Shown piece by piece: positions 1 to 64,000 of a stretch of DNA of 64,000 bases (within the stretch, counting starts at the first letter, position 1; every line of letters starts with the position of its first letter). The notes below the pieces were generated by a model that was given only the letters and a program-made list of their open reading frames with translations, ran no database searches and had not been told where the DNA came from. Both the position numbers and the translations under genes were made by a program. The stretch comes from an uncultured Oscillospiraceae bacterium (GTDB lineage: Bacteria; Bacillota; Clostridia; Oscillospirales; Oscillospiraceae): NCBI GenBank assembly GCA_947627735.1, contig CANQXG010000005.1, forward strand, positions 26,846-90,845, read 5' to 3'.

Positions 1-26
1 ACGGCGACGGCGAATTACCGTTTTGA
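1..26 (+). CDS. ssb: C-terminal tail of single-stranded DNA-binding protein (partial)
   Basis: The first bases read in frame 3 as Gly-Asp-Gly-Glu-Leu-Pro-Phe followed by TGA at 24-26. This matches the acidic tail ending in a Pro-Phe tip through which bacterial SSB recruits partner proteins. The gene lies just upstream of rpsR, the usual rpsF-ssb-rpsR order in Firmicutes. Only seven codons are visible, so the call rests on the tail motif and its position. Confidence 0.75.
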
Positions 27-42
27 TAAAGGAGGATAGAAC

Positions 43-300
43 ATGCCTTACGATAAAGCTCCCACCGACAGCGCCAACCGGGCCAAGCCCCGCAAGCGTC
101 GGAAAGTCTGCCAGTTCTGCGTGGACAAGATGACCCACGTGGACTACAAGGACACCGCTCGTCTGCGCAAGTACCTGTCCGAGCGGGGCAAGATCCTGCC
201 CCGGCGCACCACCGGCACCTGCGCCATGCATCAGCGCCAGCTGACCACGGCCATCAAGCAGGCCCGGCAGATCGCCCTGCTGCCTTACGTGGCGGACTGA
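43..300 (+). CDS. rpsR: 30S ribosomal protein S18
   Basis: This 85-residue protein has the full length and sequence of bacterial S18, which binds 16S rRNA next to S6 on the platform of the small subunit. Cysteines 23 and 26 (CQFC), Cys60 and His63 form the metal-binding set of the zinc-containing S18 type. The C-terminal half carries the conserved Tyr-Lys-Asp and Arg-Lys-Tyr segment around residues 35-45. A strong AAAGGAGG site sits 8 bases before the ATG. It follows ssb directly, as in the rpsF-ssb-rpsR operon, and is followed by a strong intrinsic terminator, so it is the last gene of that operon. Confidence 0.98.
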
Positions 301-320
301 GAAACGCGATAACATCACCA

Positions 321-355
321 CAGCCGCTCCCGATCGGGAGCGGCTGTTATTTTTT
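321..355 (+). terminator. Intrinsic terminator after rpsR
   Basis: An 11-bp perfect stem (321-331 with 336-346) with a GATC loop is followed by a T-rich run at 347-355. It ends the ssb-rpsR transcript. Confidence 0.93.
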
Positions 356-396
356 GGCTTTTCAAGTCGTTTTCGGACCATTTCGTGCCGGGGCTG

Positions 397-425
397 TTGA
401 CAAACGGCCCCGGCCCTTTGATAAT
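397..425 (+). promoter_or_regulatory. Sigma-A promoter for the zinc-ribbon gene
   Basis: A perfect -35 hexamer TTGACA at 397-402 is followed after exactly 17 bases by GATAAT at 420-425, one mismatch from the -10 consensus. Transcription should begin near 432. The only ATG codons in frame with the following small protein (385 and 424) lie upstream of or inside this promoter, so neither can be the start. Confidence 0.85.
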
Positions 426-495
426 GGATATCACAATATGGGGGAATGTCCGCTCCGGCCGGCCGGGGCGGAATCCCGGGAAAGGAGCAGGAAAA

Positions 496-687
496 ACGAG
501 GAAATGTGTCAAATGCGGCGCGCAGATGGACGAGGGCTTCGTCTTCACCGGCGGCGGCGGAAACGTGATCCGGCGCAAGGGCGGCCTGGTGGGGAAGGCC
601 CTCTATCCCAAGGCGGCGGTGTGCATGACCTGCGGCGAGATATCCATTTATGTGGCCGAAGAGGATCTGGACAAGCTGAAGAAATAA
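496..687 (+). CDS. Small zinc-ribbon protein, apparent ACG start
   Basis: This is a short protein of about 63 residues with two CxxC pairs, CVKC near residue 4 and CMTC near residue 43, forming a zinc ribbon. The spacing and the closing Ala-Glu-Glu-Asp-Leu-Asp-Lys segment resemble the small zinc-ribbon proteins often found in Clostridia. Its function is unknown. No ATG, GTG or TTG is suitable: the in-frame ATGs fall in the promoter, and the zinc ribbon begins right after codon 496. An AGGAG sequence at 483-487 lies 8 bases before ACG at 496, giving Met-Arg-Lys-Cys, the expected N-terminus for such a protein. The start is therefore inferred to be ACG. A sequencing error at this codon is the main alternative. 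Confidence 0.65.
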   Translation, partial: TRKCVKCGAQMDEGFVFTGGGGNVIRRKGGLVGKALYPKAAVCMTCGEISIYVAEEDLDKLKK

Positions 688-709
688 GCTTTCGCGAAGG
701 AGAAAAAAG

Positions 710-1969
710 ATGAAAAAGAGCTTGAAACGCTGGATAGCGCTGGCGCTGGCCGCGGCGCTGTGCCTGGGCCTGGGCGCCCCGGCCCTGGCGGCGGAGGACG
801 GCGAGGACGCCGTCCGGGCGCTCTATGACCAGGCGATGGAGGCCTGGGACGCCGGCGACATGGACGCCGCCCTGGGACCCATGACCGAGGCGGCGGAGGC
901 CGGCCTGACTGAGGCGCAGTTTTATCTGGGATGTATGTACATGCAGGGCCTGAGCGTGGAAGTGGATCTGGACCGGGCGCTGGAGCTGTTTCAGCAGGCG
1001 GCGGACCAGGGCCTGGCCGACGCGCTGTATGCCATTGGCTACGTGTACGGCGAGGTGATGGAGGAGAAGGACTACGACCTGGCTTTGGAGTACATCTCCG
1101 AGGCGGCGGAGCAGGGCAGCGTGGATGCCATGATCGCCATGGTCGCGAGCTATTTCTACGGCGGCTACGGAGTGGAGCAGGACTTCGCCAAGGCCCTGGA
1201 GTGGGGCGAAAAGGCGGCGGAGCAGGGCAGTCCCGACGGCCAGGAGGTCGTGGGCGAGTTCTACGAGGAGGGCTACGGCGTGGTGGACGCGGACTGCGCC
1301 AAGGCGGCGGAGTGGTATGAAAAGGCAGCCGCCCAGGGCCAGCCGGAGGCGGCGTACCGCCTGGGGGTCCTCTGCGACCACGGCCTCGGCGTGGAGCAGG
1401 ACCCGGCCCGGGCCGACCAGCTGTATGAGCAGGCCTATATGTCCATCCTGGCGCAGGGCAGCTATGCCAACTCCACATGTATAAAGATCCTGGCCACGTT
1501 TTACCAGTACGGCTGCTGCGTGGAGAAGGACCTGGACAAGGCCGTGGAGCTTTACAACACCTCCATAGAGATGGGCAATACCAGAGCGCCGGCGATGCTG
1601 GCGGCGATGTACTTCAACGGCGACGGCGTGGAGAAGGACGATGAAAAGGCCTTCGAACTCTTCACCGCGGGCGCGGAGCTGGGCGACCCCTACGCCATGA
1701 CCATGCTGGGGTACATGTACGTCACCGGCACCGGCACGGAGCTGGACTATGACCTGGCCCGCCAGTGGTACGAGCAGGCCGCCGCCCTGGGCAGCGCCAA
1801 CGCCGTGGCGAACCTGGCGGAGATGTATGAGGCCGGCGAGGGCATGGACCCGGACCCGGACAAGGCCATGGAGCTGTATGCGCAGGCCGCCGCCATGGGC
1901 GATGAGACCGCCCGGGCCGTCCTGGAAAGCCGCGCCCAGACGCCGGACACGGCGGAGGCGGGGCGGTAA
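710..1969 (+). CDS. Secreted Sel1-like repeat protein
   Basis: This protein of 419 residues opens with a classical signal peptide (Lys-rich start, hydrophobic core to about residue 25, AxA site ending ALAAE). The rest is about nine Sel1-type repeats of 33-36 residues. Each has the form A-x2-LG-x2-Y-x2-G-x-GV-x2-D-x3-A-x2-W/L-x2-A-A-x2-G. Such repeats form alpha-solenoid scaffolds for protein-protein contacts. No catalytic domain is visible. The signal peptide places it outside the membrane or at the wall. An AAGGAG site lies 8 bases before the ATG. It lies in a plus-strand run with the zinc-ribbon gene before it and the PAP2 gene after it. The binding partner cannot be guessed from sequence. 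Confidence 0.9.
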   Translation: MKKSLKRWIALALAAALCLGLGAPALAAEDGEDAVRALYDQAMEAWDAGDMDAALGPMTEAAEAGLTEAQFYLGCMYMQGLSVEVDLDRALELFQQAADQGLADALYAIGYVYGEVMEEKDYDLALEYISEAAEQGSVDAMIAMVASYFYGGYGVEQDFAKALEWGEKAAEQGSPDGQEVVGEFYEEGYGVVDADCAKAAEWYEKAAAQGQPEAAYRLGVLCDHGLGVEQDPARADQLYEQAYMSILAQGSYANSTCIKILATFYQYGCCVEKDLDKAVELYNTSIEMGNTRAPAMLAAMYFNGDGVEKDDEKAFELFTAGAELGDPYAMTMLGYMYVTGTGTELDYDLARQWYEQAAALGSANAVANLAEMYEAGEGMDPDPDKAMELYAQAAAMGDETARAVLESRAQTPDTAEAGR

Positions 1970-2012
1970 CGGCGCCGCTTTTCATAAATAGATTTGGAGG
2001 ATACGGAGAAAT

Positions 2013-2972
2013 ATGGATCTGCAATATCTGCTCTTGCTGCAAAGGTTCCGCGAGGCCACGGGCGGGGTGCTGAACGACTTCTTTTTACAGATCAGCGACC
2101 TGTCCTACGGCGTCTTCATCTGGATGCTGGCGTGCGTCCTGTTCTGGGCCGTGGACAAACGGACCGGCGCGTTCCTGTTTCTCAACGTGGCGGTCAACCG
2201 GTTTTTGATGCAGTTTTTGAAGCTGACCTTCTGCGTGTACAGGCCGTGGGTCCGCTCTGCCGCCATCACGCCGGTGGAAACGGCCACCGGCTACTCCTTC
2301 CCCAGCGGCCACAGCGTGACCAGCGCGTCCAATTACGGCACCGTCCTGGCGCGGTACGGGAAAAAGCACCGGCCCCTGGGAGCGCTCATGGCCGTCATGA
2401 TCCTGCTGACCATGTTCTCCCGCAACTACATCGGCGTCCACACGCCCCAGGATGTGGCCGTGGGGGCGACACTGGGCCTGGCCGGGGTGTTCCTGGGCAT
2501 ACGGGCCTGGGAGTGGGTCGACGCAAAGCCGGGCCGGGAGCGGATCATCCCCATCGCGGGCGCGGCGCTGACGGCGCTGTTTCTCCTGTACATCTCCGTC
2601 AAGAGCTATCCCATGGACTATGACGGGGCGGGCAAGCTGCTGGTGGACCCGGCCAAGATGATGAAGGACGGCTACAAGGACGCCGGGCGTATCCTGGGCG
2701 TGAGTCTGGGGTGGTATCTGGAGCGGCGCTATGTCCGCTTCTCCACGGACGTGCCCGTGCTGACGAAGGTGACCCGCTGCGGCGTGGGCGCGCTGGTCAT
2801 CATGCTCTACGAGATGGTGCTCATGCCGGCCGTGACGGGGGCGGTGAGCCTGGGCTGGATCGGCTTTGTACTCACCTTCGCGGAGCTGATATTGCTGATG
2901 GCCGTCTATCCGCTGTGCTTTACCCGGGTGGAGGCCCTGTGGGGCCGGGGCCGGGAGCGCCGGACCGTCTGA
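2013..2972 (+). CDS. PAP2-family membrane phosphatase
   Basis: This 319-residue multi-pass membrane protein carries all three PAP2 phosphatase motifs. They are K70-x6-R77-P78 (KLTFCVYRP), PSGH at 97-100, and S136-R137-x5-H143-x3-D147. His100 and His143 are the expected catalytic pair, with His143 forming the phospho-enzyme. Members of this family remove phosphate from lipid phosphates such as phosphatidic acid or undecaprenyl pyrophosphate at the outer face of the membrane. The protein is longer than a minimal PAP2, with four or more extra membrane segments after residue 170, like the PAP2 proteins often annotated as integral-membrane phosphatases in Clostridia. The substrate is not determined. 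The start is preceded by GGAGGATACGGAG. Confidence 0.9.
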   Translation: MDLQYLLLLQRFREATGGVLNDFFLQISDLSYGVFIWMLACVLFWAVDKRTGAFLFLNVAVNRFLMQFLKLTFCVYRPWVRSAAITPVETATGYSFPSGHSVTSASNYGTVLARYGKKHRPLGALMAVMILLTMFSRNYIGVHTPQDVAVGATLGLAGVFLGIRAWEWVDAKPGRERIIPIAGAALTALFLLYISVKSYPMDYDGAGKLLVDPAKMMKDGYKDAGRILGVSLGWYLERRYVRFSTDVPVLTKVTRCGVGALVIMLYEMVLMPAVTGAVSLGWIGFVLTFAELILLMAVYPLCFTRVEALWGRGRERRTV

Positions 2973-2985
2973 AGGGGGGAAACAG

Positions 2986-4506
2986 GTGCGGAAAAGGATA
3001 TCCGCCGCGGCGCTGCTGCTGGTGATGCTGGCAGGGCTGCTGGCGGGCTGCGGCAAAACCGACGGCGCCATCACCTCCCTGGCGCAGCTGAATGAGCCTG
3101 GCCGCACCATCGGCGTGGCCCAGGGTTCGGCGGGGGACGTGGCGTCCCAAAAGGCCTTCCCCAACGCCACGCTGAGTCGCTATACAAACAGCGTGACCGG
3201 CTTTCTGGCCGTCCAGCAGGGGAAGCTGGACGCCTTTGCCTATGACGCGACCATGCTCCGCTTCGCCCTGGCCAACGGCCTGGAGGGCATGACGGTCCTG
3301 GACGAAACGCTGGGGGACGAAACGGAAGTGGGCATAGGCATTTCCAAAAGTTCGGACATCCCCGACCTCACGGCGCGGATCGACGAATTTCTCGCGGGCC
3401 TGGAGGCGGACGGGACCATGGCGGAGATGAAGCGCCGGTGGATCGACGAGGCGGACGACACCATGCCCGATATCCCCCTGCCGGAGGACCCGGAAACTGT
3501 CCTGACGGTGGGCACCACGGGGCTGGTGCAGCCCTTCAGCTACTACAAGGGCGACCGGATATGGGGCTTTGACATCGAGCTGGCCACCCGGCTGGCGGCA
3601 TGGCTGGGGACGGGGATAGAGTTCCGCATCTACGACTTCGACGGCATCGTCCCCGCCGCCCAGACCGGCGTTATCGACTGCATCCTGTCGAATCTGAACA
3701 TCATCGAGGAGCGGCGGGAGCTGATCGACTTCTCCCAGCCCATCTATACCTCCGAGACGGCCCTGCTGGTGCGGACCGGGGAGGGGATGGCCGGCAGGCC
3801 ATTCCTGGACGGGCTGAAGGACAGTTTTGAGCGCACCTTCGTCCGGGAGGGGCGCTGGCGGCTCATCGCCAGCGGCCTGGGGGTGACGGTGGTCATCAGC
3901 CTGCTGGCGGGCGTGTTCGGCTCCCTGCTGGGCTTCGCCCTTTGCATGGTGCGCCGGGGCCGGGCGCTGCCGGCCAGGGGGCTGGCGGCGGCGCTCATCC
4001 ACATCGTGCAGGGCACGCCCATCGTGGTGCTGCTGATGCTCCTGTACTACGTGATCTTCGGGTCGGTGGACCTGTCCGCCGTGGCGGTGAGCGTGGTGGG
4101 CTTTTCCCTGAACTTCGGCGTATATGTGGCCGAGATGCTCCGGGGCGGTATCGAGGCCGTGGACCCGGGCCAGATCGAGGCCGCCGCGGCCCTGGGCTAC
4201 AGCCGGGCGCAGACCTTCTGGAAGGTCACGTTCCCCCAGGCGGCCCAGCACTTTCTGCCCATGTTCAAGGGCGAGTTCATCGGCATGGTCAAGATGACCT
4301 CCGTGGTGGGCTACATCGCGGTGCAGGACCTGACCAAGGCGTCGGACATCATCCGCTCGCTGACCATGGAGGCGTTCTTCCCGCTGATCGCGACGGCGGT
4401 GATCTACTTCGCCATCGCCAACCTCATGGCGGCGGCGCTGTCCCTTGTCCAGATCCGGATCGACCCCAAGCGCCGGAGCAGAGCGGTGAAAGGAGTGCGG
4501 TCCTGA
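2986..4506 (+). CDS. Amino-acid ABC transporter, substrate-binding protein fused to permease
   Basis: Translation begins at GTG after GGGGGAAAC. A lipoprotein signal with lipobox LAGC (Cys22) anchors the protein outside. Residues about 25-255 form a family-3 solute-binding module whose halves appear in swapped order. The lobe normally in the middle (SLAQLNEPGRTIGVAQGS) comes first. The lobe that normally opens the protein (VGTTGLVQPFSYYKGD) comes second. Residues about 275-490 are a His/Glu/Gln-type permease with the EAA loop (EAAAALGY). The protein therefore supplies both the binding protein and the channel of a polar amino-acid importer. Its stop overlaps the start of the ATPase gene by one base (TGATG). 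The partner ATPase gene is interrupted, so import may be lost. Confidence 0.9.
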   Translation: MRKRISAAALLLVMLAGLLAGCGKTDGAITSLAQLNEPGRTIGVAQGSAGDVASQKAFPNATLSRYTNSVTGFLAVQQGKLDAFAYDATMLRFALANGLEGMTVLDETLGDETEVGIGISKSSDIPDLTARIDEFLAGLEADGTMAEMKRRWIDEADDTMPDIPLPEDPETVLTVGTTGLVQPFSYYKGDRIWGFDIELATRLAAWLGTGIEFRIYDFDGIVPAAQTGVIDCILSNLNIIEERRELIDFSQPIYTSETALLVRTGEGMAGRPFLDGLKDSFERTFVREGRWRLIASGLGVTVVISLLAGVFGSLLGFALCMVRRGRALPARGLAAALIHIVQGTPIVVLLMLLYYVIFGSVDLSAVAVSVVGFSLNFGVYVAEMLRGGIEAVDPGQIEAAAALGYSRAQTFWKVTFPQAAQHFLPMFKGEFIGMVKMTSVVGYIAVQDLTKASDIIRSLTMEAFFPLIATAVIYFAIANLMAAALSLVQIRIDPKRRSRAVKGVRS

Positions 4507-5603
4507 TGATAAGCATCCGGCATCTGAAAAAGGAATATCCCAACGCCACGCCGCTGCGGGATGTGAACGCCGAGATCGAAAAGGGCGAGGTCATATCCGT
4601 CATCGGCCCCTCCGGCACCGGCAAATCCACCCTGCTGCGGTGCCTCAACCGTATAGAAACGCCCACCGCCGGCCAGATCATCGTGGACGGGACGGACGTG
4701 ACGGCTGCGTCGGCGTCGGAGCTGGCCCGGGTGCGGCGGAAGATGGGCATGGTGTTCCAGTCGTTCAACCTGTTTGCCCACAAGCTGGCGGTGGAGAACG
4801 TCATGATGGCGCCGGTGGACCTGCTGGGCCTGTCCCGGCAGGAGGCCTATGACGAGGCGCTGCGGCTGCTGGATATGGTGGGGCTAAAGGACAAGGCCCT
4901 GAACTATCCCGATGAACTCAGCGGCGGCCAGCGCCAGCGGGTGGCCATCGCCCGGGCACTGGCCATGCGTCTGGAGATCATGCTGTTCGACTAGCCGACC
5001 TCCGCGCTGGACCCCGCCATGGTGGGGGAGGTGCTGGGGGTGATCAAGGGACTGGCCGCCCAGGGCATGACCATGCTCATCGTCACCCATGAGATGCGCT
5101 TCGCCCGCGACGTGTCCACCCGGGTGTTCTATATGGACCAGGGGGAGATATATGAGGACGGCCCGCCCAGCCAGGTGTTCGACGCGCCCCGGCGGGAGCG
5201 GACAAAAGCCTTCATCATGCGCATCCGCGCCTGGGAGCACGCCATCCACAGCCGGGACTTCGACTTCCACGCCATGACCGACTCTCTGGGCATGTTCTGC
5301 ATGCGGCAGGGCATGTCCGCCCGGCAGATGTACGTGGCCCAGCTGGTGGTGGAGGAGCTTGTCATGAACCTGCTGCTGCCGGCGGCGGGGGACCTTCCCG
5401 ACCCGGATATCTGGCTGCGGCTGGACTGCTCCGAGGGCGGCGGGAGCATGAAGCTGGCCGTGGAGTATCCGCGGCTGGGCGGCGAGCCTCTGGCGGCGCT
5501 GGAACGGGACGACCTGACCGGGATGCTGCTGCGCCGGTATGTGACGGACACGGACATCGACCGCGCCGGCCGCCGGGCGGAACTCACCCTCCGCACGGCG
5601 TGA
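4506..5603 (+). pseudogene. Amino-acid ABC transporter ATPase with in-frame amber codon at the Walker B glutamate
   Basis: The reading frame encodes a GlnQ-type ATPase with Walker A GPSGTGKST (residues 34-42), the Q-loop (VFQSFN), the signature LSGGQRQR, and then Walker B MLFD. The next codon, 163, is TAG at 4992-4994 where the family has GAG for the catalytic glutamate of DEPTSALDP. Translation in the same frame continues without further damage: PTSALDP, the H-loop (IVTHEM), and a C-terminal extension of about 120 residues. That extension resembles a GHKL/anti-sigma-type domain ([10 protein letters not shown]). One G-to-T change explains the whole defect. Everything else is intact, so the event is recent, or suppressed, or a sequencing error. 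The neighbouring binding protein/permease gene is whole. Confidence 0.85.
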
Positions 5604-5621
5604 AGATAATCTGAAAAAAGA

Positions 5622-5656
5622 CAAGACCTCCGGCCAAACCGGAGGTCTTGCCTTTG
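5622..5656 (+). terminator. Intrinsic terminator after the ABC transporter
   Basis: A 12-bp perfect stem (5622-5633 with 5639-5650) with a 5-base loop is followed by CCTTTG, a weak T run. The next 170 bases (5657-5824) hold no gene or clear signal that I can see. Confidence 0.75.
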
Positions 5657-5824
5657 CTCCTGCGTGACCATTCCGTGTTCTGGCGGCATTAGGCAGTTCT
5701 CTGTTCTCCATATCCGTCGGGGCTGCCAAAAGCGAAATACCCCGGATGTCAAGGCACTGCCTGTCCTGGACGCTGCTGACGCCCTAATGCCCTGGTCTTG
5801 CTGTATGGGCGGGTTTGAGAACGG

Positions 5825-5874
5825 ACCCCCGTTTTGTGTAGAATGGGACCACTACACGAAACGGGGGTGTTTTT
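5825..5874 (+). promoter_or_regulatory. Long hairpin directly upstream of the recombinase start
   Basis: A 17-bp stem with one G-T pair (5825-5841 with 5852-5868) and a 10-base loop is followed by GTTTTT, and the recombinase ATG comes next at 5875. The run of five G at 5863-5867 is the only ribosome-binding candidate, and it is buried in the stem. The element could therefore act as a terminator with a T run, as a translation gate, or both. It limits expression of the recombinase in either reading. Confidence 0.6.
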
Positions 5875-6714
5875 ATGGGCAAGATCACGGAGGAGCGGAT
5901 CGGGGCGTTTGCCCGGCACATGGGAGAGGACGAGCGGGCGGAGGGCACCGTCGAGGCGTACCTGCGGAGCGTCCGCGGGTTCGCCGCATGGCTGGGCGGT
6001 CGGGAGGTCACTAAGGACTTGGCGGTAGCGTGGAAGGAGCAGCTGCTCACACAGAACTATGCCCCGGCGACGGTGAACGCCAAGCTGGCGGCGGTGAATG
6101 CGTTTTTCAAGTTCTGCGGCTGGCAGGACTGCCGCGTCAAGGCCCTGCGGCTCCAGCGGCGGGCCTTCCGGGACCCGGGCCGGGAGCTGACCAAGGCCGA
6201 GTATGAAAAGCTGGTGACCGCCGCGAAGGACAGCGGAAAATCGCGCCTGGCGCTGCTCATGGAGACCATCTGCGGCACGGGCATCCGGGTGTCGGAAGTG
6301 CGGTACATAACGGTGGAGGCGGCACAGGCCGGTCGGGCGGAGATCGCCCTGAAGGGGAAAATACGGACCATCATGCTGCCGGGGAAGCTGTGCCGGAAGC
6401 TCATAAAATACGCACGGAAAAACAAAATCGCCTCCGGTGAGATCTTCCTCACCAGAAGCGGAAAAGGTCTGAGCCGGCGGCAGATATGGGCGGAGATGAA
6501 GGCGGTTTGCGCGCAGGCGGGCGTGGAGCCGGGGAAGGTGTTTCCCCACAACCTGCGGCACCTGTTCGCCACGGTGTTTTACCGGGCCTGCCGGGACATC
6601 GTGAAGCTGGCGGACGTGCTGGGGCACTCATCCATCAACACGACGCGTATCTACCTCATCACCACCGGCATGGAGCACGCCCGGACCCTGGACCGGCTGG
6701 GATTGGTCAGTTAG
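5875..6714 (+). CDS. Tyrosine recombinase (XerC/D-like), probable DNA invertase
   Basis: This 279-residue protein has an N-terminal SAM-like core-binding domain (about residues 5-90) and a C-terminal catalytic domain. All catalytic residues are present: Arg138 (GTGIRVSE), Lys162, His225 and Arg228 (HNLRH), His251 (GHSSINTT) and nucleophile Tyr260. It should therefore cut and join DNA through a 3-phosphotyrosine link. No phage structural, excisionase or relaxase genes are nearby. The stop codon lies 14 bases before an inverted repeat that encloses a promoter. A role as a local invertase is more likely than a role as a prophage integrase or as the housekeeping Xer protein. Its start is preceded by a long hairpin. 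Confidence 0.9.
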   Translation: MGKITEERIGAFARHMGEDERAEGTVEAYLRSVRGFAAWLGGREVTKDLAVAWKEQLLTQNYAPATVNAKLAAVNAFFKFCGWQDCRVKALRLQRRAFRDPGRELTKAEYEKLVTAAKDSGKSRLALLMETICGTGIRVSEVRYITVEAAQAGRAEIALKGKIRTIMLPGKLCRKLIKYARKNKIASGEIFLTRSGKGLSRRQIWAEMKAVCAQAGVEPGKVFPHNLRHLFATVFYRACRDIVKLADVLGHSSINTTRIYLITTGMEHARTLDRLGLVS

Positions 6715-6764
6715 CGGGTCAACAACGTAATTCTTATTTAGCCTAAAAGATACCACCTTCTGGG

Positions 6765-6793
6765 ATTATACACTACATATAATCTACTTTCAA
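6765..6793 (-). promoter_or_regulatory. Strong sigma-A promoter facing away from the operon
   Basis: Read on the minus strand, TTGAAA (6793-6788) is followed after 17 bases by TATAAT (6770-6765), eleven of twelve consensus positions. It faces the 3' end of the recombinase gene, with no minus-strand gene to serve. A TATAAT also occurs on the plus strand at 6778-6783, but the hexamer 17 bases upstream of it (ACCTTC) has no match to TTGACA. Confidence 0.8.
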
Positions 6794-6846
6794 GAACCAA
6801 ATCATTACACATTAGGAATAATTAAAAACCGGTAAAAAACGATCAG

Positions 6847-6909
6847 GGCACGAAAGCAGGGCCGTCGTAAGAACCTTTTTGCGGCGGCCTTGTTTCTCGT
6901 GCCTTTTTT
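6847..6909 (+). terminator. Hairpin with T6 run inside the invertible segment
   Basis: GGCACGA (6847-6853) pairs with TCGTGCC (6897-6903). Further inner pairing joins GGCCGTCG to CGGCGGCC, and TTTTTT follows at 6904-6909. In the present orientation it would stop read-through from the recombinase gene into the operon. Confidence 0.75.
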
Positions 6910-7022
6910 CTTCCCTTTTGTGTCACCTGGGTCTTTCGACCGCCTCGGAAGAAGAAAGGAAATAAACAAAATAAGAATTTTGTCGCGAATGGCGGCTGTC
7001 GGCCAGAGAGGGGGTCCGGAAC

Positions 7023-9224
7023 ATGCGGGAGATCGTGGACATGCGGCGGCAGGAGCTTCCTGTCATGCGCCGCGGACAGGACCCCGGCTTCCCTATGCGG
7101 CAGGAGGACATCGACCGCTTCCTGGCAGAGCGGAGCGAACAGAGCCACCGCCCCGGCACGACCAGGAGGTACCGCAGCGCGCTCACGATGCTGTACGACT
7201 GGCTGCCGGAGGACAAGCGCATCCGCGAGGGGTCCGTGGACCAATGGCTGAGCGCCCTTGCGGCGGAGGGCTACTCCAATAACACGCTGAACCTGTTTGG
7301 CGCCGTGTGCGATCTTTGGCTGCGATATGTGGGGGCGGAGAGATACCAGCGGACGGAGAGGATCGGACCCGGCGAGACCTCCATCCCCGCCGTGAGCCGG
7401 GAGGAATATCACCGCCTGCTGGAGGCCGCGAAGGAGCTTCGGGACGAGCGGTCCTACCTTCTTATCAAGGTGTTCGCCAATACCGGCGTCACGGCCCGGG
7501 AGCTGTCCCTCCTGACGGCGGACGCCGCCCGCGAGGGCTGCATCCTCTCAGGCAAAAAGACGATCCATCTTCCGGAGGCGCTCCGTAAAGAGCTTTTGAA
7601 CTATGCCGAGTACAACGGGCATCCTGCCGGCGTGATCTTCCGTTCAAAAAACGGCGGGGCGCTACAGGCGGCCTGGATCGCAAGGTGCCTGAAGCATGTG
7701 AGCCAGCAGGCCGGTCTGGCCGGGGGCAAGGGCACGCCTGCCAGTCTGCGGAAGTTATATGGGAACACCATGGCGGCGCTGCCGGATGAGCACGCCCTGG
7801 ATGATCTGCTGGAACAGGAACAGACGTTGTACGGCTGGAAACCGGCCCAGGCGCCGGACTTAGTGCAGGAACAGCCGCCTGCTGTTCCCCTGCCGGAGCC
7901 GGATATCCAGCCCCAGGCCGGGATCACACGGGAGGAATATCTCCGCCTGCTGGACACGGCGAAGCAGCTTGGCCGGGAACAAGCGTATCTTTTGGCGAAG
8001 GTGTTCGCCTCCACGGGCGTGTCCGTATCCGAGCTGCCGGCGCTGACGGTGGAGGCCGTCCGGGCGGGCAGGGTCGCGCTCCCGGACGGGAGCGTCCCAT
8101 TGGCTCCGGGGATGCAAAACGAGCTTTTGTCCTATGCCGCCCGGAAGAACATCCTGTCCGGGCCTGTGTTTGCCACCCGCAGCGGACGGCACCTGGACGT
8201 GCAGCGTGTATCCAATATGCTGCGTCAGCTGGGCGCGGCGGCGGGCCTGGACCCGGGAAAGAGCCGTCCCAAAGCCTTGCGGAAGCTGTATTTGAGTGCC
8301 CGGAGCGAGGCGGAGATGCGTGCCGCCGGCATGGCGGAGCGGCTCATGAATGAGCGGGCGGACGCGGAGCAGGCCGCCTTGTCGGGGCCGCAGGGAGCGG
8401 AGGACACTTCCCTTCCCTCTCCGGACAATGACCCGGGTTTTCTAATGACCCGCGAGGCCATTGAGGGGTACATGGCTGATCTGCGCGCCAAGGGGCGTAT
8501 GCCGGCCTCCCGGCGGTATGGGAGCATCCTGGAGCAACTCTATGAGGACCTGCCGGAGGACAAGCGCATCCGCAGGGGCACCCTGGCCCAGTGGGTGGAG
8601 CTATTGCAGGATAAGGGGTATGCGCCCAATACCATCAACGGCTTTGCCATCGTGGCGAACGGTTTTCTGGATCATGCGGGCCACCGGGAGTGCCAGCTCT
8701 CCAGCCTGCCCAAGCTGGCGGATATCCCCCAGCCGGAGCTGACCCGGAGCGAATACCTGCAGCTGCTGCAGGCGGCGAAGCGGCTGGACCGGGAGCGGGA
8801 ATATCTGCTGGTGAGGCTGTTCGCGTCCTGCGACCTGCCGGTACAGGAGCTGGACAAGGTGACGGTGGCGGCGGCAAGAGCCGGGAGCATGACGGTCGAT
8901 TCCAGCGGCACACGCAGCGTGCTCCATCTACCTGGGAGCCTGTGCCGGGAGCTTTTGGCCTACGCGGAGCGGCAGGGCATCGGCACGGGACCCATCTTTG
9001 TGTCGAACCGGGACAGGGCCATGAGCCGCGCCGCCGTGGTGCAGTCCATCGCGAAGCTGAGTGACGAGGCGGGGCTGCCCGGCGAGAAGTGCAATCCCCA
9101 GTGCCTGCGGCGGCTGTATAAGACCACCCGAGCGGCGGTGGAGGCCAGCTTCGCGGTCCTGGTGGAGCAGACCATGGACCGGCAGGCGGAGCAGGAACAG
9201 CTCGCCGCCGGCTGGGGAGCGTAA
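7023..9224 (+). CDS. Array of three catalytically dead tyrosine-recombinase modules
   Basis: This protein of 733 residues has no known full-length counterpart that I can name. It consists of repeated recombinase-like modules. Residues about 20-110 are a core-binding domain and 120-270 a catalytic-like domain. Residues about 290-440 are a second catalytic-like domain alone. Residues about 465-570 and 575-733 are a third pair. The first catalytic Arg is replaced by Thr, Ser and Pro in the three modules. The His of HxLR is replaced by Ala, Lys and Gln, while the following LR is kept. The final His and Tyr are absent. The module ends share an acidic-Gln stretch and a Gly-Trp pair. A 24-base stretch coding LPEDKRIR is identical in modules 1 and 3, so duplication was fairly recent. 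The likely role is DNA binding without cleavage. The first gene of the operon, it starts at ATG behind a GAGGGGG site. Confidence 0.8.
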   Translation: MREIVDMRRQELPVMRRGQDPGFPMRQEDIDRFLAERSEQSHRPGTTRRYRSALTMLYDWLPEDKRIREGSVDQWLSALAAEGYSNNTLNLFGAVCDLWLRYVGAERYQRTERIGPGETSIPAVSREEYHRLLEAAKELRDERSYLLIKVFANTGVTARELSLLTADAAREGCILSGKKTIHLPEALRKELLNYAEYNGHPAGVIFRSKNGGALQAAWIARCLKHVSQQAGLAGGKGTPASLRKLYGNTMAALPDEHALDDLLEQEQTLYGWKPAQAPDLVQEQPPAVPLPEPDIQPQAGITREEYLRLLDTAKQLGREQAYLLAKVFASTGVSVSELPALTVEAVRAGRVALPDGSVPLAPGMQNELLSYAARKNILSGPVFATRSGRHLDVQRVSNMLRQLGAAAGLDPGKSRPKALRKLYLSARSEAEMRAAGMAERLMNERADAEQAALSGPQGAEDTSLPSPDNDPGFLMTREAIEGYMADLRAKGRMPASRRYGSILEQLYEDLPEDKRIRRGTLAQWVELLQDKGYAPNTINGFAIVANGFLDHAGHRECQLSSLPKLADIPQPELTRSEYLQLLQAAKRLDREREYLLVRLFASCDLPVQELDKVTVAAARAGSMTVDSSGTRSVLHLPGSLCRELLAYAERQGIGTGPIFVSNRDRAMSRAAVVQSIAKLSDEAGLPGEKCNPQCLRRLYKTTRAAVEASFAVLVEQTMDRQAEQEQLAAGWGA

Positions 9225-9226
9225 GG

Positions 9227-10000
9227 ATGCAGGACATGCCTCAGGGCCTCGGCTTTCAGATGGGGCGGTCGGATATCGAGGACTGTGTCGGGCGGCTGAA
9301 AGCGGACCTCAGCCCCAGTACGGTCGCCCGGTATCGCAGGGCGCTGCTGGCCTTTTACGACGCCCTGCCGGCGGACAAGCGGGTCCGGGAGGACACGCTG
9401 GCCAACTGGGTTGAGAGCATCGCGGACCGGTACTCCGCCGCCCACGTGAACATGCTCACCAGTGCTTGCAACGCCTTTTTGCGCTACAGAGGCTATGAGA
9501 GCTATCAGCTCACCCGCTATATCGGGAAACAGGAGCCGTCCCAAACGGCGCTCACCCGGGAGGAATACCTGCGTCTGGTAGCTACGGCGCGGGCGATGGG
9601 AAAGCCCCTGGCCTATCTGGCCATGCGGGCCTTTGCCTGCACGGACATGGAGATGGCGGACTTCCTGGCCCTGACGGTGGAGGCGGTGCGGGATGGGACC
9701 ACCGCTGTCCGCCTGCCGGACAGCCTGCGGGGGGAGCTTTTGGAGTATGCCCTGCACAATGGCGTCCGCGGCGGGCGTATATTCGTGGGCCGGGGCGGAG
9801 AGCCGCTGCGGGCGGAAACCGTGCGGCTGCACATCAAGGCGGTGAGCAAGGCGACAGGGTTCGGGGCCGGCAAGGCCTGCGTCCGCACGTTGCGGAAGCT
9901 GTACGAGCAGACCCGGGCGGAGATAACAGCGCAGACTGTGGAGCGGCTGATGATAGAACGAGCAGAGCAGGAGCAGACGGAGCATGGGTGGGAGAGCTGA
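9227..10000 (+). CDS. Catalytically dead tyrosine-recombinase-like protein (fourth module)
   Basis: This 257-residue protein is a stand-alone version of the modules in the gene just upstream, which ends two bases earlier. It has a core-binding domain (SPSTVARYRRALLAFYDAL, then LPADKRVRED) and a catalytic-like domain. The first Arg is replaced by Glu (CTDMEMAD). HxLR reads RTLR, and the closing His and Tyr are missing. The C-terminus ends with the same acidic-Gln plus Gly-Trp pattern as the upstream modules. It should bind DNA but not recombine it. Its stop codon TGA is followed immediately by the ATG of the first glycosyltransferase, so it is translated with the polymer operon. A regulatory role on the invertible segment or on operon transcription is inferred from position only. 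Confidence 0.78.
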   Translation: MQDMPQGLGFQMGRSDIEDCVGRLKADLSPSTVARYRRALLAFYDALPADKRVREDTLANWVESIADRYSAAHVNMLTSACNAFLRYRGYESYQLTRYIGKQEPSQTALTREEYLRLVATARAMGKPLAYLAMRAFACTDMEMADFLALTVEAVRDGTTAVRLPDSLRGELLEYALHNGVRGGRIFVGRGGEPLRAETVRLHIKAVSKATGFGAGKACVRTLRKLYEQTRAEITAQTVERLMIERAEQEQTEHGWES

Positions 10001-11098
10001 ATGAGGCGTATATGCTGTCTGTGCGAGAGCTGGACGACCGGCGGGATCGAGTCGTTCCTCTGCAGCGTACTCATGCAGCTGGACATGGCAGAGCTGGAAG
10101 TGGACATCGTGGCGGCCCGGCTGGACGACAGCGTGTTCACGGACAAGCTAAAGGCTCGCGGCATTCGATTCTATGAGCTGTCCGGCAGCGTGCGCCGGGT
10201 GTCTGAAAACCGCCGGCGGTTCCGCGCGCTCCTGGGGGAGCGGCGGTATGATGTGCTGCACCTGAATGCCTTCCAGGGCCTGTCCCTGGCCTATCTTCGC
10301 ATCGCAAAGGAGGCGGGCGTGCCGGCGCGCATCGCCCACAGCCACAACGTGGCTCTGCGCAAGAGCCTGACCCGGCCATTGAAGCTTGCGATACATAACT
10401 GGGCGAAGGAGCGGTATACGAAGGACGCCACGGCCCTGTGGGCATGCTCCAAGGATGCGGCGGCGTTTTTATTCTCTGCCAAGGTGCTGGATGAACGGGG
10501 CTATCAGTTTGTCCCCAATGGGATAGATGTGGAGCGATTCCGGCTCGACCCGGCGGCGCGGGAAGAAGTGCGCCGGGAGCTGGGGCTGGACGGAAAGTTC
10601 GTCATCGGCCACGTGGGGCGGCTGTGCTACCAGAAGAACCAGAGCTTCCTGCTGGACGTGCTGGCGGAGGCGGTAAAGGTGCAGCCGGAGGCTGTTCTGC
10701 TGCTGGTGGGCGAGGGCGAGGACCAGCCCATGCTGGTGGAAAAGGCCCGGCATCTGGGCATTGCGGACAGAGTGCTTTTTGCGGGTACTTCGGACCGGAT
10801 AGAGAGGCTCTACTGGGCCATGGACGTGTTCGCGTTTCCCAGCCTCTTTGAGGGCTTTGGCATCGCGGTGATCGAGGCCCGTGCGGCGGGGCTGGCGGTG
10901 GTGTGCTCGGAGCATGTGCCGGAAGAGGCACGCATCGCCGGGTGCGCGGCGCTGCCGCTGGAGGCGGTCACCTGGGCGGAAGAGATAACGGAGGCCCGTG
11001 ACCGGGCGACAGAGGGTGCGGACGTGGTGCGGGATGCCGGATTCGATATCGCGCAGGTGGCGGAACAGATCAGTACAGATTATAAAGCACCGTTATGA
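10001..11098 (+). CDS. Glycosyltransferase family 4 (GT-B fold)
   Basis: This 365-residue protein has the two-domain layout of GT4 retaining enzymes. The N-terminal acceptor domain has the glycine-rich GGIESF loop at about residues 14-19. The C-terminal nucleotide-sugar domain has IGHVGRLCYQKN (about residues 195-206), the VGEGED loop, and the signature E-G-F-G-I-A-V-I-E-A near residues 286-295. It transfers a sugar from a nucleotide donor onto a lipid- or polymer-linked acceptor at the cytoplasmic face of the membrane. The donor and acceptor are not determined. The ATG follows the preceding stop with no gap, so translation is coupled. Confidence 0.9.
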   Translation: MRRICCLCESWTTGGIESFLCSVLMQLDMAELEVDIVAARLDDSVFTDKLKARGIRFYELSGSVRRVSENRRRFRALLGERRYDVLHLNAFQGLSLAYLRIAKEAGVPARIAHSHNVALRKSLTRPLKLAIHNWAKERYTKDATALWACSKDAAAFLFSAKVLDERGYQFVPNGIDVERFRLDPAAREEVRRELGLDGKFVIGHVGRLCYQKNQSFLLDVLAEAVKVQPEAVLLLVGEGEDQPMLVEKARHLGIADRVLFAGTSDRIERLYWAMDVFAFPSLFEGFGIAVIEARAAGLAVVCSEHVPEEARIAGCAALPLEAVTWAEEITEARDRATEGADVVRDAGFDIAQVAEQISTDYKAPL

Positions 11099-11108
11099 GA
11101 GAACAAGT

Positions 11109-11657
11109 ATGTCGACATCGGAGCATCTGAAAAAGGTCAAGCGCCAGCTGTATAAAAACCTCATCTCCGCCCACAAGGGCTGGTGGCAGTGGCACAAGGT
11201 CGTCAAAGCGGATGGTGTGGGGGGGAACACGGCCGTCATCCTCCTGCCCGGCTGCGACCGGGAGATCAACCACATGGCGCTGCTGTACCTGGACGAGATG
11301 CTCAAAAGCCGGCAATACAAAAACGCCGTGCTCCTGACCCACGACCTGGCAGTGAAAAAGTGCGCGGGCCTGTTCTCACAAAATATCCTGCGTGTGGTGG
11401 ACTTCAGCCGGAAGAAAGCGGAGCACCTGATGCAGTTTTACTGCCTGTATGAGTTCGACAAGCGGTTCATCTGTGCCAGCCTGGACGAACCCAATGGGCG
11501 CAACGGCTCGGCGCTCATAGGCAAGAAGGGCACCACCGTGGAGGAGATCTTCGTCATCGGGGTATACCGGATGTATCCGTTCACGCGGCCGGAGGCGCCG
11601 AAGTACGGTGGAGACGACCCGGATATAAAGAACTTTTTGGAGGACCGGCCTCAATGA
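11109..11657 (+). CDS. Uncharacterised protein of the glycopolymer operon
   Basis: I do not recognise the family. The protein has 182 residues, is soluble, and shows no signal peptide or membrane segment. Its N-terminus is basic (HLKKVKRQLYKNLISAHKGW). A Rossmann-like stretch (GGNTAVILLPGCDREINH) follows at about residues 38-55 and could begin a nucleotide- or sugar-binding fold. The ATG at 11109 is chosen over an upstream in-frame ATG because that one lies deep inside the previous gene. GAGAGAAC precedes it. Its stop overlaps the next start as ATGA, which ties it to the nucleotidyltransferase-kinase that follows. Confidence 0.6.
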   Translation: MSTSEHLKKVKRQLYKNLISAHKGWWQWHKVVKADGVGGNTAVILLPGCDREINHMALLYLDEMLKSRQYKNAVLLTHDLAVKKCAGLFSQNILRVVDFSRKKAEHLMQFYCLYEFDKRFICASLDEPNGRNGSALIGKKGTTVEEIFVIGVYRMYPFTRPEAPKYGGDDPDIKNFLEDRPQ

Positions 11658-13159
11658 ATCCAAAATATATCGTAGTGCAGGCGGGGGGCAAGGGCACGCG
11701 CCTGGGCCACCTGACGAGGAATAAGCCCAAGGCCCTGGTGCCCGTCGACAACCTGCCCATGCTGTTCCACCTGTTCCGCAAGTACCCGGAGAGCCGGTAC
11801 ATCGTCATCGGGGACTACAGGTGCGATGTGCTGGAGCGGTATCTGGCGGCCTTTGCCGATGTGGAGTATGAGGTGGTGTGTGCCAGCGGTAGCACGGGCA
11901 CATGCGCCGGCGTGCGGGCGGCCATGGACAGACTGCCGGCGGACACGCCCTTTATGCTCATCTGGTCGGACCTGATCCTGCCCAAGGACTTCGATTTGCC
12001 GGAAGAGGTGGGCAATTACATCGGCGTGGCGAAGGACTTCCCCTGCCGGTGGAAGTATGAGAATGGCGCGTTCCAGGAGGAACGGAGCAGTGAGTTCGGC
12101 GTGGCGGGGCTGTTCTATTTCAGGGACAAGGGCCTGTTATCCAAAGTTCCCGAATCGGGCGAGCTGGTGCGGTGGCTGTCCGGGACGGGAACGCAGTTTG
12201 ACAGCCTGCCCCTGTATCGGGTGAAGGAGTACGGGCTGCTGTCCGAATACGAAAAGCTGGACACGGCTAAGTGCCGGCCCTTTAACCGGACGTACATAGA
12301 AGACGGTCTGTTCGTGAAGGAACCCATAGATGCCCAGGGAGAGGGCCTGGCCAGGCGGGAGCGGGCCTGGTACCGGGCGGTGCAGGACCAGCACTTTGAG
12401 AATATCCCCAGGATCGCCTGCTACGAGCCTCTGAAGATGGAGCGCATCGACGGCAAGGCCATCTACGAGTACGAGGGCCTATCCCATGCGGAGAAGGAGA
12501 ACATCCTGCGGCAGGTCATCGGGTGCCTGAAGTCCGTCCAGGCTCTTGCGTCCGTCCCGGCGGACCGGGTCAGCTTTGACGACGCCTACATCGGCAAGAC
12601 GTTCCAGCGGCTGGAGAAGGTTCAGGAGCTGGTACCCTTCGCCAAGGACGAGTATGTGACCGTGAACGGGCGGAAGTGCCGGAACGTGTTTTGGCGCCGG
12701 GAGGAATTGGAGAAGCAGATCGCGGGATATTTCCCGCCGGAGTTCAGGCTCATTCATGGGGACTGCACCTTCTCCAATACGATGCTGCGCTCGGATGGCC
12801 GCCCGGTGCTCATAGACCCCCGGGGGTATTTCGGTCACACAGAGCTGTACGGCGACCCGGCCTACGACTGGGCCAAGCTCTATTACTCCGTGGTGGGCAA
12901 CTATGACCAGTTCAACCGCAAGCGGTTCGACCTGACTATCGGGGAACGGGACGTGACCCTCACCATCCGGTCCAACGGCTGGGAGGACATGGAGGGCGAG
13001 TTCTTCCGTCTGCTGGACGGAGAGGTGACGCCGGAGCAGGTGAAGCTGCTGCACGCTATCATCTGGCTGAGCCTGACCACCTACGCCTGGGAGGACTACG
13101 ACTCCATCTGCGGGGCGTTTTACAACGGACTATATCACTTAGAGGAAGCAATGGGATGA
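11654..13159 (+). CDS. Bifunctional nucleotidyltransferase and choline-kinase-like phosphotransferase
   Basis: Residues 1 to about 225 form a sugar-phosphate or alcohol-phosphate nucleotidyltransferase with the signature GGKGTRLG-x7-KPKAL and the metal-binding WSDLIL. Residues about 235-500 form an aminoglycoside/choline-kinase-type phosphotransferase with the catalytic loop HGDCTFSN and the metal-binding IDPRG. The pair would phosphorylate a small alcohol or sugar and then activate it as an NDP derivative, as LicA and LicC do for phosphocholine in separate proteins. The actual substrate is open; choline, ethanolamine, glycerol and sugars are all possible. It overlaps both neighbours by four bases, so it belongs to the operon core. 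Its product probably decorates or extends the surface polymer. Confidence 0.82.
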   Translation: MNPKYIVVQAGGKGTRLGHLTRNKPKALVPVDNLPMLFHLFRKYPESRYIVIGDYRCDVLERYLAAFADVEYEVVCASGSTGTCAGVRAAMDRLPADTPFMLIWSDLILPKDFDLPEEVGNYIGVAKDFPCRWKYENGAFQEERSSEFGVAGLFYFRDKGLLSKVPESGELVRWLSGTGTQFDSLPLYRVKEYGLLSEYEKLDTAKCRPFNRTYIEDGLFVKEPIDAQGEGLARRERAWYRAVQDQHFENIPRIACYEPLKMERIDGKAIYEYEGLSHAEKENILRQVIGCLKSVQALASVPADRVSFDDAYIGKTFQRLEKVQELVPFAKDEYVTVNGRKCRNVFWRREELEKQIAGYFPPEFRLIHGDCTFSNTMLRSDGRPVLIDPRGYFGHTELYGDPAYDWAKLYYSVVGNYDQFNRKRFDLTIGERDVTLTIRSNGWEDMEGEFFRLLDGEVTPEQVKLLHAIIWLSLTTYAWEDYDSICGAFYNGLYHLEEAMG

Positions 13160-13740
13160 AGACATATTTCAAGGGCGTACTGAAAACGATACAGCGCGCG
13201 GTGGAGTCGCTGGACGGGGACATATTCGAGCAGCTGGTGGACGAGTGCCGGCAGGTCATAGAAAGCGGGCACAAAGTGATCGTCAGCGGGCTGGGGAAGA
13301 ACGTGCCGGTGTGCGACAAGTTCGTGGGGACCATGAATTCCCTGGGGCTGCCGGCCTGCTTTATGAACACCAACAGCGCGGTCCATGGTGACCTAGGTCT
13401 GGTGAAACCGGGGGACCTGGTGATCGTGCTGACGAAGAGCGGTGAAACCATAGAGTCCGTGTACCTGACGAACCTTCTCAAGAAGCGCCGCGCGGACATA
13501 TGGCTGCTGACGTTCCGGCGGGAGAGCACATTGACCAGGGAGATCCCAAAGCACATCATCCTGGACCTGGAGCACGAGGGGGACCCCTGGGACATCGTGC
13601 CCAACAACTCCACCACGGTGAACCTGATCATCCTGCAGGGGCTGGCCATCACGCTGGCGGAGCGGATGGGCGTTCAGCTTCACGACTTCAAGGAGAACCA
13701 CCCCGGCGGGTACATAGGGGAGCAGCTCAAAAATGAGTGA
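13156..13740 (+). CDS. SIS-domain sugar-phosphate isomerase (KdsD/KpsF-like)
   Basis: This 194-residue single SIS domain has the glycine-rich VSGLGKN loop and the segment NTNSAVHGDLGLV. It also has LTKSGET for phosphate binding and a closing NHPGGYIG. These match arabinose-5-phosphate isomerases of the KpsF/KdsD type, which interconvert ribulose-5-phosphate and arabinose-5-phosphate. The CBS domains usual in KdsD are absent, as in capsule-locus versions. The host looks Gram-positive, so Kdo synthesis for LPS is unlikely. A 5-carbon sugar phosphate or alditol for the polymer is more plausible. It overlaps the genes on both sides by 4 and 8 bases. Confidence 0.8.
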   Translation: MKTYFKGVLKTIQRAVESLDGDIFEQLVDECRQVIESGHKVIVSGLGKNVPVCDKFVGTMNSLGLPACFMNTNSAVHGDLGLVKPGDLVIVLTKSGETIESVYLTNLLKKRRADIWLLTFRRESTLTREIPKHIILDLEHEGDPWDIVPNNSTTVNLIILQGLAITLAERMGVQLHDFKENHPGGYIGEQLKNE

Positions 13741-14110
13741 GGTCATAACAGTTTCGCCCCTGGGGAAGACCTGGGTGCTGGACCTGGACGGGACCGTGGT
13801 GAAGCACAACGGCTACAAGCTGGACGGCCATGACACCCTGCTGCCGGGGGCGAAGGACTTCCTCACCCATATCCCGCCGGAGGACATGGTGGTTTTCATC
13901 ACGTCCAGGACGGAGGAGCAGCGGGCCATGACGGAGGCGTTTCTAAAAGAGAACGGCATACGCTATGACGCCATCATCTACGGTGCGCCCTACGGGGAGC
14001 GGATACTGGTGAACGACCGCAAGCCTTCGGGCCTGGCCACGGCCATAACGGTGAATACGGACCGGGACGTGTTCATGGACGCGGTATTCAAAGTTGATGA
14101 GCGGCTGTAA
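13733..14110 (+). CDS. Small HAD-family phosphatase
   Basis: This protein of 125 residues has the HAD motif I DLDGT at about residues 17-21, motif II in FITSRTEEQR (Thr/Ser after the second strand), and an acidic closing motif in LVNDRKPSG. It has no cap domain, which points to a phosphatase of small-molecule or sugar phosphates with an open active site. Placed between the SIS isomerase and the glycosyltransferases, it likely removes a phosphate in precursor synthesis for the polymer. Its start overlaps the upstream gene by 8 bases, and its end overlaps the next start. Confidence 0.8.
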   Translation: MSEVITVSPLGKTWVLDLDGTVVKHNGYKLDGHDTLLPGAKDFLTHIPPEDMVVFITSRTEEQRAMTEAFLKENGIRYDAIIYGAPYGERILVNDRKPSGLATAITVNTDRDVFMDAVFKVDERL

Positions 14111-15131
14111 GGACTGGCTCCGAGCGGTCAAGGGGCGGCTGAAGCGGCTGCCGCTGATCGTGATACCGGCGGTGTTCGTGCTCCGCATCCTCCGGGGCTG
14201 GCGCGCCTACCGGCACATATTGCGGGCCTGTCCGCCGGAGGAGGGCTGGCGGGTCTGGTTCATGGACTATGACGGCTCCGGCGACACCTATCTGACCTGC
14301 GGTTATCTTCAGTCAAGAGGACTACTGGGGCCAAAGGACGCCTTCGCGGGTTCCGAGGGTCCGTCTATGAAGATCGCCAAACTCTTTGGGTTCGGTCGCT
14401 ATATTGCTGTGAGGCCAAAGGCTGCGCTGGACGTGCGGCTGATGGAGCGGTTTTACGGTCGGCGGCTGGAACTTCTGCCGCTGCTGTATGAGTCGGACCA
14501 TTTGGAGCATTCAGGAGTCATGCGCCATATGGCGGGCGTTCATGGTATCGACTTCATGACCATGTTGAAGATCGGCCTGGAGGCCAACTGCGGCGTACCG
14601 TACAGGGAGGGCCTCTGGACCCAGCCGTCGTTCCCTTACGATGAGGGAGAGATAGAGGCGATATTTGAAGAGCACAAGCTTATCCCCGGCAGGACAGTCC
14701 TGCTGGCGCCCTATGCGGGGAAGAGCGAGATGTGGGGCGTCCCGGTGGCATTTTACGCAAGGCTTGCGGACGAGCTTCATGCGGCAGGCTTCTGCGTATG
14801 TACCAATACAAGCGGCGGGGAAAAAGAGCCGCCGGTGCCCGGGACGAGACCGCTGCTGGTACCCTACCGGCTGGTGCGGCCCTTCTGTGAGCGGGCCGGG
14901 ATATTCATCGGCCTGCGGAGCGGATTGTGTGACATCATCTCCGGCGCAAGGTGCCGCAAGGTCGTATTGTACTCCGACAAGTTCAAGACGGGCGGCCCCT
15001 GTACATGGCTGGATTTTTTCTCGCTGGAGAAAATGGGCCTGTGCAGGGCCGTGACGGAATCATATATCGACGGCCGAGGCAGCGACCAGGCTGCGTCGGA
15101 GATCATACAAAGACTGTTTACAGACCAATAA
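14097..15131 (+). CDS. GT9-like glycosyltransferase (first paralogue)
   Basis: This 344-residue protein has a hydrophobic N-terminal segment (about residues 18-33) that may tether it to the membrane. The C-terminal half resembles the donor half of heptosyltransferase-type GT-B enzymes. It has VLLAPYAGKSE, a helix with LADELHAAGF, VCTNTSGGEKE, then FIGLRSGLCDIISGARC and KVVLYSDK. The next gene shows the same order of motifs, so the two are paralogues. Function as a glycosyltransferase is likely but the donor is unknown. ATG 14097 is chosen; a TTG lies one codon upstream, and translation is probably coupled to the HAD gene, whose stop is at 14110. Confidence 0.6.
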   Translation: MSGCKDWLRAVKGRLKRLPLIVIPAVFVLRILRGWRAYRHILRACPPEEGWRVWFMDYDGSGDTYLTCGYLQSRGLLGPKDAFAGSEGPSMKIAKLFGFGRYIAVRPKAALDVRLMERFYGRRLELLPLLYESDHLEHSGVMRHMAGVHGIDFMTMLKIGLEANCGVPYREGLWTQPSFPYDEGEIEAIFEEHKLIPGRTVLLAPYAGKSEMWGVPVAFYARLADELHAAGFCVCTNTSGGEKEPPVPGTRPLLVPYRLVRPFCERAGIFIGLRSGLCDIISGARCRKVVLYSDKFKTGGPCTWLDFFSLEKMGLCRAVTESYIDGRGSDQAASEIIQRLFTDQ

Positions 15132-15149
15132 GAGAGAAGTGGAAAAGAA

Positions 15150-16139
15150 ATGAAGAAGGAACCATTGAAGGCGGCGAAGATCGAGCCAAAGACCATAGAC
15201 CAGTATTACAGCTACTACAGCTATATCTGCGGTAAGTGCAAAAAAGGACAGTATAACCTCTTTCTGCACCGGCATCTGGGGGATTCTCTGGTCCTGCTGG
15301 GCCTTAAGGATATTTTTGAGGAGAAGTATCAGGCACCCATACATTACCTGATCCAAGAAAACCAGGAAGTACTGGCCCAAATGTACGGGGTGACGAACTA
15401 TACCACAGTAGACTTCTCAACGCTCATGGATGAGCCGCATCTGGACTGGGAGTTTACACCGCTTGAGATCGATAAATACAGGGAGAACCTCTGTGAACGG
15501 ATATTCCCGTCTGTCCCGCAGCTGGACATGCCCTTTATCGCGTCGCCTGCCGCGTGGGTCAAGGAGAGGCTGGGCTGGGATAATTTTGTGGATGGCTGGG
15601 CAAAGATGCTTGGCCTGGAGGCGGAGAAGCTCCCGGTGCCAAAGAACATACCTGAACTGTCGGATGAACTCTCCGGAAAGCTGGAGGCCATTGGCGCTTT
15701 GGACAAGATCGTCCTGCTGGCGCCGGAGGCGCAGTCATTTATGTTCGCGGACAGCTCCTTCTGGCCGAAATTGGCCCGCAGACTTCAAAAGCAAGGCTAT
15801 ATCGTCGTTACAAATGCGGTGAACGACGCGAACGCGATCGAGGGGACACATAACCTGAAAATGAGCGTATCCGATCTGATCGCTTTGGGCTATCGGTGCC
15901 ATTCGATCCACTCGCTCAGAAGCGGGCTGTGTGATTGCCTCGTGGGAAGGCAGGATGCGCTGACGGTGTACTATACGCCGGAGATGTTTTACAAGTATCT
16001 GTCCCTCAACGCCTGTTTCGAATTGGACAGGCAGGTCAATGAGGTGACCGTTTCGACAGTTGCCAAAGAGATCAGGCACCCTTTTGCGGCGTTAAAAAAG
16101 CTGAATAAGCTGGAAGCAAAAAAAAAATCAGGCAGCTGA
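15150..16139 (+). CDS. GT9-like glycosyltransferase (second paralogue), ends at a ten-A run
   Basis: This 329-residue protein is related to the gene before it. It has an LHRHLGDSLVLLG opening typical of heptosyltransferase-like folds, then VLLAPEAQS, GYIVVTNAVND, and HSLRSGLCDCLVG near the C-terminus. No signal peptide or membrane segment is seen. GAGAGAAGTGG precedes the ATG. The last codons are Ala-Lys-Lys-Lys-Ser-Gly-Ser-stop, where the three lysines come from a run of ten A at 16118-16127. A one-base slip in this run joins this frame to the WavE-like frame that follows. Codon use is less GC-biased than in flanking housekeeping genes, which suggests transfer of this part of the locus. Confidence 0.6.
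   Translation: MKKEPLKAAKIEPKTIDQYYSYYSYICGKCKKGQYNLFLHRHLGDSLVLLGLKDIFEEKYQAPIHYLIQENQEVLAQMYGVTNYTTVDFSTLMDEPHLDWEFTPLEIDKYRENLCERIFPSVPQLDMPFIASPAAWVKERLGWDNFVDGWAKMLGLEAEKLPVPKNIPELSDELSGKLEAIGALDKIVLLAPEAQSFMFADSSFWPKLARRLQKQGYIVVTNAVNDANAIEGTHNLKMSVSDLIALGYRCHSIHSLRSGLCDCLVGRQDALTVYYTPEMFYKYLSLNACFELDRQVNEVTVSTVAKEIRHPFAALKKLNKLEAKKKSGS
16118..16127 (+). repeat. Homopolymer A10 at the junction of two glycosyltransferase genes
   Basis: Ten consecutive A sit at the end of the GT9-like gene. The downstream frame is open from the codon after TAA 16106, through the run, into the WavE-like protein. Adding one A, or a -1 ribosomal shift, fuses the two proteins in frame. The run is striking in a GC-rich genome. 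Confidence 0.75.
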
Positions 16140-16192
16140 CTTATCTGCCGATCGACAAGCCCATCACGATAAGCGGTGATGAGATATCGGTC

Positions 16193-17236
16193 GTGGTCCA
16201 GGGCGCCGTGGGGGGAGAGGCCGCGCGAAAATGTCTGAACAGCATCAGGAAGCACCTGCCGGGGGCGGAGATCATCCTCTCTACCTGGCAGGGTTCGGAT
16301 ATCACCGGGCTGGATTATGATGTTTTGGTGTTGAGCAAGGACCCCGGGGCCAAGTATTTCAATACAGGCTATTCCGTTTTGAACAACGGAAACCGTCAGA
16401 TCGTGTCCAGCAGCGCCGGAATGAAAAAGGCGACGCGGAAATACATCTTGAGATTCAGAACGGACTTCGTTTTGGAGAGCAACGAATTCCTCCGGTACTG
16501 GGATGCGTATCCAAAGCGCCGCGCAGAGTACGCGCTGTTCTCCCACCGGGTGCTCGCGGATGTGCTCTTCTCCCGGTTCTGCGCTCACACCACCGGCATA
16601 CCGACGCCGTTTCATATATCTGACTTTTGGATGTTTGGCCTGGCTGACGACGTGAAGGAGTACTATTGCAGCGCACCGATCCTTAAAGAAAACGAGCTGG
16701 GTGAATACGATTTCGTCCATCCGGAGCGCGTCCCGTACCCGGATATGACGTTTAAGTTTCCATTGGAACAACATTTTTGCTATTCCTATGTAAAGTCAAA
16801 AATACCGGAACTTGAACTCAGAGATTGGTCGGACTGGAACAGCACGAATATCGATCTGGCAAATAATATCATCTTCAATAATTTTGTCCTTTTGTCGCAT
16901 GATCAGAGCGGCATTTGGTCGGATAAGCACGCCTGGTCGATCCTGACGGAAGATTATGTGCACGGCATCATCAACCACTACTATTTCCAGGACAGATATA
17001 AATTCTACTGTGACCCGTCCTATACGCCCAGGAGACTGAGGAAAACGGATGAGAATCCTTTTGCCGATATGCTGAGGGTGCTCAGAGAGCCTGTGAAGTT
17101 CCTGTATCGCTGCGCCCGCCGGGTATACGATTGGGCGAGAGCGGTGGTCAGCCTGCTGTACCGCGCTATAAAAAAGAAAACGCTGGCCATCCTGCGCAGC
17201 GTCGGACACAAAAGTGTGTTAAAGACTCCGGAATAG
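16193..17236 (+). CDS. WavE-family glycosyltransferase-like protein
   Basis: The protein matches the WavE family, named after a Vibrio LPS core gene and later found in many polysaccharide loci. It shows VVQGAVGGEAA, CLNSIRKHLPGAEIILSTW, a GSD in the next turn, LVLSKDPG, and the metal-site-like LRFRTDF. The annotated GTG at 16193 falls inside the first beta-strand (ISVVVQG). The true N-terminus must lie upstream, where the frame is open back to 16109 with no ATG, GTG or TTG and no ribosome site. The upstream codons (LTYLPIDKPITISGDEISV) look like genuine protein. The gene is therefore likely expressed as a frameshift fusion with the preceding GT9-like gene through the A10 run, or from a rare start. 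The C-terminal 60 residues are basic and may contact the membrane. Confidence 0.7.
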   Translation: MVQGAVGGEAARKCLNSIRKHLPGAEIILSTWQGSDITGLDYDVLVLSKDPGAKYFNTGYSVLNNGNRQIVSSSAGMKKATRKYILRFRTDFVLESNEFLRYWDAYPKRRAEYALFSHRVLADVLFSRFCAHTTGIPTPFHISDFWMFGLADDVKEYYCSAPILKENELGEYDFVHPERVPYPDMTFKFPLEQHFCYSYVKSKIPELELRDWSDWNSTNIDLANNIIFNNFVLLSHDQSGIWSDKHAWSILTEDYVHGIINHYYFQDRYKFYCDPSYTPRRLRKTDENPFADMLRVLREPVKFLYRCARRVYDWARAVVSLLYRAIKKKTLAILRSVGHKSVLKTPE

Positions 17237-17303
17237 TGTTATCTGCTCACGAAAGAAAAAACAGACGCCGAAATTACTGTATGTTGCGGGAGAAAACGCT
17301 GAT

Positions 17304-18071
17304 ATGCTGAAAAAACTAAAGCAAAATCAGTTTCTGTTTACCGAGCTGGTGAAGCGGGATTTTAAGCAGAAGTATAAGCGAACGCTGCTGGGGATGGGCT
17401 GGAGCATTCTTTCTCCGCTGCTCCAGCTTTTGGTGATGACCGTCGTCTTTACCCGGTTCTTCGGCCAGAACACGCCGCACTATATGATCTTTATCTTTTG
17501 CGGCACCCTGGTCTTTTCCTTCTTCATCGAAGCGACGAATGGCGGCATGGAGACCATCATGGGAAACGCGGGGATCTTCACCAAGGTCAATGTGCCGAAG
17601 TATTTGTTTTTATTATCCCGAAATATCCAATCGCTCATCAACTTTGGGCTGATACTTATCGTGTTTTTCATCTTTGTCGCGTTTGACGGCATCGCGTTCA
17701 CATGGAAGTTTATATGTTTGCTGTACCCGATCTGCTGTCTGATCCTGTTCAATATCGGCGTCGGCATGATCCTTTCCGCGCTCTTTGTGTTCTTCAGGGA
17801 CACGCAATATCTTTACGGTATATTTACCCAGCTCCTTGGATATATGTCGGCTGTCTTTTACAGCATCGATGTGTACAGCGTCAAAGTCCAGTATGCGTTC
17901 CTGCTGAACCCGATATATCTCTTTATTCGGTATTTCAGAAAGATCGTCCTGGACGCCACGATCCCGACGGTCTGGTTCCACCTGCTGATGGCGGCGGATG
18001 TGGTCATCGTCCTGGGGCTTGGCTGCTGGATCTATAAGAAATATAATACCAAGTTTCTGTACTATGTATAG
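17304..18071 (+). CDS. ABC-2 type polysaccharide/teichoic-acid export permease (TagG-like)
   Basis: This 255-residue permease has about six membrane segments and the typical opening of the family (LVKRDFKQKYKRTLLGMGWSIL). The central NVPKYLFLLSRNIQSLINFGL and the closing LLNPIYLFIRYFRKIVLD match TagG, Wzm and RfbA exporters. It forms the channel that moves a finished lipid-linked glycan across the membrane. The ATPase partner starts 13 bases after its stop. It follows a 67-base gap, the longest in the operon, in which I see no terminator or strong promoter. GGGAGAAAAC precedes the ATG. Confidence 0.93.
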   Translation: MLKKLKQNQFLFTELVKRDFKQKYKRTLLGMGWSILSPLLQLLVMTVVFTRFFGQNTPHYMIFIFCGTLVFSFFIEATNGGMETIMGNAGIFTKVNVPKYLFLLSRNIQSLINFGLILIVFFIFVAFDGIAFTWKFICLLYPICCLILFNIGVGMILSALFVFFRDTQYLYGIFTQLLGYMSAVFYSIDVYSVKVQYAFLLNPIYLFIRYFRKIVLDATIPTVWFHLLMAADVVIVLGLGCWIYKKYNTKFLYYV

Positions 18072-18083
18072 CGGGGGCGTTAT

Positions 18084-18926
18084 ATGAGCATTTTGGAAGT
18101 CAACAACGTTTCCATCCGTTATATCACCGGGGATTTCCGGGACATTGGCTTTAAGGAGTATATCCTGCGCCGGATAACAAGGAACTATCACGTACAGGAA
18201 TTTTGGGCGGACAGGCATATCTCTTTCTCCCTGGAAGAGGGAGAGATGCTTGGCATCATCGGGAGCAACGGAGCGGGAAAATCAACTCTTCTCAAAGTCG
18301 TGTCCGGCATCATGGAACCTACGGAGGGGTACGTGAGGCGGAAGGGGAACATCGCGGCGCTTTTGGAGCTGGGCAGCGGCTTTGACGGCGATCTGACCGT
18401 AAAAGAAAACACCTATCTGCGGGGGGCCATGCTTGGGTATACCCGCAAATTCATGGATGAGACCTATGAGAAGATCATTGAATTTGCGGAGCTTGAGGAA
18501 TTTCAGGACAGGCCGTTCAAACAGCTTTCCTCCGGCATGAAATCCCGCTTGGCGTTCTCTATAGCGTCCCTGGTCCAGCCGGATATCCTGATACTGGATG
18601 AAGTCCTCTCCGTGGGCGACGGCGCCTTCTGTAAAAAGAGCGAGGCAAAGATGCTGGAGATCATCAACGGCGGGGCGACAACGATCCTGGTGTCGCACTC
18701 TCTCGGGCAGGTGCGGGAGCTGTGCACAAAGGTCCTGTGGCTGGAGAGAGGAGAACAGATCGCCGTAGGTGACAAGGAAATGATATGCGATCTCTACCAA
18801 CAGTATTTGGATAAGACGATCACGCTGGAGGAAGCCCGGGAAAAGCTGAACAGCCGGTCGGTAGGAACGACCGGCTTGGAAGAACGAACAGGAAATGACA
18901 AACAGGAAGATAGACATACATCTTAG
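18084..18926 (+). CDS. Polysaccharide/teichoic-acid export ATPase (TagH/Wzt-like)
   Basis: This 280-residue ATPase has Walker A GSNGAGKST (about residues 61-69), signature LSSGMKSR, Walker B ILILDE and H-loop SHS. The N-terminal segment EVNNVSIRY-x-TGDFRDIGFKEY, with an insert before Walker A, is typical of TagH/Wzt proteins that power glycan export. The C-terminal carbohydrate-binding domain of some Wzt proteins is missing, so chain-end recognition is not expected. It works with the permease just upstream. Its 3' end overlaps the next gene by 32 bases. Confidence 0.93.
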   Translation: MSILEVNNVSIRYITGDFRDIGFKEYILRRITRNYHVQEFWADRHISFSLEEGEMLGIIGSNGAGKSTLLKVVSGIMEPTEGYVRRKGNIAALLELGSGFDGDLTVKENTYLRGAMLGYTRKFMDETYEKIIEFAELEEFQDRPFKQLSSGMKSRLAFSIASLVQPDILILDEVLSVGDGAFCKKSEAKMLEIINGGATTILVSHSLGQVRELCTKVLWLERGEQIAVGDKEMICDLYQQYLDKTITLEEAREKLNSRSVGTTGLEERTGNDKQEDRHTS

Positions 18927-19743
18927 CGGACATTCAGGCTGTGAGATAACTATCATCGGGACGCCGGAGCATCTGCTTGTGAAAAAGAAGTCGTCGGAGC
19001 AAAGCTATAACCAGCGCCTGTATAACCAGTACTTACGGCAAAAAAACTACACATCAACAATCTTTCGCTGTGCCAATGTCTATCAGTATTCGGAGGACGC
19101 CGACGGTCGCACATACTTTACCATGGATTACATCAACGGCAAGACGGTGGCGGAGGAGATGCGCACGATCGAACTGTACAGGGTCCCGCTCCTGGGCGAT
19201 AAATTCGCGGCGCTGCTTCCGGATGCGGTCGTGCCAAATCCAGGTGCGGATAACGTATTCAAAAACAAGATAGCGATACTGGCCGGGAAGATATGCGGAA
19301 AAGGGTCCCGCGCGAAGCAGGCTCTTGAGGAACTGAAAAGTTTTGATTGGAGCGCCGCGTCTGGATCGCCCTGCCACGGCGATCTGACGCTGGAGAATAT
19401 GATCCTCAGGAACGGCGAGATATATCTGATAGATTTTCTGGATTCCTTTTATGACAGCTGGGCCATCGACCTGGCGAAGATACTGCAGGATGCGGACCTG
19501 CACTGGCATTACCGGTATGAGGGCGATCTGGAGAACAATCTGAAGATACGCCTCCACTGTCTGAAGGATTCCATCGTCGGCGCCATATTGGCCCATGACG
19601 ATGGAGAGAGATTATACAGCACCGTGTACCACGTACTTCTCCTGAATGTACTTCGCATCATACCGTACTGCCGGGATGAGATCACAGAGGAATGGATCGA
19701 AAGACAGATCGATCACGTTCTGAAAATAATTAAGAATCGATAA
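18895..19743 (+). CDS. APH/choline-kinase-like phosphotransferase
   Basis: This 282-residue protein has the kinase catalytic loop CHGDLTLENMIL, whose Asp is the catalytic base, and the metal-binding IDFLDS about 15 residues later, as in aminoglycoside and choline kinases. The N-lobe is short. It should phosphorylate a small hydroxyl compound such as an amino-alcohol, glycerol or sugar for polymer assembly. The following gene encodes a nucleotidyltransferase, so kinase and transferase together resemble the fused protein at 11654-13159. The start overlaps the ATPase gene by 32 bases, and weak AGGAA precedes it. Confidence 0.75.
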   Translation: MTNRKIDIHLSGHSGCEITIIGTPEHLLVKKKSSEQSYNQRLYNQYLRQKNYTSTIFRCANVYQYSEDADGRTYFTMDYINGKTVAEEMRTIELYRVPLLGDKFAALLPDAVVPNPGADNVFKNKIAILAGKICGKGSRAKQALEELKSFDWSAASGSPCHGDLTLENMILRNGEIYLIDFLDSFYDSWAIDLAKILQDADLHWHYRYEGDLENNLKIRLHCLKDSIVGAILAHDDGERLYSTVYHVLLLNVLRIIPYCRDEITEEWIERQIDHVLKIIKNR

Positions 19744-19755
19744 GGAGACCTGCCT

Positions 19756-20820
19756 ATGAAAACCCTGATCGTTCCCTGTGCGGGGCGGTCGTCCCGCTTC
19801 CCGCATATGAAGCCGAAATATCTGCTCACCCATCCGGACGGGACCTTGATGGTGGAGAAGGCCATAGAGGGCCTGGATATCTCCCAGTTTGACCGCATCG
19901 TCATCACGATCCTGCGGGAGCATAGTGTCAAATATGAAGCGGAGCTGATACTCCATCAGATATTTGATAAGCTGCCGCAGGTGGAACTCCTTGTGCTCGA
20001 ACAGGAAACATCCTGTCAGGCGGAAACGGTCTATGAAACGATCATGCGCAAGCATATCACGGGCCGCTTTGTGGTAAAGGATGTAGATAACCGGCTCTTC
20101 TTTGCGGAAGACGAGATCGCCCCAAATTGTGTTGCCGGCATCAATGTTGAAACGTTTGAAAAGGAGATCGGCCGCCTTAGGGAGAAGAGCTTTCTCATCG
20201 TGAACGACCAATCGATCATCGTTGATATCATCGAGAAGGTCGTGAAATCGAAATATGTCTGCGTCGGGCTGTACAGCTTTGACTCGGCGGAGGTCTACTG
20301 CGGCGCCTATGAGAGCCTGCGGGAGGATGCGTTCTGCAGAGGAGAAATATATATCTCTCACGTCATATCCTATCTCATCGGGACGGGGAAATGTGTGTTC
20401 CGCCTCAAAGAAGTGTCGGATTATGATGATTGGGGCACCCGGGATGAGTGGTATCAGGAACAGGCAAAATACCGCACATATTTTATCGACCTGGACGGTG
20501 TGCTCTGCAGAAACCGGGGACGGTATGGGACCAAGAACTGGGGAAACGATATCGAACTGCTCGAGGATAATGTAAACGTAGTAAAAAAACTTTCCGATGA
20601 CGGCGGTCAGATCGTCATTACGACCTGCAGAGATGAAAAATACGCCGGGCAGATCAGAAGCGTCCTAGAGGCTGCCGGCATCAAGATCCATGGGATCGTT
20701 ACGAACTGCAATCACGCGCGAAGAGTGCTGATCAATGACTTCGCGGCGACAAACGCCTATCCGAGCTGTGAGGCGATCAATATACCGAGAAATGGACGCC
20801 TTGCGGATTATATCAATTAA
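19756..20820 (+). CDS. Nucleotidyltransferase fused to HAD phosphatase
   Basis: Residues 1 to about 235 form an NTP-transferase-like domain. The opening VPCAGRSSRFPHMKPKYLL has the glycine/arginine loop and the catalytic lysine in degenerate form. VKDVDN supplies an Asp at the metal position. Residues about 240-354 form a HAD domain with FIDLDGVLC as motif I, TTCRDEKY as motif II and LINDFAATN as the closing acidic motif. The fusion suggests activation of a phosphorylated group coupled to removal of phosphate from a related intermediate. The substrate is unknown. TAAGGAGACC lies before the ATG. The GC content is lower than in the housekeeping flanks. Confidence 0.75.
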   Translation: MKTLIVPCAGRSSRFPHMKPKYLLTHPDGTLMVEKAIEGLDISQFDRIVITILREHSVKYEAELILHQIFDKLPQVELLVLEQETSCQAETVYETIMRKHITGRFVVKDVDNRLFFAEDEIAPNCVAGINVETFEKEIGRLREKSFLIVNDQSIIVDIIEKVVKSKYVCVGLYSFDSAEVYCGAYESLREDAFCRGEIYISHVISYLIGTGKCVFRLKEVSDYDDWGTRDEWYQEQAKYRTYFIDLDGVLCRNRGRYGTKNWGNDIELLEDNVNVVKKLSDDGGQIVITTCRDEKYAGQIRSVLEAAGIKIHGIVTNCNHARRVLINDFAATNAYPSCEAINIPRNGRLADYIN

Positions 20821-20853
20821 TAGAAAGATCTAAAAAACTATTGGGAGGAAAAT

Positions 20854-21888
20854 ATGAAGTACTTAGTAACAGGTGCGGCGGGATTCATTGGCGGGCAGCT
20901 TTGCCACAAGCTCTGGGCGCTGGACGGAACAGAAACTGTAGTGGGGATCGACAATTATAGCTACGGGAAGACGGACAACCTCCACTTTCAGGACGTGAAT
21001 CTTGAATCGATCGTCCAGAGGATAGATATCCGCGATGAAAAAGCGATCATGGCGCTGTTGGAAAAGTATCATTTTGACGTTGTATATAATATCGCGGGGA
21101 TCGCGCCGCTTCCGGACTGTCAAAGCGACCCGGTGGAAGCGAGTTCTGTTAACATTCTGGGCGCGGTGAACCTTTTGGAGTGCTGCCGGCGTGTTGGGAT
21201 AAAGCATTTTGTGCAGGCGTCGACAAACGCTATCTATGAGAATGAAACGACGTTTCCGACCGTTGAAGACAACTTCAAGTTACCGACACTCATATACACG
21301 AACTCAAAATACTGTGCGGAGCGGTATTGTCAAAGCTATGCGGATACATATGGAATGGATGTGACGTGTATCCGTTTCGCGAATGTCTATGGTCCCAATA
21401 TGGACTGCCTCAGGAAACAGCCGCCTTTTGTCGCGTATATGATCCGAGAACTATACTATGACCGTGTGCCGGTATTCCATTCTGACGGCCATCAGCGGCG
21501 GGATTATATTTATGTGGATGATCTGATCGAGCTGGCGCTGCGGGTGGTAAAAGGAAAAGGCTTTGACGTAGTGAATGCTTGCAGCAATAAGAATTATTCT
21601 GTGCGAGAGCTATATGCGATAGTAAGCAAGTTGATGGATAAGGATATCCAGGCAAAGTACAATCCCGCGTCCCGCTACTGGGAGAAGTATCCGACTCTGT
21701 ATCAGGGGGCATATCCGATCAAGCCGGAGATTCTGGAACATGAGGTCAACAAGTATTCTCTTTGCAGCAATGAACACGCGAAGGAGGCTTATGGCTGGGT
21801 GCCGAAGGTAGAGATAGAGCAGGGACTGAAAGCTGTTGTCGACTCTGTATGCAAAACATTGGAAATGAGAGATTCGTGTGACCGGTAA
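20854..21888 (+). CDS. NAD-dependent nucleotide-sugar epimerase/dehydratase (SDR)
   Basis: This 344-residue extended short-chain dehydrogenase has the NAD loop GAAGFIGG (residues 7-14), the catalytic Ser/Thr in QASTNAIYE, and YTNSK for the Tyr-x3-Lys pair. Downstream segments RFANVYGP and RRDYIYVDDL are typical of UDP-sugar 4-epimerases and decarboxylases. It would convert a nucleotide sugar used by the glycosyltransferases of this operon. The exact product cannot be told from motifs. GGGAGGAAAAT lies before the ATG. Confidence 0.88.
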   Translation: MKYLVTGAAGFIGGQLCHKLWALDGTETVVGIDNYSYGKTDNLHFQDVNLESIVQRIDIRDEKAIMALLEKYHFDVVYNIAGIAPLPDCQSDPVEASSVNILGAVNLLECCRRVGIKHFVQASTNAIYENETTFPTVEDNFKLPTLIYTNSKYCAERYCQSYADTYGMDVTCIRFANVYGPNMDCLRKQPPFVAYMIRELYYDRVPVFHSDGHQRRDYIYVDDLIELALRVVKGKGFDVVNACSNKNYSVRELYAIVSKLMDKDIQAKYNPASRYWEKYPTLYQGAYPIKPEILEHEVNKYSLCSNEHAKEAYGWVPKVEIEQGLKAVVDSVCKTLEMRDSCDR

Positions 21889-21934
21889 GGGGTTTGGGTG
21901 AACGGAACTTTTTGGGAGCATGGAAGGACGAGGC

Positions 21935-23644
21935 ATGAAGGAAATAGCAACTGGCAAACGGGGAGTATTATTTCGCTGTTTAGTTTTTACCGTCATTCTT
22001 GTTATGATTTTTCTGTTGGTGCAAGAGATCCTTTCACCACAATGGAGGTATCCGCATTTTAATGACGGTATGGAGGATGCGCTGAACGAGTTCTACTCCA
22101 TGCCGGACGATTCGATCCAGGCCCTGTTTTTTGGCTCGAGCCATGTGGCGGACAGCGTGGACCCCATGCGGATATATGAACGGTCGGGTATTGTTACTTA
22201 TAATCTTGGGACAGCCGGGCAGACGCTTGCGATCAGTGTCAGCTTATTAAATGAAGCACTAAAGACACAAGAACCAAAAGTGGTCTTTTTAGATGTGAGT
22301 GGAGTTTTTAACAACAGTACTTTTATAGACTCGACTTACCGCTATGCGTTGGACTTGCTTCCGTTTGGAGATAGCAAGATCGATCTGGCAAAGATATATG
22401 CGAGCAACTACGACGAAGCACGAAGGTTGTCTTTCTTTCTGAGCGCATTTTTCCCGATCTATTCGTATCATGATAGATGGACGTCGTTGAAGGCGCTGGA
22501 TTTCGATCTTTTCCCCGATCGGAACCTGTATCGAAAAGGTTACTTTTTGTATACGCCGTATAGAACTATTGCGACGGATATAGATGGGATGAACAGTATC
22601 CAGGACGAGTTGAGCCAAAGCTCGGGAAGCGTCGTTGAGATCAAGAATGGCGCTGTTTCGTCCTCTGAGATCGATAAACCGATATATGTACCAGGATTCT
22701 CAGATGAGAATTTGGAGTATTTTCTGCAATTTATACAAATATGTGAAGAAAATGATATTACTCTTAAACTGGTCAAGATACCGACGATATACGCGCCGCA
22801 GGCGTATCATGGTGCGTGGACGTCGCTGCGCTCGTCCATGGCGAAAGGCCTGGCCCAAGAGTACGGCCTGCCGTTTTTGGACCTCCTGTATGACTATGAT
22901 ATCGGGATCGACTGGACGCATGATACCCCGGATGGGGGCCAGCATCTCAATTATTCAGGCGCGAAGAAGGTATCTGACTTTTTCGCGGATCAGCTGAAAA
23001 ACGAATGCGGCTTGCAGGGGACGGTCTGCGAGGACTATGAGCGGGACAGGCCGATCTATGACGCGATATGCCAGGCCTCCGAACTGCAGAGTACACGGGA
23101 TATGCTGTCGTTTTTGGAGGCGGCGTCCCAGCGGGAGCATACGACGATATTCTTCTCTGCCAGCGATGACATGAAAAACGCGCTTTCGGAGGAGGCTGTG
23201 GATGCGCTGCACCGGTCCGGCCTTTTAACGGACTTCGGCCTGCTGAACTATCGGGGCGCCTTTGTGGGAGTCGTTGATGACGGCGTATCCGTTTATGAGG
23301 CCGTATCGGACAGGGCCATCAGCCATAGCGGCCAGCTGGGAGAAGCATGTAAATACACGCTGAAGAGCGCGGGCTGGCTGGTCGGCTCGAAATCCTCCAT
23401 CGTCATCAATGGCACAGAGTATTCCATGGGGGGCAGGGGCGTCAACATCGTTGTCTATGATAACGAATATGGCGTGGTGCTGGACAGCGCTTCCTTCGAC
23501 ACCTTTGCGTCCGGCAATCCGGACGCGGTCAGAAATAACCCGCGGACGGCGGAATATCTGCGCGAATACGAGGAAAGGCTGATGGCGGCGGATGCGGATG
23601 GGAAGCTTGCGCAGAGGCTTGAGGTGAACGATGGGATTAATTGA
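21935..23644 (+). CDS. SGNH-type membrane-anchored acyl-transfer protein with C-terminal ILEI-like domain
   Basis: An N-terminal membrane anchor (about residues 12-32) is followed by a DltD/AlgX-type SGNH fold. GSSH at about residues 67-70 holds the nucleophile Ser, and DGGQHLN gives the catalytic Asp and His near residue 340. Such proteins work outside the cell with an MBOAT partner in ester transfer onto polymers. From about residue 405 a second domain appears that resembles the ILEI/FAM3 fold (GGRGVNIVVYD and DSASFDTFAS). This domain is known from animal secreted factors and some bacterial surface enzymes. GC content rises sharply near 22,800. ATG 21935 is chosen because AAGGA lies 6 bases upstream; ATG 21920 has its site too close. 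It overlaps the MBOAT gene by 14 bases. Confidence 0.8.
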   Translation: MKEIATGKRGVLFRCLVFTVILVMIFLLVQEILSPQWRYPHFNDGMEDALNEFYSMPDDSIQALFFGSSHVADSVDPMRIYERSGIVTYNLGTAGQTLAISVSLLNEALKTQEPKVVFLDVSGVFNNSTFIDSTYRYALDLLPFGDSKIDLAKIYASNYDEARRLSFFLSAFFPIYSYHDRWTSLKALDFDLFPDRNLYRKGYFLYTPYRTIATDIDGMNSIQDELSQSSGSVVEIKNGAVSSSEIDKPIYVPGFSDENLEYFLQFIQICEENDITLKLVKIPTIYAPQAYHGAWTSLRSSMAKGLAQEYGLPFLDLLYDYDIGIDWTHDTPDGGQHLNYSGAKKVSDFFADQLKNECGLQGTVCEDYERDRPIYDAICQASELQSTRDMLSFLEAASQREHTTIFFSASDDMKNALSEEAVDALHRSGLLTDFGLLNYRGAFVGVVDDGVSVYEAVSDRAISHSGQLGEACKYTLKSAGWLVGSKSSIVINGTEYSMGGRGVNIVVYDNEYGVVLDSASFDTFASGNPDAVRNNPRTAEYLREYEERLMAADADGKLAQRLEVNDGIN

Positions 23645-25166
23645 TATTCGATTTTTCATATTCGCGGCGCTGGTGGTGCTGCTGTACTACATACTGCCGA
23701 AAAAAGTCCAGTGGCTGGTGCTGCTGGCGGCCAGCGTGACGTTTTACATCACCTACGGCTGGAAGAAGCTACCATTTCTGCTGGCGTCCGCCGTCATCGC
23801 CTACTTCGCCGGCCTGAAGATCGAGCAGTTCCAGAGAGCTTTCCGCAAGGATATGGCCGCGGCGAAAAAACGGAGCAGGCCGGTGCTGCTGACCGCCGTG
23901 GCCCTGCTGGCGGCGCTGCTGGTGTACGCCAAGATCGGGACATGGGTCATCCAAAGCGTGGCGCGGCTGTTCTCGGCGGAGGGGACCGCCATGGAGGCCA
24001 TCGTGGCGCTGGGCGTCAGCTATTACACCTTCTCGCTGATCTCCTACCTGGCGGACATCTACCGGCGGCAGGACAAGGCGGAGCGTAATTTCCTGCGGCT
24101 GCTGCTGTTCACCATCTACTTCCCGAAGGTGCTGCAGGGACCCATCTCCTGGCACAAGAACCTGGCGCCCCAGTTCATGGAGCAGCACCGGTTCGACTAT
24201 AAGGAGTTCTGCTTCGGCCTGCAGCTGATGGTGTGGGGCTACTTCAAGAAGATGGTCATCGCGGACCGGCTGGCGCTGTTCGTCAACACCGTGTTCGGCA
24301 ACATCGCCGGGGAGACCGGCGCCCACCTGCTGGTGGCGGCGGCCTTTGCCGCCGTGCAGTCCTACTGCGACTTCTCCGGCTGCATGGACATCGTGGGCGG
24401 CTTCTCTCAGATCCTGGGCCTGAAGCTGGAAGAGAACTTTCAGCGGCCATTTTTCTCCAAGTCCGTGGCGGAGTTCTGGCGGCGGTGGCACATCACCCTG
24501 GGCAGCTGGTTCAGGGAATATGTCTACATGCCCATCGTGATCTCGCCCAAGGTCATCATGCTTTCCAAAAAGGTCCGAGACCGGTTCGGCGTCCGCCCGG
24601 GCAAGGCGGTGATGACGGTGGTGCCGCTGGCGACGGTGTGGCTGCTGACGGGCATCTGGCACGGGACGGGCTGGAATTACGTCGTTTGGGGCCTGTACTG
24701 GTTCACGCTGATCCTGTGCTCCACGGTCTTTGAGCCGGAGATCAAAAAGATCACCAAAGCGCTGCACATCAACACGGAGGCCGGCAGCTGGAAGGTGTTC
24801 CAGATGGTCCGGACGTCTCTGCTGTTCGTGGGAAGCACCATGATAACAAGGCCCGGGAGCGTGTATGACACGCTGCGCGTGGGCAAGCGGCTTCTGCTGC
24901 GGTTCCACCCGGAGGGGTTGCTTGACGGCTCCCTGTTCTCCCTGGGACTGGACAGGCCCAACTTCTTCCTGGCGCTGGTGTGCATCGGCGTTCTGTGGGG
25001 CGTGAGCTATGCCCAGGAAAAGGGCGTCTGCATCCGGGAGCGGATCGCGCAGAGCAATATCGTTTTCCGCTGGGCGATCTATTACATCGGCTTCTTTGCC
25101 ATCCTCATCTTCGGGATATACGGTCCCGGATATGACGCGGCAAGCTTTATCTACATGAAATTTTAA
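23631..25166 (+). CDS. MBOAT O-acyltransferase (DltB/AlgI-like)
   Basis: This 511-residue polytopic membrane protein has the MBOAT core: LPKVLQGPISWHKN, then FWRRWHITLGSWFREYVYMP, and GIWHGTGWNYVVWG with the invariant active-site His. It passes an acyl group from a carrier on the inside to an acceptor outside. The carrier protein and ligase follow in the next two genes, and the SGNH partner precedes it with a 14-base overlap. The set copies the logic of dltABCD. AlgI-type acetylation is the alternative, but the dedicated carrier protein and ligase favour a Dlt-like route. GAGGTGA lies before the ATG. Confidence 0.93.
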   Translation: MGLIDIRFFIFAALVVLLYYILPKKVQWLVLLAASVTFYITYGWKKLPFLLASAVIAYFAGLKIEQFQRAFRKDMAAAKKRSRPVLLTAVALLAALLVYAKIGTWVIQSVARLFSAEGTAMEAIVALGVSYYTFSLISYLADIYRRQDKAERNFLRLLLFTIYFPKVLQGPISWHKNLAPQFMEQHRFDYKEFCFGLQLMVWGYFKKMVIADRLALFVNTVFGNIAGETGAHLLVAAAFAAVQSYCDFSGCMDIVGGFSQILGLKLEENFQRPFFSKSVAEFWRRWHITLGSWFREYVYMPIVISPKVIMLSKKVRDRFGVRPGKAVMTVVPLATVWLLTGIWHGTGWNYVVWGLYWFTLILCSTVFEPEIKKITKALHINTEAGSWKVFQMVRTSLLFVGSTMITRPGSVYDTLRVGKRLLLRFHPEGLLDGSLFSLGLDRPNFFLALVCIGVLWGVSYAQEKGVCIRERIAQSNIVFRWAIYYIGFFAILIFGIYGPGYDAASFIYMKF

Positions 25167-25179
25167 GGAGGAAAGACAG

Positions 25180-25407
25180 ATGAAAGAAAAGGTATTGGCG
25201 GTATTGGAGCGGGAGTGCCCGGACGTGGACTTTCTCGCCTCGGACAAGCTGGTGACGGACGGGATCATGGACTCCCTGACCCTGACCAACATCATCGCGG
25301 CGCTGACGATGGAGTTCGGCATTACGATACCATATGAGGAGATCATCGAGGCCAATTTCAACTCCGTGGACGGCCTGGCCGCCATGGTGGAGCGACTGAG
25401 CAAATGA
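25180..25407 (+). CDS. Acyl/aminoacyl carrier protein (DltC-like)
   Basis: This 75-residue four-helix carrier has the phosphopantetheine site DGIMDSLTLT, with Ser at about residue 29. The second-helix pattern and length agree with DltC. Here the motif is D-G-I-M-D-S, close to the V-x-D-S-L of D-alanyl carriers. It would accept an acyl or aminoacyl group from the AMP ligase that overlaps its stop by four bases and hand it to the MBOAT protein. AAGGAGG lies before the ATG. Confidence 0.93.
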   Translation: MKEKVLAVLERECPDVDFLASDKLVTDGIMDSLTLTNIIAALTMEFGITIPYEEIIEANFNSVDGLAAMVERLSK

Positions 25408-26879
25408 AAACAGTCGTCGAAAAGCTTTTTGAGAACGCGGACCTGTACCCGGACAAGCTGGCGGTGGTGTTCGAGAACGAGGAGGTCACCTATGGTCAGC
25501 TGAAGGACGCTATTATCCGCCTGGCAAGCTGGTTCAAGCTCCACGGGGTGACCGAGGGGGACCGGATCATCGCCCAGGCGCACTATGGAAAGTGGTTTTT
25601 TGCGACATGCTATGCCGCGCAGTTGTGTGGAGCAGCATTTATTCCCGTGGAAAAAACATTGTCGGATAAAACTCTTTCTTCGATCATACAACAGATGTCG
25701 GCAAAAGTCGTCGTGTCTTGGTTAGCGCCTCACGCTGAGATATCCCTTAGTTATGGGGAATTAGACGAGCTGGCGGATAAAGTTGAACTCCAACCTTGGG
25801 CTTTCCCTGATCCAGGGTCAGTAGGAGCGATCCTATTGACGTCGGGAACTACAGGAACTCCTAAAGGCGCCATGTTGACAAATAAGAATATAGCTGCAAT
25901 AGCTGATGTCATAGTGCATGAAGCGAATATTCCGGAGAATGATATAGGAATTACGTTTTTGCCATTGAATCATGCGGCGCCCATGAGGAGGATGGATGCA
26001 GCGGTATATGGCGGTTGCACATATATATTTATCGATGGTGTTTTCAAACTTCATCTGTTTTATGCGTATATATCAAAATATCATGTAACATCGTTTTATG
26101 TTCCACCATCAGGCATCACAGTATTACAGCAGTTTTCGCAGGATAAGTTATATGAGTATTCAGACCAGATTCAATATGTATACATTGTCGGGTCGGTCAT
26201 GCAGGAACCACAACGCGAGTTCTTGAAGCGAGTTTTACCAAAGAGCACCCTTTTGTACATCTATGGGACGTCGGAGAACGGCACATTATCAATGCTTCAT
26301 TTCGATCATTTGCAAAAAGATATTCGCTGCACAGGAAAGCCTTGTAAGGGGGTCGATATACGAGTATTAGATGAAAACTATCACGATGTTCCTGCGGGAA
26401 AAACTGGACGGCTGGCAATTCGTTCAGACATGAATTTTTTGGGCTATTGGGATATGCCCGAAATAACAGACAGTCTGTATTGTGATGACTATTTCTTAAG
26501 CAATGATGCAGGCTACTTTGACTCAGACGGTTATCTATATGTATTAGGTCGTATTGACGATATAATCAATATTGGTGGCCTCAAAGTACATCCAACAGAA
26601 ATTGAAAATGCGGCACTAGAGATCGAGGGGATAGAAGAATGTATCTGTTTTGATATTCCTAATGAATTGACAGGCAGTGCGGCCTGCTTGTTAGTCAGGT
26701 GCCGGGATGAAACATTGAAAGCAAAAGCAATTCGTGCTCAACTTCTTGGAAAGTTAGATACATATAAAATTCCATCAAGAATTGAGATCATTAGCGAAAT
26801 CAAAAAAACGGAAAGCGGAAAACCTGACAGAAAGTATTACAGACAAAGCTTTATTTTTAGATACAACAAAGGAGATTGA
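25404..26879 (+). CDS. AMP-forming acyl/aminoacyl ligase (DltA-like)
   Basis: This 491-residue adenylating enzyme has the P-loop LTSGTTGTPKGA (A3), YGTSENG (A5), the hinge GRIDDIINIGG (A8) and the final catalytic Lys in KKTESGKPDRK (A10). It should charge the carrier protein just upstream. D-alanine is the DltA substrate, but the A4/A5 pocket cannot be read by eye well enough to fix the acid. GC content falls abruptly at about 25,600, inside the gene. The first 65 codons look like the host and the rest is AT-rich like the following TAXI gene. This suggests a recombination joint. Confidence 0.88.
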   Translation: MKTVVEKLFENADLYPDKLAVVFENEEVTYGQLKDAIIRLASWFKLHGVTEGDRIIAQAHYGKWFFATCYAAQLCGAAFIPVEKTLSDKTLSSIIQQMSAKVVVSWLAPHAEISLSYGELDELADKVELQPWAFPDPGSVGAILLTSGTTGTPKGAMLTNKNIAAIADVIVHEANIPENDIGITFLPLNHAAPMRRMDAAVYGGCTYIFIDGVFKLHLFYAYISKYHVTSFYVPPSGITVLQQFSQDKLYEYSDQIQYVYIVGSVMQEPQREFLKRVLPKSTLLYIYGTSENGTLSMLHFDHLQKDIRCTGKPCKGVDIRVLDENYHDVPAGKTGRLAIRSDMNFLGYWDMPEITDSLYCDDYFLSNDAGYFDSDGYLYVLGRIDDIINIGGLKVHPTEIENAALEIEGIEECICFDIPNELTGSAACLLVRCRDETLKAKAIRAQLLGKLDTYKIPSRIEIISEIKKTESGKPDRKYYRQSFIFRYNKGD

Positions 26880-26881
26880 AT

Positions 26882-27901
26882 ATGAAAACCATGAAAAGAA
26901 TCATCGCTGTAATTTTGGCAGTCGGCATGCTGGCTGTGCAGGCTTCATGCAGCTCTAACGATGGAGCTGCGGAAAAGGGCAACGAAAATGCTGCCTCATG
27001 GCCAGAAAGAGTTACTATTGCATCCGGTGATACTGGCGGAGCAAATTACTATATCGCGGTTGCCCAGAGTCAAATCCTGAATAATGCTATTGATGGCGTG
27101 GATTTTGCGGCAGAAGCAACGGATGCCAGCCCTACGACAAATGGCCCTATTGTGCAAAATGATGCAGACTGTTTAGGGTTTTTGGCACCAATCGGACTGC
27201 AGCAGCTTTTGGAGGGCACATATCCGGACATGCCTCAGAGTCTGGATAAGCTTCGCCTTATAATGACGGGAAACGCGACAAAGATTCAGTTTATTACGCT
27301 TAAAGAAAGTGGAATCACATCCTTGGATCAACTGGCCGGCAAACGGATCGCAACTCACAATCCGGGTACAACCGGAAGAGCGGCAACATTGCTTCTCCTA
27401 AAAGAAATGGGCTATGAGGAAAGTGATTTTGCGTCTATTACGGCTATGACGCCAAGCGATACAGCAGATGCATTAAAGGATGGAACCATAGACGTGGGTA
27501 TTTTTAATACTGGACTTCCCGGGGCTGCAATTTCTGACCTGAATAGTACTCGTGATATTGTGATGCTGCAGGTTCCTGAGGATGTGCTGAACAAGGTCAT
27601 CAAAGAAAACCCGGCCTATGTTTCTACAAGTGTCAGCAAGGATGTGTATTCCGACATGACGGAGGACTGCACTGTACTTGGAATTCCTATGGGCTTGGTC
27701 TGCAACGAGGATATGGATGAGGATCTCGTATATGAGATCACAAAGGCGTTGAATGAGGGGACTGCTGATCTTGCGGCGGCACATACGGAGGGTGCAGAAT
27801 GGAATACGGAAAACAGCCTCGGTTTCTATAACGGAGGAGCTGTCCCCTTCCATCCGGGTGCGGCCCGCTATTATGACGAGATACAAGGCAATAACACATG
27901 A
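26882..27901 (+). CDS. TAXI-family TRAP transporter solute-binding lipoprotein
   Basis: This protein of 339 residues has a lipoprotein signal ending QASC. The -3 residue Gln departs from the usual lipobox. The mature part shows the TAXI features IASGDTGGANYYIA and GKRIATHNPGTTGRA, plus DVGIFNTGLPGAAI. It binds a small acid outside the cell and delivers it to the permease encoded next. AAGGAG lies 7 bases before ATG 26882; an in-frame TTG six bases earlier is less likely. It is AT-rich, unlike the permease gene. The ATGA overlap with the permease is intact. Confidence 0.9.
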   Translation: MKTMKRIIAVILAVGMLAVQASCSSNDGAAEKGNENAASWPERVTIASGDTGGANYYIAVAQSQILNNAIDGVDFAAEATDASPTTNGPIVQNDADCLGFLAPIGLQQLLEGTYPDMPQSLDKLRLIMTGNATKIQFITLKESGITSLDQLAGKRIATHNPGTTGRAATLLLLKEMGYEESDFASITAMTPSDTADALKDGTIDVGIFNTGLPGAAISDLNSTRDIVMLQVPEDVLNKVIKENPAYVSTSVSKDVYSDMTEDCTVLGIPMGLVCNEDMDEDLVYEITKALNEGTADLAAAHTEGAEWNTENSLGFYNGGAVPFHPGAARYYDEIQGNNT

Positions 27902-29748
27902 GTAAAAGGCTCACACAAGCAATACCGAAGGTCATGGGCGTCATCGCCGTGGCCATGGCGCTGTTCCAGGTGCTGACGGCGGGCTTCGGCACCCTGGCCA
28001 CCATGGAGCAGCGCTGTGTCCACGTGGGATTCGCTCTGGTGCTCATATACCTTTACGCCGCGTCCAGGCGGGAGAAGCCGGACGCGGCCTGGGTCGTTGA
28101 CATCCTCTGCGCCCTTGTGGCCGCCGCCGTCGCGGTGTACGTGTACTTCAACTGGTACGACATGGCGGTGCGCATCATGTTCCCCAAGGCGGCGGACCTG
28201 GTCGTCGGCGGGGCGCTCATCGTCCTGGTCATCGACGCCACCCGCCGCCGGGTGGGGTGGACGCTGCCCATCATCACGGTGCTCTTTCTGGCATATGCCC
28301 TGTTCGGCCATGTGCTGCCGGGGCAGCTGGGACACCGGGCATACGGCTGGCGGCAGGTGGTAGCGTCCCTGACCATGAACACCGAGGGCGTATACGGCAC
28401 GGTCGTGGGCGTGTCCGCGACATACATATTCCTGTTCGTGCTGTTCGGGACGCTGCTGGAATACTCCGGCGCGGCAAAGTTCTTTGTGGACCTGGCCACA
28501 GGGGCGCTGGGACGCAGGCGCGGCGGCGCCGCCATTGCCGCCGCGGTGGCCAGCGGCGTGTTCGGCATGGTCTCCGGCAGTGCCGCGGCCAACGTGGTGA
28601 CCACCGGTTCCGTCACCATCCCCCTGATGAAAAAGACCGGGTATGAGGATGATTTTGCCGGGGCCGTGGAGGCGTCCGCCTCCACGGGCGGGCAGATCAT
28701 GCCACCCATTATGGGAGCGGCGGCCTTCATCATCGCCGAGACCCTGGGCCCGCCCTATATCCAGGTGACCCTGGCGGCGTTCATCCCGGCGGTGCTCTAT
28801 TATGGGGCCATCATCTTTATGATCGTCCTGCACGCCAAGCGGATGCACATTCAGGGGCTGCCGAAGGAGCAGTGCCCGAAGGTGTGGCCCGTGCTGAAAA
28901 ACGGTTTTTATCTGGCGTTTCCGCTGCTGCTGCTGATATTCTTCATGGTGTTTATGGGCTGGTCCCCGCTGAAATCCGGCTTCTGGGCCATCATGGCGTC
29001 CATCACGGTGTCCTTCCTGCGGCGGGAGACTTGGCTTACGCCCAGGCGGCTGTTCGAGGCGTTTGAAAAGGGCGCCATGGCGTCGCTGTCGGTGGCGGTC
29101 ATCTGCGCCATCTCCGGCATCGTGATCGGCACCCTGTCCCTGACCAGCCTGGGCCTCAAGTTCTCCTCCATCCTGGTGTCCCTGGCGGGCGGGAACATGG
29201 TGGTGCTGCTGGTGCTGGCGGCTGTCGCCGGCATCATCCTGGGCATGGGCATGTCCACCACGTCGGTGTACATCGTGCTGGCGGTGCTGCTGGCGCCGGC
29301 GCTGACGAAGATGGGCGTTGACCCTCTGGCGGCGCACCTTTTCGTGTTCTATTACGGCTGCCTGTCCGCCATCACGCCGCCGGTCGCCACCGCCTCCTTC
29401 GCCGCCGCCGCTTTGACGGGCAGCCACCCGTTCAAGCTGGGGTTCCAGGCGTGGAAGCTGAGCCTGTCGGGGTACATCATCCCGTTCATGTTCATCTTCA
29501 ACCAGGAGCTTCTGTTCCAGGGTTCGCCCCTGGGCATCGTCAAGGCGCTGCTGACGGCGGTCATCGGCATCTACGCGCTGAGCTGCAGCATCGAGGGGTA
29601 TATGCGAAAGCCCCTGCACTGGGCGCTGCGGGCGCTGCTGTTCGCCGCGGCGCTGTTGCTCATAGACTCCGGGCTATGGACCGATCTGGCTGGCCTGGCG
29701 ATCGTGGCGGGAATGTATTTGCTGGGAAGAGGGAAAAAGTCCGCCTGA
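27898..29748 (+). CDS. TRAP transporter fused 4TM/12TM permease (TAXI type)
   Basis: This 616-residue membrane protein combines the small and large TRAP subunits in one chain, as usual for TAXI systems. The DctM-like part holds GVFGMVSGSAAANVVTTGS, ASTGGQIMPPIMGAAAF and GMGMSTTSVYIVLAVLLAPAL. It should import the ligand of the preceding binding protein by ion-driven symport. It is the last gene of the operon, followed by a terminator at 29843. Its high GC content contrasts with the AT-rich binding protein. A link to the polymer, for example uptake of an acid used by the ligase, is only suggested by position. Confidence 0.93.
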   Translation: MSKRLTQAIPKVMGVIAVAMALFQVLTAGFGTLATMEQRCVHVGFALVLIYLYAASRREKPDAAWVVDILCALVAAAVAVYVYFNWYDMAVRIMFPKAADLVVGGALIVLVIDATRRRVGWTLPIITVLFLAYALFGHVLPGQLGHRAYGWRQVVASLTMNTEGVYGTVVGVSATYIFLFVLFGTLLEYSGAAKFFVDLATGALGRRRGGAAIAAAVASGVFGMVSGSAAANVVTTGSVTIPLMKKTGYEDDFAGAVEASASTGGQIMPPIMGAAAFIIAETLGPPYIQVTLAAFIPAVLYYGAIIFMIVLHAKRMHIQGLPKEQCPKVWPVLKNGFYLAFPLLLLIFFMVFMGWSPLKSGFWAIMASITVSFLRRETWLTPRRLFEAFEKGAMASLSVAVICAISGIVIGTLSLTSLGLKFSSILVSLAGGNMVVLLVLAAVAGIILGMGMSTTSVYIVLAVLLAPALTKMGVDPLAAHLFVFYYGCLSAITPPVATASFAAAALTGSHPFKLGFQAWKLSLSGYIIPFMFIFNQELLFQGSPLGIVKALLTAVIGIYALSCSIEGYMRKPLHWALRALLFAAALLLIDSGLWTDLAGLAIVAGMYLLGRGKKSA

Positions 29749-29842
29749 TGCGGGCGACCTGCGCGGGGCCTGAAATTTATCACACTTTTTAGCACACTTG
29801 AACAGCAATAAGGTACTTTGAGAACGTCACAAAGTAAAAAGG

Positions 29843-29871
29843 CCGGGGCGGTCATCCGTCCCGGTTCTTTC
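29843..29871 (+). terminator. Terminator of the glycopolymer operon
   Basis: CCGGGGCGG (29843-29851) pairs with CCGTCCCGG (29856-29864) with one G-T pair, loop TCAT, then TTCTTTC. The stretch 29749-29842 holds nothing else that I recognise. Confidence 0.75.
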
Positions 29872-29918
29872 GATATTACTAACGCGTTACTAACAAATTG
29901 CGAATTTCCAGAAAATGC

Positions 29919-29951
29919 AAAACCCTAGAACCGTTGTGGCTCTAGGGTTTT
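29919..29951 (-). terminator. Terminator of the tRNA operon
   Basis: AAAACCCTAGA (29919-29929) pairs perfectly with TCTAGGGTTTT (29941-29951). On the minus strand a T-rich tail follows the stem, right after the tRNA-Lys gene. Confidence 0.85.
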
Positions 29952-29952
29952 C

Positions 29953-30028
29953 TGGTGACCTGGCGGGGATTCGAACCCCGGACCCACTGCTTAAAAGGCA
30001 GTTGCTCTGCCTACTGAGCTACCAAGTC
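29953..30028 (-). tRNA. tRNA-Lys (anticodon TTT)
   Basis: A full cloverleaf can be folded. The anticodon loop is CTTTTAA, the T-loop arm GGGGTTCGAATCCCC, and the acceptor pairs GACTTGG with CCAGGTC. The 3' CCA is encoded. It is the last of five tRNA genes in the transcript. Confidence 0.96.
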
Positions 30029-30032
30029 ATAA

Positions 30033-30106
30033 TGGCAGGGACGGCGGGATTCGAACCCACTATATCAGAGTCAAAGTCTGGTGTGTTACCGTTACACTAC
30101 ATCCCT
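30033..30106 (-). tRNA. tRNA-Gln (anticodon TTG)
   Basis: The anticodon loop is CTTTGAC. The D arm contains TAACGGTAA, typical of Gln tRNA, and the acceptor pairs AGGGATG with CGTCCCT. CCA is encoded. Only four bases separate it from tRNA-Lys. Confidence 0.96.
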
Positions 30107-30201
30107 ATGGATGCCGCCATCCGTCTGCGCCCCGCGTCCCGGCGGGGAGCGCCGCTATAAAGGCAATAGGCTGTCCGGCTGGACCGGGCAGCCTATTGAA
30201 A

Positions 30202-30279
30202 TGGGGTGGGAGATGGGACTCGAACCCACGACACCCGGAACCACAATCCGGTACTCTAACCAACTGAGCTACACCCACC
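30202..30279 (-). tRNA. tRNA-His (anticodon GTG)
   Basis: The anticodon loop is TTGTGGT and the acceptor pairs GTGGGTG with CTCCCAC. The extra G at position -1 needed by histidyl-tRNA synthetase is encoded at 30279, opposite discriminator C at 30205. CCA is encoded. Confidence 0.95.
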
Positions 30280-30301
30280 ATATGATGACGCCGCGGGAAA
30301 G

Positions 30302-30378
30302 TGGCACGCCAGAAGGGACTCGAACCCCTGACCTACTGCTTAGAAGGCAGTTGCTCTATCCACCTGAGCTACTGGCGC
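30302..30378 (-). tRNA. tRNA-Arg (anticodon TCT)
   Basis: The anticodon loop is CTTCTAA and the acceptor pairs GCGCCAG with CTGGCGT. CCA is encoded. It decodes AGA and AGG. Confidence 0.95.
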
Positions 30379-30435
30379 GTATCTGCCTGGCCAGCACCTC
30401 GCCTATCCATACGTACCTGTCATCGGCACCCCGGC

Positions 30436-30510
30436 TGGAGCGGGCGATGGGAATCGAACCCACGTCCCCAGCTTGGAAGGCTGGTGCACTAGCCGTTGTG
30501 CTACGCCCGC
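30436..30510 (-). tRNA. tRNA-Gly (anticodon TCC)
   Basis: The anticodon loop is CTTCCAA and the acceptor pairs GCGGGCG with CGCCCGC, discriminator T. CCA is encoded. It is the first tRNA of the Gly-Arg-His-Gln-Lys cluster. Confidence 0.95.
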
Positions 30511-30567
30511 AAGCTAGGAAATTTTATCATCCCCCGCGGGAAAAGTCAATAGCTGGGGGGAAGAATC

Positions 30568-31704
30568 TTAATTTTTTTCTGCCTGCTCCGGCGCCGGGGC
30601 CTGGGGCTGGGGGACAGCCGGCTCCTCCCTGCGCAGCAGGTGGATCACGCCGGTGTCGTCCAGATTCTTGATGATGGCGCAGGCGATGGGCAGGCCCAGC
30701 AGGCCGATGCCGCCGAACAGCTTTGTGCCCACCAGCATGGCGATCAGGGTCACCAGCGGGTGCAGCCCCACCTGACGGCCCACCACACGGGGTTCCACGA
30801 ACTGGCGGATGATGGTGATGACGATGTACAGCGCCAGCAGGCCCAGGCCCTTGGCGACGCCGCCGCCCAGCAGGGTGATGATGGCCCAGGGGATGAGGAT
30901 GAACCCGGCGCCCAGCACCGGGAAGATGTCGAACACGGCGATGAGCAGAGCCAGCAGAGGCGCCTGCTGCTGCCGCAGAAGGAGCAGGCCCACCAGCAGC
31001 TCGCAGAAGGTGATGCCCATGATGATGCCGTAGCTCTTGCCGTACTTGACCACCACGGAGATAAAGGTGTCCTTGGCCTTCACGGTCACGTGCCGGGCGT
31101 GCTGGGGCAGCTGCCGCAGCAGGAACGCGGTCATGCGGTGGAAGTCGATGGTCATGAACACCGTGGCGATCACGCAGATCAGGGTGCTCAGGAGCATGGA
31201 GGGCACCTTCGTCACCCACCCGGACACCAGTCCCACCGCCCGCATGGAGAAGCTGGTGACGGCGTTGCCGATGGAGGAGATGATATTGGGGATGGCGGAG
31301 GTGACCGCGGCGTAGGCGTCGGGACCAAGCCGCTCGGAAAAGTCTGTCACCCAGCCCGTCATCAGCTGCAGCCAGGGTTCGATGGTCTCCCGGTACAGCT
31401 TCGGCAGGAACACGATCAGATCCTGCAGCCAGGACACCACGCTCACCAGCAGCACCGCCAGCAGCCCGCCCAGCACGGTGAAGAACAGCAGCAGACATAT
31501 GACGGCGGCGAAGGGGCGCTTCATGTGGCACTTCACCGTCATCCAGCGGATGATGGGCGTCATGGACCAGGCGAAGAGGAACGCCAGGAAGAACGGCCAT
31601 ATCAGCCCCAGCACGTACTTCACCACCAGCATCACGATGGCGATGATCAGAGCCACATAGACCACGTTGATGATGAAATTCCGACGATGGTCGATGCTCG
31701 ACGT
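30568..31704 (-). CDS. AI-2E family membrane protein, YtvI-like; apparent ACG start
   Basis: This protein of about 378 residues has seven or eight membrane segments. The AI-2E family core is visible in KYGKSYGIIMGITFCELLVG, DIFPVLGAGFILIPWAII and FVEPRVVGRQVGLHPLVTL. The YtvI subgroup is linked to sporulation in Firmicutes, and spoIIR lies just upstream. The transport substrate is unknown. The first usual start in frame is GTG 31665, but the conserved opening of the family (HRRNFIIN) lies upstream of it. Reading back, the frame is open to a TGA just before ACG 31704, and AGGAGGGA lies about 10 bases before that ACG. I therefore place the start at ACG 31704, with GTG 31665 as fallback. The C-terminal tail is rich in Pro, Ala and Glu. 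Confidence 0.82.
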   Translation of the reverse strand, partial: TSSIDHRRNFIINVVYVALIIAIVMLVVKYVLGLIWPFFLAFLFAWSMTPIIRWMTVKCHMKRPFAAVICLLLFFTVLGGLLAVLLVSVVSWLQDLIVFLPKLYRETIEPWLQLMTGWVTDFSERLGPDAYAAVTSAIPNIISSIGNAVTSFSMRAVGLVSGWVTKVPSMLLSTLICVIATVFMTIDFHRMTAFLLRQLPQHARHVTVKAKDTFISVVVKYGKSYGIIMGITFCELLVGLLLLRQQQAPLLALLIAVFDIFPVLGAGFILIPWAIITLLGGGVAKGLGLLALYIVITIIRQFVEPRVVGRQVGLHPLVTLIAMLVGTKLFGGIGLLGLPIACAIIKNLDDTGVIHLLRREEPAVPQPQAPAPEQAEKN

Positions 31705-31794
31705 GACAGATCACTCCCTCCTGGTCTTCCGTGGGCGTCGCGCCCTGTTCCGGCCCGCTGCCGGGCGGGAGGAAAAAATATCCTCTGCCTGTTC

Positions 31795-31823
31795 AGGATA
31801 CCATTGAACAGAGGGGTTGTCAA
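31795..31823 (-). promoter_or_regulatory. Sigma-A-like promoter of the AI-2E gene
   Basis: TTGACA (31823-31818) is followed after 17 bases by TATCCT (31800-31795) on the minus strand. The start of transcription would be near 31788, upstream of the inferred ACG start. Confidence 0.7.
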
Positions 31824-31832
31824 ATTAAGATT

Positions 31833-32438
31833 TTATGAACCCAGCCCATCCAGCCAGGCCCGCAGAGCGCTCCACCACTCCACCAGCCGGAACCGGAGCA
31901 CATACCCGGTCCCGTCCTGGGTGATGAGGGACGCCTCATCCCCGGGGAGGGGCTGGAACACGTCCTCCGCCGGCTCCGCCAGGGCCTCGGTGCACAGCGG
32001 CGGGAACACCACGCACCACCAGTTGTGCCCGGCCCCGGCCCCCATGACCACCCGCAGGGACAGATACTCCCCCGCGGGCAGGGCGAAGCCGCCGTAGCGG
32101 CGGGTGGGGTAATACTCCTCGTCCAGCGTCACGGCCACGTCCCCCAGCGCCTCCAGCCGGGGGATGCGCTCGGCGATGGCCGCCTCCGCCTCCGCCCGGT
32201 CGGCGCAGTCCGCCAGGGCGGGGGTGAGCAGTTCCAGCACCCGGTCCCGCATGGCCAGCTTGGTGGCCTGGTCGGCGGCGGAGTCGGAGTTGGCCACCAC
32301 GTGCAGCCGCACCATGCCCCCGGCCAGCTCCTGCTGGGCGTCCGCCGCCCAGGCGCCGGACAGAAAGCACACGCACAGCGCCAGCAGCAGCGCCACCTCC
32401 CATTTCTTCAGTTTGTAAGTATTCCGGTCTTTGCCCAT
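31833..32438 (-). CDS. spoIIR: Stage II sporulation protein R
   Basis: This 201-residue secreted protein has a membrane or signal segment at about residues 13-32. The family signatures are MVRLHVVANSDSAADQATKL and GHNWWCVVFPPLC. SpoIIR is made in the forespore and signals across the septum to activate SpoIIGA, which processes pro-sigma-E in the mother cell. Its presence shows that the host belongs to a spore-forming lineage. The ORF ends just before the promoter of the AI-2E gene. A 78-bp repeat array lies upstream of it. Confidence 0.95.
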   Translation of the reverse strand: MGKDRNTYKLKKWEVALLLALCVCFLSGAWAADAQQELAGGMVRLHVVANSDSAADQATKLAMRDRVLELLTPALADCADRAEAEAAIAERIPRLEALGDVAVTLDEEYYPTRRYGGFALPAGEYLSLRVVMGAGAGHNWWCVVFPPLCTEALAEPAEDVFQPLPGDEASLITQDGTGYVLRFRLVEWWSALRAWLDGLGS

Positions 32439-32480
32439 AAAAACATCACCGACGGGATTATCGCCGGTGATGGGGTCGAT

Positions 32481-32764
32481 TATACCATGTCGCGCGGTTG
32501 CGGCGCCAGCCGGGAGCGCGACCGGTATCTTTTGGGTATAACAGCGCGAAGCGTCTGTTATACCATGTCGCGCGGTTGCGGCGCCAGCCGGGAGCGCGAC
32601 CGGTATCTTTTGGGTATAACAGCGCGAAGCGTCTGTTATACCATGTCGCGCGGTTGCGGCGTAAGCCGGGAGCGCGACCGGTATCTTTTGGGTATAACAG
32701 CGCGAAGCGTCTGTTATACCATGTCGCGCGGTTGCGGCGTAAGCCGAGAGCGCGACCGGTATCT
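32481..32764. repeat. Tandem array of a 78-bp palindromic repeat (about 3.6 copies)
   Basis: Units start at 32481, 32559, 32637 and 32715, exactly 78 bp apart, and differ at only a few bases. Each unit contains two palindromes. One runs from TACC through GTCGCGC to GCGCGAC and GGTA, and the other joins GGTATAACAG to CTGTTATACC across the unit border. The core of the first palindrome recurs alone at 35475-35520. Open frames across it on both strands are products of the repeat and not genes. It is a REP-like element next to an AT-richer GNAT gene. Confidence 0.9.
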
Positions 32765-32777
32765 TACTGTTGTATGT

Positions 32778-33257
32778 TCATTCTATTGCCTTACCGAAAA
32801 TTCGCTCTCCGTCTGATGATGTACGAGAGAATTCAAACCCATTACGGAAATAAAAGCGTTCAGCCTTTTCAGCAGGATTAGTTTCTATATACTTCGCGCC
32901 CAATGATCGAAGATGGTTTTCGACGATTCGACATGTAGCAGAACCAACACCGGAGCTTCTACGCTCTGTACATACATAGAAGTTGTTGATAAAGCCTTTG
33001 TTGCGTTCCTCATTATACGAATAGGTAATCAATCCAACGCAAACTTCATTTTCTACAATCCGCATAACAAAATACGGATCATGTTCTCGAAGCGACTGCC
33101 CGATCATTTCCGCGTTCAGTTCATCATTGTGAAGATCGTCGATCTCCTCTTGATATTCTTCTTCGCCGCACACTTCGCTCAGAAACGTACTGAACAAATC
33201 ATAGAAATCATCCCATTCGTCTTTTTCCTGTAAATCAAATCGTATCAGCTTGATCAT
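32778..33257 (-). CDS. GNAT-family N-acetyltransferase
   Basis: This protein of 159 residues has the GNAT fold, with the strand FINNFYVCTERRSSGVGSAT giving the acetyl-CoA loop (R/Q-x2-G-x-G/A in the form RRSSGVGSA). RFYFRNGFEF is the usual C-terminal segment. The substrate is unknown. The gene is clearly more AT-rich than its neighbours, and the palindromic repeat array starts 14 bases past its stop. It sits between ispE and spoIIR without a clear promoter. Recent acquisition, perhaps linked to the repeat, is likely. Confidence 0.85.
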   Translation of the reverse strand: MIKLIRFDLQEKDEWDDFYDLFSTFLSEVCGEEEYQEEIDDLHNDELNAEMIGQSLREHDPYFVMRIVENEVCVGLITYSYNEERNKGFINNFYVCTERRSSGVGSATCRIVENHLRSLGAKYIETNPAEKAERFYFRNGFEFSRTSSDGERIFGKAIE

Positions 33258-33260
33258 AGC

Positions 33261-33314
33261 CTATGCCAACTCGTTCAAATAAGAAATCAGATCATTGGGG
33301 AATTTGTTATTCAT
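33261..33314 (-). CDS. Possible 17-codon ORF coupled to ispE
   Basis: The ispE stop TAA overlaps an ATG (TAATG) that opens a frame of 17 codons (MNNKFPNDLISYLNELA) ending just before the GNAT gene. The overlap is typical of translational coupling, but the product is too short to assign. It may be the stump of the gene that once followed ispE, cut off when the AT-rich GNAT arrived. Chance is a fair alternative. Confidence 0.3.
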   Translation of the reverse strand: MNNKFPNDLISYLNELA

Positions 33315-34174
33315 TACATCGGTTGTCCTCCGCCGGGCAAGGGCCGGGTGAGGAAGCACTCCTCGTACTGCGCCGACAGGGCCTGCCAGGCGTCCTTGGC
33401 GTCGGACTCCGAGGCGAACAGGCCGAACACGGCGCTGCCGCTGCCGGTCATGGCGGTGCCCAGAGCGCCCCGCTCCGCCAGCGCGCTCCGCAGGGCGGTC
33501 ACGTCGCCCCGGCGGCGGCCCAGCACGTCCTCGAACACATTGTAGCAGCGCCGGGCCACTCCGGCCAGGTCCCCCGCCTCCAGGGCGGAGAGCATGCCGG
33601 CGGTGTCCGGGTGCAGGCGGCTGCGGCGCCGGTCGATCTTGGCGAACAGCTCCGGCGTGGAGATGGAGAAGGCGGGCTTGCATACGACGATGGCGCAGTC
33701 CGGCAGGGGGGACAGGGCGGTGAGCTTTTCACCCCGGCCCTCGGCCAGGGCGGTGCCCTCCATGACGCAGAAGGGCACGTCGCTGCCTACTTGGGCGCCC
33801 AGCGCCGCCAGCTGTTCCAAAGATAGGCCCCTGCCGGTCAGGTCGTTCAGCGCCCGGAGCACCGCCGCTGCGTCGGCGCTGCCGCCGCCCATGCCGGCGC
33901 ACACCGGGGTGCGCTTTTCCACGGATATGGCGGCCCCCAGGCCGGTGCCCTCCAGAAACAGCTTCGCCGCCTTCACCGCCAGGTTCCGCCCGTCGGCGGG
34001 CAGATACCGCTGGCCCGGGTCGATGGAAAAGGAGCCGTCCTCCGTCAGGTCAACTTCCACGGTGTCGCCGAAGGCCACCGTCTGCATCACGGACCGCAGC
34101 TGGTGGTATCCGTCGCCCGTCTGGCCCAGCACGTCCAAGGAGAGGTTCAGTTTTGCGTGTGCCGTTACGATCAT
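33314..34174 (-). CDS. ispE: 4-diphosphocytidyl-2-C-methyl-D-erythritol kinase
   Basis: This 286-residue GHMP kinase has the opening AHAKLNLSLDVLGQTGDGYH, the ATP loop PVCAGMGGGSADAAAVLRAL, and the closing MTGSGSAVFGLF. It phosphorylates CDP-methylerythritol in the non-mevalonate route to isoprenoids, including undecaprenyl phosphate. Its start overlaps the stop of the upstream mutase gene by four bases (ATGA), so the two are co-translated. Confidence 0.95.
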   Translation of the reverse strand: MIVTAHAKLNLSLDVLGQTGDGYHQLRSVMQTVAFGDTVEVDLTEDGSFSIDPGQRYLPADGRNLAVKAAKLFLEGTGLGAAISVEKRTPVCAGMGGGSADAAAVLRALNDLTGRGLSLEQLAALGAQVGSDVPFCVMEGTALAEGRGEKLTALSPLPDCAIVVCKPAFSISTPELFAKIDRRRSRLHPDTAGMLSALEAGDLAGVARRCYNVFEDVLGRRRGDVTALRSALAERGALGTAMTGSGSAVFGLFASESDAKDAWQALSAQYEECFLTRPLPGGGQPM

Positions 34175-35403
34175 TTCTCAAATAGTATATCCAGCAGAGC
34201 CGTCCCGTCAGGCAGGAACAGCCCGGTCTTCAGGCCATTTTTTTCCGTGTAGGACAGGCCGGAGCGCTCCCGCTCCCGGCTGTCGTAGACAAGGAAGGGC
34301 ACCGGGGAGCCGTCGTGTGCCCGATTGGAGGTGAGGGTCTTGTGGTCGGACAGGATCAGCACCCGGAAGTCCTCCCCCGTGGAGCGCAGATACTCCACGA
34401 TAGGCTCCGTTTCCCGGCTGGACAGCCAGGAAATGGACTGGATCTTGCCCGGGGTGTCCCCGTTGTGGGTGCACTCGTCCGGGGCCTCGATGTGCAGCGC
34501 GGCGAAGTCGCACCGGGACAAAATCTCGATGGTCTTTTGGCATTTGCCGTCCCAGTTGGTGTCGATCTCCCCGGTGACGCCCTCCACCAGCGGCGCGGGC
34601 AGGCCGGACAGCCGGGCGATGCCCCGCACCAGGGGCACGGCGGAGACCACCTCGCCGGTGTGGCCGTATTTTTCCGCGAAATCCGGCAGCAGGGCGGCGG
34701 TGCCCTCCGCCCAGAACCATATGCCGTTGGCGGGCAGCTTTCCCGCCGCCCGGCGGGCCTCGTTCAGGGGATGGTGGTCCAAAAACCGGAACGCTGCCTC
34801 CTGCAGCCGTCCCAGCTTCTCCGCCACAGCGCAGCCGGAGGGGGCCAGCGGGCCGATCACCTCGCCCAGATGGTCGTGGGGCGGGATGAGGGATATGCCG
34901 GCGATGTCCGCGTGGTGCATCACGGCGAAGTGGCGGAAGGAGGACCCGGGGTTGATCTCGATGTCGTACTCCCTCGCCAGGGCGGCGAACTCCGGACTGG
35001 CCCAGAGCTGGGTGACCAGCGCGTCGGAGGTAGGCCCGTCGATGGACCCGGCGCTGTGGGACAGGATGCGCCGCTGGTCATAGGGCATGTCCCCGTCCTC
35101 TAGGGCCACCATATTGCACCGGCAGGCCATGTCCCCGTCGGACAGGGAGATGCCCTGGGCGGCGGCCTCCAGCGGTCCTCTGCCGTGGTAATAGGCCAGG
35201 GGGGAAGCCCCGAAGATGGACATGATGGCCGTGGCGCTGCCCGGCTCAAATTCCTTGGGGCAGTTGACCACGCTGCCCAGCGTCCCCCGGCGGCTCAGCT
35301 CGTCGATGAAGGGCTTGTCCGCCACCTCCAGGGGCGTTTTATCCCCCAGGGCGGGGACGGGATTGTCCGCCATGCCGTCGCCGATGATAAGAAGATATTT
35401 CAT
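34171..35403 (-). CDS. apgM: Cofactor-independent phosphoglycerate mutase (ApgM family)
   Basis: This 410-residue member of the alkaline phosphatase superfamily opens with LLIIGDGMAD for metal binding. The nucleophile region is EPGSATAIMSIFG, with Ser as the phospho-acceptor. HIEAPDECTHNGD and LILSDHKT supply the remaining metal ligands. It interconverts 3- and 2-phosphoglycerate in glycolysis. The sequence fits the archaeal-type ApgM group, also common in Clostridia, and not the GpmI type. GAGGAG lies upstream of the ATG. It forms an operon with ispE. Confidence 0.92.
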   Translation of the reverse strand: MKYLLIIGDGMADNPVPALGDKTPLEVADKPFIDELSRRGTLGSVVNCPKEFEPGSATAIMSIFGASPLAYYHGRGPLEAAAQGISLSDGDMACRCNMVALEDGDMPYDQRRILSHSAGSIDGPTSDALVTQLWASPEFAALAREYDIEINPGSSFRHFAVMHHADIAGISLIPPHDHLGEVIGPLAPSGCAVAEKLGRLQEAAFRFLDHHPLNEARRAAGKLPANGIWFWAEGTAALLPDFAEKYGHTGEVVSAVPLVRGIARLSGLPAPLVEGVTGEIDTNWDGKCQKTIEILSRCDFAALHIEAPDECTHNGDTPGKIQSISWLSSRETEPIVEYLRSTGEDFRVLILSDHKTLTSNRAHDGSPVPFLVYDSRERERSGLSYTEKNGLKTGLFLPDGTALLDILFEK

Positions 35404-35449
35404 AGCCTTTGCGCTCCTCTTTTGCCTGATTGCCTGCTATATTAAAAGG

Positions 35450-35551
35450 TAAAATAACCGCATCGCGGCTATTGTACCATGTCGCGCGGTTCCGGCGTAA
35501 GCCGGGAGCGCGACCGGTATTTAGAAGGAAAATAGCCGCATCGCGGCTATT
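35450..35551. repeat. Composite palindromic repeat related to the 78-bp array
   Basis: The core palindrome of the 32481-32764 array appears here at 35475-35520. On each side lies a different short palindrome in which AATAGCCGC pairs with GCGGCTATT (35531-35551, and a one-base variant at about 35451-35471). The element fills the gap between the mutase and the DUF1622-like gene. It is not coding. Confidence 0.8.
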
Positions 35552-35609
35552 TTACCACGGTTCCCGCCGATGGGCAACAAAAAAACGCCGGCGTTTTTCC
35601 GGCGCAGGC

Positions 35610-35641
35610 AAAAAAGACGGCATGGCGCCGGCCATGCCGTC
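35610..35641 (-). terminator. Terminator of the DUF1622-like gene
   Basis: On the minus strand GACGGCATGG (35641-35632) pairs perfectly with CCATGCCGTC (35625-35616), followed by TTTTTT (35615-35610). Confidence 0.9.
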
Positions 35642-35657
35642 CGGATGGTATTTTTTG

Positions 35658-36083
35658 TCAGACCTGCTCCGCCGGCTCCTGCTCCCGGGCGGCCTTTTCC
35701 TTCCCCTTGCGGAAGCGGTTGGCCTTCTCCGACAGATCGATGCCCCGGTACAGGGCCTCGATCTTTGCCTCCTTGGTGATCTCCCAGTAGATCAGCGCCG
35801 CCACAAGGCCGCGCAGGAGGATGATGGCGAAGATGCTCACCAGCTCCGCCGTTTCCGTGGCGATCACCGTGCGCAGCACTTCGCCGCCCATCTTGAAGGC
35901 CAGGGCCAGCAGGATGCCCTCGGACAGGGTGGTGCGCACGTCGGGGGCGCGCTTGATCCACTTTCGGATGCTGATGATGGCGGTGACCAGCAGCACCAGC
36001 ACGCCGAAGGACTCCAGGATCAGGATGCCCCACTCCACGATATAGTGGAATATGGCCTGAGAATTGCTCAATATCGCTGCCAT
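35658..36083 (-). CDS. Small membrane protein, DUF1622-like
   Basis: This 141-residue protein has three predicted membrane helices (about residues 18-40, 55-75 and 80-100) and a charged C-terminal tail. The pattern ESFGVLVLLVTAII, then LSEGILLALAFKMGGEVLRT, is that of the DUF1622 family of unknown function. GGAGGCGGGAG precedes the ATG. It is a single-gene unit with its own terminator. Confidence 0.75.
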   Translation of the reverse strand: MAAILSNSQAIFHYIVEWGILILESFGVLVLLVTAIISIRKWIKRAPDVRTTLSEGILLALAFKMGGEVLRTVIATETAELVSIFAIILLRGLVAALIYWEITKEAKIEALYRGIDLSEKANRFRKGKEKAAREQEPAEQV

Positions 36084-36138
36084 TTCTCCCGCCTCCAGTC
36101 GTCTTTTTATACAATTTTACTATATCGGCAGGGGGATG

Positions 36139-37002
36139 TCAATAGCTTTGCCGGGGCTCCATGGCCGCCAGGCAGTCCCGGGCGGCGGTGAGGATGCGCC
36201 TATCGTCGGCGTAGGTGAGGCTGTCCAGAGCCAGGTCGAAGGGCAGAAAGTGCACCCAGCGGACCTCCTCCGGCTGGGGCACGGCGTCGGTGCTCTTCGT
36301 TTCCGCCAGGAAGAAGGTCACGGTCTTCACCCGGTCGGGGAAGGTACTGTAGCGGGATATCTCCCGGAAATCCCCCAGGAAGGACACCGCAAGCCCTGTT
36401 TCCTCCCGGATCTCCCGGAGGGCGGTGGCGTGCTCGTCCTCGCCTGGTTCCATATGGCCCTTGCACAGGGCGGTGTGGCCCTTGCAGGTGGTCTCGGTCA
36501 GCCACAGGACCTTGCCGTCCCGGCGGGCAAAAATGGCCGCGCCGCAGCACCGCTCCCGCAGCCGGGGTCCCCGGCCGGGGAAGCACTCGTGGCGCACCAG
36601 CGGCCCATCCCCCACGGGGACGAAGCCCATCTGCCGGAAGAACGCCCCGTCGGCGCTGTCCGCCGGCAGGTACAGGCACACCTTTTCCGCCCCCAGGGAG
36701 GTCATGTCCCGCAGCGATGCCGACAGCATCCAGCGGCCCAGCCCCCGGCCCCGGTAGGCCGGCAGCAGATACAGCGCCTCCACCTCGCTCCAGCCGGCGT
36801 CCTCTGGCCGGCGGGAGGGGCCGTAGACGGCGATGCCCGCCATGCGCCCGCCGTCCAGCAGCAGGAGCGTCCGGCCCAGCTCCGCCGACAGGGCCTGGCC
36901 GGTGGCGGCCCGGCACGGGGCCAGCAGCGCCTCCACGGCGGCCATATCGTCGGCGGGGGAGAGGGGGCGGAGAATTATGGAAACCGGATTATGTTTACTC
37001 AT
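36139..37002 (-). CDS. GNAT acetyltransferase fused to Nudix hydrolase
   Basis: Residues 1 to about 135 are a GNAT domain with the acetyl-CoA loop YRGRGLGRWML. Residues about 150-287 are a Nudix hydrolase whose box GHMEPGEDEHATALREIREE fits G-x5-E-x7-R-E-U-x-E-E-x-G-U. The protein may acetylate one small molecule and cleave a nucleoside diphosphate derivative of another. No substrate is evident. ATG 37002 is chosen because GGGAGGG lies 7 bases upstream; an in-frame TTG at 37020 would add six residues. The gene lies downstream of rplL but behind its terminator. Confidence 0.85.
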   Translation of the reverse strand: MSKHNPVSIILRPLSPADDMAAVEALLAPCRAATGQALSAELGRTLLLLDGGRMAGIAVYGPSRRPEDAGWSEVEALYLLPAYRGRGLGRWMLSASLRDMTSLGAEKVCLYLPADSADGAFFRQMGFVPVGDGPLVRHECFPGRGPRLRERCCGAAIFARRDGKVLWLTETTCKGHTALCKGHMEPGEDEHATALREIREETGLAVSFLGDFREISRYSTFPDRVKTVTFFLAETKSTDAVPQPEEVRWVHFLPFDLALDSLTYADDRRILTAARDCLAAMEPRQSY

Positions 37003-37028
37003 AGCGGTGCCCTCCCACAAAATGGAAC

Positions 37029-37055
37029 AGGGCGCGGTGGTTCCACCGCGCCCTA
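37029..37055 (-). terminator. Terminator after rplL
   Basis: A perfect 12-bp stem with an AA loop (AGGGCGCGGTGG with CCACCGCGCCCT) lies 23 bases past the rplL stop, followed by a modest T run. Confidence 0.85.
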
Positions 37056-37077
37056 AAGCATGCTGAATAAGAAGCTG

Positions 37078-37452
37078 TTACTTCAGCTCCACCTTCGCGC
37101 CCACGTCCTCCAGGCGCTTCTTCAGCTCCTCGGCCTCTTCCTTGGAGACCTGCTCCTTGATGACGGCGGGGATGCCCTCCACCTTGGCCTTGGCCTCGGC
37201 CAGGCCCAGGTTGGTGATGGCGCGGACTTCCTTGATGACCTTGATCTTCTCGGCGCCGAAGTCGGTCATGACCACGTCGAACTCGGTCTTCTCTTCCACG
37301 GCGGGGCCGGCAGCGGCGGCAGCGGGAGCGGCCACAGCAGCGGCGGCGGAAACGCCAAAGGCGTCCTCGATAGCATGTACGAGCTCAGCCAGTTCCAGCA
37401 CGGACAGGCCCTTGATCTCCTCGATCATAGCGGTAACTTTTTCGCTAGCCAT
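37078..37452 (-). CDS. rplL: 50S ribosomal protein L7/L12
   Basis: This 124-residue protein has the L7/L12 layout. The N-terminal dimer domain ([20 protein letters not shown]) is followed by an Ala/Pro-rich hinge at about residues 35-55 and the factor-binding domain with [17 protein letters not shown]. It forms the stalk that recruits GTPase factors. ATG 37452 is preferred (MASEKV is the usual start); another ATG three codons upstream sits too close to AAGGAG. It follows rplJ as usual. Confidence 0.98.
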
Positions 37453-37505
37453 TTTTATCATTCTCCTTCAAAAAATTATCAGATGTGGGATGTTCAGCGC
37501 CGGGA

Positions 37506-38039
37506 TCACTCGGCGGCGGCCTCCTCGGCGGGGGCGGGGGAGCCGCCCTTCTGCTCCAGGACCTGGCCAAGAACGACGGCCAGAGAAGTGATGGGAGCGA
37601 GCATGGTGCCAAGGACCTTGGAATACAGCGCGTCGCGGCTGGGCAGGGGAGCCAGTTCCGCCACCTCGGCGTCGGTCAGCACCTTTCCGTTGACGAAGAC
37701 GCCCTTGATGGTGAACAGCTGTCCCATCTTGTCGCTGAACTCGGTCAGCTCATGGATGGGGACCAGGGGATCGGCGGCGCTGGTGGCCAGACTGGTGGTG
37801 CCGTTGAGGTGGTCGTCCAGACCGGACAGACCAGCCTTGTCCAGAGCCAGACGGGTCAGGGTGTTCTTCACCACCGTGTACTCCACGTTCTTCGAGCGCA
37901 GATCACGGCGCAGCTCGGTGTCCTGGGCGACGTTGATGCCCTTGTAGTCCACCAGCACACCGCCCTCGGCCTCCTTCAGGCGCTGGGCCAGAGCCTCCAC
38001 GATGGCCTGCTTTTCGGTCAAAACTGCTTTGCTGGGCAT
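37506..38039 (-). CDS. rplJ: 50S ribosomal protein L10
   Basis: This 177-residue protein forms the base of the L7/L12 stalk and binds 23S rRNA and its own mRNA leader. Conserved segments are LTEKQAIVEALAQRLKEAEG, DYKGINVAQDTELRR and VVKNTLTRLAL. The ATG at 38039 follows AGGAGGTGA by ten bases. An L10-type leader lies upstream, so the operon should be repressed by excess L10-L12 complex. Confidence 0.98.
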   Translation of the reverse strand: MPSKAVLTEKQAIVEALAQRLKEAEGGVLVDYKGINVAQDTELRRDLRSKNVEYTVVKNTLTRLALDKAGLSGLDDHLNGTTSLATSAADPLVPIHELTEFSDKMGQLFTIKGVFVNGKVLTDAEVAELAPLPSRDALYSKVLGTMLAPITSLAVVLGQVLEQKGGSPAPAEEAAAE

Positions 38040-38047
38040 GTGTTTCG

Positions 38048-38172
38048 TTTCACCTCCTATAAAAGAAAAATGTCCTTGTCCAAAGTGACAACGACACATA
38101 AAATCATCACGATCCTATTTGACGTCCTCGGCAGGTCTTACGCCCCGAAGGGCCGCCGGCTGTCTTTGAACG
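38048..38172 (-). ncRNA. Ribosomal L10 leader
   Basis: The leader of rplJL contains the two conserved strands of the L10 leader family: AAGACAGCCGGCGG near 38168-38155 and GTAAGACCTGCCGAGG near 38142-38127, separated by a small hairpin. In characterised cases this fold binds L10-L12 and lowers expression of the operon. Confidence 0.85.
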
Positions 38173-38178
38173 GCCATT

Positions 38179-38207
38179 ATATTACCAGAACCGAAGGGGA
38201 TTGTCAA
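38179..38207 (-). promoter_or_regulatory. Promoter of rplJL
   Basis: TTGACA (38207-38202) and TAATAT (38184-38179) are 17 bases apart on the minus strand, just ahead of the L10 leader. A TATAAT at 38233-38238 on the plus strand probably serves the divergent gene at 38324, though its -35 is poor. Confidence 0.85.
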
Positions 38208-38323
38208 GGTTTTTTTCGCCGGGACGCTATGCTATAATCAATAATGTGGCCGCGGGCGCTTTTGGGGAACTTTTTTCCGTCGGCGGCGTCAGAAGGACAA
38301 GACCTGAGAAAGGAGCCATGGAT

Positions 38324-40558
38324 ATGAAACGCTGGATCGGCATGATACTGGCCCTGGCGATGACGGCGGCGCTGGCGGCGCCGGCCCTGGCCGAGGAGGA
38401 GCAGACACAGCCCCCGATCGACACGGGCATGATGGACCTGGACGACACCGTCTGCTTCCTCGCGCCGGAGGAAGAGGAGGACCTGGACGAGCGGCTGCAG
38501 GCCGTCACCCTGGCGGTGAAGCAGACCTTGGACGTGGGGGACGAGTACACCGAGTTCTCCGGGGACTATATCGACGGCGTCACCCCTCGGTGGAGCCTGC
38601 GCTGGACCATGGATGGCCGGGAGCTGAGCGTGGAGGCGTCCCCCGGCGGGGATGTCCTGTCCGTGAACCGCTGGCTGGACAGCGGGGTATATGAGCAGTT
38701 TTACGGCTTCGACCCGGCCTTCCCGGCCCTGGACCGGGAGGCGGCGGAGAAGCAGGCGGACGCGTGGTGCGGGCGGCTGTTTTCCGGCGAAGAAACAGGC
38801 CGGATCGACGGCGTGCGCACCTATCTGGGCGCGGACGGATACTATGTCTTTTCCGGGAACGTGCTGAAAAACGGCCTGCCCAGCCCGGTGGACTTCACCC
38901 TGGCCATCGACGGGGAGGGGATGCGGAGCTTCTACCGCACGGACAGCTACTCGGGCTATGTGGGGAAGCTTCCCGACCCGGAGCCTGAGGCGCCTAAGGA
39001 GGACGCCGCCAAGGCCCTGGCAAAAGCGGTGGAGCTGGAGCTTTACTATGTGTCCGACGGCCAGGGCGGGGCCGCGCTGCGGTATGTGCCCGTGGGACCC
39101 TATACCGTGGTGGACGCCGGCAGCGGCGAGGCGGTGGACATGGACGCGCTGTACGAGGCCGTGGGCGGCGAGCCGTCGCCCTATAACACGGCCACCATGG
39201 ACGCCGCCGCGGCCGAGGCACCGGAGAGCGCCGCGGGCCTGACGGAAACGGAGCTTGCCTCCATCGCCAATTACGGCGACGTGCTGGACCAGGCGGCTGT
39301 GGACGAGGCCCTGCGGAAGATCAAGGCCCTGGGGCTGGAGGAGTTCAACCTGAGCCGGTGCTCCTATGCCCTGGACAGCGAAAGCGGCGACGTGACCGCC
39401 ACGGCCCGGTATACCGCCGTCATGACGGAGGACGCTCTGTACGGCTACGCCCGGGAGGCCTACGATGACGCCCTGGCCCGGGGCCAGGACATGACGGTGT
39501 ACAAGACCGTCACCCTTGACGCCGTCACGGGCGCGCTGAAGAGCGTGTACACCCGCTACCCCCTGTGGCAGCGGGACGGGAACGTGACCATGTCCCGGCA
39601 GGCGGCCCAGCGGGCGGCGGACAATTTCCTGGCCATCGCCGCGCCCGACCTGGCGGCGGAGAGTGCTCTGTGCACCCTCAAGGGCTATAACGAGGGCGAG
39701 CAGGTGGTGTATGCCCGCACCCACGAGGGCTATTTCTTCCCGGAGAACACCCTGTCCGTGACGGTCAATCCCGCCGCCGGCACGGTGGACAGCTTCACGG
39801 TGACGTGGGACGAGGACGTGACCTTCGGCGCCGGCGGAAAGCCCGTGGGGGAGAAGGCGGCGCTGGAGGCGTATGCCGGCGCGCTGGATACGGTGCTGGG
39901 CTATGTGGCCTGGCCTTTGGACGTGACGCTGGAGGAGAACGCCGTCTACGCGGACAGCCTGGAGTGGGGCTATTCGTACGTGGAGGAGCTGCGCCTGGCC
40001 TATTTCTACGCCGGGACGGAGACCGTGGCCGGGGTGGACGCCATCACCGGCGAGGCGGTGGCGGCCCCGGCGGAGAACGGGACATATACCTATGACGATC
40101 TGGACGGCGAGTCCCGGGCGGACATGATCCGCGCCCTGGGCCTGGCGGGCGTGGGCTTCGACGGCGGCAGCTTCTGCCCCGATGAGCCTCTCACCTGGCG
40201 GGACGGCGTACGCCTGGCTATCCGGGCCGCCGGCGGGTACTCCGGTGGGGCGGACGACGAGACCCTCCTGGGCCAGGCCCGGCGGCAAAACCTGCTGTCC
40301 GGGAAGGACTGGGACCCGGACAAGACCATGACCCGGATGGACCTGCTGCGGATGCTGGTGGGCGCGTCCCGGTACGGGGCCGCGGCGGCCCTGGAGGGCA
40401 TATGGGACGCGGGCTTTGCGGACGTGGCGGAGGCCGACGAGGCCGTGGCGGCCCTGGCCAGGGCACTGGGTCTGGCGGAGGGGGACACCTTGGAGCCGGA
40501 GGCGGAGCTGACCCGGGCCGACGGGGCAGAGGTGCTGTACCGGTTCATGGACCGGTGA
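38324..40558 (+). CDS. Secreted YcdB/YcdC-type repeat protein with C-terminal SLH-like segment
   Basis: This 744-residue protein has a signal peptide (AMTAALAAPALAEEE). The body is two or more repeats of the type seen in Bacillus YcdB/YcdC, each with a PepSY-like pattern (SLRWTMDGRELSVEASPGG; SFTVTWDEDVTFG). From about residue 590 there are S-layer-homology-like segments (PDEPLTWRDGVRLAIRAAGG; DKTMTRMDLLRMLVGA; PEAELTRADGAEVLYRFMD) that would hold it to the cell wall. The function is not known. ATG 38324 is used because AAAGGAG lies 8 bases before it; ATG 38318 is too close. Confidence 0.82.
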   Translation: MKRWIGMILALAMTAALAAPALAEEEQTQPPIDTGMMDLDDTVCFLAPEEEEDLDERLQAVTLAVKQTLDVGDEYTEFSGDYIDGVTPRWSLRWTMDGRELSVEASPGGDVLSVNRWLDSGVYEQFYGFDPAFPALDREAAEKQADAWCGRLFSGEETGRIDGVRTYLGADGYYVFSGNVLKNGLPSPVDFTLAIDGEGMRSFYRTDSYSGYVGKLPDPEPEAPKEDAAKALAKAVELELYYVSDGQGGAALRYVPVGPYTVVDAGSGEAVDMDALYEAVGGEPSPYNTATMDAAAAEAPESAAGLTETELASIANYGDVLDQAAVDEALRKIKALGLEEFNLSRCSYALDSESGDVTATARYTAVMTEDALYGYAREAYDDALARGQDMTVYKTVTLDAVTGALKSVYTRYPLWQRDGNVTMSRQAAQRAADNFLAIAAPDLAAESALCTLKGYNEGEQVVYARTHEGYFFPENTLSVTVNPAAGTVDSFTVTWDEDVTFGAGGKPVGEKAALEAYAGALDTVLGYVAWPLDVTLEENAVYADSLEWGYSYVEELRLAYFYAGTETVAGVDAITGEAVAAPAENGTYTYDDLDGESRADMIRALGLAGVGFDGGSFCPDEPLTWRDGVRLAIRAAGGYSGGADDETLLGQARRQNLLSGKDWDPDKTMTRMDLLRMLVGASRYGAAAALEGIWDAGFADVAEADEAVAALARALGLAEGDTLEPEAELTRADGAEVLYRFMDR

Positions 40559-40571
40559 GGCCGGCAGGGGA

Positions 40572-40600
40572 TTGTATTTGCCGGCGGAACGTGGTATCCT
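40572..40600 (+). promoter_or_regulatory. Probable promoter of the AIM24 gene
   Basis: TTGTAT (40572-40577) and TATCCT (40595-40600) are 17 bases apart. Both hexamers depart from consensus at two positions. The start codon follows 47 bases later. Confidence 0.5.
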
Positions 40601-40646
40601 GCCGGCAGAGGGTCCTGCCGTCCGGGCAGGAGAAAGGAGCAGCGAC

Positions 40647-41333
40647 ATGAGATACGAGATCCTTGGCGACACCCTGCCGGTGGTGGTGTGCCACCTGGAA
40701 AACGGGGAGAAGATGATCAACGAGGGCGGCAGCATGTGCTGGATGAGTCCCAATATGCGCATGGAAACAGGCTCCAACGGCGGCGCGGGCAAGGCCCTGG
40801 GAAGGCTGTTCGCCGGCGAGCGCATCTTCCAGAACAGCTATACCGCCCAGGGCGGACCGGGCATGGTGGCCTTCGCCTCCAGCTTCCCCGGCTCCATCCG
40901 CCCGTTCCAGATCGCCCCGGGGCAGGAGGTCGTGTTCCAGAAGAGCGCCTTCCTGGCGGCGGAGGCCGGCGTGACGCTCTCTGTGCACTTCAATAAAAAG
41001 CTGGGCGCGGGCCTGTTCGGCGGCGAGGGCTTCATCATGCAGAAGGTGTCCGGCGCTGGCATCGCCTTCGCGGAGTTCGACGGCCATGTGGTGGAATATC
41101 CGCTGCAGCCGGGCCAGCAGATCGTGGTGGACACGGGCCACCTGGCGGCCATGGACGCCAGCTGCTCCATGGACATCCAGACGGTGCGGGGCGCGAAGAA
41201 CGTGCTGTTCGGCGGAGAGGGCCTTTTCCTGACCACCGTCACCGGCCCGGGCCGGGTGTGGCTGCAGACCATGCCTATCAGCAACGTGGCCGCGGCCCTG
41301 CTGCCCTATATCCCCACCAACACCAGCAACTGA
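40647..41333 (+). CDS. AIM24 family protein (TIGR00266-like)
   Basis: This protein of 228 residues folds as a double-stranded beta-helix of the AIM24 family. It shows MINEGGSMCWMSPNMRMETG near the start and GEGFIMQKVSGAGIAFAEFD, then GPGRVWLQTMPI at the end. The function in bacteria is unknown. The mitochondrial homologue affects membrane organisation. AAAGGAG lies before ATG 40647. It is a single-gene unit ending in a hairpin shared with the convergent asparaginase gene. Confidence 0.9.
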   Translation: MRYEILGDTLPVVVCHLENGEKMINEGGSMCWMSPNMRMETGSNGGAGKALGRLFAGERIFQNSYTAQGGPGMVAFASSFPGSIRPFQIAPGQEVVFQKSAFLAAEAGVTLSVHFNKKLGAGLFGGEGFIMQKVSGAGIAFAEFDGHVVEYPLQPGQQIVVDTGHLAAMDASCSMDIQTVRGAKNVLFGGEGLFLTTVTGPGRVWLQTMPISNVAAALLPYIPTNTSN

Positions 41334-41363
41334 ACCAGCCGGGCACGGCGAAGAGAATAAGAT

Positions 41364-41397
41364 CAGGGCGGGAGCATCCTTCGATGCTCCCGCCCTG
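41364..41397. terminator. Bidirectional terminator between convergent genes
   Basis: A perfect 14-bp stem (41364-41377 with 41384-41397) with a six-base loop lies between the AIM24 and asparaginase genes. T runs are weak on both strands. Confidence 0.7.
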
Positions 41398-41412
41398 TCA
41401 CAGTCAGCCGGA

Positions 41413-42402
41413 TCAGGTCTGGGGGAACATGTCCATGGCCACGGGGGCGTAGAACAGCTCCCGCACCCGGGCCGGGTCCTTAGTCTGGGCCAATATCCAC
41501 ATCAGCTTGGCCAGCACGGCCTCGCTGGTCATGTCGTAGGCCTCCAGCACCCCCAGGTCGCTCTTCAGCCGGTGGCCAACGTGGTACACCCCCAGGTCGC
41601 TGCCCTCGTTCTCCACCTGGGTGGTGAGCACGGCGACGCGGCCGCGCTGCTTCCACTGGCGGATGCACTCATAAAACCCGCCGGCCTCCGGCACGCCGCC
41701 CACGCCGAAGCTCTCCACCACCACGGCGTCGCTGCGCTCGAACAGGAAGTCCAGGACCTCCCGGCCCATGCCCGGCACCAGCTTCATCACCGCCACCCGG
41801 GTGTTCAGCTCCTCATAAAACCGGGGCCGGTCGAAGCAGCTCTGGCGGATGAACCGGACCAGGCTCCCGTCCCGAATCACCCCCAGGTCGGGGTAGTTGA
41901 TGCTGGAGAAGGCGCTGAAGCTCTTGGAGCGGGTCTTCTTGGCCCGGGTGCCCAGGATGACCTTGTGGTCGAACACGATGGACACCCCCGGCAGGTCCCC
42001 GGCGGCGCAGACGAAGGCGTCGGTGAGGTTGATCTTGGAGTCGGTGGAGTCGAAGCCGATGGGCTTCTGGGCGCCGGTGAGGACGATGGGCTTGGGACTG
42101 CCCTGGATCATATAGCTCAGCGCCGCGGCGGTATAGGCCAGGGTGTCGGTGCCGTGGGTGATGACGAAGCCGTCGTAGTCGTCGTACCGCCCGCGGATGC
42201 ACCGCACGATCGTCTGCCAGTGGGCGGGGGTGATGTTGGTGCTGTCCAGGGCCATCAGCTGCACGCAGTCCGTCCGGCACAGCCGGGTGATGCTGGGGGT
42301 GTAGCTGAGCAGCTGCTCGGTGGTCAGGCCCGGCGCCAGGCCGGCGTCGGTGGGCTGGGAGGCGATGGTGCCGCCGGTGCCGATCAGGAGGATGTGTTTC
42401 AT
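41413..42402 (-). CDS. ansA: L-asparaginase (type I)
   Basis: This 329-residue protein carries both active-site signatures. LIGTGGTIAS holds the nucleophile Thr, and FVITHGTDTLAYTAAALSYM holds the second Thr-Asp pair. It hydrolyses asparagine to aspartate and ammonia. No signal peptide is present, so it is cytoplasmic. Its ATG is seven bases past the stop of the dCMP deaminase gene, so the two are likely co-transcribed. Confidence 0.95.
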   Translation of the reverse strand: MKHILLIGTGGTIASQPTDAGLAPGLTTEQLLSYTPSITRLCRTDCVQLMALDSTNITPAHWQTIVRCIRGRYDDYDGFVITHGTDTLAYTAAALSYMIQGSPKPIVLTGAQKPIGFDSTDSKINLTDAFVCAAGDLPGVSIVFDHKVILGTRAKKTRSKSFSAFSSINYPDLGVIRDGSLVRFIRQSCFDRPRFYEELNTRVAVMKLVPGMGREVLDFLFERSDAVVVESFGVGGVPEAGGFYECIRQWKQRGRVAVLTTQVENEGSDLGVYHVGHRLKSDLGVLEAYDMTSEAVLAKLMWILAQTKDPARVRELFYAPVAMDMFPQT

Positions 42403-42409
42403 GTCCCGC

Positions 42410-42886
42410 TCAGCTCACCACCGTGTCGTCCATGCGGACCCAGTCGGCCACGTCGGTGACGCGGATGTCGTCCTCCCCCAGGCGGGCGATGACCCGCGCG
42501 ATGCCCGCGTTGATGATGAGCCGCCGGCACATGGAGCAGGAGGTGGTGTCGGTGAGGTACTGGCCGGTCTTGGCGTCCCGGCCCACCAGGTACATGTCGG
42601 CGCCGATCATATCCCGGCGGGCGGCGGAGATGATGGCGTTGGCCTCCGCGTGCACGCTCCGGCACAGCTCATACCGCTCCCCGGAGGGGATGCGCAGCTC
42701 CTCCCGGTGGCATACCCCCAGGTCCACGCAGTTACACCGGCCCCGGGGCGCGCCGTTGTAGCCCGAGGCCAGGATCTCGTCGTTCTTCACGATGATGGCG
42801 CCGTAGGTCCGCCGCAGGCAGGTGGACCGCTCCCGGGCCGCGTCCGCGATATCCAGATAGTAGTTCAGCTTGTCCCGTCGTTGCAT
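42410..42886 (-). CDS. dCMP/cytidine deaminase family protein
   Basis: This 158-residue zinc enzyme has HAEANAI, with the His ligand and catalytic Glu, and TSCSMCRR, with the two Cys ligands. The usual Pro before the first Cys is Ser. RRTYGAIIVKND and ASGYNGAPRG are typical of dCMP deaminase, which makes dUMP for thymidylate synthesis. ATG 42886 is used because GGGAGG lies about 8 bases upstream; an ATG 27 bases earlier has no site. Confidence 0.9.
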   Translation of the reverse strand: MQRRDKLNYYLDIADAARERSTCLRRTYGAIIVKNDEILASGYNGAPRGRCNCVDLGVCHREELRIPSGERYELCRSVHAEANAIISAARRDMIGADMYLVGRDAKTGQYLTDTTSCSMCRRLIINAGIARVIARLGEDDIRVTDVADWVRMDDTVVS

Positions 42887-42967
42887 GTGGTCGCCTCCCT
42901 GTTTTTTCTTCATTATAGGAGATTTTCCCCGGAAAGTGGTTACTAATCGGTTAAATCTGCGCGCCGC

Positions 42968-42996
42968 TTGCGCCCCGGAGCGGGACGTGCTACAAT
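42968..42996 (+). promoter_or_regulatory. Promoter of queH
   Basis: TTGCGC (42968-42973) and TACAAT (42991-42996) are 17 bases apart, just ahead of the start codon at 43003, which leaves a very short leader. Confidence 0.65.
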
Positions 42997-43002
42997 GAGG
43001 TC

Positions 43003-43614
43003 ATGGAAAAGCGGAATTATCAAAAGGAACTGGACGGGGTGCTCGCCGGGCTGGACGGGCGGCCCAGTCTGCTGCTGCAGTGCTGCTGCGGGCCGTGCTC
43101 CAGCTATGTGCTGGAGTATCTGACGGAGCGGTTCGATGTGACGGCCTATTTCTATAACCCCAATATCCGCCCGGAGGCGGAGTATGTCCGGCGGCTGGAC
43201 ACCCTGAAGCAGCTGCTGGCCCGGATGCCCTTCGCCGGGGCGCCGGCGCTGTTCGAGCCGGGCTGGCGGGAGGAGGACTTCCTCCGGGCCGCCCGGGGCC
43301 TGGAATCGGAGCCGGAGGGGGGCGCACGGTGCACGGAGTGCTTCAAGCTGCGCCTGGGCCAGACCGCCCGCACGGCGGCGGAGTGGGGCTTCGACTTCTT
43401 CGGCACCACCCTCACCGTCAGCCCCCACAAGGATGCCCAGCGCATCAACGACATCGGCTTCGCCCTGCAGGAGGAGTACGGCGTGCGGTGGCTGCCGTCG
43501 GACTTCAAAAAGCGAAACGGCTATCTGCGCTCCATCCAGCTCAGCCGGGAGTATGACCTGTACCGGCAGGATTACTGCGGCTGCGGCTGGCCGGCAAGGC
43601 CTGAAAATCAGTAA
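43003..43614 (+). CDS. queH: Epoxyqueuosine reductase QueH
   Basis: This 203-residue protein has the QueH metal-binding pattern. CCCGPCSSY occurs near residues 27-35, RCTECFKLRL near residue 108, and QDYCGCGW at the C-terminus. QueH removes the epoxide in the last step of queuosine synthesis in tRNA and replaces the cobalamin-dependent QueG in many anaerobes. The other queuosine genes are not in this window. GAGG lies 3 bases before the ATG, a close spacing. Confidence 0.93.
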   Translation: MEKRNYQKELDGVLAGLDGRPSLLLQCCCGPCSSYVLEYLTERFDVTAYFYNPNIRPEAEYVRRLDTLKQLLARMPFAGAPALFEPGWREEDFLRAARGLESEPEGGARCTECFKLRLGQTARTAAEWGFDFFGTTLTVSPHKDAQRINDIGFALQEEYGVRWLPSDFKKRNGYLRSIQLSREYDLYRQDYCGCGWPARPENQ

Positions 43615-43627
43615 AAGGAAACGTAAT

Positions 43628-44140
43628 ATGCAAGACGAGCTGCAATTATATATCCCCCGGGCGGAGGACGGATGGTTTTACTGTAAGATGCTGTCCGACC
43701 CGGAAACGATGGCCTACAACGCGCCCTGGTTCCCGCCGGATGGGTGCATCCCCGCGCCGGAGGAGGAGTGGCGGGAAATGCAGGCGTCCTGGATCGGGAA
43801 GGGGCCGGAGCGGTTCTACGCGTTCCTGAGGCGAAAAAGCGACGGCGCTTTTGTGGGGGATGTGAACCATCACCACTCCCTCGGGCACGGCTGGCATGAT
43901 ATGGGGATCGTGATCTACGCCCCGGAGCGGGGAAAGGGATACGGCCGGCAGGGCCTCCGCCTGCTGGCGGACCGGGCGTTCCTGGTGGACGGCGTGGAGC
44001 GCCTGCACAACGATTTTGAGACCACCCGGGACGCCGCCTATCACATCCATAGGGCGGTGGGTTTCCGGGAGACGGGCAGGGAAGGCGGCATCATTCAGCT
44101 GGAGCTGACCCGGGAGGACTACCTGCGCGGGCGGGAATAA
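43628..44140 (+). CDS. GNAT-family N-acetyltransferase (RimJ-like)
   Basis: This 170-residue GNAT has the acetyl-CoA loop PERGKGYGRQGLRLL at about residues 98-112 and the closing HRAVGFRETGREGG. It resembles RimJ/RimL-type enzymes that modify N-termini or small molecules. The substrate is unknown. ATG 43628 follows AAAAGGAAA and lies 13 bases past queH, so the two share a transcript. Confidence 0.87.
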   Translation: MQDELQLYIPRAEDGWFYCKMLSDPETMAYNAPWFPPDGCIPAPEEEWREMQASWIGKGPERFYAFLRRKSDGAFVGDVNHHHSLGHGWHDMGIVIYAPERGKGYGRQGLRLLADRAFLVDGVERLHNDFETTRDAAYHIHRAVGFRETGREGGIIQLELTREDYLRGRE

Positions 44141-44159
44141 ACCGGCGCAAGAATGGCGC

Positions 44160-44188
44160 TTGACAACGGGGGACAGGGGTTGTATAAT
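44160..44188 (+). promoter_or_regulatory. Consensus promoter of the thiT unit
   Basis: TTGACA (44160-44165) and TATAAT (44183-44188) are both perfect and 17 bases apart, upstream of the TPP riboswitch. Confidence 0.95.
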
Positions 44189-44196
44189 GTCCCCGC

Positions 44197-44290
44197 AACT
44201 GAAAAGGGGTGCTGGGTGTGACCCGGCTGAGATGGCGCGTAGACGCGCCGGGCCCTGGAACCTGATCCGGATAATACCGGCGTAGGAAAA
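44197..44290 (+). ncRNA. TPP riboswitch (THI element)
   Basis: The hallmark strands are present: GGGGTGCTGGG, then GGCTGAGATGG, the variable P3 hairpin GGCGCGTAGACGCGCC, and CCCTGGAACCTGATCCGG with ATAATACCGGCGTAGG. It binds thiamine pyrophosphate and controls the terminator that follows. Confidence 0.97.
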
Positions 44291-44314
44291 ATGGCAGCGT
44301 AAAGCTGCGCGTTC

Positions 44315-44346
44315 ACCGCCGGTCATTATGACCGGCGGTCTTTCTT
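44315..44346 (+). terminator. Riboswitch-controlled terminator
   Basis: ACCGCCGGTCAT (44315-44326) pairs with ATGACCGGCGGT (44328-44339), then CTTTCTT. It lies between the TPP aptamer and thiT, as expected for transcriptional control. Confidence 0.85.
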
Positions 44347-44379
44347 GGCGCCGGTCGGAAATTTTAGGAGGTCGGAAAT

Positions 44380-44940
44380 ATGACGAATCACATGAAACTC
44401 CGTGCGCTGACCGAGGGCGCGATCCTGGTGGCGATGGCCCAGGCGCTGGGCTATCTGAAGCTGTTCGAGCTGCCGAACGGCGGCTCCATCTCCATCAGCA
44501 TGCTGCCCATCTTCGTGTACTGTGCCCGTTGGGGCTGGAAGAGCGGCTTTTTAGCCTCCTTCGCCTTCGGCATCCTGCAGCTGGTGTTCGACGGCGCCTA
44601 CGCCTGGGGTCCCTGGTCCATGCTGCTGGACTACATACTGGCCTTCGGCGCACTGGGTACCGCCGGCTTCTTCAGCAAGGTGAAGGGCAACGTCTTTGTG
44701 GGCACGGTGGTCGGCTCCCTGGCCCGGTTCGTGTTCAGCTTCATCAGCGGCGTGACGATCTACCGCATCTATGAGCCTACGGAGGTGCTGGGCATGACGT
44801 TCATCAACCCGTGGCTGTACTCCTTCGTGTACAACTTCAGCTACATCGCCGTCAGCGCGGTGGTGATCCTGGTGATCTTCGCGGTGGCGTACAAGCCCAT
44901 GAAGAAATACTTCTACGGCGAGGACCTGCAGAAGGCCTGA
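44380..44940 (+). CDS. thiT: Energy-coupled thiamine transporter substrate-binding subunit
   Basis: This 186-residue protein with six membrane helices is the S component of an ECF transporter. The thiamine pocket is seen in SISISMLPIFVYCARWGWKSG and PWSMLLDYILAFGALG. It works with a shared EcfAT module encoded elsewhere. The TPP riboswitch upstream confirms the thiamine link. AGGAGG lies before the ATG. Confidence 0.96.
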   Translation: MTNHMKLRALTEGAILVAMAQALGYLKLFELPNGGSISISMLPIFVYCARWGWKSGFLASFAFGILQLVFDGAYAWGPWSMLLDYILAFGALGTAGFFSKVKGNVFVGTVVGSLARFVFSFISGVTIYRIYEPTEVLGMTFINPWLYSFVYNFSYIAVSAVVILVIFAVAYKPMKKYFYGEDLQKA

Positions 44941-44944
44941 AGGG

Positions 44945-44994
44945 ACAGACAATAAAAAAGACGCGCCCGGCGGCGCGTCTTTTTTATTGTCTGT
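44945..44994. terminator. Very long bidirectional terminator
   Basis: A perfect 23-bp stem (44945-44967 with 44972-44994) with a four-base loop and internal T6/A6 tracts serves thiT and the convergent aro operon. The last codons of aroQ lie within it. Confidence 0.9.
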
Positions 44995-45418
44995 GGTGCT
45001 TGACCAGGTGTTCTATTGCCAGCCGGTAGCCGTCGAAGCCGTAGCCGGCGAAGGTGGCCTCACAGGCCATGCCGGCGTAGGAGATGTGGCGGAAATCCTC
45101 CCGCTTGGACACGTCGCTCAGGTGCACCTCCACCGCCGGGATGGCCACCGCCTTCAGCGCGTCCAGGATGGCCACGCTGGTGTGGGTGTAGGCGGCGGGG
45201 TTGATGACGATGCCGTCCACAGCGCCGTAGGCGGCCTGGATGGCGTCCACGATGGCCCCCTCGTGGTTGGACTGGAAGCACTCACACTCCACGCCCAGCT
45301 TATCGCATACATCCCGGACGAAGGCCGTCAGGGCGGCGTAGTCCTGCCGACCGTATATGTCCGGCTCCCGGATGCCCAGCATGTTCAGATTGGGGCCATT
45401 GATAACCAGTATCTTCAT
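44984..45418 (-). CDS. aroQ: 3-dehydroquinate dehydratase, type II
   Basis: This 144-residue enzyme has LVINGPNLNMLGIREPDIYG with the catalytic Tyr, SNHEGAIVDAIQ, and INPAAYTHTSVAILDAL with the catalytic His. It dehydrates 3-dehydroquinate in the third step of the shikimate pathway. The ATG overlaps the stop of aroEK (ATGA). It is the last gene of the aromatic operon. GGGAGGC lies before it. Confidence 0.97.
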   Translation of the reverse strand: MKILVINGPNLNMLGIREPDIYGRQDYAALTAFVRDVCDKLGVECECFQSNHEGAIVDAIQAAYGAVDGIVINPAAYTHTSVAILDALKAVAIPAVEVHLSDVSKREDFRHISYAGMACEATFAGYGFDGYRLAIEHLVKHHRQ

Positions 45419-46647
45419 CGCACTGCCTCCCATATAGCGTCCACGGCGGCCTGGCGGGGGCCGTCGTTGTCCACGGCCAGGTCCGCGAAGGCGGCGTATT
45501 TGTCCCGCCGCTGCTCATACATCGTCTTGGCCGGGGTGCGCAGGGACAGGGGCCGGCCCCGCTTCGCCAGGGCGTCCAGATCCCGCCGCAGCCACACGAT
45601 GAACCCGTTTTGGTGCAGCAGGGGATAGTTCTCCGGCCTGGTCACGCACCCGCCCCCGGTGGCGATCACCGCCCCGGAACCCTTGCCCAGCCGGGCCAGC
45701 ACCGCCGTTTCCCGGACCCGGAAGCCCTCCTCGCCCTCACGCTCGAAGATCTCGGGGATGGTCATGCCCGCCTCCGACTCGATCTCGGCGTCCGCGTCCA
45801 GGAAGGACCGGCCCAGCCTGCGGGCCAGGGCCCGGCCCACCGTGGTCTTGCCGCAGCCGGGCATGCCGATGAGGACGACGTTGGCCATTTGGTGGGATAA
45901 GGTTGACATAATTTCTTCTATCCGCTCGTCGGGGATGCTGTGGCCGCAGAACTGCTCGGCGCTGTATTTTGCCTGGGCAACTAACATGCCCAGCCCGCCG
46001 GCGCAGGGGATGCCCAGCCGCTCCGCCTCCATGAGAAGGGCGGTGCGCTGGGGGTTGTACACCACATCCAGCACCCCCTCGCACCGGGGGAAGTCCCCGG
46101 GATGGGCGGGCAGGGAGCCGGTGTCCGGCACCATGCCCAGGGGGGTGGCGTTCACCAGGACTTGGGCGTCCCGGTGGAGGTGGAGGTTGTCATAATTATT
46201 TTTCCCGGTCCGGGACACGGACACGATCTCGCCCGCGCCCATGTCCTCCAGGGCGGCACGCACCGCCAGGGAGGCCCCGCCGGTGCCGAACAGCAGCGCC
46301 TTTTTTCCTCGCAGGTCGATGCCGGCGGCGCGGACGATGTAACAAAAGCCGGCGTAGTCGGTGTTGTCCCCCCGCCAGCCATCGCCGGTGCGCACCAGGG
46401 TGTTCACGCTGCCGATGCGCCGGGCGGCGTCCGTCAGGGCGGCGCAGCGGGCCATCACGTCCTTTTTGTAGGGGATGGTCACGTTCATGCCCGCCAGGTC
46501 CGTTTCCGCCAGGAACCGGTCCAGATCCTCCGGCTCCACCGGATACAGCCGGTAGTCATAGTCCGCCAGCATGGCGTGCAGCTGTGGCGACCAGCTGTGG
46601 CCCAGAGTGCGGCCCAGCAGGCCGAATTTACGTCCGTCCATGGCCAT
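45415..46647 (-). CDS. aroE-aroK: Fused shikimate dehydrogenase and shikimate kinase
   Basis: Residues 1 to about 245 are AroE: FGLLGRTLGHSWSPQLHA, GMNVTIPYKKDV with the catalytic Lys, NTDYAGF, and the NADP loop FGTGGASLAV. Residues about 250-410 are AroK: Walker A IGMPGCGKTTVGR, FLDADAEIE for shikimate binding, VIATGGGCV, and a lid with RGRPLSL. The two domains catalyse consecutive steps from dehydroshikimate to shikimate 3-phosphate. Both sets of active-site residues are intact. It lies between chorismate mutase and aroQ with overlapping ends. Confidence 0.96.
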   Translation of the reverse strand: MAMDGRKFGLLGRTLGHSWSPQLHAMLADYDYRLYPVEPEDLDRFLAETDLAGMNVTIPYKKDVMARCAALTDAARRIGSVNTLVRTGDGWRGDNTDYAGFCYIVRAAGIDLRGKKALLFGTGGASLAVRAALEDMGAGEIVSVSRTGKNNYDNLHLHRDAQVLVNATPLGMVPDTGSLPAHPGDFPRCEGVLDVVYNPQRTALLMEAERLGIPCAGGLGMLVAQAKYSAEQFCGHSIPDERIEEIMSTLSHQMANVVLIGMPGCGKTTVGRALARRLGRSFLDADAEIESEAGMTIPEIFEREGEEGFRVRETAVLARLGKGSGAVIATGGGCVTRPENYPLLHQNGFIVWLRRDLDALAKRGRPLSLRTPAKTMYEQRRDKYAAFADLAVDNDGPRQAAVDAIWEAVR

Positions 46648-46909
46648 CCTCCATGCGCCGGGTCTGATAGGCCCGGCTGGCGGCCATGACGGCCTGGAAC
46701 AGCTCCCGGATGTAGGGCGCGGTCTCCGGCCTGCACATGGCCTCTATGGCGGCCAGCTTTTCTGCCTCCCGGGCCGGGTCCAGCACGGCCTTGCCGTGGG
46801 CCTGCTTCCAGTCGGCCACGGCGGCGGACAGGTCCATCCGCTTTTCCAGCAGCGCCGTCAGATCCCGGTCCACGGCGTCGATCTGTGCGCGGGCTTCGGT
46901 CAGATCCAT
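46628..46909 (-). CDS. Chorismate mutase (AroQ-class, stand-alone)
   Basis: This 93-residue all-helical protein opens with DLTEARAQIDAVDRDLTALL and has LEKRMDLSAAVADWK, the pattern of PheA-type chorismate mutase domains. It converts chorismate to prephenate for Tyr and Phe synthesis. It overlaps the 3' end of aroC by ten bases and the start of aroEK by 20, so translation is probably coupled. No strong ribosome site is seen. Confidence 0.9.
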   Translation of the reverse strand: MDLTEARAQIDAVDRDLTALLEKRMDLSAAVADWKQAHGKAVLDPAREAEKLAAIEAMCRPETAPYIRELFQAVMAASRAYQTRRMEDGHGRT

Positions 46910-47916
46910 TGGGTGCACCTGCTTTCCAGCAGCGCGTCGTACAGCGCCGCGGCGGCGGCCGCCTCCACGCAGGGCACCGCCCGCAGCACGATGCAGGGGT
47001 CGTGGCGGCCGGCGACGGTGAGTTTGACGTTCTCCCGGCTGATCAGGTCCACGCTGTCCTGCTCGATGCCGATGGAGGGGGTGGGCTTGAAGGCGGCGCG
47101 GAACACGATGGGCATGCCGCTGGTGATGCCCCCTAGGATGCCGCCGTGGTGGTTGGTCCGGGTCCGGATCACACCCAGCTCGTCGAAATAAAACGGGTCG
47201 TTGTTCTCGCTGCCCTTCATGGACGCGGCGGCGAAGCCGGCGCCGAACTCCACGCCCTTCACGGCGGGGATGGCGAACACCGCCTGGGCGATGCGGTTTT
47301 CCATGCCCCCGAACATGGGTTCGCCCAGCCCAGGGAACACTCCCTGGCAGACGCACTCGATGACGCCGCCCAGGGAGTCGCCCGCCTGCTTGGCGCCCGC
47401 CAGGGCCTTCTCCATGGCGGCGGGGTCCGTCTGGCCGCCGATGGACACGATCCGGGCGGAAACGCTCATGCCCGCCTGACCCAGCAGCTGCAGCGCCAGG
47501 CCCCCCGCCACGCACAGCGGCGCGGTGAGCCGCCCTGAGAACTGACCGCCCCCGGCCACGTCCCGGGACGGGCCGTATTTCACGGCGGCGGTGAAGTCCG
47601 CGTGGCCGGGCCGGGGCACCCGGCGGAGATTTTCATAGTCCCCGGGGCGGGCGTCGCCGTTGCGGATGATGGCGGTCACAGGCGCTCCGCAGGTATGGCC
47701 GTCCACCAGGCCGGAGACGAACTCCGGCATGTCCGCCTCCCGGCGGGCGGTGGTATATTTGCCCTGCCCCGGGGCGCGGCGGGCCAGGAAGGCGGCCAGG
47801 GCCTCTATGTCCGGGGCGAAGCCGGAGGGCAGGCCCTCGATGGTCACGCCGATGGCGGGGGCGTGGGACTGGCCGAAGATGGTGAAGCGGTAGCGCTGGC
47901 CGAAACTGTTGCTCAT
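46900..47916 (-). CDS. aroC: Chorismate synthase
   Basis: This protein of 338 residues has FTIFGQSHAPAIGVTIEGLP at the start, RPGHADFTAAVKYGPSRDVAGG in the FMN site, and GGILGGITSGMPIVFRAA. It removes phosphate from EPSP to give chorismate and needs reduced FMN. The length is slightly short of the usual 350-390 residues, but all signatures are present. The ATG overlaps the aroA stop. Confidence 0.96.
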   Translation of the reverse strand: MSNSFGQRYRFTIFGQSHAPAIGVTIEGLPSGFAPDIEALAAFLARRAPGQGKYTTARREADMPEFVSGLVDGHTCGAPVTAIIRNGDARPGDYENLRRVPRPGHADFTAAVKYGPSRDVAGGGQFSGRLTAPLCVAGGLALQLLGQAGMSVSARIVSIGGQTDPAAMEKALAGAKQAGDSLGGVIECVCQGVFPGLGEPMFGGMENRIAQAVFAIPAVKGVEFGAGFAAASMKGSENNDPFYFDELGVIRTRTNHHGGILGGITSGMPIVFRAAFKPTPSIGIEQDSVDLISRENVKLTVAGRHDPCIVLRAVPCVEAAAAAALYDALLESRCTQWI

Positions 47917-49136
47917 GGTTCGTCCTCCAGTGTGACACGGCCTCCCAGGGTGGCGTAATCCGTCCAGAAGCCGGGATAGGATTTGTTCACCGCCTGGGCG
48001 CCGGCGATCACCACCGGTCCCGTGCAGGCGGCGGCGGCCACGGCGGCGCTCATGGCGATGCGGTGGTCGTTGGCGCTGTCCACGGCGCCGCCGGCCAGGC
48101 GGCCTGTGCCCGTGACCACCAGGCTGTCCTCCAGCTCCCGGACAGTGCCGCCCAGGGCGCGGATGAGCCGGCTGGTGGTGGCCAGGCGGTCGCTCTCCTT
48201 GATGCGCAGCCGACCGGCGTTTGCAAAGCGGGTGACGCCCGGCGTCACGGCGGCCAGGACGCTCAGCACCGGCACCAGGTCCGGCACGTCCCGGCAGTCT
48301 ATGACCGCGTTCCCGGCGGCGATGCGGCCTGCAAGCTCCATCGCGGCCCGGTCCCCCTGGGGGGAGTCCGGGTCCAGGCCCGTCACCGTGACGGCGCAGC
48401 CGGGCAGCTTGTCCGCCGCGATCCAGAAGGCGGCGTTGGACCAGTCCCCCTCCACCCGGACATCGCCCGGGGAGGCGAGGCACCGGCCGCCGGGCACGGC
48501 GAACACGTCCCCGTCCAGGGGACAGTCCACCCCGAACAGGCCCAGTGCCCGCACGGTCATGGCCAGATAGGAGGCCGATTCCAGGTGGCCGGTGAGGCGT
48601 ATGGCGCTGGGGCCTGCCAGCAGGGGCAGGGCGAACAGCAGCCCGCTGATGAATTGGGAGGAGATGTGGGCGGCGATGGCGTACTCCCCCGGGGTGAGAA
48701 CGCCGTCCACGGCGATGGTGTCCGGCTCGGGCCGGGTCAGCACCGCCCCGTGGCGCTCCAGCTCCTCCCACAGGGGGGACAGGGGCCGCTGGGGCAGCCG
48801 GCCGTGCATCTTGATCGTGGCCTTTGTCCCCAGGGCGCACACCACCGGCAGCAAAAACCGCAGGGTGGAGCCGCTCTCGGCGCAGTCCAGCGCCGGCCGC
48901 TCCGGCACGGTGACGATGGGGGACACGGCAAAGACGCCGCCGTCGTAGGTGATCGTCGCCCCCAGCGCCCGCAGGCAGTCCGCCGTGGCGGTGATGTCCG
49001 CCGACAGGGTGGGGCAGGCCACGGAGGTGGGCCTGTTCGCCAGGGCGGCGCAGATGAGCAGCCGGTGGGCCTGGCTCTTGGAGGCGATGGCCGGGATGGT
49101 CCCCCGCAGGGGGGCGGGATAGATGGTCGCTTTCAT
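47913..49136 (-). CDS. aroA: 3-phosphoshikimate 1-carboxyvinyltransferase (EPSP synthase)
   Basis: This 407-residue enzyme has the opening SKSQAHRLLICAALA, the central PEP-binding stretch ESGSTLRFLLPVVCALG, and the late segments RLRIKESDRLATTS and DHRIAMSAAVAA. It adds PEP to shikimate 3-phosphate. The PEP loop is not the classic L-P-G-x-K-S form, so inhibitor sensitivity class is not obvious by eye. It follows aroB by one base. Confidence 0.95.
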   Translation of the reverse strand: MKATIYPAPLRGTIPAIASKSQAHRLLICAALANRPTSVACPTLSADITATADCLRALGATITYDGGVFAVSPIVTVPERPALDCAESGSTLRFLLPVVCALGTKATIKMHGRLPQRPLSPLWEELERHGAVLTRPEPDTIAVDGVLTPGEYAIAAHISSQFISGLLFALPLLAGPSAIRLTGHLESASYLAMTVRALGLFGVDCPLDGDVFAVPGGRCLASPGDVRVEGDWSNAAFWIAADKLPGCAVTVTGLDPDSPQGDRAAMELAGRIAAGNAVIDCRDVPDLVPVLSVLAAVTPGVTRFANAGRLRIKESDRLATTSRLIRALGGTVRELEDSLVVTGTGRLAGGAVDSANDHRIAMSAAVAAAACTGPVVIAGAQAVNKSYPGFWTDYATLGGRVTLEDEP

Positions 49137-49137
49137 G

Positions 49138-50193
49138 TCACAGCCCCGCTTTCATAAACGCGGCGGCCTCGTCCGTGGCCATGGGCCGGACGGAGCACCG
49201 CCCGATCTGTTCGGGAACGACGATGCCGATGGCGCCGCCGGCGCGCTTTTTGTCCGACAGCATCCGCGCCATGAGGGCGTCGAAGGGCGCGTCCGTGCCG
49301 GTGGGCAGGCCGAAGCGGGCCAGCAGCGCATCCACCCGGGCGGGCACCTCCGCAGCACATATGCCGTAGGCGGCCGCCGCCCGGCAGACCACCGCCATGC
49401 CCGCCGCCACGGACTGGCCGTGGGTCAGGGCAAAGCCGCTCTCCGCCTCCAGGGCGTGGCCCAGGGTGTGGCCCAGATTGAGCAGCGCCCGGCGGCCGGT
49501 GTCCCGCTCGTCCTGAGCCACCACGTCCCGCTTGTGGGCCACGCACCGGGCGATGAGCGACTCCCGGTCGAAGTCCGGACCGGTCCGCTCCAGCAGGGCG
49601 AACAGCTCCTCGTCGAACAGCACGGCGGTCTTGATCACCTCGGCGCAGCCGGAGAGGAAGTCGGCCCGGGGCAGGGTGGAGAGTGTGTCCGTGTCGCATA
49701 GCACCGCCCGGGGCTGCCAGAAGGCGCCCATCAGGTTTTTCCCGGCGGGCAGATCCACGGCGGTCTTGCCCCCCACGGAGGAGTCGATGGCCGCCAGCAG
49801 GGTGGTGGGCAGCTGGATATAGTCCACGCCCCGCATGTACACGGCGGCGGCCAGGCCGGTGATGTCCCCCACCATGCCGCCCCCCAGGGCCAGGAACACG
49901 TCCGCGCGGGTGAAATGCTCCGCCGCGGCGTGGTTCAGGATGGCGATCAGATCATCCGCCGTCTTGCTGGCCTCCCCGTGGGGGAGGGTGTATACGGAGA
50001 AGGGGATCTGCGCGGCGGAAAGCGGGCGTGTGGCCTTTTCCAGCCACAGCGGCCCCACCGCGTCGTCCGTCACCACCAGGCACTTGCCGGCCTTGGGACA
50101 GAGGGACTTCACCGCGTCTGCCAGGCCGGACAGCAGACCGGGGCCGATCCGCACGTCGTAGGGCACGGAGGCGGGCACATGGACGGTGTTCAT
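49138..50193 (-). CDS. aroB: 3-dehydroquinate synthase
   Basis: This 351-residue enzyme has the NAD loop LALGGGMVGDITGLAAAVYMRG, the segment QLPTTLLAAIDSSVGGKTAV, and LNLGHTLGHALE with zinc-binding His residues. It closes DAHP to 3-dehydroquinate. The ATG overlaps the tyrA stop by four bases. Confidence 0.97.
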   Translation of the reverse strand: MNTVHVPASVPYDVRIGPGLLSGLADAVKSLCPKAGKCLVVTDDAVGPLWLEKATRPLSAAQIPFSVYTLPHGEASKTADDLIAILNHAAAEHFTRADVFLALGGGMVGDITGLAAAVYMRGVDYIQLPTTLLAAIDSSVGGKTAVDLPAGKNLMGAFWQPRAVLCDTDTLSTLPRADFLSGCAEVIKTAVLFDEELFALLERTGPDFDRESLIARCVAHKRDVVAQDERDTGRRALLNLGHTLGHALEAESGFALTHGQSVAAGMAVVCRAAAAYGICAAEVPARVDALLARFGLPTGTDAPFDALMARMLSDKKRAGGAIGIVVPEQIGRCSVRPMATDEAAAFMKAGL

Positions 50194-51023
50194 CCGTCGA
50201 TCTCCTCCTTCCGCTCCTTTCCCTCCTGCAGCAGCGAGCGCAGGGCGGGCCGGTCGTCCGCGGCGATGGCGTCCCGGTAGGCGGAGAGGCTGGCGATGAG
50301 CGCGTCCATCTCCCCCAGCATATTGTCCCGGTTGTCCAGGATCAGCTCGCTCCACATGTCCGCGTTCAGCCACGCCACCCGGGTCAGGTCCCGGTAGCTG
50401 CCGGCGGAGAAGCCCTTGTGCCGGGCGGCAGTGGGGCTTTTGATGTAGGCGTTGGACACCACATGGGCCATCTGGGAGGTGAAAGCGATCATCTCGTCGT
50501 GGTCCTCGGCGGTGGTCACGCTGACCCGCCCGAAGCCGGCGGGCTTCAGCAGCGCCTTTATCCGGGCCAGGAAGTCCGGATCGTCGAACACCGGCGGCAC
50601 GATCACCATGGGCGCCCGGTCATAGAGATTGGCCCGGGCGTACTTGTAGCCGGAGAACTGGGTGCCCGCCATGGGGTGCCCCCCCACGAAGGTGAACCCG
50701 TGCTCCGCCGCCAGGGGGAAAGCGAAGGAGCACACCTCCCGCTTCACCCCGGCGCAGTCCATCACGATGCCGGTCTTGGAGAAGTCCTCCGCGTGGGCGG
50801 ACAGATAGTCCATGACGGCCTGGGGGTACAGGCAGATGAGCACCAGGTCGCACTCCCGGAGGTTATCCGCCGTCAGCTCGCCGTCGATGGAGCCGTCCAG
50901 CAGGGCGAACTCCACCGTGGAGGCGGTGCGGTTGGCCCCCAGCACCCGCACGGAGGGGTCCCGCTTATAGGCCTTGGCCAGGGACCCGCCGATGAGTCCC
51001 AGCCCCACGATCCCCACGGTCAT
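50190..51023 (-). CDS. tyrA: Prephenate dehydrogenase
   Basis: This 277-residue protein has the NAD loop VGIVGLGLIGGSLAKAYKRD, the catalytic His segment VGGHPMAGTQFSGYKYA, and KGFSAGSYRDLTRVA. It oxidises prephenate to 4-hydroxyphenylpyruvate for tyrosine. No ACT domain follows, so feedback through such a domain is not expected. ATG 51023 overlaps the aroF stop. Confidence 0.95.
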   Translation of the reverse strand: MTVGIVGLGLIGGSLAKAYKRDPSVRVLGANRTASTVEFALLDGSIDGELTADNLRECDLVLICLYPQAVMDYLSAHAEDFSKTGIVMDCAGVKREVCSFAFPLAAEHGFTFVGGHPMAGTQFSGYKYARANLYDRAPMVIVPPVFDDPDFLARIKALLKPAGFGRVSVTTAEDHDEMIAFTSQMAHVVSNAYIKSPTAARHKGFSAGSYRDLTRVAWLNADMWSELILDNRDNMLGEMDALIASLSAYRDAIAADDRPALRSLLQEGKERKEEIDG

Positions 51024-52024
51024 GGCCGCACCACCTCGAGGATGCGCTTCATCTGACCCATCAGCGCGTCGAACTGGGCGGGGGTCAGGCTCTGGGCGCC
51101 GTCGCACAGGGCGTGCAGGGGGTCGTTGTGCACCTCCACCATGATGCCGTCCGCCCCCGCCGCGGCGGCGGCCAGAGCCATGGAGGGCACCAGGCTGGAG
51201 TGGCCCGTGGCGTGGCTGGGGTCCACCACCACCGGCAGGTGGCTCAGCTCATGGAGCACCGGCACGCAGCTTAAGTCCAGGGTGTTGCGGGTGTAAGTTT
51301 CATAGGTGCGGATGCCCCGCTCGCAGAGGATCACGTTCTCGTTGCCCCCGGCCATGATGTACTCCGCGCTCATGAGAAGCTCCTTCAGGGTATTGGCCAG
51401 GCCCCGCTTCAGCAGCACGGTCTTGTCGGTCCGGCCCAGGCCCTTCAATAGCTCGAAGTTCTGCATGTTCCGGGCGCCCACCTGGATCACGTCCACGTCC
51501 TGGAACAGCTCCAGATCCCGGATGTCCATGATCTCCGACACGATGGGCAGGCCGGTGATCTTCTTCGCCTCGCTCAGCAGCTCCAGGCCCGTGGCGTGCA
51601 GGCCCTGGAAGTCGTAGGGGCTGGTCCGGGGCTTGAACGCCCCGCCCCGCAGCAGCTTCGCGCCGCTGGCCTTCACCGCCTGGGCGATGCCCACGATTTG
51701 GTCGTGGTTCTCCACGGAGCAGGGTCCGGCGATGACGGCGAAGTGGCCGCCGCCGATGGGCACGCCGCCGGCGTTGACCACCGTGTCGTCCGGGTGGAAC
51801 TTGCGGTTGCACTTTTTGAACGGCTCGCTGACCCGTTTGACGGACTGGACGATCTCCAGGCTCTCCAGCAGCTCCACGTCGATGTGGGCGGTGTCGCCCA
51901 CCAGGCCCAGGATGGTGTACTCGCTGCCCTGGGACACGTGCACCTGCACCCCCTGGGTCTCCAGCCAGTGGATCAGATGGTCCCGCTGCTCGTCGGTGGT
52001 GTTCGGTTTCAATACGGTGATCAT
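51020..52024 (-). CDS. aroF: DAHP synthase with N-terminal ferredoxin-like regulatory domain
   Basis: This protein of 334 residues has an N-terminal ferredoxin-like domain of about 70 residues, as in Thermotoga-type DAHP synthase. The TIM barrel follows with VIAGPCSVEN, RGGAFKPRTSPYDFQG, VDVIQVGARNMQNF and VVVDPSHATGHSSLV. It joins PEP and erythrose 4-phosphate as the first step of the pathway. The N-terminal domain usually mediates feedback by Tyr or Phe. AAAGGAGAAC lies before ATG 52024. Expression is set by the attenuator upstream. Confidence 0.97.
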   Translation of the reverse strand: MITVLKPNTTDEQRDHLIHWLETQGVQVHVSQGSEYTILGLVGDTAHIDVELLESLEIVQSVKRVSEPFKKCNRKFHPDDTVVNAGGVPIGGGHFAVIAGPCSVENHDQIVGIAQAVKASGAKLLRGGAFKPRTSPYDFQGLHATGLELLSEAKKITGLPIVSEIMDIRDLELFQDVDVIQVGARNMQNFELLKGLGRTDKTVLLKRGLANTLKELLMSAEYIMAGGNENVILCERGIRTYETYTRNTLDLSCVPVLHELSHLPVVVDPSHATGHSSLVPSMALAAAAAGADGIMVEVHNDPLHALCDGAQSLTPAQFDALMGQMKRILEVVRP

Positions 52025-52041
52025 GGGATGTTCTCCTTTGC

Positions 52042-52074
52042 AAAAAAAGCTGTGCGGCACATGTGCCGCACAGC
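52042..52074 (-). terminator. Attenuator terminator of the aromatic operon
   Basis: GCTGTGCGGCAC (52074-52063) pairs perfectly with GTGCCGCACAGC (52060-52049), followed by T7 (52048-52042). The competing strand ATGTGCTGC (52113-52105) can pair with the 5' arm GCGGCACAT over nine positions with one G-T pair, forming an antiterminator. Confidence 0.92.
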
Positions 52075-52120
52075 CTTGTGTTGTACCTGGTCCAACGCTT
52101 TTTCGCAGCACATATCGCTA

Positions 52121-52177
52121 TTACTTCGCAAAAAAGTAATAGTAATAGTAGCCGCCGAAAAAGATGTGTTCCATCAT
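52121..52177 (-). CDS. Tyr/Phe-rich attenuation leader peptide of the aromatic operon
   Basis: The frame from ATG 52177 to TAA 52121 encodes 18 residues, MMEHIFFGGYYYYYFFAK. It holds five consecutive Tyr codons (TAC and TAT alternating) flanked by two pairs of Phe codons. AGGGAG lies about 12 bases upstream. The Tyr-codon stretch TATTACTT (about 52141-52134) can pair with AAGTAATA just after it (52126-52119), and the next strand is the antiterminator. This is the layout of ribosome-mediated attenuation: stalling at Tyr or Phe codons frees the antiterminator, while complete translation masks it and the terminator at 52042-52074 forms. The gene is too short for routine annotation. Confidence 0.92.
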   Translation of the reverse strand: MMEHIFFGGYYYYYFFAK

Positions 52178-52209
52178 AAAAGCGTTACGCTCCCTGAGAA
52201 GATGGTGGC

Positions 52210-52238
52210 ATTATATAACCAAATCGGGTCCTTGTCAA
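52210..52238 (-). promoter_or_regulatory. Consensus promoter of the aromatic operon
   Basis: TTGACA (52238-52233) and TATAAT (52215-52210) are both perfect and exactly 17 bases apart. The leader peptide follows about 25 bases after the expected start of transcription. Confidence 0.96.
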
Positions 52239-52347
52239 TGATTTAATGCGCAAAACCGGCGGAAAAACGGCCGGCCCGGATGTGCTCCGGACCGGCCGCC
52301 CGCGGGGGAAGGAAGGAGGAGTATATGACAAAGCGTGTTGGCGTGTG

Positions 52348-53463
52348 TCAGGCGGACAGGGGCGCGTCCTCCCCACCGGAGGGGGCGGGCAGGGGCCAGG
52401 GAACGGGCCGCGGCTCCTGCTCCCGGCGGCGCCGGAGGGTGACGAGCCTCTCCCGCCCGTCCATATAAAGCCGCTCCGCCCGCCGGTACAGCCGGTAGGT
52501 CATGGGCTTGTAGACCATGACCGCCTCCCCGATGAACTCGGTGAGCGTGCCGCCGAAGCGGCTTTTGAACAGGTACAGCCCGCTGGTGGTGTCGGTGCTG
52601 TCCAGCGCGCCGCGCATGTCGTACACCGCGTCGCCCCGGGCCGCCGCGGCGCGGATGATCTCCCACTGGAGCAGGTAGTTGGGCATCAGGTCCCGGTGCT
52701 CGCCGGAGCTTGCGCCGAACACGTACCAGGTCTTGTTGCCGTAGTGCACCGGGATGGCCCCGGCGATGGGTCGGCCCTCCCAGCAGGCCAGCAGCAGCTG
52801 CATGTGCTCCGGCCCCAGCTCGTCCCACATCCGCTCCAGATAGCTCAGCGGCCGCACCAGAAAGCCGCTGCGCCGGCCGGTCTCGGCCAGCAGCCGGTGG
52901 AACGCCGCCAGATCCTCCCGGCCGCCGGCGCGGATCTGCACGCCCCGGCGCTGGGCCAGGCGGATGCAGTAGCGCACCTTCCGGTTGAACCCGGCCATCA
53001 GCTCGTCCTCGCTCTTGCCCCTGATGTCCAGGCGGAACACGTGCCGGGGCTGGACCGTCTGCCCGGCCCCGCCGTCCAGCCGCCAGCCCAGCTGCTCCAG
53101 CGCGGCGCGGAAGCCGACATCGGAGGAGGGCACGTCCGGCTCCATCCGCAGGGCCATGGCGTTGTACCGCCAGGCCAGCAGCTGCGCCCCCTCGGTGAGC
53201 TGGCGCAGGCTGTCTGCGTCCGCCGGGTCGCATATAGGTCCCCGGGGGCAGTACATCAGGTTCCCGAACAGGGGGATGCGCCGGATGAGGACGCTCATGC
53301 CCCCGGTGACGGTCCCGTCCGCCGCCTCGGCCAGGATGATCTCGTTCTTCCAGCCGGACTTCACCCGTGCCCACTCCACGGACTGCTGGAAGTTGCACCG
53401 CTCGTGGCGGGTCAGAAAATCGGTATAGAGCTTTCGGGATGTATCATCATTGGCATAGCGCAT
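52348..53463 (-). CDS. FemAB-family aminoacyl ligase (lipid II interpeptide bridge type)
   Basis: This 371-residue protein has a double GNAT-like fold of the Fem family: NFQQSVEWARVKSGW, LMYCPRGPICD, FNRKVRYCIRLAQRRGVQI and YLLQWEIIRAAAARGDAVYDMRG. Fem enzymes add amino acids from tRNA to the peptide stem of lipid II. The cross-bridge type here is unknown. The C-terminal tail is rich in Arg and Pro. The upstream region carries PhoP-like direct repeats, which suggests stress or phosphate control. Confidence 0.88.
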   Translation of the reverse strand: MRYANDDTSRKLYTDFLTRHERCNFQQSVEWARVKSGWKNEIILAEAADGTVTGGMSVLIRRIPLFGNLMYCPRGPICDPADADSLRQLTEGAQLLAWRYNAMALRMEPDVPSSDVGFRAALEQLGWRLDGGAGQTVQPRHVFRLDIRGKSEDELMAGFNRKVRYCIRLAQRRGVQIRAGGREDLAAFHRLLAETGRRSGFLVRPLSYLERMWDELGPEHMQLLLACWEGRPIAGAIPVHYGNKTWYVFGASSGEHRDLMPNYLLQWEIIRAAAARGDAVYDMRGALDSTDTTSGLYLFKSRFGGTLTEFIGEAVMVYKPMTYRLYRRAERLYMDGRERLVTLRRRREQEPRPVPWPLPAPSGGEDAPLSA

Positions 53464-53554
53464 CGTTTTGCCCTCCGTCGGTGGTATTGGGTGGGGCGGT
53501 CTCTCCCCATGGCCGCATCATACAGGACCGCTGCATCAAAACGGCATCAAAATT

Positions 53555-53672
53555 CTTAAGAATTGTTTAATTTGTTCCTTTTTGTAACTATTTTCAGGAT
53601 AGAGGGGAAATGTGAACGGGATGTGAACGCCGGCTTATGGCTTTTTTAAGAATGGTTTAGGAATTTCTTAAG
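53555..53672. promoter_or_regulatory. 11-bp-periodic direct repeats upstream of the FemAB gene
   Basis: On the minus strand TTCACA-TCCCG-TTCACA (53627-53611) fits the Bacillus PhoP box TT(A/C/T)ACA-N5-TT(A/C/T)ACA. A second set reads CTTAAG-N5-CCTAAA-N5-CTTAAA (53672-53645), and a third lies at 53571-53555. All have 11-bp steps, as expected for OmpR-class response regulators. The rest of 53464-53674 shows no gene. Confidence 0.55.
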
Positions 53673-53674
53673 AC

Positions 53675-53710
53675 AAAAAAACCGCCTCCGGCGGGGCCGG
53701 AGACGGCGGG
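53675..53710 (-). terminator. Terminator of the TauE/SafE gene
   Basis: CCGTCTCCGG pairs with CCGGAGGCGG (one mismatch) around a CCCCG loop, followed on the minus strand by seven T. Confidence 0.85.
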
Positions 53711-53727
53711 GGAGCGGTGGATGTGTT

Positions 53728-54489
53728 TCAGAGGAAGGTGTCATATATTATCTTGACGAAGAAGATGCCGAGCACGGTGATGATGAGGGGCTTGACGATC
53801 CTGGAACCCTTGGCGGTGAAGGAGCGGGCGCCCAGGTAGTTGCCCGCGATGCCGAAAAGGCCCGCCGTGAGTCCCAGGGGCAGCCACACCTGGCCGTTTA
53901 GGAGATAGGTGGTCAGGGCGGCGATATTGGTGGAGAGGTTTATCACCTTGGTGGCGCCGGCGGCGTCGTTGAGAGTCAGGTGGCCCAGGCCGGTGAGTAT
54001 CAGCAGAAGGAAGGTGCCGGTGCCGGGGCCGTAAAAGCCGTCGTAGACCCCTATCACCAGGGCCGCGCCGCAGCAGATGGCCAGGGTCCGGCCCGGGGGC
54101 AGGGGGTCCTTGCCGCCGGCGTCCAGGCCCTTGCTGCGAAAGACGTACAGGGCCGTGAGGGGCAGCACCACCAGCAGGATGATGCGAAACACATAGTCGT
54201 CCACCAGCAGGGCCAGGTTGGCCCCGGCGGCGGAGCCGATAAGGGCGAACAGGGCGCAGGGCAGGCACAGCTTCGCCTTGATGTAGCCCTGCTTCCAGAA
54301 CTTGGCCGTGGTGAGGGTGGTGCCCATGGCGGAGCTTATCTTATTGGTGCCGATGCCCATGTGCACCGGCAGGCCCGCGATGAGATAGGCCGGCAGGCTT
54401 ATGAGTCCGCCGCCCCCGGCGATGGCGTCTACGAAGCCCCCCAGAAATATCAGCGGGCAGACGATGAGGTATTGTATCCAGCTTGCCAT
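53728..54489 (-). CDS. TauE/SafE (TSUP) family anion exporter
   Basis: This protein of 253 residues has seven or eight membrane segments. The two family repeats open with GGFVDAIAGGGGLISLPAYL and GVYDGFYGPGTGTFLLLILT. Family members export sulfite, sulfoacetate or similar anions, but the substrate here is unknown. ATG 54489 follows GGGAGGG by 6 bases; ATGs further upstream have no site. It is divergent from the carbonic anhydrase gene. Confidence 0.92.
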   Translation of the reverse strand: MASWIQYLIVCPLIFLGGFVDAIAGGGGLISLPAYLIAGLPVHMGIGTNKISSAMGTTLTTAKFWKQGYIKAKLCLPCALFALIGSAAGANLALLVDDYVFRIILLVVLPLTALYVFRSKGLDAGGKDPLPPGRTLAICCGAALVIGVYDGFYGPGTGTFLLLILTGLGHLTLNDAAGATKVINLSTNIAALTTYLLNGQVWLPLGLTAGLFGIAGNYLGARSFTAKGSRIVKPLIITVLGIFFVKIIYDTFL

Positions 54490-54584
54490 GGCGGCCCTCC
54501 CGCGGTTGACAGGAACCGACGAAATCATTATAATCTCCCTAGTAATATACGCGCCCGGCGCGGGAAATGCAAGGAGGAGCACCT

Positions 54585-55094
54585 ATGCTCGTTACATACA
54601 AGGGAAAGACCCCCTCCGTGGACCCCACCGCCTTCGTCGCGCCCAACGCCGTCCTCATCGGGGACGTGACCGTGGGGCCTGACGCCTCGGTCTGGTTCGG
54701 GGCGGTGCTCCGGGGGGACAACGGCCCCATCACCGTGGGCCGGGGCAGCAATATCCAGGACAACGCCACCCTTCACAGCGAGCCGGGCCACGGCCTGACC
54801 ATCGGCGAGGACGTGACCGTGGGCCACAACGCGGTGGTCCACTGCGCCGCCGTGGGCGACGGGGCCCTGGTGGGCATGGGTGCGGTGCTGCTGGACGAGG
54901 CCCGGGTGGGCGAATACGCCGTGGTGGGCGCGGGGGCGCTGGTGACCCAGCGGTTCGAGGTGCCCGCCTTCTCCCTGGCCGTGGGCGTGCCCGCCAAGGT
55001 GGTGCGCACGGGCCGGGAGGACCAGAAGCGGACGAACCTGACCAACGCCCGGGGCTATGTGGCCCGCAAGAACGCCTATATGGCGGAGGCGTGA
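54585..55094 (+). CDS. Gamma-class carbonic anhydrase-like protein
   Basis: This 169-residue left-handed beta-helix protein has [23 protein letters not shown] and VGHNAVVHC, with the three His residues that hold zinc or iron. It likely hydrates CO2, though many members lack proven activity. AAGGAGG lies before ATG 54585. The rmlA start is two bases past its stop codon. Confidence 0.92.
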
Positions 55095-55096
55095 GC

Positions 55097-55966
55097 ATGA
55101 AGGGGATCATCCTGGCCGGCGGCATGGGCACCCGGCTGTATCCCATGACCAAGGTCACCAGCAAGCAGCTGCTGCCCATCTATGACAAGCCCATGGTGTA
55201 CTACCCCATGAGCGTGCTGATGCTGGCGGGCATACGGGAGGTGCTGGTGATCTCCACCCCCACGGACCTGCCCCGGTACCGGGAGCTGCTGGGGGACGGG
55301 GGGCGCCTGGGCATGGACATCCGCTATGCGGCCCAGGAGCGGCCCCGGGGCCTGGCGGAGGCGTTCATCCTGGGGGAAAAGTTCATCGGCGATGACACGG
55401 TGTGCCTCATATTGGGGGACAACGTGTTCTACGGCCAGGCGCTCAGCAGCTATCTGGCCCGGGGAGCGGCCCTGACCGAGGGGGCCATGGTGTTCGGCTA
55501 CCCGGTGAAGGACCCCAGCCAGTTCGGCGTGGTGGAGTTCGACCGGACCGGGCGGGTGGTGTCCCTGGAGGAGAAGCCCGCCAGGCCCAAGAGCCGCTAC
55601 GCCGTGCCGGGGCTGTATTTTTACGACAACGACGTGGTGGACATCGCCAAGACCGTGACCCCCTCGGACCGGGGGGAGGTGGAGATCACCTCCGTGAACA
55701 ACGCCTACCTTGCCAAGGGGAAGCTGAAGGTGATCCAGGTGGGTCGGGGCATGGCATGGCTGGACACCGGCTCGCCGGAGGGCCTGCTCAGCGCCGCCCA
55801 GTTCGTCCAGACGGTCCAGGAGCGGCAGGGGTTTTACATCGCCTGCCTGGAGGAGATCGCCTGGCGGCAGGGGTGGATCGACACCCGCCGGCTGCTGGAG
55901 ATGGGCCATGCCCTGCGCATGACCGACTACGGCCAGTACCTGCTCAGCCTGCCCGGCGAGTTTTGA
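55097..55966 (+). CDS. rmlA: Glucose-1-phosphate thymidylyltransferase
   Basis: This 289-residue enzyme has the opening [32 protein letters not shown], split here only for description, with the catalytic Lys in the SKQLLP segment. [11 protein letters not shown] gives the metal-binding Asp, and [11 protein letters not shown] and [10 protein letters not shown] follow. It makes dTDP-glucose, the first step to dTDP-rhamnose. The other rml genes are not in this window. GGAGG lies 7 bases before ATG 55097. Confidence 0.95.
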
Positions 55967-55981
55967 GGAAAAAGCGCATAC

Positions 55982-56012
55982 AAAAACGCCCCGCTCAGCG
56001 CGGGGCGTTTTT
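55982..56012. terminator. Bidirectional terminator between rmlA and the antiporter
   Basis: AAAAACGCCCCGC pairs perfectly with GCGGGGCGTTTTT around a TCAGC loop. It can act on both converging transcripts. Confidence 0.92.
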
Positions 56013-56019
56013 CTGCGTT

Positions 56020-57369
56020 TTATTTGCCGGCGCGGGCGTGAGCGTGTGCCCGGACGGGAGCGGGGGACCGGCGGTCCCGGCGGGGTCGATCGGCGGTGCC
56101 GGCGGCGGCCAGCTTCCTGGCGCGGCGCTGGGTGACCTCCTCGCTCTTGGGCTGGATGTCCCCGGCGGCCTGGAGGGCCAGCTTGGTGAGCATGGGACCC
56201 ACCAGCTCATAGATGAGCACCGCGAACAGGGTGATGTTGCGGATGAGGGCGCCGTCTGCGCCCAGCTGCATGGCGGTGGTGCACATGCCCAGGGCCACGC
56301 CCGCCTGGGGCAGCAGGGTCACGCCCAGATACTTCTGGATCTCCGGGGAGCAGTGGGTGATCCGGGAGGAGAACCGGGCGCCCAGATACTTGCCGGCGGA
56401 CCGGGCGATGATGTACACCAGCCCCACCAGCACGATGGCCCCGGAGGCGAACACCCCCAGATCCAGCTCCGCGCCGCACAGCACGAAGAACAGCGCCAGC
56501 ACCGGGCTGGACCACTTGTCCGCCATGTCCATCAGCTCCTGGCTCAGGGGGCAGCAGTTGCAGAACACCGTGCCCAGCATCATGCATACCAGCAGTGACG
56601 AAAAGCCTACCGTCACCGGGCCGATATGAAACTCCGCCATGGACAGCGCCACCGTCAGGAACACGAAGGCGATGGTCATGTTCAGCCGATTGGTATTGGA
56701 GTTGAAAAGCCGCTCCAGCTCCGTCAGCAGCCAGCCCATCAGCGCGCCAAGGGCCAGGGACGCCACGATCTCCACCAGCGGGTCCACCAGGATGGAGACC
56801 ATGTCCGTGCTGCCCAGCACCAGGGTCTTGGCCAGACCGAAGGACACGGCGAACACCACCAGGCCCACCGCGTCGTCCAGCGCCACCACCGGCAGCAGCA
56901 GGCTGGTCAGGGGGCCTTTGGCCTTATACTGGCGCACCACCATCAGCGTGGCCGCCGGGGCGGTGGCCGTGGCGATGGCCCCCAGGGTCAGCACCTGGGC
57001 GAGGGAGAGGATGTCCGGCCGGAGGATGTGGAACAGATACAGCGCGCAGTCCACGAACACGGTGGCGGTCAGAGCCTGGAGCACGCCCACCACGAAGGTC
57101 TGCCGGCCCACGGCCTTCAGATCCTTCAGGCGGAACTCGCTGCCGATGGAGAAGGCGATGAAGCCCAGGGCGATGTCCGAGGCCAGGGCCAGGCCCTCGG
57201 CGGCGCCGGTGGTGGTGAAGCCCACGCCCAGCGCCCCCAGGCCGAAGGGGCCGATCAGTACGCCGGACACAAGATAGGCGGTCACCGTGGGCAGCTTTGC
57301 CAGATTAGACAGGCGGGTCATCAGCAGGCCCGCCAGGATGGCGAAGGATACGAGAAGAAGGGTCTCCAT
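56020..57369 (-). CDS. CPA2-family cation:proton antiporter
   Basis: This 449-residue protein has about 12 membrane segments. Family marks are PTVTAYLVSGVLIGPFGLG, then ATAPAATLMVVRQYKAKGPL and LLPVVALDDAVGLVVFA with the ion-binding Asp pair. It should exchange Na+ or K+ for protons. No TrkA-type nucleotide domain is present. The C-terminal 45 residues are basic and rich in Arg and Pro (HAHARAGK at the end) and look disordered. Confidence 0.92.
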   Translation of the reverse strand: METLLLVSFAILAGLLMTRLSNLAKLPTVTAYLVSGVLIGPFGLGALGVGFTTTGAAEGLALASDIALGFIAFSIGSEFRLKDLKAVGRQTFVVGVLQALTATVFVDCALYLFHILRPDILSLAQVLTLGAIATATAPAATLMVVRQYKAKGPLTSLLLPVVALDDAVGLVVFAVSFGLAKTLVLGSTDMVSILVDPLVEIVASLALGALMGWLLTELERLFNSNTNRLNMTIAFVFLTVALSMAEFHIGPVTVGFSSLLVCMMLGTVFCNCCPLSQELMDMADKWSSPVLALFFVLCGAELDLGVFASGAIVLVGLVYIIARSAGKYLGARFSSRITHCSPEIQKYLGVTLLPQAGVALGMCTTAMQLGADGALIRNITLFAVLIYELVGPMLTKLALQAAGDIQPKSEEVTQRRARKLAAAGTADRPRRDRRSPAPVRAHAHARAGK

Positions 57370-57556
57370 TTTGATACCTGGTTTCGCGAAAGATTTGTTA
57401 CCCCTTCCGGGTAAGGCGATAGTTTAGCACCGCCGGAAATGAAAAACAAGGGCAATCCTTCACAATTTTACGCGCGTATACCATATCTTGTGCGCAAAAA
57501 TGCCGAAAAAGGGGCGCGCCACCCATGTCCTGGCGGCGCGCCGGCGGAAAAACCGC

Positions 57557-57585
57557 TTGCGTACAGACGCATAAAGCGTTATATT
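57557..57585 (+). promoter_or_regulatory. Promoter of the lipoprotein gene
   Basis: TTGCGT (57557-57562) and TATATT (57580-57585) are 17 bases apart. The remainder of the 57370-57661 gap contains a GC-rich hairpin near 57513-57547 and nothing else I can name. Confidence 0.65.
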
Positions 57586-57661
57586 GGATTGTCCGGTGCA
57601 AGGCCCGCGGGCCGGCGCCGCCGGACGGGCACAACGGAAAGAGAAGAGAGGATGGCAAGAC

Positions 57662-59410
57662 ATGAAAAAGCGCGTTTTGAGCCTGCTTCTGGCGCTGGCG
57701 ATGCTGACGGCGCTGGCGGGCTGCGGCGGCGGGGACGCCGCGTCTGCCGAGGATAAGGAGTCTGCCTCGGAGGCGGCCCCGGCGATCTATCGGCTCACCG
57801 GAGCCAGCGAGTATACAGGCGGCGAACTGACCGCGCAGTACGCGCTGACCTATGCCGCCGCCGGCGACAGCCTGCCTGCCGCGGTGCGGCTGACCACGCC
57901 GGAGGGGGAGCATACGTTCTCCTATACGTACCTGGCGGACGGGCGGGTGCTGACCCGGGATATGGAGGGGGACGAGGAGAGTTCCCATACCGATTATTAT
58001 TACGACGAGGCCGGGACGCTGCTGTGGCAGGCGGAGAGCATCCGCAGCCGGACCTACGACGAAAATTGGGAGCCGGCGGGCTGGTATACCTACGGGCAGT
58101 ACACCGATTACACCTATGACGGGGCCGGCCAGCTGACCGCCGCCGTCACGGCGGACAGCGTCGGCAAGCCCATCGTCGCCCGGGCGTACACCTATACCGA
58201 CGGCCAGCGGACCGGGGAGAAGGTCACGAGTTATTACGACTCCTATGACCCGGACACGTTCGAACCCGTAACGGTGGAGGATGTGACCGAGAACACATGC
58301 ACCTACGACGCCGAGGGGTGGCTGACCAGGACGGAGAGTTCCCGGGACGGGGAGATGTCCGCGGCGGACTACACCTATGCCGGGGCGCTGCGCCTGGCGG
58401 CATATGACGACGGGTCCGTGACCGCCGCCATGCTGGCCGGCGGAGGGGAGCAGCTGCTGGGTGTGAGCGTGTCCGGAGGGCAGGGCGAGCCGGCCATCCA
58501 GTACGACGGCGCCGGATGCCTGGTGCTGATCGGGTCGGAGGAGGGCGATCACGCCGCGTTCACCTATGAGTCCTATGACCCGGTGCCTATGGCGGGGGCG
58601 CAGGCGCCCGCCTCGGCGAAGATGGACGCGGTCATGCTGGAGGATGCGTGCGGTACCCTCGCCCTGAAGGGCTATATGCCTCCCTACGTGGTGATGGAGT
58701 TCACCGACCGCTGCGACAGCAGGGCCTATCTCTCCGTGCAGAGCGTCGCCCTGAACGGGGTGGGCGTGACCGGCTTTGAGTTCCAGACGGCGCGCACGGA
58801 CCCGGGCCAGACCACCCAGTGCGTGCTGCGGCTGGACTCGGAGAAGCTGGCGCGGTTCGGCATCGGCCAGGTACAGACCATCGACGCCTACGCCAGCGTC
58901 TGGCAGGAGGACGACGAGGGGTCCTACTCCTCGTCCCTGGAGGAAACGGCCCTGTCCGCCGAACTTCCCGCCCTCACGGAGGCGGAGGAGCCGGCGGAGG
59001 CGGAGCCGGTGTTCAGCATGGAGCCGGTGACGGTGGCGGATACGGACGAGTATAAGATCACGCTGGCGGACGCCGCGGTGGAGGACGACGCGCTGCGCCT
59101 GACCGTGCAGTACGAAAACTATACGGGCCGGTACATGGAGCTGTCCGTCCGGGGGCCGACCGTCAACGGAACGGCGCTGTCAGTGCCGGAATACGGCAAC
59201 ACCCTGGGCCAGTCCTATTGGGACAGCGGGTTCATGGAGGACACCGTGGGCTATGTGGACGAGGACGATATGTTCGTCACCGACCTGGGGCCGATCATCG
59301 ACCGGACGGGGCCGGTCCAAAGCGTGGAGGTGACGCTGTCGGTATACCTGCAGGCGGAAAAGGGCTATGAGGAGCCGCGGCTGTGTCCGGCCGTGACGGT
59401 CACGTTCTGA
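57662..59410 (+). CDS. Secreted lipoprotein with YD-repeat-like segments
   Basis: This protein of 582 residues starts with a lipoprotein signal ending LTALAGC. The N-terminal half contains spaced patterns such as YTDYTYDGAGQLTAAV and NTCTYDAEGWLTRTESS, which resemble YD/RHS repeats of extracellular beta-rich proteins. From about residue 315 two beta-sandwich-like domains follow. The function is unknown. ATG 57662 is chosen because the signal peptide starts there (MKKRVLS); the upstream site is weak (GAGAGGA). Confidence 0.8.
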   Translation: MKKRVLSLLLALAMLTALAGCGGGDAASAEDKESASEAAPAIYRLTGASEYTGGELTAQYALTYAAAGDSLPAAVRLTTPEGEHTFSYTYLADGRVLTRDMEGDEESSHTDYYYDEAGTLLWQAESIRSRTYDENWEPAGWYTYGQYTDYTYDGAGQLTAAVTADSVGKPIVARAYTYTDGQRTGEKVTSYYDSYDPDTFEPVTVEDVTENTCTYDAEGWLTRTESSRDGEMSAADYTYAGALRLAAYDDGSVTAAMLAGGGEQLLGVSVSGGQGEPAIQYDGAGCLVLIGSEEGDHAAFTYESYDPVPMAGAQAPASAKMDAVMLEDACGTLALKGYMPPYVVMEFTDRCDSRAYLSVQSVALNGVGVTGFEFQTARTDPGQTTQCVLRLDSEKLARFGIGQVQTIDAYASVWQEDDEGSYSSSLEETALSAELPALTEAEEPAEAEPVFSMEPVTVADTDEYKITLADAAVEDDALRLTVQYENYTGRYMELSVRGPTVNGTALSVPEYGNTLGQSYWDSGFMEDTVGYVDEDDMFVTDLGPIIDRTGPVQSVEVTLSVYLQAEKGYEEPRLCPAVTVTF

Positions 59411-59506
59411 AGCGCACAGGGTATGCAAAACGCCGGGGACGGGGGACCGTCGCCGGCGCCTTTACAGGGAATAAATGACAAATTTCATACAATTTTGATA
59501 ACGCTC

Positions 59507-59535
59507 TTGACAGGGGGCGGGAACGCTGATAGAAT
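59507..59535 (+). promoter_or_regulatory. Promoter of the pot operon
   Basis: TTGACA (59507-59512) and TAGAAT (59530-59535) are 17 bases apart. The start codon of potA is 387 bases further on, which leaves a long leader. Confidence 0.88.
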
Positions 59536-59541
59536 GTGTCC

Positions 59542-59893
59542 CGTCTTAATTGGAAAGAGTCTTTTCCAAAGCAGGATGCGACCGCCGTTTCCCCGGAAAC
59601 GGCCGAGGCCATACGGACAGCCGGGTCGAATGCCGAACCCCGCGAAAGCGGCGGCAACTTCTGTTGCCTTATTGATTGAGTTAAAAGCTCAAGTTTTATA
59701 AGTTGGTTACTTTATAACCGGTGCCGGGCGGCACGCAAACTTGTAAAATGGTCAGTAAGAGTAAGCGCAAGGCATTTTGCTTTCAGAAACTCTCAAATCC
59801 ATTGGGACGGTCTTACCCGCGATCCTTATCCCGGGCATCAGACAAAATATCCCGCAAGCGGAACGTGCCGGCGCACGCTCCGCTTGTTTTTTT
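59542..59893 (+). ncRNA. Long structured leader of the pot operon, unassigned, ending in a terminator
   Basis: About 350 bases between the promoter and potA contain at least six short perfect hairpins. They include TTGGAAA/TTTCCAA at 59550-59569, CCGTTTCC/GGAAACGG at 59585-59602, a GAAA-capped CCGC/GCGG, GGCAAC/GTTGCC and GTGCCG/CGGCAC. Then comes a strong terminator: a 14-bp stem at 59855-59868 and 59873-59886 with one G-T pair, followed by T7 (59887-59893). It ends 28 bases before potA. I see no match to the riboswitch classes I can recognise by eye. The layout is that of an attenuated, ligand- or translation-sensing leader. Confidence 0.7.
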
Positions 59894-59921
59894 ATCATTC
59901 CGGAAAAGGGAGACGGACGCC

Positions 59922-61040
59922 ATGGATAAGATCATCGAGCTGAAGAACATCACCAAGAGCTTCGACGGGGAGGTGGTGCTGGACAACATCAGTCTGGACA
60001 TCTACGACAACGAATTTATCACCCTCCTGGGACCCTCCGGCTGCGGCAAGACCACCACGCTGCGGCTCATCGGCGGGTTCGAGACCCCGGACAGCGGCGA
60101 CGTGCTGTTCATGGGCCAGCGCATCAACGATGTGCCGCCCCACAAGCGCAACGTGAACACCGTGTTCCAGCGCTACGCCCTGTTCCCCCATCTGAACGTG
60201 TTCGAGAACGTGGCCTTCCCCCTGCGGGAGCGGAAGGTGCCCCGGGACGAGATCGAGCAGCGGGTGGGCGAGATGCTCGCCATGGTGGCCCTGAAGGGCT
60301 TCGAGCACCGCGCCGTCACCAGCCTGTCCGGCGGCCAGCAGCAGCGGGTGGCCATCGCCCGGGCGCTGGTGGGCAGGCCCCGGGTGCTGCTTCTGGACGA
60401 GCCGCTGGCGGCGCTGGATCTGAAGCTGCGCAAGGACATGCAGCAGGAGTTGAAGAACATCCAGAAGGCCACGGGCATCACCTTCGTGTTCGTCACCCAC
60501 GACCAGGAGGAGGCCCTGAGCATGTCCGACACCATCGTGGTCATGAGCGAGGGGCGCATCCAGCAGATCGGCTCCAGCCAGGACGTGTACAACGAGCCGA
60601 AGAACGCCTTCGTGGCGGACTTCATCGGCGAGAGCAACATCGTTGACGGCGTGATGCTGGCCGACAAGTCCGTCAGCTTCTCCGGCCACACCTTCGTCTG
60701 CGTGGACGGGGGCTTCGCCCCCAACGAGCCGGTGGACGTGGTGGTCCGGCCCGAGGACGTGGACATCGTGCCCGAGGACAAGGGGATGCTCCGGGGCGTG
60801 GTCACCTCCGTCACCTTCATGGGGGTGCACTATGAGGTGATCGTGGACATCGGCGGGTTCAAGTGGATGATCCAGACCACCGACTTCGTGGACGTGGACG
60901 AGCACATCGGCCTGTTCATCGAGCCGGACGCCATCCATATCATGAAGAAGAGCCAGTACTCCGGCCTGTACGGGGACTACGCCAGCTTCTCCAACGAGTT
61001 CGACGAACTCAGCGACGCGGAAAGCGAGGCGGCGGAATGA
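59922..61040 (+). CDS. potA: Spermidine/putrescine ABC transporter ATPase
   Basis: This 372-residue ATPase has Walker [11 protein letters not shown] (about residues 34-43), Q-loop FQRYALFP, signature [15 protein letters not shown], Walker [12 protein letters not shown] and H-loop [10 protein letters not shown]-terminal TOBE-like domain (from about residue 240) is typical of PotA. It powers polyamine import with PotB and PotCD. AAGGGAG lies about 10 bases before ATG 59922. The ATGA overlap with potB is intact. Confidence 0.96.
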
Positions 61041-61924
61041 CGAAGAAAAGTTCCCGGTCCTCTCTGGTCACCGGCCTGGCCGGCGGGCCTTACGAGCTGT
61101 GGGCGGTGATATTCATCCTCGTGCCCCTGGGCTTCGTGGCCTACTACGCCTTCACGGACAATAACTTCCGCTTCACCACCGCCAACATCGCCCGGTTCTT
61201 CACCGACACCTCCGCCGCCATGGGCGCCGGGGGGGAGACGGCCATGGTGCGGACCTACCTGGTCATCTCCTGGCGGAGCATCAAGCTGGCGCTGATCTCC
61301 ACGGTGGTGTGCCTGCTGCTGGGCTATCCGCTGGCCTACATCATCTCCCGGGCCGGCGCCCGGACCCAGAAGACCATGATGACCCTCATCATGATCCCCA
61401 TGTGGATGAACTTCCTGATCCGGACCTACGCCTGGATGACCATCCTGCAGGACACCGGCATCCTCAATAACTTCCTGTCCGCCCTGGGCCTGGGGCGGGT
61501 GCACATCATCGGCACCGAAACGGCGGTCATCATCGGCATGGTCTACGACTATCTGCCCTACATGATCCTGCCGCTGTACTCCATCATGGCCAAGATGGAC
61601 GTCAAGCTCATCGAGGCGGCCCGGGATCTGGGCTGCGCCCCGGCGGGGGTGCTGCGGCGGGTGATCCTGCCGCTGAGCATGCCCGGTGTGGTCAACGGCA
61701 TCACCATGGTCCTGATCCCCTCCATCAGCACGTTCTACATCTCCCAGAAGCTGGGCGACGGCATGTTCTTCCTCTTAGGCGACGCCATCGAGGGACAGTA
61801 CGTGGCCAACAACCTCCACTTCGCCGCGGCCATCGCCTTCATTTTGATGGTGGCGCTGCTGGCGGCCATGGCCGTGATGCGCCGGCTCACCGACAAGTAT
61901 ACCTACGGGGGGGCGGACAGATGA
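61037..61924 (+). CDS. potB: Spermidine/putrescine ABC transporter permease
   Basis: This 295-residue permease has about six membrane segments and the EAA loop [35 protein letters not shown] is typical of PotB. It pairs with the PotC half of the next protein to form the channel. Both ends overlap neighbours by four bases. Confidence 0.95.
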
Positions 61925-63900
61925 AGAGAGCGTCCAAGATCTTTACGGCGCTGATGTTCCTGTTCCTGTTCGCGCCGCTGGTGATACTGCTGGTGTTCTC
62001 CTTCAACGAGGCCCGGAGCCTTTCCGTGTTCTCCGGCTTCTCCCTGAAGTGGTACCAGGAGCTTTTCCGTGACACCGAGACCCTCAAGGCCGTGCGCAAC
62101 ACCCTGGTGCTGGCGGTGTGCGCCGCGGGGGTGTCCACCGTCATGGGCACCGCCGCCGCCGTGGGCATCCACCGGATGCGCAGCCGGTATCTCCGCTCGG
62201 CCCTGGACATGGTCACCAACATCCCCATGATCAACCCGGACATCATCACCGGCATCTCCATGATGCTGATGTTCGTGTTCGTCAGCCGTCTGTTCGGCCT
62301 GGCCAACAGCCTCAGCTTCATCACCCTGCTCATCGCCCACATCACCTTCTGCCTGCCATACGTGATATTGCAGGTGCTGCCCCGGCTGCGGCAGATGGAT
62401 AAGTCCCTGCCGGAGGCGGCCATGGACCTGGGCTGCACCCCCTGGGGGGCGTTCTGGAAGGTGGAGCTGCCGGAGATCATGCCCGCCATCGTCACCGGCA
62501 TGATAATGGCCTTCACCCTGAGCCTGGACGACTTCGTCATCAGCTACTTCACCACGGGCACCGGCTTCCAGACCCTGCCCATCCGCATCTACAACATGAC
62601 GAAAAAGACGGTGACGCCGGACATGTACGCCCTGGCGACCATCATCTTCTTCGTGATACTGGCGCTGCTGCTGCTGTCCAATCTGACCGACAGCGAGGAC
62701 AGCCAAAAGCTTCGGGCCGCCCGGCGGGCCAAGCGGGCCGCGGCGGGCAAGCCCCCCATGGACCCCCGCCGGCGGCGCATCCTCTACGGCTGCGGCGGCG
62801 GCCTGGCCCTGGCGGCGCTGGCGGCGGCGCTGGTGTTCGCCGTCACCGAGACGGACAACAAGCCCCAGGTGCTGAACGTGTACAACTGGGGCGAGTATAT
62901 CTCCGACGGCTCCGAGGGGTCCATGGACGTGGTCAAGGAGTTCGCCGCGTGGTACGAGGAGGAGTATGGCCGGCCGGTGCAGGTCAACTACGAGACCTTC
63001 GCCAGCAACGAGGACATGTACGCAAAGCTGTCCAAGGGCGCCATCAGCTACGACGTGATCATCCCCTCCGACTACATGATCGCCCGCATGATCGAGGAGG
63101 ATATGCTCCTGCCCCTGGACTTCGACAACATCCCCAACTATCAGTATATCGACCCGGACTTCCGGGGGCTGTACTATGACCCGGAGGACATGTACTCCGT
63201 GCCCTATGCCTACGGCATCGTGGGCGTCATCTACAACGCCAACGTGGTGGACGAGGCGGACACCGGCAGCTGGGACCTGATGTGGAACCAGAAATACGCC
63301 GGCCAGGTGCTGCAGTTCAACAACTCCCGTGACGCCTTCGGCACGGCCATGTACCGGGCGGGCATCGACGTGAACACCACCGACCGGACCCAGTGGGACC
63401 AGGCGCTGGAGTCGCTGCTGGAGCAGCGGCGCAGCGGCGTGGTGCGCAGCTACGTCCAGGACGAGGTGTACAACATGATGGAGTCCGGCGAGGCCGCCGT
63501 GGCCGCCTATTACGCGGGAGACTACTTCACCATGCTGGACGCCGAGGCCGACGGGGTGGACTTGCGGTTCTATTACCCGGAAAAGACCAACTTCTACATC
63601 GACGCCATGTGCATCCCCTCCTGCTGCCAGAACAAGGAGGTGGCGGAGATATTCATCAACTACATGCTCTCCAAGGACCCCGCCATCGCCAACGCCGAGT
63701 ATACCTGGTACGCCTCCCCCAACACCTTGGTGTACGAGGACCCGGACTATATCGACGAGATGGGGGAAGAGGCCATGGAGATCCTCTACCCCGACTGGGG
63801 GGACTTCGCCGAGAAGTACAACACCTACGCCTACCGGAACCTGGACAACGACCTTTTGGACTACATCAACTCCCTGTGGGAGACGCTGAAGATCAACTGA
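61921..63900 (+). CDS. potCD: PotC permease fused to PotD polyamine-binding protein
   Basis: Residues 1 to about 265 are a PotC-type permease with the EAA loop PEAAMDLGCTPWGAFWKVEL and the segment FTLSLDDFVISYFTTG. A basic linker with an added membrane segment (about residues 290-312) follows. Residues about 320-659 are a PotD-like binding protein, opening LNVYNWGEYIS and closing with the usual DPDYIDEMG and WETLKI pattern. The fusion tethers the binding protein outside next to the channel, so no lipoprotein signal is needed. All pot functions are thus encoded by three genes. Confidence 0.95.
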   Translation: MKRASKIFTALMFLFLFAPLVILLVFSFNEARSLSVFSGFSLKWYQELFRDTETLKAVRNTLVLAVCAAGVSTVMGTAAAVGIHRMRSRYLRSALDMVTNIPMINPDIITGISMMLMFVFVSRLFGLANSLSFITLLIAHITFCLPYVILQVLPRLRQMDKSLPEAAMDLGCTPWGAFWKVELPEIMPAIVTGMIMAFTLSLDDFVISYFTTGTGFQTLPIRIYNMTKKTVTPDMYALATIIFFVILALLLLSNLTDSEDSQKLRAARRAKRAAAGKPPMDPRRRRILYGCGGGLALAALAAALVFAVTETDNKPQVLNVYNWGEYISDGSEGSMDVVKEFAAWYEEEYGRPVQVNYETFASNEDMYAKLSKGAISYDVIIPSDYMIARMIEEDMLLPLDFDNIPNYQYIDPDFRGLYYDPEDMYSVPYAYGIVGVIYNANVVDEADTGSWDLMWNQKYAGQVLQFNNSRDAFGTAMYRAGIDVNTTDRTQWDQALESLLEQRRSGVVRSYVQDEVYNMMESGEAAVAAYYAGDYFTMLDAEADGVDLRFYYPEKTNFYIDAMCIPSCCQNKEVAEIFINYMLSKDPAIANAEYTWYASPNTLVYEDPDYIDEMGEEAMEILYPDWGDFAEKYNTYAYRNLDNDLLDYINSLWETLKIN

Positions 63901-63960
63901 TGCAAAAAGACCGCCCTGACAGGAGTGAACTGTACCGGGAAAAACAGACAATAGGAAAAG

Positions 63961-63998
63961 CCACCCCCTGGTGTAAGATAGAAAACACCAGGGGGTGG
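63961..63998. repeat. Inverted repeat at the window edge
   Basis: CCACCCCCTGGTGT (63961-63974) pairs perfectly with ACACCAGGGGGTGG (63985-63998) around a ten-base loop. It lies 60 bases after potCD. No T run is visible before the window ends, so it could be a terminator or the start of another element. Confidence 0.6.
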
Positions 63999-64000
63999 AC

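Follow-up and report, generated by a model that had tools for sequence, protein, structure and literature searches.

A 251-bp segment of DNA lying between a tyrosine recombinase gene and a long run of likely surface-polymer genes in an uncultured Oscillospiraceae bacterium raises the question of whether this segment is a switch that the recombinase turns over, and of how such a switch would be held in one state or the other. The stretch analysed here (the window) is 64,000 nucleotides long and belongs to a 2.36-Mb, 86%-complete host assembly, which is a MAG consensus.

Layout of the locus

The segment at 6729-6979 is bounded by a perfect inverted repeat, AATTCTTATTT, whose two copies (6729-6739 and 6969-6979) are complementary at 11 of 11 bases and are separated by 229 nt. 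The left copy begins 14 bases past the recombinase stop codon at 6714, and the 11-mer is unique to these two places in the assembly. The recombinase gene is complete, with all catalytic residues present (R138, K162, H225, R228, H251 and Y260). Within the segment, a near-consensus promoter on the minus strand matches 11 of 12 consensus positions; it is aimed away from the operon, which makes the assembled orientation OFF, and since its -10 element is 25 bases from the left repeat, a flip would set it about 25 bases from the right one. On the plus strand, a hairpin followed by a T run folds at approximately 6845-6905 with an energy of -44.5 kcal/mol (z = -8.5). A simple terminator scan did not flag this central hairpin (6845-6909), probably because of a bulge. 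All of these elements are as the original prediction had described them.

Two of its statements needed amendment. The promoter was said to serve no gene; it is real, but its antisense aim at the recombinase gene had been overlooked. The "22.7-kb surface-polymer operon" (7023-29748) does contain likely polymer genes, but its length is an upper bound, because 7023-10000 is dead recombinase-like and 25404-29748, beyond a 237-nt gap, holds genes for an AMP-binding enzyme and a TRAP-type transporter. A single transcript covering 7023-29748 is putative. The positions of all features are collected in Table 1.

Table 1. Features of the switch locus, numbered from the first base of the window
Feature	Position	Strand	Basis
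Promoter-like site of recombinase gene, TTGAGA-N18-TAGAAT	5815-5844	+	Consensus scan only, 10/12
17-bp dyad, from recombinase -10 region to just 5' of start codon	5825-5868		94% complementary; possible operator or read-through hairpin
Active tyrosine recombinase, 279 aa	5875-6714	+	Pfam PF00589, 2.2e-25; catalytic residues intact
Antisense intrinsic terminator within recombinase gene	6429-6460	-	Terminator scan, conservation, covariation
Predicted OFF-state antisense RNA, ~330 nt	6429-6758	-	Deduced from where promoter and terminator lie; start placed 7 nt past -10
Left recombination site, AACGTAAT-TCTT-ATTTAGCC	6724-6743	+	Repeat search, site alignment, arms-only search
Invertible promoter TTGAAA-N17-TATAAT, OFF orientation	6765-6793	-	Scan; relatives' segments carry promoters both ways
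Strong hairpin and T run, predicted stop for recombinase read-through	6845-6909	+	Folding of plus strand only
Right recombination site, GACAAAAT-TCTT-ATTTTGTT (minus-strand reading)	6965-6984	-	Repeat search, site alignment, arms-only search
733-aa protein, three recombinase-like units, all catalytically dead	7023-9224	+	Units at about residues 25-285, 299-450 and 469-731
Fourth dead recombinase-like unit, 257 aa	9227-10000	+	Pfam, residue alignment
Likely surface-polymer genes	10001-25166	+	GT4 and WavE glycosyltransferases, SIS sugar-phosphate isomerase, nucleotidyltransferase/kinase, ABC polymer exporter pair, epimerase, MBOAT acyltransferase

Dyads were also seen at the matching upstream position in some of the 30 recombinase loci shown, and as they occur at only some of them a general operator upstream of the recombinase was rejected. 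In a few relatives the upstream dyad pairs with the ribosome site, which it would hide in read-through transcripts. One operon protein of 574 aa (21920-23644), encoded next to the MBOAT acyltransferase, resembles in its C-terminal part the first 30 positions of the ILEI (interleukin-like EMT inducer) domain. An Rfam search of 5400-10100 gave just two matches, both sub-threshold and implausible.

Recombination sites and orientation in related loci

Relatives of the recombinase were fetched from the genus and from named genomes, giving 142 recombinase ORFs with His-Arg and Tyr motifs; 20 of the loci were picked around matches of a search with the dead proteins. Enough downstream DNA was available at 134 loci, and after six duplicate fetches were dropped 128 unique loci remained, the window included. 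Each was searched for an inverted repeat scoring at least 11 between the first 60 bases past the stop codon and a place 150 to 700 bases on. A paired repeat was found at 101 of the 128 loci, compared to 7 of 670 dinucleotide shuffles, with a median repeat-to-repeat span of 281 bp. Taken at a single locus, such a repeat is suggestive, being an event of about 1% in the shuffled 715-bp region (7/670); its recurrence in the same place at 101 of 128 loci settles the observation.

Alignment of the repeats resolved a site made up of an 8-bp arm, a 4-bp spacer (in 83 of 101 loci) and an inverted 8-bp arm, with a consensus like GACAAAAT-N4-ATTTTGTC. The 11-bp repeat of the window is the core of two such sites, both with the spacer TCTT, and the arms of the left site are weak. 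When the arms alone were used as the query, both sites were present at 116 of 125 loci, and the spacers at these loci were of 58 different kinds. Within a locus the two spacers were identical in 108 of the 116 cases, against an expected mean of 3.6 and a maximum of 10 in 2000 permutations of the right sites among loci, and this match is what strand exchange requiring identical spacers would be expected to leave. L033, a sister locus elsewhere in this genome, has the spacer AAAG against TCTT in the window, so the two loci should not recombine with each other. Contigs ended within 400 bp of a recombinase gene 14 times downstream and 9 times upstream, as counted by eye.

The recombinase of L033 is 92% identical to that of the window and its switch was called ON; it precedes NeuB, cytidylyltransferase and polysialyltransferase-like genes, a sialic-acid-type set. 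The last dead unit of L033 is 95% identical to the window protein encoded at 9227-10000, and its array is split over three ORFs. Three MAGs (G013, G033 and G030) each contain up to 14 matches to the window recombinase, some of them partial, and several of these copies lie at switch-like sites with spacers of their own, suggesting a bank of independent surface switches.

Comparison of the 101 inner segments with each other, counting alignments of at least 80 bp, gave 41 pairs in reversed and 89 in the same direction, the reversed pairs being up to 99.6% identical. Reversed matches were found between two species of the genus (L039 and L043; 236 bp, 93.6%), between two loci of one genome (L093 and L098; 260 bp, 90.8%), between L045 and L126 (217 bp, 84.8%), and between L083 and L084 (243 bp, 99.6%), where there is also a 73-bp match in the same direction and the L083 contig stops at the right end of the segment. 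Both orientations thus occur in related genomes, the comparison by which the original prediction was to be checked, and among the 101 loci no reversed match to the window's own segment was found. On the basis of their promoters, 73 loci were called OFF, 21 ON and 7 unclear (72, 21 and 8 by a cruder rule). The consensus sequences therefore show a marked OFF bias in assembled orientation (73 versus 21).

An inverton is recognized by inverted repeats on either side of a promoter close to a recombinase gene, by an intact recombinase, and by both orientations in homologous loci; all three were found, the last among relatives. Promoter inversion by the adjacent recombinase, as proposed originally, is strongly upheld by the paired sites with locus-matched spacers, by the two orientations among relatives, and by published read-level flipping in Clostridia. 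Flipping of this exact segment is predicted, as is variable expression of the polymer.

An antisense terminator and a family of dead recombinases

The switch stood as first proposed, but the proposal had missed two parts: a terminator lying antisense within the recombinase gene, and the dead recombinases encoded by the leading genes of the operon. The OFF promoter faces the recombinase gene, whose stop codon is 50 bases past the -10 element, and the simple scan flagged no terminator in between. The antisense hairpin of the window has 13 pairs followed by ATTTTGTTTTT, and its 3' end is 285 nt from the stop codon. An antisense terminator anywhere in the gene was present in 104 of 138 recombinase genes and in 14% of 414 codon shuffles, and 80 of those in the genes share one 50-nt bin. 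Among recombinases at least 60% identical to that of the window (class A; n = 88, window included), the terminator lies about 285 nt from the stop codon in 81. None of the 50 genes outside this class (44-52% identity) has one at that distance; ten have terminators 36-40 nt from the stop codon, six have them near 652 nt, and in 30 none was flagged.

In 80 of the 81 aligned sequences (L148, in which the register is shifted, was excluded), 96.4% of cells in the 13-pair stem are paired and 5 of the 13 pairs change on both sides, values not reached in any of 500 shuffles, though relatedness inflates such counts. In the 85 of 88 class A proteins that match the motif, valine in [AV]SGE is found only with N or D in TR[SND]G (12/12) and never with serine (0/53). 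The antisense RNA predicted for 41 class A loci in the OFF state is 330-412 nt long (median 353). With the class A terminator 285 nt inside the gene, this transcript would cover the box II and tyrosine codons; the terminators at 36-40 or 652 nt, or their absence, outside class A indicate that some switches do without a long antisense overlap. That the hairpin serves to terminate the OFF transcript is secure. The RNA so formed may, in addition, silence the recombinase in the OFF state.

The first two genes behind the switch encode four recombinase-like units. All four lack Arg-I, both His (box-II and second) and the Tyr while keeping the box-II Arg, which is not the residue set of an active recombinase. 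None of 89 aligned units of the family keeps the box-II His, the second His or the Tyr (the 89 include fragments and repeat fetches, and gaps were scored as absent), and a few units from outside the window keep Arg-I. The dead set had been cleared of four fragments that came from true recombinases (one each from L163 and L154, two from L141), and one L155 match was kept in the 89 and excluded from later counts of dead units. Where the tyrosine region would be, the dead units instead have a long terminal helix, which in most of them carries an EQL-x-x-GW tail. One unit was modelled with AlphaFold2 (mean pLDDT 88.5, pTM 0.61), and the model resembles the Xer, lambda and Tn1549 recombinases (query TM 0.4-0.66, best E 9e-9). 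The dead paralogs form one clade with an SH-aLRT of 99, in a quick tree with some long branches, and they are under purifying selection, with a median dN/dS of 0.26 (222 pairs of 60 sequences) versus 0.21 for active recombinases. Their distances follow those of the partner recombinases (r = 0.84 in class A, 0.47 in the other type and 0.53 overall), in a comparison of 28 hand-picked pairs to which shared ancestry contributes.

A dead paralog was found at 44 of the 114 loci with at least 1.2 kb downstream, a share that is inflated because 20 loci were chosen around dead-protein matches; 26 lie directly after the switch, 18 lie within 6 kb, and none is on the opposite strand. Outside the genus, 11 dead genes among the matches listed reach the last residues of the profile. 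Two of these carry an in-frame stop, and four have no active recombinase within the approximately 8-11 kb examined per side, which rules out that dead paralogs always accompany an active recombinase. We consider the dead paralogs to be, on balance, regulators rather than debris.

Among these four lone dead genes is that of locus L213, which is preceded at 45 bp by a core-like site and followed by a gene for a 1323-aa secreted protein; the locus is possibly what is left of a switch, or a switch operated in trans. A second type of switch (L034, L039, L042-L044, L046-L052 and similar loci) precedes genes for surface proteins with signal peptides, with the dead recombinase 3-5 kb on. At L034, a locus of this type B, a gene for a large secreted protein lies between the switch and the dead recombinase; this was the one surface protein scanned, and it has weak choline-binding-type repeats.

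Control of the proposed switch: readings compared

Taken together, we hold with considerable confidence that the 251-bp segment comprises the promoter and recombination sites of a phase switch, that the neighbouring recombinase is likely what flips it, and that in the OFF state the promoter points away from the likely polymer genes and into the recombinase gene, where it would make an antisense RNA of about 330 nt that is ended by the conserved hairpin. Strand exchange by the recombinase within the TCTT spacers would invert the segment. In the ON state the promoter would then drive the dead paralogs followed by the polymer genes, and in the OFF state it would drive the short antisense RNA over the catalytic codons of the recombinase, while the central hairpin would insulate the operon from recombinase read-through. 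Among the steps of which we are least sure are that the antisense RNA would lower recombinase levels in the OFF state, that the dead paralogs would bind the recombinase or its sites in the ON state, and that each state would in this way slow its own reversal. The resulting two-sided latch, in which the OFF antisense RNA silences the recombinase, dead copies in the ON state sit on the sites or interfere with the synapse, and the dead copies may let paralogous switches of one cell influence each other, is put forward as a tentative and rather doubtful extension.

A simpler reading, for which we would allow slightly less than an even chance, is a plain on/off inverton whose antisense terminator merely stops OFF run-on transcription through the recombinase gene and whose dead paralogs are ordinary regulators or have no function in the switch. 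There is little room between the promoter and the recombinase stop codon, so such a terminator would have to sit inside the gene. The subfamilies place theirs variously at about 36-40, 285 or 652 nt, with none flagged in 30 of the 50 genes outside class A, and many switches lack dead paralogs just as some dead paralogs stand alone, all of which suits a plain inverton. It accounts less readily for the position of the class A terminator, far enough inside the gene that the transcript would cover the box II and tyrosine codons, and for dead paralogs whose modelled fold is still recombinase-like and whose divergence parallels that of their partner recombinases.

Two other explanations fare much worse. 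Conservation of the hairpin could reflect protein constraint alone, as the motif encoded there, K-N/Q-K-I/T-A-S-G-E-I-F-L-T-R-S-G, is itself conserved. Codon shuffles that keep the protein nevertheless mostly lose the hairpin, the stem shows compensatory changes, and the frequency of antisense terminators, 1.04 per kb in active genes, is close to the level of shuffles in dead paralog genes (0.23 versus 0.18 per kb); XerD genes, for which there is no shuffle baseline, have any such terminator in 4 of 15 cases. We consider this explanation very unlikely. Equally improbable, if not slightly more so, is that the recombinase is a relic of a mobile element beside a segment that no longer flips and is fixed in orientation. 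The weak arms of the left site, the lack of a reverse copy for the window locus and the reliance on a MAG consensus would fit a relic, but the active recombinases are under purifying selection (median dN/dS 0.21 over 3032 pairs) and all 142 of the ORFs retain Arg-I (their His, Arg and Tyr motifs are there by construction, the ORFs having been selected on them). The spacers, moreover, are matched within loci, and relatives are found in both orientations.

Relation to known invertible promoters

Invertons of this kind have already been reported from gut Clostridia. Inverton group 139, of which 32 of 33 members are from Clostridia, was tied to a group of tyrosine recombinases (invertase group 35) in a defined gut community (Microbiome 2025, PMC11892184). 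Its examples include Intestinimonas butyriciproducens and Clostridium sp. D5, with read-level shifts of orientation in culture, and the two printed examples span 255 and 257 bp by their coordinates (PMC11892184). Another strain of I. butyriciproducens (L132) has a recombinase 71% identical to that of the window, with the sites present. The window locus shares with group 139 a tyrosine-type recombinase near the inverton, a host among the Clostridia and a similar span, and very likely belongs to the same kind, as a candidate member of the group. It differs in its dead paralogs and antisense terminator, neither of which is mentioned in the description of group 139 as far as that was available (PMC11892184).

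Among the matches listed, the titles and opening lines of abstracts mentioned neither dead recombinase paralogs in switched operons nor an antisense terminator in a recombinase gene, and the antisense hairpin and dead-recombinase leader appear to be new. Invertible promoters of gut Clostridia have so far been known mainly as repeats that flip in sequencing reads. The loci described here add separable candidate parts for their control, namely an antisense RNA that depends on orientation and whose terminator, lying within the recombinase gene, is under selection, and a family of conserved dead recombinases that the switched operon encodes. The mostly locus-specific spacers suggest that one genome could run many switches without cross-recombination. 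If the latch were true, it would amount to a compact rule governing how fast surface polymers and proteins phase-vary in bacteria.

In the fimS switch of E. coli, which is acted on by FimB and FimE, the orientation of the switch controls fimE. The window locus resembles fimS, where an invertible promoter segment of about 300 bp lies beside tyrosine recombinase genes and its orientation feeds back on a recombinase gene. Unlike fimS, it has a single adjacent recombinase, whose gene faces an antisense promoter and itself contains a conserved intrinsic terminator. From the geometry of this promoter and terminator only, FimE-type orientation feedback on the window recombinase would be predicted.

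The capsule loci of Bacteroides have promoters flipped by Mpi, with the leader regulators UpxY (a NusG-like antiterminator) and UpxZ encoded first in the operon. They likewise place a surface-polysaccharide operon with regulators as its first genes behind an invertible promoter, but the leader genes of the window encode tyrosine recombinases that are dead, and the active recombinase is a local one instead of a global one. These first genes are not of the NusG-like UpxY/UpxZ type; they match Pfam integrase families and, in the one unit modelled, are recombinases by fold. Closer by host are the RecV switches of Clostridioides difficile, where a tyrosine recombinase likewise inverts DNA ahead of surface genes in a member of the Clostridia. 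RecV has several targets at a distance, whereas each recombinase described here is found at its own site, mostly with a spacer of its own.
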